Part shown: positions 1 to 24,095 of the stretch, piece by piece
Position numbering within the stretch: the stretch's first letter is position 1
Layout of the letters: each line of letters opens with the position of its first letter
Source: a virus
Virus record (IMG/VR): IMGVR_UViG_3300042881_002155
Coordinates: 1 to 24,095 of that record
Reading direction: 5' to 3' (one strand)
DNA: 24,095 bases
Notes under the pieces: model-generated
Told to the model about the DNA's origin: nothing
Seen by the model: only the letters and a program-made list of their open reading frames with translations
Database searches by the model: none
Made by a program: the position numbers and the translations under genes

Positions 1-230
1 CTTAGATCATTACTATTTGTTACAATCCAACCATCTCCATCCAAATAAGATCCAGATGCTCTTCTATTTACATATATAGGCGATGAATATTTTAAAGTTG
101 TAAAATCAAATTCAATAAATCTTGCATTATCTACCTTATCCAAATAATCGGTTTTTGGTGTTAAAATACCACCAACTGAAATTCGCTCATCGATTCCAAT
201 ATAACCTCTATTTAAAAAGTTTTCTCCCAT
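1..230 (-). CDS. Virion-type protein, N-terminal part only (runs off left edge)
   Basis: An open frame reads leftward from ATG at 228-230 to the window edge without a stop, giving about 76 residues that begin MGENFLNRGYIGIDERISVG. It starts one base after the TAA stop of the collagen-like gene upstream. A GGAAG ribosome-binding site lies inside the last codons of that gene, so the two are probably translationally coupled. The sequence is rich in Gly, Asn, Asp and aromatic residues (for example YLDGDGW), as is common in phage fibre or baseplate proteins, but I recognise no family. Position and strand suggest another tail or fibre component. The C-terminus is outside the window. Confidence 0.7.
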   Translation of the reverse strand, partial: MGENFLNRGYIGIDERISVGGILTPKTDYLDKVDNARFIEFDFTTLKYSSPIYVNRRASGSYLDGDGWIVTNSNDL

Positions 231-231
231 A

Positions 232-984
232 TTATCTTCCTAAAAACCATATAATTTGTAGTGGATCACCATCTGGCCCCTGTGGTCCAGCTGGACCAGC
301 AAATTCAACCCAAATTGCAGTTGCTCCATCATTTACACCCGTGAATAATTTTCCAAGACCTGTGTTGTACCACCTATCTCCTGCTGAGAATCCTGATGGT
401 GCGGTTGCTCCTTGATAAAATGCATAACTTGTTCCACCCCCACCAGAAGCAGTGGAAGCAATCGTAAGAGTATTTCCGGAAGGAGTTATGGTTATATTGC
501 TGCCTTGAGCAAGACCAACATTTCCACTCAAACCATTCAAAGTTATTACATAACTTCCAACTGGTCCAGTAATGCCTTGTGGTCCAGTGGGACCAGTGAA
601 ACCAGTTGGTCCAATTGGACCTTGAATTCCTTGTGGACCCTGATTACCAGTTGGTCCAGTGGGTCCAGTGGGACCAGTGAAACCAGTTGGTCCAATTGGA
701 CCTTGAATTCCTTGTGGACCCTGATTACCAGTTGGTCCAGTGGGACCTTGTGGTCCCATAGCACCCGTTCCCGTATAACTTATTGTTATGCTATTAGAGG
801 ACCCAGAAACACCAATAAATGTGCTTCCAAGAATATTAATACTTCCAGTAAACCCATTTAAAAGAGTGACAGCATTTGCTGCTGTTGCATAGACATCCCA
901 AGCAGTTCCATTCCACTGCCAAGAGCGACCACCAAAGGTGTAAATTTGGCCGGGTGTCGGAGATGTTGGAAAATCTAAAGGCAT
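232..984 (-). CDS. Short collagen-like tail fibre protein
   Basis: This 250-residue protein is probably a trimeric fibre or decoration protein. Residues 1-32 form a small Trp/Tyr-rich module ([21 protein letters not shown]). Residues 77-143 are an unbroken Gly-X-Y run of about 22 triplets, almost all uncharged ([15 protein letters not shown]). A Gly/Ser-rich linker follows. Residues 191-228 form a second module with GDRWYN and IWVEF, similar to residues 517-553 of the 663-aa fibre protein. A short [10 protein letters not shown] tail comes near the end. The collagen stretch contains an exact 81-bp tandem duplication. A late-promoter box lies 7 nt upstream of the ATG and there is no Shine-Dalgarno sequence. 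The role in fibres is inferred from domain type and neighbours; the receptor is unknown. Confidence 0.85.
581..742 (-). repeat. Exact 81-bp tandem duplication in collagen-like coding sequence
   Basis: Bases 581-661 and 662-742 are identical at every position by eye, and the match runs two bases further. Each unit encodes 27 residues (nine Gly-X-Y triplets including [18 protein letters not shown]). Since 81 is a multiple of 3, gaining or losing a unit keeps the reading frame and only changes the triple-helix length. Confidence 0.95.
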
Positions 985-991
985 GTCTTAA

Positions 992-999
992 TATTTATA
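992..999 (-). promoter_or_regulatory. T4-type late promoter box TATAAATA
   Basis: The minus strand reads TATAAATA, the T4 late consensus, followed by TTAAGAC and then the ATG at 984. The TAA inside the box is the stop codon of the upstream 411-aa gene. With the usual late start site about 6 nt downstream of the box, the leader would be only about 2 nt. Confidence 0.75.
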
Positions 1000-2230
1000 T
1001 GATTTCAAACCATGAAAGGTCAACGAAAACATTGGTTCCATCTTCTATTGGTGTGCAAGTTAACGCAAAAACATCGCTTGCTCCGGTTTGTGTTCTTCCT
1101 ATTTGGAAATTGAAATCTCTTATGTCTGAAATAGAAAATGAACCACTGCTGCTTATGTATCCACCAATTATATCTGTTCCACCAGTTACGGCAGTTGCAG
1201 TAATGTTGTAATCAACATTTCCATTGTAATGTGTAGTCCAAGTGTTTCCAGTCAGTGTTGGATTTAAAAGAATTCTATATTGAACCGTAACAGGTTTATT
1301 GTTTGTTCCGGGCTCAACAACTACACTAACATTTGAAGGTATTATAATTGAATCTAATCTATTTCGATTCAATCTCAATGCAACCATCGGATATTGGACA
1401 TCTTGTGTTGTCAGTGTGGTTGGATTTGATCCATTTTTTGTAATATTAAATCTTCTACTAAACCCTTCATAACCAGACTCCGACAGCACGGTTGAGCAAA
1501 TTTGACGTAGTGTGCTGCTTCCTGTTTGTCCTGCTGTATTTTCAATTTCATATCTTAATGGAAGACATGCAGTTGTCATGTAAGTTGTTGAATTTTTATT
1601 AACATTTCGGAATACGTGTGCAACAATCGGTCTTCCATCAATAAAAAATCCTGTTCTTACATCGCCAACACCTAACCACTCAACATCCATCCAAAAAATG
1701 TTTCCTTTAGTTACATCTATTGTAACACCGGAAGAACCTGTACCATCAAATTTGTCAGTATTCCAGTTTGATTGGGTGATCGTCTGTGTTGTTCCCAAAG
1801 AACCTGATGCCAAACAAATTGATAAAGTCAATCCATTCTGCTCTAAATAAACTCCATTATAAGGAGATCCTGAAGTCACACCACCAGTAATTCCAAAATA
1901 ACCAACTCTTTGTCTCAAACCAGTTTTGGGTTGAGCCATGGCAAATGTATTTATTATGGTTAAAGACTTGCCGGGTTGATAAGGAAATACTTTTTTTGTT
2001 TCACAATAAAGTTTGGATCCACTTGTCAATCCAGAAGTAAGAGAAACTGTGCTTTCTGTTATATTGTAAGAATAAGTTCCACCAGTAAAACCAACATAGT
2101 CCCATTTATCGCTTACCTGATATCTCTGCTGACTGTCAAATAATGTAAAAGGATTGCTAACTTTTAGACGATTGAATGCATCAACTGCATTTCCCTTGAA
2201 TTCGATTTGATCGTTGAATAGGTATGACAT
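995..2230 (-). CDS. Virion structural protein, unknown family (411 aa)
   Basis: The protein begins [20 protein letters not shown] chose the ATG at 2228-2230 because it overlaps the TAA of the upstream fibre gene (TAATG) and has a GGAG site 9 nt before it; an in-frame ATG 15 bp upstream has no such support. The sequence is rich in Thr, Ser, Gly and beta-branched residues, with segments such as FGITGG, WMDVEWLGVGDVRTGFFIDG and TGGTDIIGGYIS, and looks all-beta. There is no signal peptide, membrane segment or catalytic motif I can name. The segment giving a surrounding-solvent-style readout (VEWLGVG...FFIDGRPI) resembles lectin-like jelly-roll pieces of other phage structural proteins. It lies between two collagen-like fibre genes, so a fibre, receptor-binding or baseplate role is likely but inferred. 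Confidence 0.8.
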   Translation of the reverse strand: MSYLFNDQIEFKGNAVDAFNRLKVSNPFTLFDSQQRYQVSDKWDYVGFTGGTYSYNITESTVSLTSGLTSGSKLYCETKKVFPYQPGKSLTIINTFAMAQPKTGLRQRVGYFGITGGVTSGSPYNGVYLEQNGLTLSICLASGSLGTTQTITQSNWNTDKFDGTGSSGVTIDVTKGNIFWMDVEWLGVGDVRTGFFIDGRPIVAHVFRNVNKNSTTYMTTACLPLRYEIENTAGQTGSSTLRQICSTVLSESGYEGFSRRFNITKNGSNPTTLTTQDVQYPMVALRLNRNRLDSIIIPSNVSVVVEPGTNNKPVTVQYRILLNPTLTGNTWTTHYNGNVDYNITATAVTGGTDIIGGYISSSGSFSISDIRDFNFQIGRTQTGASDVFALTCTPIEDGTNVFVDLSWFEII

Positions 2231-4221
2231 TATATTATTCTCCATCCATTTCTATAAATGAAATGTAAGCCCCCGTTGTTTATGTTCAATATTGCAGAAG
2301 ATTGATTATCTATTGTTTGAGAAGCAGTTGCACCGACAATTGTTATATATCTGCTTACTCCACTTCCTGCATTACCAGATTCATCTTTTACAACAATTTG
2401 TCTTCCTGTTTCTGGATTTATTGGAAGTGTAATAGTAACTGGACCAGCATAACTTACTCCAATGTAATAATCCAAAGGTGTTGCTGAATATGAAGAGCCA
2501 GTGACGGAAGTTGTGGTAAGAATAGATGAGCCACCACCAGAAGTTGTTGCTGTATTTGTTGGTTGGACCCACTGAGAACTGTTTCCATCATTGATGTAAA
2601 CGTACTCAATACCGTTGTCAGAATCCATCCACCTGTCGCCTTGAGTTATTCCGGATGGTGATGTAGCCTGATAATAAAATCTATTTGCCGCTGATGATTG
2701 CGTTGATCCATCGGAGAATGCTATAAAAGCGCCACTTGTAGTTCCTATGACCAATCCTTTTGGAACTTCAAGATTTTGTGTGGTAGTATTTAATTTAAAA
2801 TTTGCTTGAGCTGCTAATTTTGTTGTGGTAGGATCTCTATATTGAACCGCGCCAGCAACGGATTTTGCTAGATCTGCTACATCTATTTTTAAATTTCCAA
2901 CACCACTTATTGGATCTATTGTTATCGTGTTGTTTGGGGATGTAATGGACTGTACGTATGTACCAGTTATTCCACCACCTCCACCTCCACTCAATCCACT
3001 TAAATCAATATCAACGTTTTTTCTTCTTCTTGTGATCGTGATTCCAGAACCAATGAAATTCATTGTATTCACTGAACGAATTATCTTGTTACCATTCAAT
3101 GAAATATCGACTGCACCACCTCCTGCTGGAGTTGTCATTGCAATCTGATCTATTGTTTTTTGAATGTCTTTATTCTTTAGTTGTTCAAGAACAGAAGAAA
3201 TTTGTTCAGAATTAAATGATAGAACACCATCCTCTAATATCAATGGGAATTGAGCTTCAACAATTCCCGGATCACCTTTTGGACCAACAGGACCTTGGGA
3301 ACCAACGGGACCTTGTGGTCCTTTTGGTCCTATTGGTCCTTGTTGACCGATTGGTCCTCGTTCTCCACGATCTCCCTTTTCTCCCTTTTCTCCCTTTGGT
3401 CCCTGAAGACCCATTGGTCCCTGTGGGCCAATATCACCCTGCTCACCCTTTTCTCCGGGAGCACCTTTTGGTCCTTGGGGTCCTTGCAAACCACGTGGAC
3501 CAACAGGACCAACTGGTCCTTCCTCACCCTGATCACCTTTTTCTCCTTGTGGGCCAATAGGACCTTCGGGGCCAATTTCTCCCTGGGCTCCAACAGGACC
3601 TTTTGGTCCAACTGGACCTTGAGGACCAGCGGGACCTCTCTCACCTCTTGGTCCAACTGGACCCGGCTCACCTTGAATTCCTTGAGCACCAAATTGGGGA
3701 ACGATTTCTCTGACAATTGTTTTTTCAACCAATTGAACTGGCTGTTGGACAACTGGTTGAGAAACAATCTTTGGTGTTTCTACAATCTCTTCTACAATGT
3801 TTTTTATTTGTGAAGGGTTTCCAATAAATTTTACAATCTTATTGGTTTTTTGTTGTATAAAATATCTTTCAGAAACACCATGACCCAGATATATCTTTTC
3901 ATCTGGGTGTACGGAATTTGTTTCTTTAAGAAGAGTATTCTTCTGAAGGGACCCGACTGGCAACTTTAGGCGAAATGCAGGACCTTCTACATTTTCAAAA
4001 ATGTACACAGGAATCAAAAGTTCTTTGATCTTTGAAGAGTTTCCTTCAATTACAAATTCCTGACCATCTTTATCTCTCAAAAATATTTTACTGATACCTA
4101 CACCAACAGATACCTTTGTAGGATTTTTTACAGAATCTACAACATGATATTCACACCCCTCCACAAGTATTGGATGTGGTTTTGAAAGTCTTAAGGATGT
4201 TTTGTTCTTTCCGAAGAACAT
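2230..4221 (-). CDS. Large collagen-like tail fibre protein (663 aa)
   Basis: Residues 1-150 are a globular head of unknown fold. Residues 150-175 are a Val/Gln/Pro-rich neck ([18 protein letters not shown]). Residues 178-319 form about 47 uninterrupted Gly-X-Y triplets, many charged ([12 protein letters not shown]), the kind that stabilises bacterial and phage collagen helices by Lys-Glu/Asp pairs. Residues 338-362 look alpha-helical and could be a trimerisation neck. The remainder is beta-rich, with a GDRWMD/QWVQP module at 517-553. It ends in a tail-protein C-terminal domain with [19 protein letters not shown] and final GWRII, a pattern common in phage tail proteins. The ATG overlaps the end of the 130-aa gene (TAAAATG), so it is probably co-transcribed from the late promoter at 4623-4630. 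Confidence 0.88.
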
Positions 4222-4222
4222 T

Positions 4223-4615
4223 TTAAATAGTTACATTTGGTGTTGGTTTAATTGCACCTAAAGCAAGTGTAATTGTATCTCCATTTGATACGTTGCTTGC
4301 TTGAAGATCATAAAAGACATTTGTATATGGTGGGAATTGACTAGTGTATGTTGAACCTATGCAAATATTTGCAACACCACCAGTTGCTGTGGTAGATATC
4401 CCACCAAGAACTCCGTTTGCTTGATTTAGTGCAGAACCAGACGTTACACCAAATGTATAACTAGCAAAAATTTTGCTTGGAGCATATCCATTTCTTATTT
4501 GCAAACTCAAAGTAGCACCAGTCAAATTATAACTGTTGCCAGCAGAGTTCGTAAAGGAGGCACTCCAGCGAAGTGTATCGCCTATGATGACATTTAAATC
4601 GTAAGGTTCTACCAT
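4223..4615 (-). CDS. Small beta-rich virion protein
   Basis: The 130-residue product begins [20 protein letters not shown] and contains [15 protein letters not shown] and a later NVFYDLQAS. The order 'ligand-free strand, GDT-x-RW, NLTG-x-(T)-xxxQIR, YDL' resembles the N-terminal beta-sandwich found in BppU-like baseplate and receptor-binding proteins of other phages, so a baseplate or neck adaptor role is plausible. That assignment is from pattern memory, not from an alignment. It is the first gene of the left structural block and has a late-type box 7 nt before its ATG. The only purine-rich stretch (AGGGA) abuts the ATG and is too close to work as a normal ribosome-binding site. Confidence 0.75.
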
Positions 4616-4622
4616 TCCCTAT

Positions 4623-4630
4623 TATTTAGG
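4623..4630 (-). promoter_or_regulatory. Candidate late promoter box CCTAAATA
   Basis: The minus strand reads CCTAAATA, two mismatches from TATAAATA, followed by ATAGGGA and the ATG at 4615. The 7-nt spacing matches the two perfect boxes at 992-999 and 8802-8809 exactly. It heads the structural block and lies in a 26-bp intergenic gap. Confidence 0.5.
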
Positions 4631-4641
4631 TGTGTAAAAAC

Positions 4642-5865
4642 TTATAATTTAATTGTCGCTGCTTCTGGGCTCACCTTCAAAGTAGTCTTATTGGATTCCT
4701 TTGCAATCTTTGCAGCCCATTCTTTTTGCTGTTGCTCTAGATTGACTTGGAACTGCTGGAATGCCTTCATGTAGATGTTCATGTTGTTTTGAACTCTTTC
4801 ACGATGTTCGGCTGGCAAATATGGCTCGTTTAGGAGCTTCTGGCAGCATTGCATTCCCAACTGGGGCATTCCTGCATAGAAAGCCGTGGTTCCAATCTCG
4901 TCAAAGATGCCCCATAGATAATTGGCATTGTCAACGAAGAGAATGTCATTTTGTGGAACTGGAATATGAGCTCCTAGGTGTGCAATCAAGAAAGCATTCC
5001 TTGGACGATTGTACTTCCTGTAGATGCATGATAGATGGTAAAGAGGCTCTACACGATTTGGTGCGGTCTCAAATGCCATCATAAAAGCATCTGCAATCTG
5101 TTCAACAGGCTTTCCTTGGAACTCTCGGCACATACCAACACGCATCCAAGAGAAGAATACTTCTTCGTGCCAGCCACCTTGTTCGATTCTCTTGAGATAT
5201 TCTTTTTCTGCAATTTCAAACATTCTTGCATCAAAGGCAGATTGTGCTGCATAGAATTGCTTACGAGGCTGATTTGGATCCTTCTCCAAATATCCCTTTA
5301 GAATGTAATAATCCTTGGTGTACTTCTCAATGTCGTTCGACACAGATCTTGAACGGCAACCCTCTGTACGAACTTCCCATGCATAGTCACCTTCAAGTTT
5401 ACCAACATTCATTGGCTGCTCGCAGATAGCATATTCATGCAGAGGTTCTTCATACCACCACTTCTTCTTGCCCAAGTTGAAGATTTGGGCACGGAGCCAT
5501 TTGAATTCTCCGCGCTTGATTTGGACAACATAACCGTCAAGGTTGTCATCAAACTTATCAACAGGAAGAGTTCCTGTGATAAAGTCATCTGCATCAATCA
5601 TCATAGCCCATTTGGTCTTGCCCATGCAGAGTTCAAGAGCCTTTGAGCGATTGGTTCCGAAATCAGACCATTCGTGGTCGTGAATCTCACCCGGAATTCC
5701 CTTTTCATCAAAAAACTTTTTGATGATTTCCTTTGTGTTGTCGGTTGATCCGGTATCACAGATTACATAATAATCAATGAAAGGTGCGCATGAAGCCAAG
5801 CAACGCTCAATGTTTGGGGCTTCGTTCTTTACGATCATACTCAAAGTTAACTTGTGCATATTCAT
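4642..5865 (-). CDS. GT2 glycosyltransferase with TPR-like C-terminal region
   Basis: The N-terminal 100 residues are a GT-A (family 2) glycosyltransferase: LTLSMIVKNEAPNIERCL at the start, nucleotide-binding CDTGSTDNT at 36-44, and the metal-binding DxD as MMIDADD at 88-94. The second half (about 200-380) is helical, with repeats such as QFYAAQSAFDARMFEIAEKEYL and YHLSCIYRKYNRP that look like tetratricopeptide repeats. This architecture (GT2 plus TPR) is known in phages and bacteria, but donor and acceptor cannot be read from sequence. It starts 2 nt after the regA stop with AAGG directly before the ATG. It therefore occupies the position where T4 has gene 43 after regA. It may modify the adjacent fibre proteins (inference). 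Confidence 0.88.
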   Translation of the reverse strand: MNMHKLTLSMIVKNEAPNIERCLASCAPFIDYYVICDTGSTDNTKEIIKKFFDEKGIPGEIHDHEWSDFGTNRSKALELCMGKTKWAMMIDADDFITGTLPVDKFDDNLDGYVVQIKRGEFKWLRAQIFNLGKKKWWYEEPLHEYAICEQPMNVGKLEGDYAWEVRTEGCRSRSVSNDIEKYTKDYYILKGYLEKDPNQPRKQFYAAQSAFDARMFEIAEKEYLKRIEQGGWHEEVFFSWMRVGMCREFQGKPVEQIADAFMMAFETAPNRVEPLYHLSCIYRKYNRPRNAFLIAHLGAHIPVPQNDILFVDNANYLWGIFDEIGTTAFYAGMPQLGMQCCQKLLNEPYLPAEHRERVQNNMNIYMKAFQQFQVNLEQQQKEWAAKIAKESNKTTLKVSPEAATIKL

Positions 5866-5867
5866 CC

Positions 5868-6293
5868 TTATGTATTGAAAAACTTACGAAGAGATCCGGG
5901 ATTGAACTTGGGAATCAATTCCCAATTGTCCTTCTCGGTATATTTAATTATCTTCAAACCAGAGAGAGGCATGGAATCCTTAACCTTTTCCTTGTCAACA
6001 ATTTCAAGGAGTTCCCATTCCTCAAGTAATTTAATTATCGCATTTCTGCGTTTAATGTCTTCCTCAGAAACATTTGAAGGAAGACCATCCAAAGCAAATA
6101 ATTCCTTGAAATGTGCTACGATGTAGCATTCATTCTTGTGAATCAAATGACATGATTGGTATAATACTTTTTTGCCTTTTGGCGATACACCAATTCTTGA
6201 TAAAGTTTCACGAACAACCATGAAATCTTCGGGATCAAATAAATTTACATGAACGCCAATATTATTGAATGTTTTATCGGATAAATCTGACAT
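5868..6293 (-). CDS. regA: RegA translational repressor
   Basis: RegA is a small RNA-binding repressor of early phage mRNAs, acting at AU-rich sites over start codons. The T4 protein pattern is visible: DPEDFMVVRETLSRIGVSPKG matches T4 'KPEDFLKVKETLTRMGI', then KVLYQSCHLIHK, YIVAHFKELFALDG and EEDIKRRNAIIKLLEEWELLEIV, and a C-terminal WELIPKF. I chose ATG at 6291-6293, giving 141 aa, because the AGGAG in the gene 62 stop region is 11 nt upstream. The in-frame GTG at 6303-6305 would sit right on that site. The N-terminus is about 15 residues longer than T4 RegA. It is last in the 45-44-62-regA run, as in T4. Confidence in family is high. Confidence 0.93.
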   Translation of the reverse strand: MSDLSDKTFNNIGVHVNLFDPEDFMVVRETLSRIGVSPKGKKVLYQSCHLIHKNECYIVAHFKELFALDGLPSNVSEEDIKRRNAIIKLLEEWELLEIVDKEKVKDSMPLSGLKIIKYTEKDNWELIPKFNPGSLRKFFNT

Positions 6294-6307
6294 AACTGCT
6301 TTCACTC

Positions 6308-6691
6308 CTACTTACCAGTTCCACCTTTGTTTAGATATGCTTTTAAATTGTCGATATCTTCTGTACTAAGGATATTTAGTACTTCTCTGGATTTCATGTC
6401 GTTGTATCCAAAAACCTCTTTAATTACTGTAATATTTTCTTCTGTCTCCTTGCGTATCCAATGCGAGAAACGCTTCTTCTTTCTTACGGACAGTCTGTAA
6501 AAATCAAACTGAGATTTAGAGTCAAGCCAAGGATGACAATTCATCTCGTTTGCATGAAACAGTGTATCTGGAAAGTATGACAAGCATTTATTGACGACAA
6601 AGGCTGGATAAAGACGAACATCCTTTTCGTCCTTGTCCAGCAGGGCTTTCTTGTCGTGATTTATGCTATTGAGAAAGTCTTTTAATTCCAT
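6308..6691 (-). CDS. 62: Clamp loader small subunit gp62
   Basis: gp62 joins four gp44 subunits to form the complex that loads the gp45 sliding clamp on DNA. The 127-residue protein is shorter than T4 gp62 (187 aa), as is usual in marine T4-like phages. Diagnostic segments are LYPAFVVNKCLSYFPDTLFHANEMN, split here as LYPAFVVNKCLSYFPD and HANEMN, then FDFYRLSVRKKKRFSHW. There is no ATPase motif, as expected for the small subunit. The ATG overlaps the gene 44 stop as TAATG, which fits the translational coupling known for 44/62. The identity rests on these motifs plus the position between 44 and regA. Confidence 0.92.
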   Translation of the reverse strand: MELKDFLNSINHDKKALLDKDEKDVRLYPAFVVNKCLSYFPDTLFHANEMNCHPWLDSKSQFDFYRLSVRKKKRFSHWIRKETEENITVIKEVFGYNDMKSREVLNILSTEDIDNLKAYLNKGGTGK

Positions 6692-7635
6692 TAATTAAAC
6701 TCACAATCCATCATGATCTGCACGATCAATGCCATTGTATTGATCTCTTGGTCTGATGCAAATGCTGCCTTGTATTGATATTCAGCAATAATCAAAATTG
6801 CCTGTGGAACGGAATTTGGCTTCAAGACGGTATATAATTCAGTATAAAGACGCTTAAAAAACTCCGTCGTATTCAGATCCAAGTTTTGCACAACCCACTT
6901 TCTACATGAAGTAAAGTCTTTGTTCTTCATGAATCCAATGAGTTCCTTATACGATTCGCTACTGCCTTGAGCAAGAATGCCAACATCAATCTTTCCAGAA
7001 CTTGAATACTTCTGGAGTTCATTGATGATTCTTCGCATGTCAGGAAAATGCTTCTTGACAAGGTTGACCAAGACTGCTTTTTCATATGGAACCTTTTCCG
7101 TTATAAGAATGTGTTCCACACGACCAAGCATAGCAGATGCAATCTGTGCTTTTTCTGCATTGGGAATCGTGAAGTCAATTCCCGTGCATCTGGAATGCAA
7201 AGGTTCAATGACGCGATTCTTGTAATTGCAAGTCAGTATAAATCGGCAGTTCTTGTGGAATTCCTCTATAGCTCCACGCAGTGCTGGCTGAATTGACTGA
7301 GGATTTGCATAGTCAAACTCGTCAAGAATAACAATCTTATGATTGCCGTTCAAGGATACGGTAGATGCATATTGACGAATTTTGGTCCTCAGAGTATCAA
7401 TCCCATTTTCTTCCGAGCAGTTGATGAGAATATACTCTGAACCAACATCCTTTGCCAAAGCACGGGCAACCGTAGTCTTGCCCGTGCCTGCCTTTCCGTA
7501 CAGAAGCATGTTGGGAACAGAACCCTCTTTTGCCACCCCCTCAAAGATTTTTTTAAGATCGATTGGAAGAATGCAATCAGATAGCGTTTTGGGTCGATAC
7601 TTTTCGACCCAAAGCATGTTGTTGATTTCGGTCAC
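6691..7635 (-). CDS. 44: Clamp loader large subunit gp44 (AAA+ ATPase)
   Basis: gp44 is the ATPase of the sliding-clamp loader. In order: EKYRPKTLSDCILP near the start, Walker A GKAGTGKTT at 47-55, Walker B IVILDEFD at 101-108, sensor-1 TCNY at 135-138 and the arginine-finger SRC at 148-150. A helical collar follows. Length is 314 aa (T4: 319). The start is GTG at 7633-7635: an AAGGGA site formed by the last codons of gene 45 lies 6-7 nt upstream, and the next ATG is within the conserved start of the domain. There is a 2-nt gap after gene 45 and a 1-nt overlap with gene 62, so the three are made together. Confidence 0.96.
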   Translation of the reverse strand: MTEINNMLWVEKYRPKTLSDCILPIDLKKIFEGVAKEGSVPNMLLYGKAGTGKTTVARALAKDVGSEYILINCSEENGIDTLRTKIRQYASTVSLNGNHKIVILDEFDYANPQSIQPALRGAIEEFHKNCRFILTCNYKNRVIEPLHSRCTGIDFTIPNAEKAQIASAMLGRVEHILITEKVPYEKAVLVNLVKKHFPDMRRIINELQKYSSSGKIDVGILAQGSSESYKELIGFMKNKDFTSCRKWVVQNLDLNTTEFFKRLYTELYTVLKPNSVPQAILIIAEYQYKAAFASDQEINTMALIVQIMMDCEFN

Positions 7636-7637
7636 AT

Positions 7638-8309
7638 TTATCCCTTGTTGATTGCGATGTAATAAGTAATATCTTGGGAACTGTGTGTGAACCTAGAAAC
7701 CACGGTGTCCGTGATCTCTACCTTGTAGGAACCGGGAAGAAACTTGATCTCATTGATTGAGATGTTTCCTTCATAGTCGGGACCACTGTAGTTTTCCTCA
7801 ACCACAATCTCAAAACTGTCGGATGTGCTGTTTGAAGAATCATCGACAGTCAAGCGAATCTGACCGTCACCAGCAACGATTTTCAGATCACTGACCTGAA
7901 GAATGCTTGCAGCCTTCATAACTTCACTCAGATCCTGCTCATCAAGATTGAAAGAGAAGAGAACTTCAGGCATGTTGATGTCTTTGGTAGGAACGGTCAA
8001 CAGAGACTTTTCTGCATAATAATACTTTACGCTTGAACGCCCGTTGGAGATATCAACATGCGTGTCATGGAACTCAAGATCAGGATTGTTGAACATGCTG
8101 ACCACACCTAGGAACTTGTTGAGATCCCAGATGGCGATTTCGGTGTCAAAGTCCTCCTGAACGGTGGCCTTGACATAGATGTTGCTTCCTGCCGAACGAG
8201 TCTTCAGCACATTCCCAGGTTTGATGAGAATGTTTGAATTGATGGAGGAGAAGTTTTTTAGAATGTTAAATGTTTCTTTGCTCAAACGCATTTTTGTCAC
8301 AGTGCTCAT
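7638..8309 (-). CDS. 45: Sliding clamp gp45
   Basis: gp45 is the trimeric DNA clamp that gives the polymerase processivity and, in T4, also activates late transcription through gp55 and gp33. The 223-aa length fits T4 gp45 (228). Matching segments are MRLSKETFNILKNFSSINSN (T4 MKLSKDTTALLKNFATINS), AIWDLNKFLGVVSMF (T4 AIYDLNGFLGILSL), and the late FLPGSYKVEI (T4 MQPGNYKLLL). The ATG at 8307-8309 has an AAAGGATC site with good spacing. A GTG-free, GC-richer codon use (about 40-55% GC by eye in several lines) contrasts with the sugar cassette upstream. Confidence 0.95.
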   Translation of the reverse strand: MSTVTKMRLSKETFNILKNFSSINSNILIKPGNVLKTRSAGSNIYVKATVQEDFDTEIAIWDLNKFLGVVSMFNNPDLEFHDTHVDISNGRSSVKYYYAEKSLLTVPTKDINMPEVLFSFNLDEQDLSEVMKAASILQVSDLKIVAGDGQIRLTVDDSSNSTSDSFEIVVEENYSGPDYEGNISINEIKFLPGSYKVEITDTVVSRFTHSSQDITYYIAINKG

Positions 8310-8326
8310 ATAGATCCTTTTGTAGA

Positions 8327-8479
8327 TTATTCTTCGTCACGACGATACATCATATCATTCACTTGCTGCTTGCTTTCATGGCGATTGCCTCGCTTCTGCC
8401 TTTTCTCTTGCTTGCGGCTCAATCCGTTCTTCTTGTTCTTGCGGCGATTAGTGAATTTCTCAAAACTGTCTTCATTCAT
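8327..8479 (-). CDS. Small basic protein in the 45-46 interval (50 aa)
   Basis: An open frame encodes 50 residues beginning MNEDSFEKFTNRRKNKKNGL and ending NDMMYRRDEE, with 17 Lys/Arg residues, most of them between residues 8 and 34. It has an AGGAG site 13 nt before the ATG and lies 17 nt before gene 45. The whole protein is hydrophilic and probably helical, so nucleic-acid or RNA-polymerase binding is plausible. In T4 the interval between 45 and 46 holds rpbA and small ORFs. This one is far shorter than RpbA (129 aa) and I see no similarity, so I leave it unnamed. Its compact placement and start signals support a real gene. Confidence 0.7.
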   Translation of the reverse strand: MNEDSFEKFTNRRKNKKNGLSRKQEKRQKRGNRHESKQQVNDMMYRRDEE

Positions 8480-8509
8480 GGTGATATTATAACTCCTACT
8501 TTTTGCAAA

Positions 8510-8794
8510 TCAAGTTTCAATCCATTGAGAACCATTTGGATCCTCAAACCAAACATAAAATTTTCCATCGGAAGATCCCCACATTTGACCAACTTTTGGA
8601 TTCAACGGTGGATCACTAGATTGAACCATTTCAGTAACACCCGCAAATTTCCAACTAAGTGGTGCTTGAAAAGGTGTTTTTTGTGTTTCAGTTGTACATT
8701 GATACATCTTTCCTTGATATATCACTACATCACCATTACCATATGTAATGGGCTTTCCTGCAGAATTTTTTAATTGAAAGTTTCCCTTGAACAT
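8510..8794 (-). CDS. Small virion-like protein with CBM5/12-like and GQMW modules
   Basis: The 94-residue protein has two halves. Residues 20-51 read GDVVIYQGKMYQC, then P and LSWKFAG, the pattern of small aromatic carbohydrate-binding (CBM5/12-like) modules (Gly-Asp-x-Val-x-Tyr-x-Gly-x-x-Tyr, then Pro and Trp). Residues 56-92 carry LNPKVGQMWGSSDGKFYVWF and SQWIE, similar to the GDRW...WVE module of the collagen-like fibre proteins at the other end of the window. It therefore looks like a tail-surface or sugar-binding protein. It sits alone inside the replication block, and a perfect late-promoter box 7 nt before its ATG marks it as a late gene. It has no Shine-Dalgarno site. Function is inferred. 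Confidence 0.8.
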   Translation of the reverse strand: MFKGNFQLKNSAGKPITYGNGDVVIYQGKMYQCTTETQKTPFQAPLSWKFAGVTEMVQSSDPPLNPKVGQMWGSSDGKFYVWFEDPNGSQWIET

Positions 8795-8801
8795 TCAGTA
8801 A

Positions 8802-8809
8802 TATTTATA
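8802..8809 (-). promoter_or_regulatory. T4-type late promoter box TATAAATA
   Basis: The minus strand reads TATAAATA then TTACTGA then ATG (8794). The TAA within the box is the stop codon of gene 46 at 8805-8807. It shares TATAAATATTA (11 nt) with the box at 992-999 and has the same 7-nt gap, which makes chance unlikely. Confidence 0.75.
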
Positions 8810-10526
8810 CTTGAGCCTTGATTCTTGAGAAGTTGTTCTTCTTTTCAAATTGCATCTGTTGGTCAAATTTGTCCGTCAATGCATCTGCCTTGTGACTAAT
8901 GATGAATATAGAACATTTGCTTTTCATTTTGTTCAATAACTTTAAGAACGATTCAGTTCCAGTTGAATCCAGGGAAGAATCAAGAATCTCGTCAAAGATC
9001 AGCAGATTGCAATTTAGGCTGTTCTTCATCTTTGCAATCTCTCGCCAAGTCAAGAGAATGGCCAAATCGATACGCTGTTTTTCACCCTCAGAGAAAGAGG
9101 AATATGAGAATGCATCTCGGTATCGTGATTTGATTGTTTCCTTGAATTCCTCATCGATGTTGAAGTCAACATAGAGATTAAGTTTTCCGAGGAACTTGTT
9201 GACGAGTCCATTGATGATGGGAACATAATGTTTGATAATACGACTCTTAAGTCCACCATCCTTGAGAATGTCGTAAACAACATCGTGATGAATCTGTTTA
9301 TTGATGGCATTTTCCAAAGCCTTTGCATGCTTGTCCTTTTCTGCAATCGCTTCTTCGATCTTGGTATTGATTTCAGATTCACTTGTTGTTTTCTTTATTT
9401 TAGCAACTTTTTGAGTTAGTGAATTTATTTCGGCATTAATGTTATTTTTACGGATATCCGCTTGTGCACAAAGAACTGTGGTGTCTAGTATTTTTTTATT
9501 TAAAATTTCTAATTCATTGTTTAAAGTTTCAAGTTCTTTTAATTTTTTATCCCCAACTTGTAAAGATTTTTTACAAGTTACCAATTTTTGTCTTTTTTCC
9601 TCCAAATGCTTCTCTCTGGCCTCTTCTGGCAAAGTTTGGCCACAGCAAGTGCATTTTGGATCCCTTTCCAAAGTGTTTATTTGCTCTATAAGAGTTTCTT
9701 GGAGTTCTAATGCCTTGGAGTGCATTGTGGGAACCCCTGCCATAGAATGGATTTTAGAACTGAGTTCTTTCTTTGCTTTTTCTAATTTTGAAAGATCTTC
9801 TAGTGTATTAGTAATGAAAGATTCTTCGTTTTTTGCAAACTTCTTAAATTCAACAATTTTATCCTGATGCTCTTTTAGTTCTAAAATTTTTGTATTGTCA
9901 ATTTGGGTTTTTAGCTCATTTAAAGACTTTACTTTTTCATGAGCAATTTTTACAAAACTTTCTTCTTCTGATATCTCAGTCTTGAGTTTAGAGAGTTCAC
10001 CCCGAACATACACATTCATGTCAGCCAAAATGTCAAGATCCAAAAGACCTTCAATGATCTTTCTTCTTTCGTTGGGTGTCAACTGCATGAATGGAATGAA
10101 GTTTGACTTGCCTAGAATTACGACTTGCTTGAATGCGGCGTAGTCAAATCCAAGAATCTGTTCCTCAAAGTGTTCTTGGTAATCTTTTGACTTGGCATGC
10201 TGATCAAGCATCTCACCATCTTTGTAAATCTCAAATATCTTTGGGCTGAGACCTCTCTTGACGATGTATGTCGATCCTGATCGCTTGAATTCAATCTCCA
10301 CCATGCAATGGCGATTGTTGACCGAATTCACCAACTGAGGGATATTGATTGGGCGGAATGGCTTTCCGAACAATCCGAAGCACAAGGAATCCAGAAGAGC
10401 AAATGACTTTCCGTTTCCATTTGTCCCCGTGACCAAGGTTGTCTTATTATTGTTGAGTTTGATCTCGGAATAATTGTTTCCGAATGACCCAAAGTTTTTA
10501 AACTTTACTGATACAAATTCTATCAT
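8805..10526 (-). CDS. 46: Recombination nuclease ATPase gp46 (Rad50-like)
   Basis: gp46 and gp47 form the T4 Rad50/Mre11-type complex that resects DNA ends for recombination-dependent replication. The 573 aa fit T4 gp46 (560). Motifs in order: Walker A GTNGNGKS at 34-41, Q-loop region ILGKSNF at 137-143, a long coiled coil from about 175 to 410 with the zinc hook CTCC at 292-295 in its middle, the signature SFSEGEKQR at 477-485, Walker B LLIFDE at 508-513 with D-loop LDSSLD, and the H-loop ISH at 543-545. The ATG overlaps the gene 47 stop as ATGA, with a GGAAGAAG site before it. The coiled-coil half is visibly more AT-rich than the two ATPase halves. Confidence 0.96.
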   Translation of the reverse strand: MIEFVSVKFKNFGSFGNNYSEIKLNNNKTTLVTGTNGNGKSFALLDSLCFGLFGKPFRPINIPQLVNSVNNRHCMVEIEFKRSGSTYIVKRGLSPKIFEIYKDGEMLDQHAKSKDYQEHFEEQILGFDYAAFKQVVILGKSNFIPFMQLTPNERRKIIEGLLDLDILADMNVYVRGELSKLKTEISEEESFVKIAHEKVKSLNELKTQIDNTKILELKEHQDKIVEFKKFAKNEESFITNTLEDLSKLEKAKKELSSKIHSMAGVPTMHSKALELQETLIEQINTLERDPKCTCCGQTLPEEAREKHLEEKRQKLVTCKKSLQVGDKKLKELETLNNELEILNKKILDTTVLCAQADIRKNNINAEINSLTQKVAKIKKTTSESEINTKIEEAIAEKDKHAKALENAINKQIHHDVVYDILKDGGLKSRIIKHYVPIINGLVNKFLGKLNLYVDFNIDEEFKETIKSRYRDAFSYSSFSEGEKQRIDLAILLTWREIAKMKNSLNCNLLIFDEILDSSLDSTGTESFLKLLNKMKSKCSIFIISHKADALTDKFDQQMQFEKKNNFSRIKAQV

Positions 10527-11569
10527 TCTTCTTCCTTGGACAATGCATTATTGTAAGCTGCATTTATGATTTCGGCAAGCAAAGGTTTTTGAATTGACTT
10601 CTCGTTAATTGTTTCTATTTCTTCGTGCAGAAGTTGCAAAGTATCTTTGTGAATGTCTACCGCAACCAACTCCGGATTTGCAGACATTTCTTCTGCAACT
10701 ACCAACTCTGCAACACCAGCGTCATAGAACTTGTCTAGATATTTTTCAAATAGTACAGGCTTTGTCTTGTTTTTTACAAAAATTTTTACATAACAATCCT
10801 TGAACTGGGAATGATCTAGTTTTTCTTTGTTGTCTTCGTCATAATCAATCGTATGGAATAACTTTCTGGTATTCTTAACAAATGTAAGAGTACGATCCTG
10901 AAAGTCGAAGACATGGAACCCCTTTTCTTCCCAAACGTCAGAAAAGCCCATTTGGTATTGCGTTCCGAGATAATGAATATTGTCACGGCTAGACTTAATG
11001 TGATAATGCCCAGTAAGAACGTACTCAAACTTATCGAAATGCTTGGGGTCATAACCTTGCTCTATGAATACTCCACGGATGCTCTGAAAGCCAAAAAGTT
11101 CAAGATGGCCCAGCAAAACCGAACATGTGTTGTCTGCAAGAAACTTTGCTGATTGATCTTCATTCTCCGGGTTTATCCACGGGAGCAACGCGACACAACC
11201 GCAGGAAAGATGTACATTGGTCGGCTCTGAATACACTGACCAATTCGAATAATGTCCAGCGAGTTCCTGCAGAGAGTTGATGGAATTGGTGTTACGATAA
11301 TAGGTGTCGTGATTTCCACAGATGATGTGGACTTTGATACCCATCTCAAGTAGTGGGTCAAAAAACTCTTTTTGAACTCTGTGAAGCGTCTTAAAATTGA
11401 CATATTTTCTCCTGTCAAAAAGATCTCCTAGATGGAAGATAGTCTTGATGTTGTGTTCCTTCATGTATGGAAACAACTGTTCCGTGAAGAACTCAAGAAA
11501 GTAATCAAGAACTATGCACGAATCATTCTTGAACCCAAAGTGAGTGTCGTTAAGAATTACTGCTTTCAT
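10523..11569 (-). CDS. 47: Recombination nuclease gp47 (Mre11-like)
   Basis: This is the metallophosphoesterase nuclease partner of gp46. The five metal-binding motifs are present: NDTHFGF at 7-13, GDLFDRR at 48-54, GNHDTYY at 85-91, GHLELFG at 154-160 and TGHYH at 186-190. The 348-aa length fits T4 gp47 (339). The C-terminal third is the likely gp46-binding region. The ATG overlaps the gene 55 stop (ATGA) and its own stop overlaps gene 46 (ATGA), so 55-47-46 form a coupled transcription unit. No obvious ribosome-binding site precedes the ATG, consistent with reinitiation. Confidence 0.96.
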   Translation of the reverse strand: MKAVILNDTHFGFKNDSCIVLDYFLEFFTEQLFPYMKEHNIKTIFHLGDLFDRRKYVNFKTLHRVQKEFFDPLLEMGIKVHIICGNHDTYYRNTNSINSLQELAGHYSNWSVYSEPTNVHLSCGCVALLPWINPENEDQSAKFLADNTCSVLLGHLELFGFQSIRGVFIEQGYDPKHFDKFEYVLTGHYHIKSSRDNIHYLGTQYQMGFSDVWEEKGFHVFDFQDRTLTFVKNTRKLFHTIDYDEDNKEKLDHSQFKDCYVKIFVKNKTKPVLFEKYLDKFYDAGVAELVVAEEMSANPELVAVDIHKDTLQLLHEEIETINEKSIQKPLLAEIINAAYNNALSKEEE

Positions 11570-12135
11570 AGATCAAATGGATCTGGCTTTGGCTTTCGCT
11601 TTTTTCTCTTTGTCTTCTTGGGCTGACACATCTCGTCAAAGCGTTCCATGTCAGAATCAGTCAGACCAAAGAAGTCTCGTCTGCCGATGTCCATCCCTGC
11701 ATAGGTTTCATTGAACCAGTTTTGAAAGTCTTTGTTGTTCTGTTGTTCTGCAAACTTGTACTGAACATACTTTTCTTTCTTTTCCTTGTTGATGATACGA
11801 ACAAAAGAAAACCAGCATATTTGGGTTAGATAACCAAATGGGCTGGTTGAAAGTTTAGGATCAAAATTATCGATGTATGTTACGCAGTTTAACACCGCAT
11901 CGGATACCATCTCGTCTCTGTATGGATAGTTTGCAAAGTTTGGTCTGTATGACAATCGACTTGCTATCTTCAGCACACACTCACCAATGTAATCTGGTAA
12001 CTTTGGTTTTTTTCTTCCAGAATTGTCTGCGTCCTTGCACTTCTTTTTGTATTCCACCAAGGCATCGTAAAGCTGCTGATTGTCCACATAATCAGCATCA
12101 GATGGTTTGGCTTTTTTCTTTTTGACTTTTTTCAC
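11566..12135 (-). CDS. 55: Late transcription sigma factor gp55
   Basis: gp55 is the minimal sigma factor that directs host RNA polymerase to TATAAATA-type late promoters. The T4 pattern is visible: DYVDNQQLYDALVEY (T4 YNYVNNKELLQAIIDW), FANYPYRDEMVSDAV (T4 FSGYTQSWKQEMIADGI), TYIDNFDPKLSTSPFGYLTQ then WFSFVRIINKEKKEKY (T4 [24 protein letters not shown]). It has a Lys-rich N-terminus and a Lys/Arg-rich tail, and ends PDPFDL, a hydrophobic-acidic C-terminus like the clamp-binding end of T4 gp55. The start is GTG at 12133-12135: the ATG two bases earlier is followed directly by a stop. No Shine-Dalgarno site is present, and the promoter lies so close that the mRNA may begin at or near the GTG. 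Confidence 0.94.
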   Translation of the reverse strand: MKKVKKKKAKPSDADYVDNQQLYDALVEYKKKCKDADNSGRKKPKLPDYIGECVLKIASRLSYRPNFANYPYRDEMVSDAVLNCVTYIDNFDPKLSTSPFGYLTQICWFSFVRIINKEKKEKYVQYKFAEQQNNKDFQNWFNETYAGMDIGRRDFFGLTDSDMERFDEMCQPKKTKRKKRKPKPDPFDL

Positions 12136-12141
12136 ATGTAA

Positions 12142-12169
12142 ATTATATAACTAATCTGTGTTTTGTCAA
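12142..12169 (-). promoter_or_regulatory. Consensus sigma70 promoter for gene 55 operon
   Basis: The minus strand has TTGACA at 12169-12164 and TATAAT at 12147-12142, with a 16-nt spacer. Both hexamers are perfect consensus. The -35 overlaps the stop codon of the GDP-mannose 3,5-epimerase-like gene. The expected start site falls at about 12135, on the GTG of gene 55. Confidence 0.85.
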
Positions 12170-13131
12170 GATTTTAAACTAAAAATCCAATCATATGTTT
12201 TCTTCAACCCTATTGAAAGTGGTTGTGATGGCTCCCAATTTAAATTAATTTTCATGAGTGTATTATCAGAATTTCTTCCACGCACTCCCTGTGGTCCTTT
12301 TATATTTTTGATTACTAGTTTTTTATCTGCAATCTTCATGGCTAATTGTGCCAATTCATTAATTGAAATCATATATTCAGACCCAATATTCATTGGCCCA
12401 ATAAAATCCGAGTTCATAAATCTTCTTACACACTCAACACATTCATCAATATACAAAAATGATCTTGTTTGTTTGCCATCTCCCCATATTTCAATTTGAT
12501 CTTTTGCAAATGCCACTTTTCGGCATATTGCAGCTGGAGCTTTTTCTTTTCCATTGTTCCAAGATCCATAAGGACCAAAAATATTATGAAATCTTCCAAT
12601 TCTTACAGGTAAACCATAATTTCTATTATAAGCCAAATAAACTCTCTCGCTAAACAATTTTTCCCATCCATATTCACTGTCTGGGGCTGCTGGATAGGCG
12701 GATTCCTCAGAACACTTTGGATTATCTGGGTCTAATTGATTGTATTCTGGATACATGCAAGCCGAAGATGAATAAAAAACTTTAGGCAATTTAGTACATT
12801 TTATTGCCTCTTGTGCAACATGCAGATTAATCAATGCTGAATTGTGCATAACATCAGCATCGTGGTCTCCAGTAAAAATATAACCAGCACCACCCATATC
12901 TGCTGCTAATTGATATATCTCATCAAATTCAGAATTGTCTGAAAGTACTAATGATTTTGCTACATTTTCTTGAACTCTAAGATCCAACAGAAAAAATTCA
13001 TCGGCATCTGTTTTTTTATGTTCATGTTCTTTTATGTCAACACCACGAACCCAATAACCTTCATTCTTTAGACGAGTAACTAGATGACCGCCAATAAAAC
13101 CACCTGCACCGAGAACAAGAGCTTTTTTCAT
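12166..13131 (-). CDS. GDP-mannose 3,5-epimerase-like NAD-dependent SDR enzyme
   Basis: Known GDP-mannose 3,5-epimerases convert GDP-D-mannose to GDP-L-galactose (and GDP-L-gulose). This 321-aa protein has the NAD motif GAGGFIG at 8-14, LAADMGGAGYI at 75-85, the active-site SSSACMYPEY at 121-130 with Cys125, YGWEK at 154-158 (Tyr154, Lys158), GKEKAPAAICRK around Lys197, WGDGKQTRSFLYIDECVE at 216-233 and QGVRGRNSDN at 281-290. The spacing Cys-Tyr 29, Cys-Lys 33 and Cys-Lys197 72 equals that of the plant enzyme (C145, Y174, K178, K217), so all four catalytic residues are kept. An AAGGA site at the end of the previous gene serves its ATG. It is last in the sugar cassette. The exact substrate in the phage is inferred from the family. 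Confidence 0.87.
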   Translation of the reverse strand: MKKALVLGAGGFIGGHLVTRLKNEGYWVRGVDIKEHEHKKTDADEFFLLDLRVQENVAKSLVLSDNSEFDEIYQLAADMGGAGYIFTGDHDADVMHNSALINLHVAQEAIKCTKLPKVFYSSSACMYPEYNQLDPDNPKCSEESAYPAAPDSEYGWEKLFSERVYLAYNRNYGLPVRIGRFHNIFGPYGSWNNGKEKAPAAICRKVAFAKDQIEIWGDGKQTRSFLYIDECVECVRRFMNSDFIGPMNIGSEYMISINELAQLAMKIADKKLVIKNIKGPQGVRGRNSDNTLMKINLNWEPSQPLSIGLKKTYDWIFSLKS

Positions 13132-13132
13132 T

Positions 13133-13969
13133 TTAATCCTTATGTAATTTTTTATAATATAAACACATTTTATTTATACCAGCTTCCAAAGTTGTTTTTG
13201 GTTTCCAATAATTTAATATGTGTTCATTTGGTTCATTTTTTTTATTAAGTTGCACTGAATCTTTTGTCTGTGCTGGTATAATTTCACATTCTATATTTTT
13301 TTGTATAAATTTTGCAACATCAATAATTTTTGACCATTTAAAATTTGTTATGTGGTATTCTTTTGATTTATCCAATTCTTTCATTTTTTGAGATAAAGTG
13401 AATAGACATTCTGAACAATCATCAGCATACAAAAATTGTCTTTCTTCAGACCCATCAGTTAGCATGTTTATTTTTCTATGTGTGAGGGCCTTTTTAATAA
13501 AATCTGTTATAACATGTGATTTGTTTTCATCATGCTCAATACCATAAACATTCCAAAATTTTACAATCAATCCATTTAAAGTGTTAGTATAATATTCTCC
13601 CAATCTTTTTAGTGTTCCATAGGGAGAATAATCCATATTGGACATTTGAGACGATGTAAAAATAAAAGGTTTATTATATTTGTGTAATAAACCAAACGTT
13701 TGATCCATTAATTTAACATTATTTTCTATAAATGTATATGTGTTTTGATAGGTTTGCAAGTATCTTGAACCACCAACATCAAACGCTAAAAAATATACAA
13801 AATCACACTCATCAATGTATTTTTCTAATAAAGTATTATTGTTTATTCTTAAATCTTCATATTTTGTTCGTATTAGATCAAATTCAATAGATTCAATATT
13901 TTTTTCTTGAAGATAAGGAACGAGATGTGACCCTATCTGTCCGGATGACCCTAAAATTAAATGTTTCAT
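13133..13969 (-). CDS. NAD-dependent nucleotide-sugar epimerase/dehydratase
   Basis: The 278-aa protein is an extended short-chain dehydrogenase/reductase: GSSGQIG at 7-13 for NAD, FTSSQMS at 104-110 for the Ser of the active site, and YGTLK at 117-121 with the catalytic Tyr and Lys. NVYG at 140-143 and RQFLYADDCSE in the C-terminal half are typical of nucleotide-sugar epimerases. Unlike its neighbour it lacks the Cys of the GDP-mannose 3,5-epimerases (Gln-Met in its place), so its reaction differs. The stop lies 1 nt before the next ATG, and its own ATG overlaps the preceding methyltransferase gene (ATGA). The gene is about 20% GC in places. The sugar substrate cannot be told. Confidence 0.85.
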   Translation of the reverse strand: MKHLILGSSGQIGSHLVPYLQEKNIESIEFDLIRTKYEDLRINNNTLLEKYIDECDFVYFLAFDVGGSRYLQTYQNTYTFIENNVKLMDQTFGLLHKYNKPFIFTSSQMSNMDYSPYGTLKRLGEYYTNTLNGLIVKFWNVYGIEHDENKSHVITDFIKKALTHRKINMLTDGSEERQFLYADDCSECLFTLSQKMKELDKSKEYHITNFKWSKIIDVAKFIQKNIECEIIPAQTKDSVQLNKKNEPNEHILNYWKPKTTLEAGINKMCLYYKKLHKD

Positions 13970-14553
13970 GATATTTTTCTTAAAATAGTTAATCCATGAT
14001 TTACTGGAATAGTAACATATTCATAATTTTTATTTTCTTCTACAAATTTAGTAACTGCTCCATATGGACCCATTCCACCAAATTCATGTCCAGCCGGATA
14101 AACAGTTTTGTTATAATGAGGGTGGCTATAGGAATGCATCAAATCGTGCAATACAATTAAACCATTAATATTAACTAAATTTTTTAAATATGACAATTCT
14201 TGATAAACATGCTGTTCTTCATGCCAGTCATCCACAAAAACAAAATCATATATCGTATTACAATTTTTTAAAAATAATAGAGCATCTGATTCTATAAAAT
14301 TAAATTCATTTTCATAACCCACCAATAAACTATGATTTTGTTTTTTAATATCAACACAATCAACTTTAGTATTTAAATGTTTTGCTGCTGCGACTAATGC
14401 TCTGGTGGAATGTCCCTCCCGAACACCTAATTCTAAAATATTTTTAGCTCTTAAACTCAAACAAAGAGCGTATAAAGTTATCAAATGTTGGCTAGAATCT
14501 ATAGATCCATGTAAAGTTTCGTCAATTAAATTATCAATATTATATTTTGTCAT
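13966..14553 (-). CDS. Class I SAM-dependent methyltransferase (Methyltransf_24 type)
   Basis: This 195-aa protein has motif I NILELGVREGHSTRAL at 38-53, the acidic ribose-binding residue in KVDCVDIKK near 68, and DFVFVDDWHEEQHVYQEL at 103-120, followed by GLIVLHDLMHSYSHP. Such small methyltransferases commonly methylate sugars or amino groups in surface-glycan clusters. It does not resemble DNA methyltransferases: there is no NPPY or PC motif. It is coupled to the downstream epimerase by ATGA. The substrate is unknown; a hydroxyl or amino group of a glycan made by this cassette is the simplest guess. Confidence 0.85.
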   Translation of the reverse strand: MTKYNIDNLIDETLHGSIDSSQHLITLYALCLSLRAKNILELGVREGHSTRALVAAAKHLNTKVDCVDIKKQNHSLLVGYENEFNFIESDALLFLKNCNTIYDFVFVDDWHEEQHVYQELSYLKNLVNINGLIVLHDLMHSYSHPHYNKTVYPAGHEFGGMGPYGAVTKFVEENKNYEYVTIPVNHGLTILRKIS

Positions 14554-14562
14554 ATATTACTT

Positions 14563-15231
14563 TCACATTGTTGAGGAAGTTGTACCGCCATCAATAGTTA
14601 GAGGAGGCTCTATCCAATACATATTTAAAGGATCTGTCTTGTGATCGGATGAGAGTACATAGACTTGCCAATCAATTGGATAATTAAATGGAATTGATCG
14701 TTCAATTATTTTTTTGCATGCCGATTTAGAAAGAACTTGAGAGTAACCACATCTTCCTACAGGTGGTATTTTTTTTAAAAATTGTTGTTTATCATTAGCA
14801 TGTTCGTGACGTAAATTAAGACAACTTCCCAAAGAAATTATATCATAATCGTCTGGACAATTTTTGAATAGTGTGTCAAACAATTCAATAAAATTATTTG
14901 GAAATTGACAATCATCTTCTAAAATTATTATATGATCGTAATTTTTTTCTAAACAATCTTGATAAACTTTTAAATGAGAAATCCCACAAGCAATTTCTCC
15001 CAAAGAAAGTCTTCTATTTAAAGTAGGATACTTTGACCACTCAGGTTGAATTAAATTTTCACTATAATACGTGTTTATTAATTCTTCAGTGAGATCTTCT
15101 CTTTGAGGATCTTCTACCCAGTGTAATTGTAGATTATTTTTATTAGACCAATTAGTAAGATATTCTTTCCTATGAGTTGCTTTTTTGTAATGAACTACGT
15201 AAATTGGAATTTGTTTAAGTGTTAATACCAT
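14563..15231 (-). CDS. GT25-family glycosyltransferase
   Basis: Family 25 enzymes include LPS galactosyltransferases and collagen hydroxylysine galactosyltransferases. This 222-aa protein shows the family pattern: IPIYVVHYKKATHRKEYL at 8-25, LSLGEIACGISHLKVYQDCL at 75-94, and IIILEDDCQF at 101-110 with the metal-binding EDD. A C-terminal block (SKSACKKIIERSIPFNYPID) is also typical. It sits between two methyltransferase genes with short gaps. Because the phage encodes two collagen-like fibres, GT25 raises the question of fibre glycosylation, but bacterial and phage collagens lack hydroxylysine, so an LPS-type acceptor or another protein acceptor is just as likely. Confidence 0.87.
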   Translation of the reverse strand: MVLTLKQIPIYVVHYKKATHRKEYLTNWSNKNNLQLHWVEDPQREDLTEELINTYYSENLIQPEWSKYPTLNRRLSLGEIACGISHLKVYQDCLEKNYDHIIILEDDCQFPNNFIELFDTLFKNCPDDYDIISLGSCLNLRHEHANDKQQFLKKIPPVGRCGYSQVLSKSACKKIIERSIPFNYPIDWQVYVLSSDHKTDPLNMYWIEPPLTIDGGTTSSTM

Positions 15232-15236
15232 ATTGT

Positions 15237-15860
15237 TTATTTTTCAAAAACAAAAATAGAACAGCCATTCCACCAAGTTTCCGAATCTTGAAAAGTGGTA
15301 TTATATTCAATTAATTTATTAGTTTTTAACTTTAAATCTTCAATAGCCCTGTAAGTTCCAAGTCTTACTTTTTCCCAATTCCAGTCATCTACAATATAAA
15401 CAAAATTGCTATTCATTGAGTCGTAGTAATAAGTTAAAGCATCATAATGTTGATTTTCTTCGTGTGGGCCATCATAAAAATAAATGTCTATATCTTTTAT
15501 GTTATAATTTTTTGTATCAATTTTAAAACAATCTTTATCAATAATGTTTGATTCTTTATGTAAGAATGTTTTAAAATTATTTTCAAATTCGTGTTTGGGG
15601 CCACCAAATTCAGAAAAATTATCTATAAGATAATATTTTAATTTTTCAGTATTATTATACAATCCAGCTATTGTTGTAGATCCCTTCCATACACCTATTT
15701 CTAGATAAGACAATCCATTTGCTTCACACAAAAGATTGTTTAAAAAATATTTAAATTTTTTTCCAGAAAATCCTTCAATAGAAAAAACACGTTCATCTAG
15801 ATTAGAAGTTTTTTTATTTATGGCGGTTTCGACTAAATTTATAAGTAATTCTTTTTGCAT
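15237..15860 (-). CDS. Class I SAM-dependent methyltransferase
   Basis: This 207-aa protein carries SYLEIGVWKGSTTIAGL at 51-67 as motif I, then FYDGPHEENQHYDAL at 128-142 and VDDWNW at 157-162. The last two resemble the metal and acceptor region of O-methyltransferase-like proteins of glycan clusters. The product is Asn/Lys-rich, which reflects the low GC of this part of the cassette. It lies between GT25 and a GT8-like gene, all on the same strand, and it is related in pattern to the other methyltransferase gene at 13966-14553 but is clearly a different sequence. The substrate is unknown. Confidence 0.83.
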   Translation of the reverse strand: MQKELLINLVETAINKKTSNLDERVFSIEGFSGKKFKYFLNNLLCEANGLSYLEIGVWKGSTTIAGLYNNTEKLKYYLIDNFSEFGGPKHEFENNFKTFLHKESNIIDKDCFKIDTKNYNIKDIDIYFYDGPHEENQHYDALTYYYDSMNSNFVYIVDDWNWEKVRLGTYRAIEDLKLKTNKLIEYNTTFQDSETWWNGCSIFVFEK

Positions 15861-15869
15861 ATTAATTTT

Positions 15870-16628
15870 TTATGTTGTTTGAGGCATTTTTAGCATTATG
15901 TAATTACTGCAGTGCAATCCATTTCTTTCCATACAATCATAATAATGAATGTTGTCATCTTTTAATTGAATTTGTGACCACAATTTTTTTTCACAATTGA
16001 TGATTAAATTCATTATCGCTTGTTCGTTTGTTCTTGTATTTATATACGTATTTCCTAAATCTAATAAACGTTCAATCATGTTATCTTCAAATATTGAAGT
16101 ATCAAAATAATACATTCCTGTCTGAAAATAATCAATATCTAAATTGTAGTTTGTGCTTAAATCGTTATATAAGTCTGCAAAACGATTGGATTCAAATTGA
16201 CATGATAACTTCCACTCATAAGTGGGATAACCATCACAATGAGCTAAAAACCGTTTAGAACAATCTAAATGTATCATTGGCCAAATAGGATTGTATATTC
16301 GCATACCCCCATCAATTAACATACAAGAATCCCATTCTTTAAAAAATGGATGAAAAGTGTATATTTTATGCCATTGAAATGGTTTATTGAAATCTCTTCC
16401 GTCTGATGTAGAAATACCATTTAATCGTTGTAAAACTGATGAACGATCTATTGTAGGAAAATATTTTACAATAACATTTGAATCATTTAAAGTGTAATGT
16501 TTTAAATCGTCGCCAACCATTAATATGATTTTATCACTGTATTGGCCTTTAGTTCTCAATTCAGCAATAGTTTGCTCTGTTCTTGATAAAAAATTTTTAT
16601 TACAAAATGTGGTTAAACAGTATTTCAT
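15870..16628 (-). CDS. Glycosyltransferase-like protein with DGG in place of DxD
   Basis: The 252-aa protein begins MKYCLTTFCNKNFLSRTEQT. Its middle reads NKPFQWHKIYTFHPFFKEWD then SCMLIDGGMRIYNPI (101-115). That layout, a 'Lys-x-x...vLfiDxD...i' strand after a Trp/Phe-rich segment, is that of GT8-like nucleotide-diphospho-sugar transferases. Where they have Asp-x-Asp there is Asp106-Gly107-Gly108, so the metal site is incomplete or differently made. It may have altered activity. The ATG overlaps the stop of the exostosin-like gene (ATGA). Assignment is by pattern and context and only moderately sure. Confidence 0.72.
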   Translation of the reverse strand: MKYCLTTFCNKNFLSRTEQTIAELRTKGQYSDKIILMVGDDLKHYTLNDSNVIVKYFPTIDRSSVLQRLNGISTSDGRDFNKPFQWHKIYTFHPFFKEWDSCMLIDGGMRIYNPIWPMIHLDCSKRFLAHCDGYPTYEWKLSCQFESNRFADLYNDLSTNYNLDIDYFQTGMYYFDTSIFEDNMIERLLDLGNTYINTRTNEQAIMNLIINCEKKLWSQIQLKDDNIHYYDCMERNGLHCSNYIMLKMPQTT

Positions 16629-17395
16629 AATGCTGCTGCTGTCTGCACTATCTTATTTTTCCAATAATCAAAATCAAGCATCTCTAAATTGGTTTTTGAT
16701 TTTAATATATTTTTTTGTTCTATTAAAAAATTATAATCGGCAAGTTGTTCCCAGTTGTCTACATAACAAATAGGTAAATCTGAATAGAATAATGTGTTTA
16801 TTGATTTTTTAACAATTGGAATTGATCCAACATATAAAGTTTCCCATAACCTGTGCGTATCTTCTCCGTTTCCAGGTGGACACACTACAAAATCATGATT
16901 GTATATGTTATATAAATATTCATCAAACCCAAATCCATTTTTTCCAAAAATAGATGTTGCGTAAGATAAAGTTTGGCAGACTTTGTATGCTTGACTTCTT
17001 TGTTCTAAGTTTGTTTCAATATTAAAATTTGCGTAAACAAGATTTAAATTTTGTTTTTGTGTATGTATTATTGATTTTATTTTTTCTATTTTTTTAATTT
17101 CTGGAAACCATTTTGAATTTTCAAGACCAATTGGCAAAGATTCAATTCTTGCATCATTTACATGAACATTTTGAGCAAACCATTTAACTAAAGTTTTTGG
17201 GGCTTTGTTTAAAGAGGCCCCATCATAACGAATTTTTTCTGAAGCAACAGCACCGTCTCCATTATGAGAAATTAGTATAAACTTGCTTGAGCCTGTATAA
17301 TTTTCAAAAAAACAATCAACTTCATTAGTGTCAAAATAATAAATGGATTTATTATTTGCTAATGATATAAATTTTTCACCTTGAATATAATTCAT
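16625..17395 (-). CDS. Exostosin-like (GT47-type) glycosyltransferase
   Basis: The 256-aa protein carries the signature of the exostosin-like GT-B fold: VCPPGNGEDTHRLWETLYVG at 171-190 followed by SIPIV, where donor phosphate and sugar are bound. Before it are SHNGDGAV at 43-50 and IESLPIGLENSKWFP at 84-98. I chose the ATG at 17393-17395, which overlaps the previous stop as ATGA; an in-frame TTG at 17417-17419 lies deeper in the upstream gene and has no support. Length is shorter than eukaryotic exostosins but usual for viral and bacterial homologues. Its DNA is among the most AT-rich of the window (about 12% GC in the line at 17041). Confidence 0.85.
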   Translation of the reverse strand: MNYIQGEKFISLANNKSIYYFDTNEVDCFFENYTGSSKFILISHNGDGAVASEKIRYDGASLNKAPKTLVKWFAQNVHVNDARIESLPIGLENSKWFPEIKKIEKIKSIIHTQKQNLNLVYANFNIETNLEQRSQAYKVCQTLSYATSIFGKNGFGFDEYLYNIYNHDFVVCPPGNGEDTHRLWETLYVGSIPIVKKSINTLFYSDLPICYVDNWEQLADYNFLIEQKNILKSKTNLEMLDFDYWKNKIVQTAAAL

Positions 17396-18051
17396 ATTAA
17401 TGTCTTTTGCCAAGAACAAGCGTGAAAATGAACATTGATGCTTTCTGGAACAGCAAAAGATTTTATAAAATTAATTGTTTGTTCATTTAATTCTGATATT
17501 CCATGCCTGTGGTCTGGATCAAACATATAAAACAAACGTTTGTCCAAATAAACAACTTTATCTAAATGGGAGTGTTTATTAAAAATTTTTGTAAAATAAT
17601 ATGGTCCAGTTTTTTCCATTGTACTTTGAATTGGATTGAAAGAATTTAAAACTGGACTACTATTTTTTAAGCCTTCTATGTAATCAATACAAATGGGATG
17701 ATTTGGTATGGATCCTATTAGCCCATTCCATACTTCTGGATAATTTCCACCACTAGCAAAAAAATTATAATTCAACAAATCATCATATTTTTTAAGTTGA
17801 ATAAAATCATAATCCATATAGATTCCACCATAACGGTTTAAAACTTCTATTCTAAAAATATCAGATTTAGAACCATAATTTTCAGTTTCATCAAACAATT
17901 TTTTATTTATTAGAGGAAAATCTATATTGTTGTCATTCCATTCTTTTATTTCATAGTCATTATTAACATTTTTTATAGTTTCTACACAATAATCAAAAAA
18001 TTTTGGTCTAACTCCTCCAAACCACACAAGATGTATAATTTTTGGTATCAT
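17392..18051 (-). CDS. GT32-type glycosyltransferase
   Basis: The start MIPKIIHLVWFGG, followed by the strand-plus-DxD block NRYGGIYMDYDF at 72-83 with the metal-binding Asp80-x-Asp82, is that of the OCH1/capsular-type GT32 family. The SDIFRIEVL segment just before it is also typical. It uses a nucleotide sugar, probably for a surface glycan; donor and acceptor are not evident. The same family occurs once more at the head of the cassette (21227-21841), and the two share the opening MIPKIIH and the Gly-Gly-x-x-x-Asp-x-Asp pattern, so they may be ancient duplicates. It starts directly next to the stop of the gene upstream. Confidence 0.88.
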   Translation of the reverse strand: MIPKIIHLVWFGGVRPKFFDYCVETIKNVNNDYEIKEWNDNNIDFPLINKKLFDETENYGSKSDIFRIEVLNRYGGIYMDYDFIQLKKYDDLLNYNFFASGGNYPEVWNGLIGSIPNHPICIDYIEGLKNSSPVLNSFNPIQSTMEKTGPYYFTKIFNKHSHLDKVVYLDKRLFYMFDPDHRHGISELNEQTINFIKSFAVPESINVHFHACSWQKTLI

Positions 18052-18774
18052 TTAACAAACACCTCGTACATTAACATCGATGTTCCATTCATCTAAAATT
18101 GGTTTTAGTTCTTTCTCGTATTCACCAATATTCCACTTTCCCTTTACTATTGCAGTAGCAATATAGGGAAAGATAGAAGAGTCCCAGTGCATCATTCCTC
18201 TTTTAGGTTCATTGTTGTAATAATAAGTTGCATAGTAATTTAACCTATTCATGGTTTTTGTAAATTCAACTCCCTCTTGAAATTTGGTATATGGAGTGTT
18301 GCGATATAAATTTACATAGTCCTTTGTTTTCCACAAAGTAGGCTGAAAAGATACCGTCGTCACTGAATCATGCTTCATGTCTGGTATTTGAACCCAGTAT
18401 ATTTTGTCCTTCATTGCCAAATCTGTGACATGACCGCATTTTATCAGACGAGCACATGATACGATAGTTTCATCCAAAAAACTTTTTACATATTCAAGTT
18501 CATTCAAATTTACATCATCATAAAGAAAAAAATCTTCCTGCATGTAAATCAGATATTCTGTGTCAACATGTTTTTCAACAATATCTGCGATCTCTTGGCA
18601 ATAATTGTTGTCATCATAACGAACAAATTTATGTTTTGGATATTCATCCGTTGTTATGTCTGACGCTACTAGACTCTTGAATGTTGGGGCATGTTTATCC
18701 AACAAATCAAAATAAATTGGCCAAAGATCTTTGCAGTTAGAATGTGTGTATGTAAAAAGTGTTATATTGTCCAC
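18052..18774 (-). CDS. Putative glycosyltransferase (QED-motif, 240 aa)
   Basis: The protein begins MDNITLFTYTHSNCKDLWPI, looks like a GT-A fold, and has YLIYMQEDFFLYDDV at 74-88, where the Glu-Asp pair takes the place of DxD. Later segments include VQIPDMKHDSVTTVSFQPTL and MMHWDSSIFPYIATA. I do not recognise a named family. The start is GTG at 18772-18774, which has a strong AAGGAG site 9 nt upstream. It overlaps the preceding gene by 13 bp. Its placement among glycosyltransferase genes on one strand supports the call. Confidence 0.72.
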   Translation of the reverse strand: MDNITLFTYTHSNCKDLWPIYFDLLDKHAPTFKSLVASDITTDEYPKHKFVRYDDNNYCQEIADIVEKHVDTEYLIYMQEDFFLYDDVNLNELEYVKSFLDETIVSCARLIKCGHVTDLAMKDKIYWVQIPDMKHDSVTTVSFQPTLWKTKDYVNLYRNTPYTKFQEGVEFTKTMNRLNYYATYYYNNEPKRGMMHWDSSIFPYIATAIVKGKWNIGEYEKELKPILDEWNIDVNVRGVC

Positions 18775-19493
18775 GACACAATCTCCTTACTATAAATGCT
18801 GTTTTCGACCATATATGGTCTTGTTTTCTTACCGTGTACAATCTCATCAATTGCACTTCCTACATCTATGTATCTGTTGTTTGGATTGTTTGTATACAAC
18901 TCATGAATTAAAATTTCGGAAAGTGGCCCAGCACTTATAAAAAACAAAGTGTTGTAGTACTGTGTGGCCATTTGTTTCATATCCTGTTTTATTTTTTCAT
19001 GGTTAACTTCATAGTGATTAACACAATCGTCTGAAATGGCATAGTATTTTTGAACCAATAAAGGATCTTTAAGTCTGTGTTCTCCGTCATGAGACGCTAT
19101 CAACACTATTGGTTCCTTCAATTCAAACATAAATTCTTTGAATTTAGAATAATTTCCATTTATCCAAAGATCAGAAAAAGTAATATTTTTAGATGGTTGT
19201 TTGATATGAGACATTAAAAATTCAAAATCAAACAAAGATTGATTTGGACTAGAAATGGCATAATAATAATTTGATTCTTCGTGGTTTAATGTAAGTAACA
19301 AATCTTTTCCCAATCTATACATTTTATTATCACAAGACCACTTATCTGCTTGGTATGCTTGTGTGTTAAATCCCACACCAATACCATTCATTAACTTTAC
19401 CTCACCATCAGCATATCTTGTATAAGCAAAGTTTTCTTTGTTGAGAATCTTTGTTTTAAATTTATAAAAATCTTCAATAAAGTTTTTCACCAT
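18762..19493 (-). CDS. GT-D-fold glycosyltransferase (DUF1792-like)
   Basis: The 243-aa protein has FAYTRYADGEVKLMNGIGVG at 22-41. The Arg-x-x-Asp-Gly-Glu core is the hallmark of the GT-D fold (DUF1792), where Asp29 and Glu31 form a DxE metal site. Later blocks, KNITFSDLWINGNYSKF and PIVLIASHDGEH, then NTLFFISAGPLSEIL, match the Rossmann-like strands expected for that fold. The family transfers sugars onto glycoprotein or polysaccharide intermediates in some Gram-positives. In phage the acceptor is unknown. It overlaps the 2-epimerase gene by 20 bp. Confidence 0.78.
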   Translation of the reverse strand: MVKNFIEDFYKFKTKILNKENFAYTRYADGEVKLMNGIGVGFNTQAYQADKWSCDNKMYRLGKDLLLTLNHEESNYYYAISSPNQSLFDFEFLMSHIKQPSKNITFSDLWINGNYSKFKEFMFELKEPIVLIASHDGEHRLKDPLLVQKYYAISDDCVNHYEVNHEKIKQDMKQMATQYYNTLFFISAGPLSEILIHELYTNNPNNRYIDVGSAIDEIVHGKKTRPYMVENSIYSKEIVSWTI

Positions 19494-20472
19494 ATAGATC
19501 TTTCATATGTGTAAGTATCTTTTTTATTGCAAACCCATCACCATAGGGACAATCAGCATCTACTTTAAAATCAGAACTGAATTGACAAATCAGTTTAGAT
19601 AGATTATCTAAATTTTCATATTTAAAAGAAAACACTCCAAGTCCTTCAGTTCTTTCGGTTGTTTTTCTGCAAACAATAGTTTTTTTCTTGAAAAAAGAAG
19701 CTTCCTCTTGAATTCCACCGCTATCAGTTATAACATATTTCGCTTCTTTCAAAAGATTAACCATGTCTTCGTATTTTTGTGGTGGAATCAAAGTGACATG
19801 ATCATACTTTTTACTCAAAGAAACAGATGGATGCATTATGTAAATAAATTTTAAGTTATGCAACGACTTTGCAAGAACATCTATTGTAGATAGAAATGAT
19901 TCTATCTTGTCTTTGTTTTCTCTTCTGTGTAGAGTTATAGGTACGATATTTCCATAATGTACATTTTTATTGTCTAAATTATCCAATACTGTATTACCGA
20001 CAACAAAAATTGAATTGTAAATACCTTCATTTTTTAATGACTGTGCGTTCAATTCACTGACACAAAAATGTACATCTGCCATTCCGGATATGGCTTTACG
20101 ATAACTTTCTTCCGGAAAAGGATTTTCTTTGTCGTATGTCCTAAGACCAGCTTCTATGTGGATTAGAGGAATTTTATTGTTAAAAGCGTTTAATGCAATT
20201 CCAAATGTTGTAGCTGTATCTCCTTGGACAATGACATACTTTGTTTTTTCGGTCACAACACCATCACTCAAACAATTTACCACAACATCATTCAATCTAT
20301 TTGATGTTTTTTTATTAAGACAAAAAATTCTGTCGTAATAGCAACCCTGAATCAAGTCCGTGTGTTGTTGTATTTGAACCAACTCTACAGACCAATTCAT
20401 ATTTTTGATGCTTTGGTACAGTTTGTACAACTTAATATATTCAGGACGAGTCCCGTAAAAAATTGAAATCAT
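19474..20472 (-). CDS. wecB: UDP-N-acetylglucosamine 2-epimerase-like enzyme
   Basis: WecB-type epimerases convert UDP-GlcNAc to UDP-ManNAc. The family pattern is strong: FYGTRPEYIKL at 5-15, VQGDTATTF at 82-90, HIEAGLRTYD at 105-114, PFPEESYRK at 118-126, LHRREN at 181-186, MHPSVSL at 213-219, and the UDP-binding TDSGGIQEE at 249-257 followed by KTTERTEG at 270-277. Key acid/base residues (Asp85, Glu107, Glu122 region, His214) are in place. Length 332 is slightly short of E. coli WecB (376). It is a nucleotide-sugar donor maker within the cassette, coupled to the upstream gene by ATGA. The precise UDP-sugar is not certain. Confidence 0.93.
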   Translation of the reverse strand: MISIFYGTRPEYIKLYKLYQSIKNMNWSVELVQIQQHTDLIQGCYYDRIFCLNKKTSNRLNDVVVNCLSDGVVTEKTKYVIVQGDTATTFGIALNAFNNKIPLIHIEAGLRTYDKENPFPEESYRKAISGMADVHFCVSELNAQSLKNEGIYNSIFVVGNTVLDNLDNKNVHYGNIVPITLHRRENKDKIESFLSTIDVLAKSLHNLKFIYIMHPSVSLSKKYDHVTLIPPQKYEDMVNLLKEAKYVITDSGGIQEEASFFKKKTIVCRKTTERTEGLGVFSFKYENLDNLSKLICQFSSDFKVDADCPYGDGFAIKKILTHMKDLYGEKLY

Positions 20473-21227
20473 GGTTCTTTGATGAGCTTGAAGCCTTCAT
20501 CTACTGCACGACATAACTCCATTCCCATCATCTGTCCAGCAGACATTTGTGTTCCATTTACATTGTAAAGATTCATGGAAATTGCTTCATTGCTGTGTCC
20601 GTAATTTTCTCCCTTGATGCTCCCCCACATTTCAATGTCATTTTTTGGATGCGGTGGAACATAAACACCACCATCAGTATATTTTTGAATCATTTTTGCA
20701 AAGTGAATGTCTTCACCTACAATTGGAATATATCCCTTTGGTGGCATTTCTCTCCAAAAAATTGGAAGAACATCTCTATGGAAAAACCAACAATGACCAA
20801 CAATGTCAACCTTTTCAGTTTTCTCGTTTGGTTTACACCAACCCAGACGCTCAACCTTTTTCCAACTATAATATTTGTCTCCAAAAATAACACCAACAGT
20901 TCCCAACAATCCTGGATTTGTCTTGTATGTATCAATACAATTTTGTATCCATTTAGATCCTGGTATGGTATCATCATCAAATATACAAATGTAGTCAGAC
21001 CTGCAATTTAAAGCCAAACTAAATCTAGCCCATACACCTAAATTTTGATTGCAATCAATAAAAATGACTTCATTTTTTAAGTGTTCTGCTATGGGTTCGG
21101 CATCAGATTTGTTTTGCCAAACAAATATTTCTTGGATTGGGTGTGTTTGTTTTTTGATTGCTTCCAGTTGTTCTGGAAACCATCTTGTGCGTCGATAAGA
21201 ATTTAAAATTATTGATACCGTTTCCAT
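20469..21227 (-). CDS. GT2-like glycosyltransferase
   Basis: The opening VSIILNSYRRTRWFPEQLEA is the first strand of a GT-A glycosyltransferase. The metal site is DYICIFDDDTIPGSKWIQN at 78-96, with Asp84-86. WCKPNEKTEKVDIVGHCWF and the later PIVGEDIHFAKMIQKYTDGG resemble the acceptor-side region of family 2 enzymes, in which the E-D pair lies before the catalytic base. Length 252 is normal. The ATG overlaps the first gene of the cassette (TAATG). Donor and acceptor unknown. Confidence 0.87.
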   Translation of the reverse strand: METVSIILNSYRRTRWFPEQLEAIKKQTHPIQEIFVWQNKSDAEPIAEHLKNEVIFIDCNQNLGVWARFSLALNCRSDYICIFDDDTIPGSKWIQNCIDTYKTNPGLLGTVGVIFGDKYYSWKKVERLGWCKPNEKTEKVDIVGHCWFFHRDVLPIFWREMPPKGYIPIVGEDIHFAKMIQKYTDGGVYVPPHPKNDIEMWGSIKGENYGHSNEAISMNLYNVNGTQMSAGQMMGMELCRAVDEGFKLIKEP

Positions 21228-21841
21228 TAATAATCAAAACCACTGTTTGGTGTAGTTCCCCAATATTGTTTTGCGTAAATCTTGTCAGATCCTGTGTACT
21301 CAATACCAGAATAATGTCTTGGTATAAAATACCAACTAGGATAGACTGTAATAGGATAAGTGTTCAGATAAACCGTATTTGTAAGAACAAGTGGTCCTGT
21401 AATGGACCAAGTTTCCAATGGATGATAATTCATATTTTCATATGAAGATATTCTATCCATAATAAGTTTCATCAATTTACAATTTTTTATGCAAGCAAGA
21501 TAACCGTTTGACATCAATCCTTTTCGACATTCTTCGTTTTCCCAGCAGCAGAAAGAATCATTATCAAGAAAAAAATCATCCAAAGGATTTACGCATTCTG
21601 CATCTGCATCAATAAAAAATCCACCATGGTCGTATAAAACTTGATACCTCAAAATATCAGCTTTTCCTGCCAATGATGGACACAGTTCAAATTGTTTCTT
21701 GCATCTCATCTCGGGTAAGTTATCATCAGTCCATAACTTATGTTCCCAAGATGGGTTTTTGTCAATCCAAGTTTGTATAAACTTTGTTGGTCGTTTTGAT
21801 TGGTCGCCTAACCAAATTTGATGAATAATTTTTGGGATCAT
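21227..21841 (-). CDS. GT32-type glycosyltransferase, first gene of the sugar cassette
   Basis: The opening MIPKIIHQIWLGDQSKRPTKF and KADILRYQVLYDHGGFFIDADAECV (as ADILRYQVLYDHGG and FFIDADAE; DxD at 78-80) place it in GT32, the OCH1/mannosyltransferase-like family. It is the promoter-proximal gene, with TTGACA-16-TATATT just upstream and a leader of only about 7 nt. The mRNA lacks a clear ribosome-binding site. Glycan target unknown. Confidence 0.9.
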   Translation of the reverse strand: MIPKIIHQIWLGDQSKRPTKFIQTWIDKNPSWEHKLWTDDNLPEMRCKKQFELCPSLAGKADILRYQVLYDHGGFFIDADAECVNPLDDFFLDNDSFCCWENEECRKGLMSNGYLACIKNCKLMKLIMDRISSYENMNYHPLETWSITGPLVLTNTVYLNTYPITVYPSWYFIPRHYSGIEYTGSDKIYAKQYWGTTPNSGFDY

Positions 21842-21854
21842 AAGTACTCACAAT

Positions 21855-21882
21855 AATATAAAACATACTAAAGAAATGTCAA
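21855..21882 (-). promoter_or_regulatory. Sigma70 promoter for the sugar cassette
   Basis: The minus strand has TTGACA at 21882-21877 and TATATT at 21860-21855, with a 16-nt spacer. The -35 is perfect and the -10 differs at one base. The expected start is about 21848, 7 nt before the ATG at 21841. Confidence 0.8.
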
Positions 21883-21897
21883 ATATATTTATTTGAC
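21878..21897. promoter_or_regulatory. Perfect inverted repeat spanning both -35 boxes
   Basis: GTCAAATA, a 4-nt centre TATT, and TATTTGAC form an 8-bp-arm palindrome. Each arm supplies most of one -35 box, so a dimeric regulator bound here could control both directions. It is partly forced by the two TTGAC boxes, which contribute five of the eight arm bases. Confidence 0.6.
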
Positions 21898-21920
21898 TTT
21901 ATCTAAAGATACTCTATAGT
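21893..21920 (+). promoter_or_regulatory. Sigma70 promoter for uvsY
   Basis: TTGACT at 21893-21898 and TATAGT at 21915-21920 are separated by 16 bp, the same spacer as in the other two promoters of this window. The expected start is about 21927, 29 nt before the uvsY ATG. A 6-bp stem (AGTTCT at 21918-21923 with AGAACT at 21931-21936) begins in the -10 and ends in the leader. Confidence 0.75.
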
Positions 21921-21955
21921 TCTCTTAAAAAGAACTTTAAAGAAGAATACTAAAG

Positions 21956-22393
21956 ATGAATCTAGAAGAACTAAAGAACTCTATAACTAAAGACTCTCAA
22001 ATAGACTCTACAGAATTAGGTATAGAGTCTCTTAAGATACCTCAAATACACTCAAAGTATCTTAATCAACTTACGGATCTTAAATTACTTTTGACAAAGT
22101 ACCAGCATGACTTTGCTATTTTGCGTTTGCGTAAATGGAAAATTTATACTGGCAAGGCTTCTGAAGAAGAACTTGCAGATTGGAAAGAAGATCCGTTTGA
22201 ACTTGATATTCTAAAGACAGATGTTGATAAGTTCATGGATGCAGATCCAAAACTTATTGAACTTAAGTCAAAAATTTCTGTCACAGAGATCAAAATTAAG
22301 ATGGTTGAAGAATTTTTGAAAGCACTTAATAATAGAAACTTTGCAATCAAATCTGCTATTGAGTGGAACAAAATGATGAACGGCATAGTCTAA
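21956..22393 (+). CDS. uvsY: Recombination mediator UvsY
   Basis: UvsY helps load the UvsX recombinase on gp32-coated single-stranded DNA. The 145-aa length fits T4 UvsY (137). Matching parts are MNLEELKNSITKDSQIDSTEL (T4 MRLEDLQEELKKDVFIDSTKL), YLNQL with following helix, a charged central helix, and the C-terminal LNNRNFAIKSAIEWNKMMNG (T4 IKSRGFAIKHIQDMRAFEAG). Overall it is helical and hydrophilic. The 5' end of the gene holds the CTAAAGA repeats and an 8-bp stem. Only a weak GAAG element stands before the ATG. It lies 8 nt before uvsW on the same strand, the reverse of the T4 gene order uvsW-uvsY. Confidence 0.92.
   Translation: MNLEELKNSITKDSQIDSTELGIESLKIPQIHSKYLNQLTDLKLLLTKYQHDFAILRLRKWKIYTGKASEEELADWKEDPFELDILKTDVDKFMDADPKLIELKSKISVTEIKIKMVEEFLKALNNRNFAIKSAIEWNKMMNGIV
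22003..22030 (+). other. Inverted repeat in early uvsY coding region
   Basis: AGACTCTA at 22003-22010 pairs perfectly with TAGAGTCT at 22023-22030 around a 12-nt loop, so an mRNA hairpin is possible about 50 nt after the start codon. The arms share the ACTCTA motif repeated upstream. Confidence 0.5.
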
Positions 22394-22396
22394 ATA
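22389..22396 (+). promoter_or_regulatory. Possible late promoter box before uvsW (TCTAAATA)
   Basis: TCTAAATA contains the uvsY stop codon and resembles the late boxes elsewhere. It is only 4 nt before the GTG of uvsW, closer than the 7 nt of the other three, so support is weak. T4 uvsW is known to be expressed late. Confidence 0.3.
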
Positions 22397-22400
22397 TTAT

Positions 22401-23909
22401 GTGGATATTGAAGTTGATTCTATTGATGAAGTTCGGTATTATGTAAAGACCGACAAAGGCATAAAACAAGAGTTAAGGGACTATTTTTCATTCATGGTCC
22501 CAGGTGCTCAATATATGCCTTTATTCAAAAAAAGAATATGGGATGGAAAAATTCGTCTTTATGATATTCTTTCATCCACACTTCCACGCGGTTTAAAAAC
22601 TTATCTAGAAAAGTTTTGTAAAGAACGGCAGTATCAACTAAATATAAAAGAGACAAAGAATCCTCTATGCATCACGGAGGACAAACTTTTACAGTTCTAC
22701 GATTCATTGCAGGTTTCAGTAAAGAAACAAGCAGTGAAAATGCATTCTCATCAACAGCAGGCCATACTGCATGCTTTGAATCAACACAGATGCGTGTTGA
22801 TTTCGCCTACTGGTTCGGGCAAAAGTTTGATCATATACGTCTTGGTCCGGTTTCTTCAATCCGTATTAAAATCAGATCGGAAAATACTCATATTGGTTCC
22901 CACGGTTGGTCTGGTGAATCAAATGGAATCAGACTTCTTTGATTACTCAAAGAACGATAAATCTTGGTCCTGCAAGAAATATATTCAAAAAATTATGGCT
23001 GGGGCAGAAAAGGAACTCAATAAGCAGATTGTAGTTTCGACTTGGCAATCTATATACAAACTACCTAAGTCTTGGTTCGATCAATTCGATGCTGTATTCT
23101 TCGATGAGTGTCATCAAGCCAAAGCAGAATCAATCAACTTCATCGGTCAAAAACTTTCAAAGGCTTGGTTTCGCATTGGAACCACGGGAACACTTGATCA
23201 GGCTCAAGCACACAGACTTAGCATCGAAGGTATTCTTGGACCAGCAATCCAATTCATTCAAACAAAGGGTTTGATGAACAAGGGTTTGCTTGCAAAACTC
23301 GGCATAGATTGCATAATTCTTAAATATACTGATGAAGAAAAACAATTCATCAAGAAACAGAAATACATTGATGAATTGAAATGGATCGTAACGAATGAAA
23401 AGAGAAACGAATTCATCAAAGAACTCGCCCTCCGCACCAAGGGGAATACCCTTGTCCTCTTTAATTACGTCGAAGACCACGGGAAACCACTCGCAGCTCT
23501 CTTGGAAGCAGCGGGAACGGATCGCAAAATATATCTCATACACGGAAAAACAGAAGCAGAGTCAAGAGAATACATCCGTAAAGTCATCGACAGAGAATCA
23601 AATGCCATTCTGGTGGCCAGTTTTGGCACGACTAGCACTGGCATCAACATTGTCAATCTTGACAATATTATTTTTGCTTCACCTACTAAATCGATTATAA
23701 GATTACTCCAAAGCATTGGCCGTGGTCTAAGAGTGTCAGAAAAGAAAAAGACACTCAAAGTATATGACATTGTTGACGATCTTTGCTGGAAGTCACACAA
23801 GAATCATATCTTTAGACATTTTGAAGAACGTGTGAAGATTTACAAGAAAGAAAAGTTTGATTACACCGTTCATTCAATGTCGTTCACAGACCTTGGAAAA
23901 AATAAATAG
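22401..23909 (+). CDS. uvsW: UvsW RNA/DNA helicase
   Basis: UvsW is a superfamily 2 helicase that unwinds R-loops and branched DNA and helps switch replication from origins to recombination. The 502-aa length equals T4 UvsW (503). Motifs: N-terminal DNA-binding part with DYFSFMVPGAQYMP and IWDGKIRLYD, Walker A SPTGSGKS at 135-142, motif Ia ILVPTVGLVNQM, motif II DECH at 235-238, motif III GTTGTL at 260-265, motif V SFGTTSTGINI, and motif VI QSIGRGLR at 437-444. The start is GTG at 22401; the in-frame MDIEVD matches T4 MDIKV. No Shine-Dalgarno site precedes it and the overlapping ATG at 22399 is in another frame. Confidence 0.95.
   Translation: MDIEVDSIDEVRYYVKTDKGIKQELRDYFSFMVPGAQYMPLFKKRIWDGKIRLYDILSSTLPRGLKTYLEKFCKERQYQLNIKETKNPLCITEDKLLQFYDSLQVSVKKQAVKMHSHQQQAILHALNQHRCVLISPTGSGKSLIIYVLVRFLQSVLKSDRKILILVPTVGLVNQMESDFFDYSKNDKSWSCKKYIQKIMAGAEKELNKQIVVSTWQSIYKLPKSWFDQFDAVFFDECHQAKAESINFIGQKLSKAWFRIGTTGTLDQAQAHRLSIEGILGPAIQFIQTKGLMNKGLLAKLGIDCIILKYTDEEKQFIKKQKYIDELKWIVTNEKRNEFIKELALRTKGNTLVLFNYVEDHGKPLAALLEAAGTDRKIYLIHGKTEAESREYIRKVIDRESNAILVASFGTTSTGINIVNLDNIIFASPTKSIIRLLQSIGRGLRVSEKKKTLKVYDIVDDLCWKSHKNHIFRHFEERVKIYKKEKFDYTVHSMSFTDLGKNK
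23901..23908 (+). promoter_or_regulatory. Possible late promoter box AATAAATA
   Basis: AATAAATA, one base from TATAAATA, overlaps the end of uvsW. The next ATG is 16 nt downstream and its GGGAGGA ribosome-binding site would remain in the leader. Spacing differs from the three 7-nt cases. Confidence 0.3.
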
Positions 23910-23924
23910 TAAGGAAGGGAGGAC

Positions 23925-24095
23925 ATGTTTATGTCCGATTCACTTCCTGAGAATCCTATCTCGGGCACACTTAGAGTTGTGAGGTTGTTGACGGGAGAGG
24001 AATTGATTGGTTTGGTCAAGGATGTGTCCCAATATGAAATTAGCATACGAATGCCAGCCCTCATGGAGAATTATGCAACCAAGACTCCTGAAGGT
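23925..24095 (+). CDS. Sm-like phage protein, N-terminal part (runs off right edge)
   Basis: The open frame continues to the window edge, giving 57 residues. Two in-frame ATGs are possible (23925 and 23931); a strong GGGAGGA lies before the first and suits the second at 8-9 nt. After a short lead, LRVVRLLTGEELIGLVKDVS followed by YEISIRMPALM matches the first strands of an Sm fold (Leu-x-x-Gly-x-x-(x)-x-Gly-x-Val). Sm-like proteins are known from cyanophage-type sequences, where the role is unclear, perhaps RNA binding. It follows uvsW by 15 nt on the same strand. Partial sequence limits certainty. Confidence 0.75.
   Translation, partial: MFMSDSLPENPISGTLRVVRLLTGEELIGLVKDVSQYEISIRMPALMENYATKTPEG

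Follow-up and report, generated by a model that had tools for sequence, protein, structure and literature searches.

Can a T4-like phage place its late promoters so close to start codons that late mRNAs begin at the AUG or a few nucleotides before it? The question is raised by a virus record of 24,095 bases (the window, meaning the whole stretch of DNA that was analysed), in which an earlier note had described three virion-type genes, each with a late promoter box exactly 7 nt before its ATG, and had predicted near-leaderless late mRNAs from T4-like promoters. In T4, the textbook case of late transcription, late genes are assumed to have leaders with ribosome-binding sites. The prediction is supported by all the sequence tests that we ran for genes whose box lies 5-10 nt before the start, but it does not stand as the sole late mode, since a leadered class with Shine-Dalgarno (SD) sites coexists with them. 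The reading that we favour, with a probability of about 0.78, is that gp55-type late promoters would produce mRNAs with no leader, or almost none, for one part of the late regulon.

Late boxes and start codons in the window

The window is a T4-like phage record in which the UvsY, gp55, gp62, RegA and tail/fibre genes match PHROG families; further genes we take to be UvsW, gp44, gp45, gp46 and gp47 from their translations and gene order. By gp44, the nearest cultured phages are the pelagiphage Mosig and the methylophage Melnitz, both at 55%. Between gp55 and UvsY (12166-21841, minus strand), we also observe around a dozen glycosyltransferase-, epimerase- and methyltransferase-like genes, named from their translations.

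We found all three boxes as described, each on the minus strand and 7 nt (N7) from an ATG: TATAAATA at 999-992, followed by the spacer TTAAGAC and the ATG at 984-982; CCTAAATA at 4630-4623, with the spacer ATAGGGA and the ATG at 4615-4613; and TATAAATA at 8809-8802, with the spacer TTACTGA and the ATG at 8794-8792. The genes downstream, on the same strand, are a collagen-like tail/fibre gene that matches PHROG tail families (232..984), a phrog_1084 gene of unknown function (4223..4615) and a small gene of 94 aa with no PHROG match (8510..8794). It had further been claimed that in two cases the TAA of the box is the stop codon of the gene before, and this is what we observe at 997-995 (ORF 995-2245) and at 8807-8805 (the gp46 ORF, 8805-10526); both of these boxes read TATAAATA, and the box of gene 4615 has no stop overlap. 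A usable SD is missing at 984, 4615 and 8794, as had been stated, with the GGGA before 4615 directly adjoining the ATG. By the T4 rule, the predicted leader of these N7 genes, the tail/fibre gene included, is about 2 nt.

Upon comparing orthologues, we observe N7 for gene 984 in 12 of 20 distinct loci and N9 in three more, and for gene 8794 in 22 of 35 loci, most of the others being N5-N6, with a box at N5-N10 in 32 of the 35. For gene 4615 a box is found in 9 of 44 loci, and GGAG precedes the ATG in none of these nine (N6-N8) versus 33 of the 35 boxless loci (Fisher p = 8e-8, a simple count over orthologues that are not independent). Such an alternation of box and GGAG would follow if the box takes over from the SD in getting the gene translated. 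Other mixed families show a weaker pattern, with an SD in 16 of 32 boxless clade members and in 4 of 60 boxed ones. In some boxless orthologues of gene 4615 (L030, L041, L053), the GGAG stands right after a short inverted repeat and a T run that resemble an intrinsic terminator.

Box spacing and two late classes in the relatives

Because the window is a lone record, genome-wide tests were done on its relatives. A gp44 scan of IMG/VR gave 80 loci, among which L003-L071 are 73-100% identical to the window, and from this group eleven long contigs of 71-137 kb (G001-G011) were read over their full length. The clade is a freshwater one, and the gp44 tree places it in one well supported group (100/99). 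Spacing was counted for the motif [AC]TAAATA before ATG over 1,418 gene calls, which are crude, in the window and its eleven relatives; the null model was dinucleotide-shuffled upstream DNA, and the reversed pattern served as an extra control.

We found the motif 5-10 nt before the ATG at 174 starts belonging to 77 gene families (N5 88, N6 21, N7 28, N8 12, N9 8, N10 17), followed by a trough at 11-15 nt and a second broad rise at 16-29 nt. In shuffled sequence, 1.0 start is expected at N5, 6.5 at N5-N10 and 6.4 in terms of families. The earlier note had offered a lack of enrichment over shuffled sequence as grounds for giving up its reading, and the close spacing is strongly enriched, although not chiefly at the distance it had named: N7 is a secondary peak and N5 dominates, so that the rule is better given as N5, ranging out to N10, than as 7 nt. 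When all hexamers were scanned at all spacings, TAAATA at N5 was the strongest positional word, with SD words behind it. The start codon is ATG at all 88 N5 sites, with no GTG or TTG, and the octamer TATAAATA or a near variant is found upstream of virion genes. With the same pipeline, no N5-N10 box was detected in T4, Syn9, S-PM2 or DLP6 and one in the freshwater cyanophage BUCT-ZZ01, and N5 boxes numbered 3 in Melnitz, 6 in Mosig and 11 in HTVC008M. More distant T4-like contigs have other sequences at the box position, or few N5 boxes.

When starts are partitioned into a short class (box at N5-N10) and a long class (box at N14-N32), an SD of at least 4 bases is found in 3% of the 174 short-class and 84% of the 108 long-class genes, with 42% of boxless starts and 20% of random coding DNA as reference and 95% for the long-class boxes of T4. 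The low short-class value follows in part from the box taking up the place of an SD, and we did not count it as independent evidence; it is the 84% of the long class that is informative. At some N10-N11 genes, AAGGA follows the box. Gene families keep their class. The gp23 major capsid gene has its box at N27-30 in 9/9 genomes and the gp22 scaffold gene at N20-26, whereas the tail tube gene is at N5 in 9/9, the gp4 head closure gene at N5 in 8/9 and N6 in one, and the neck protein gene at N5 in 7/9 and N8 in two. T4 gp4 itself has its box at N26 and the SD AAGGAG. The window also holds a long-class site that the earlier note overlooked: the box AATAAATA (23901..23908, plus strand) lies N16 before the ATG at 23925, with the SD AAGGAAGGGAGG in the region AAGGAAGGGAGGA (23911..23923, plus strand), and the family of this gene is long-class in 9/9 relatives.

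Divergent gene pairs narrow the space in which a leader could be encoded. In 19 clade pairs and one HTVC008M pair, each of the two genes has a short-class box and the start codons are 22-40 bp apart, so that an SD-bearing leader would have to start inside the opposite gene. The most compact of these minimal divergent promoters, in G005, is an entire intergenic region of 22 bp, aaaattatttataaatatttgc, in which two overlapping boxes each stand N5 from their own ATG. The divergent pair of gp4 and a fibre-like gene is separated by 26-38 bp in nine genomes, and gp4 orthologues have kept the box and its spacing in upstream DNA that has otherwise diverged; their proteins all begin with MAYKTKYK, in alignment with T4 gp4. 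Two further observations were made. Between an HNH endonuclease gene (L089:237-731, plus strand) and the gene divergent from it (MDNKK...) lies a 40-bp region, constant in six genomes, with N10 boxes on both sides. Before gp4 in more distant T4-like contigs (L247-L284) there are conserved A/T elements, perhaps other late boxes, namely TATAGATATATAG about 6-10 nt and AATATATAT about 20 nt from the ATG.

Predicted transcription start and competing explanations

Bacterial RNA polymerase usually initiates at a pyrimidine-purine step. We observed that at the 88 N5 sites the base at -1, averaged by family, is T in 83%, C in 15% and A in 0%, a pyrimidine frequency of 98% compared with 56% before boxless ATGs; for the N5 sites of HTVC008M and Mosig it is 93%. 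The T4 late box begins at -13 (PMC2988020) and so ends at -6, which makes the sixth nucleotide after it +1 and, at N5, places +1 on the A of the ATG. The pyrimidine at -1 fits a transcription start at this sixth nucleotide. The same rule would give leaders of 4-5 nt at N9-N10. The leaderless-type pattern of an earlier study (PMC3160421), in which a -10-like signal stands about 10-12 bp before the start and an SD is lacking, is also found here.

The presumed reader of the box is a gp55-type late sigma factor, whose gene (11566..12135, minus strand; phrog_234, E 1e-51) is present in the window and in all eleven relatives. The clade protein is 32% identical to T4 gp55, with Tyr97 conserved and a Lys aligned with T4 Arg114. 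In T4, Y97 stacks on the A at -12 (PMC7892883); in the clade, C replaces this A in about 22% of N5 boxes, and a/gC at -13/-12 has been described in Aeromonas phage Aeh1 (PMC2988020). The window also encodes a gp45-type sliding clamp (7638..8309, minus strand), assigned by length and by position between gp44 and gp46. In T4, gp45 is the late transcription activator.

Under the favoured reading, host RNA polymerase with phage gp55 would start at boxes 5-10 nt before the start codon, the mRNA beginning at the A of AUG for N5 and 1-5 nt before the AUG for N6-N10, and translation of these SD-less mRNAs would depend on the start codon, by leaderless-type initiation. In the other late class, to which the major capsid and scaffold genes belong, the same box lies 14-32 nt upstream, with an SD in the leader.

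The best surviving alternative, which we nevertheless consider improbable, is that the box is a translation enhancer or an unstructured A/T element in a read-through mRNA that starts upstream, rather than a promoter. The box does sit at the SD position, and for 116 of the 174 short-class genes the upstream gene is on the same strand. Against this, the box core with A or C at the second base is the same in the short class, in the leadered late genes (14-32 nt upstream) and in T4 late genes. Short-class genes are also divergent from the upstream gene more often than boxless genes (33% vs 18%), the divergent regions of 22-40 bp have room for another promoter only inside the opposite gene, and the pyrimidine at -1 is what is expected of an initiator.

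A less probable explanation accepts the boxes as real late promoters and moves the start, for instance to 7-9 nt after the box, in which case the N5 AUG would be lost and a downstream start used. The +1 rule does come from T4, and the low gp55 identity given above leaves some space for such a shift. The N5 starts, however, line up with those of orthologues in T4, S-PM2 and Melnitz that have leaders, and the N-termini are conserved, as in the invariant gp4 start, and in leadered genes the rise in purines begins at the fifth to sixth nucleotide after the box. An awkward case for the favoured reading is a further site in the window that the earlier note overlooked, the exception outside N5 to the use of ATG. 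Here the box TCTAAATA (22389..22396, plus strand), overlapping the UvsY stop codon, lies N4 before the GTG of a gene (22401..23909, plus strand) that we take to be a UvsW-like helicase from an N-terminus similar to that of T4 UvsW. The arrangement TCTAAATA-N4-GTG is conserved in 10 genomes (the window and 9 relatives), and it needs either a leaderless GUG or a +1 at the fifth nucleotide. If a pyrimidine-purine rule applies, the first base of the UvsW mRNA could be the G of its GUG, and translation would then start at a leaderless GUG.

Slightly less probable again is compaction, in which the box stands beside the start codon chiefly on account of its TAA serving also as the stop codon of the gene before, and the boxes are weak extras, with late expression coming mostly from leadered promoters upstream. 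The double use is real, in two of the three window cases and 36 of the 174 short-class starts, but it is found in only 11 of the 88 N5 boxes, and many short-class genes point away from the neighbouring gene, with no late promoter upstream on their own strand. Chance, by which A/T-rich intergenic DNA and compact packing would yield TAAATA near ATG, might be entertained for the window, where three cases are few and one-mismatch box words are near expectation (68 vs 52.6 +/- 8.0), the signal thus lying in their spacing, but it is refuted at the clade level by the N5 and family counts, by T4, which is equally A/T-rich (35.3% GC) and has no box at N5-N10, and by low reversed-pattern controls.

Among candidate helpers for leaderless translation, phage-encoded S21, IF3 or S1 (PF01165, PF00707, PF00575) were rejected, as none was detected in G001-G011, contigs that may be incomplete. 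A search for the host by a capsid-protein scan of genome contigs returned one 50% match, to a Chlorobi MAG, and was not usable. Permuted, two-piece tmRNAs are typical of alphaproteobacteria, some betaproteobacteria and cyanobacteria. We observed genes of this type among tRNA genes at L088:1244-1643 (-), L102:5525-5923 (+), L106:11851-12226 (-) and L122:10445-10753 (+), with tags that include ANIKAAPMRMAA and AEELAIAA and with the L088 copy confirmed by Rfam RF04321; they are a hint at the host.

Relation to known late and leaderless systems

The T4 late system has the same 8-bp box TATAAATA, a gp55 sigma with Tyr97 and virion genes as targets, as in the clade. The difference is one of placement: in T4 the box peaks at 25-29 nt before the ATG with none at 5-10 nt, about 20 bases further upstream than the clade's short-class boxes. 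The marine cyanophages S-PM2 and Syn9 have the late box NATAAATA, of the same family (PMC2984593), and also differ from the clade in carrying it 20-39 nt upstream and never at 5-10 nt. The leadered layout of T4 and cyanophages, with a box at least 20 nt upstream and an SD, is thus absent from the short class and present in the clade's second class.

The pelagimyophages HTVC008M and Mosig, which infect SAR11, share with the clade the N5 boxes and the T or C at -1, partly on orthologous genes (head closure and tail tube, with neck at N8), and HTVC008M shares the divergent layout in one 26-bp pair. In contrast, their gp44 is only 47-55% identical to that of the clade and groups with cyanophages, and they carry S21, which the clade lacks. 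The distribution is compatible with two gains or with an ancestral layout that cyanophages and other lineages have lost. The usual search could not find late promoters in pelagimyophages (PMC7029224), and the close placement of the box could explain why they were missed.

In bacteria, comparable layouts are known. In the clade, the trough falls at predicted leaders of about 6-10 nt; the measured leader lengths of Lactococcus cremoris are similarly bimodal, with none seen between 4 and 14 nt (PMC10986495). In D. radiodurans, a -10 element placed some 6-7 bp ahead of the ORF was shown experimentally to give leaderless mRNAs beside an SD class (PMC12340547), and the TA-led genes of bacteria are leaderless with a -10-type element close to the ORF (PMC3160421). 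These Deinococcus-Thermus and TA-led cases concern cellular genes with a host sigma-70 type TANNNT, whereas the clade has the box of a phage late sigma.

Thermus phage phiYS40 is, to our knowledge, not a gp55/TATAAATA system. Its middle and late genes have leaderless mRNAs phage-wide, as demonstrated by experiment (PMC3594737), which makes it like the clade in having leaderless phage genes; it differs in that its host is the leaderless-rich Thermus and in that, for the clade, leaderless mRNAs are predicted from sequence. We found no report of leaderless T4-like late mRNAs, including the N5 layout of HTVC008M and Mosig, in the open-access papers searched, and a leaderless layout for part of the late regulon in a T4-type late sigma system appears to be new.

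We regard as evenly balanced a broader proposal of a split late regulon, in which one late sigma would serve two promoter placements and the distance from box to AUG would set the mode of translation, with the layout possibly of separate origin in the freshwater clade and the SAR11 phages, and with 22-bp bidirectional promoters from which both mRNAs would start at the AUG. Should the favoured reading hold, leaderless mRNAs would be the source of some virion proteins both in abundant uncultured T4-like phages and in cultured SAR11 phages, and late infection would call for ribosomes or factors suited to such mRNAs. The box spacing would then also offer a simple rule for annotating late genes and their start codons in these genomes.
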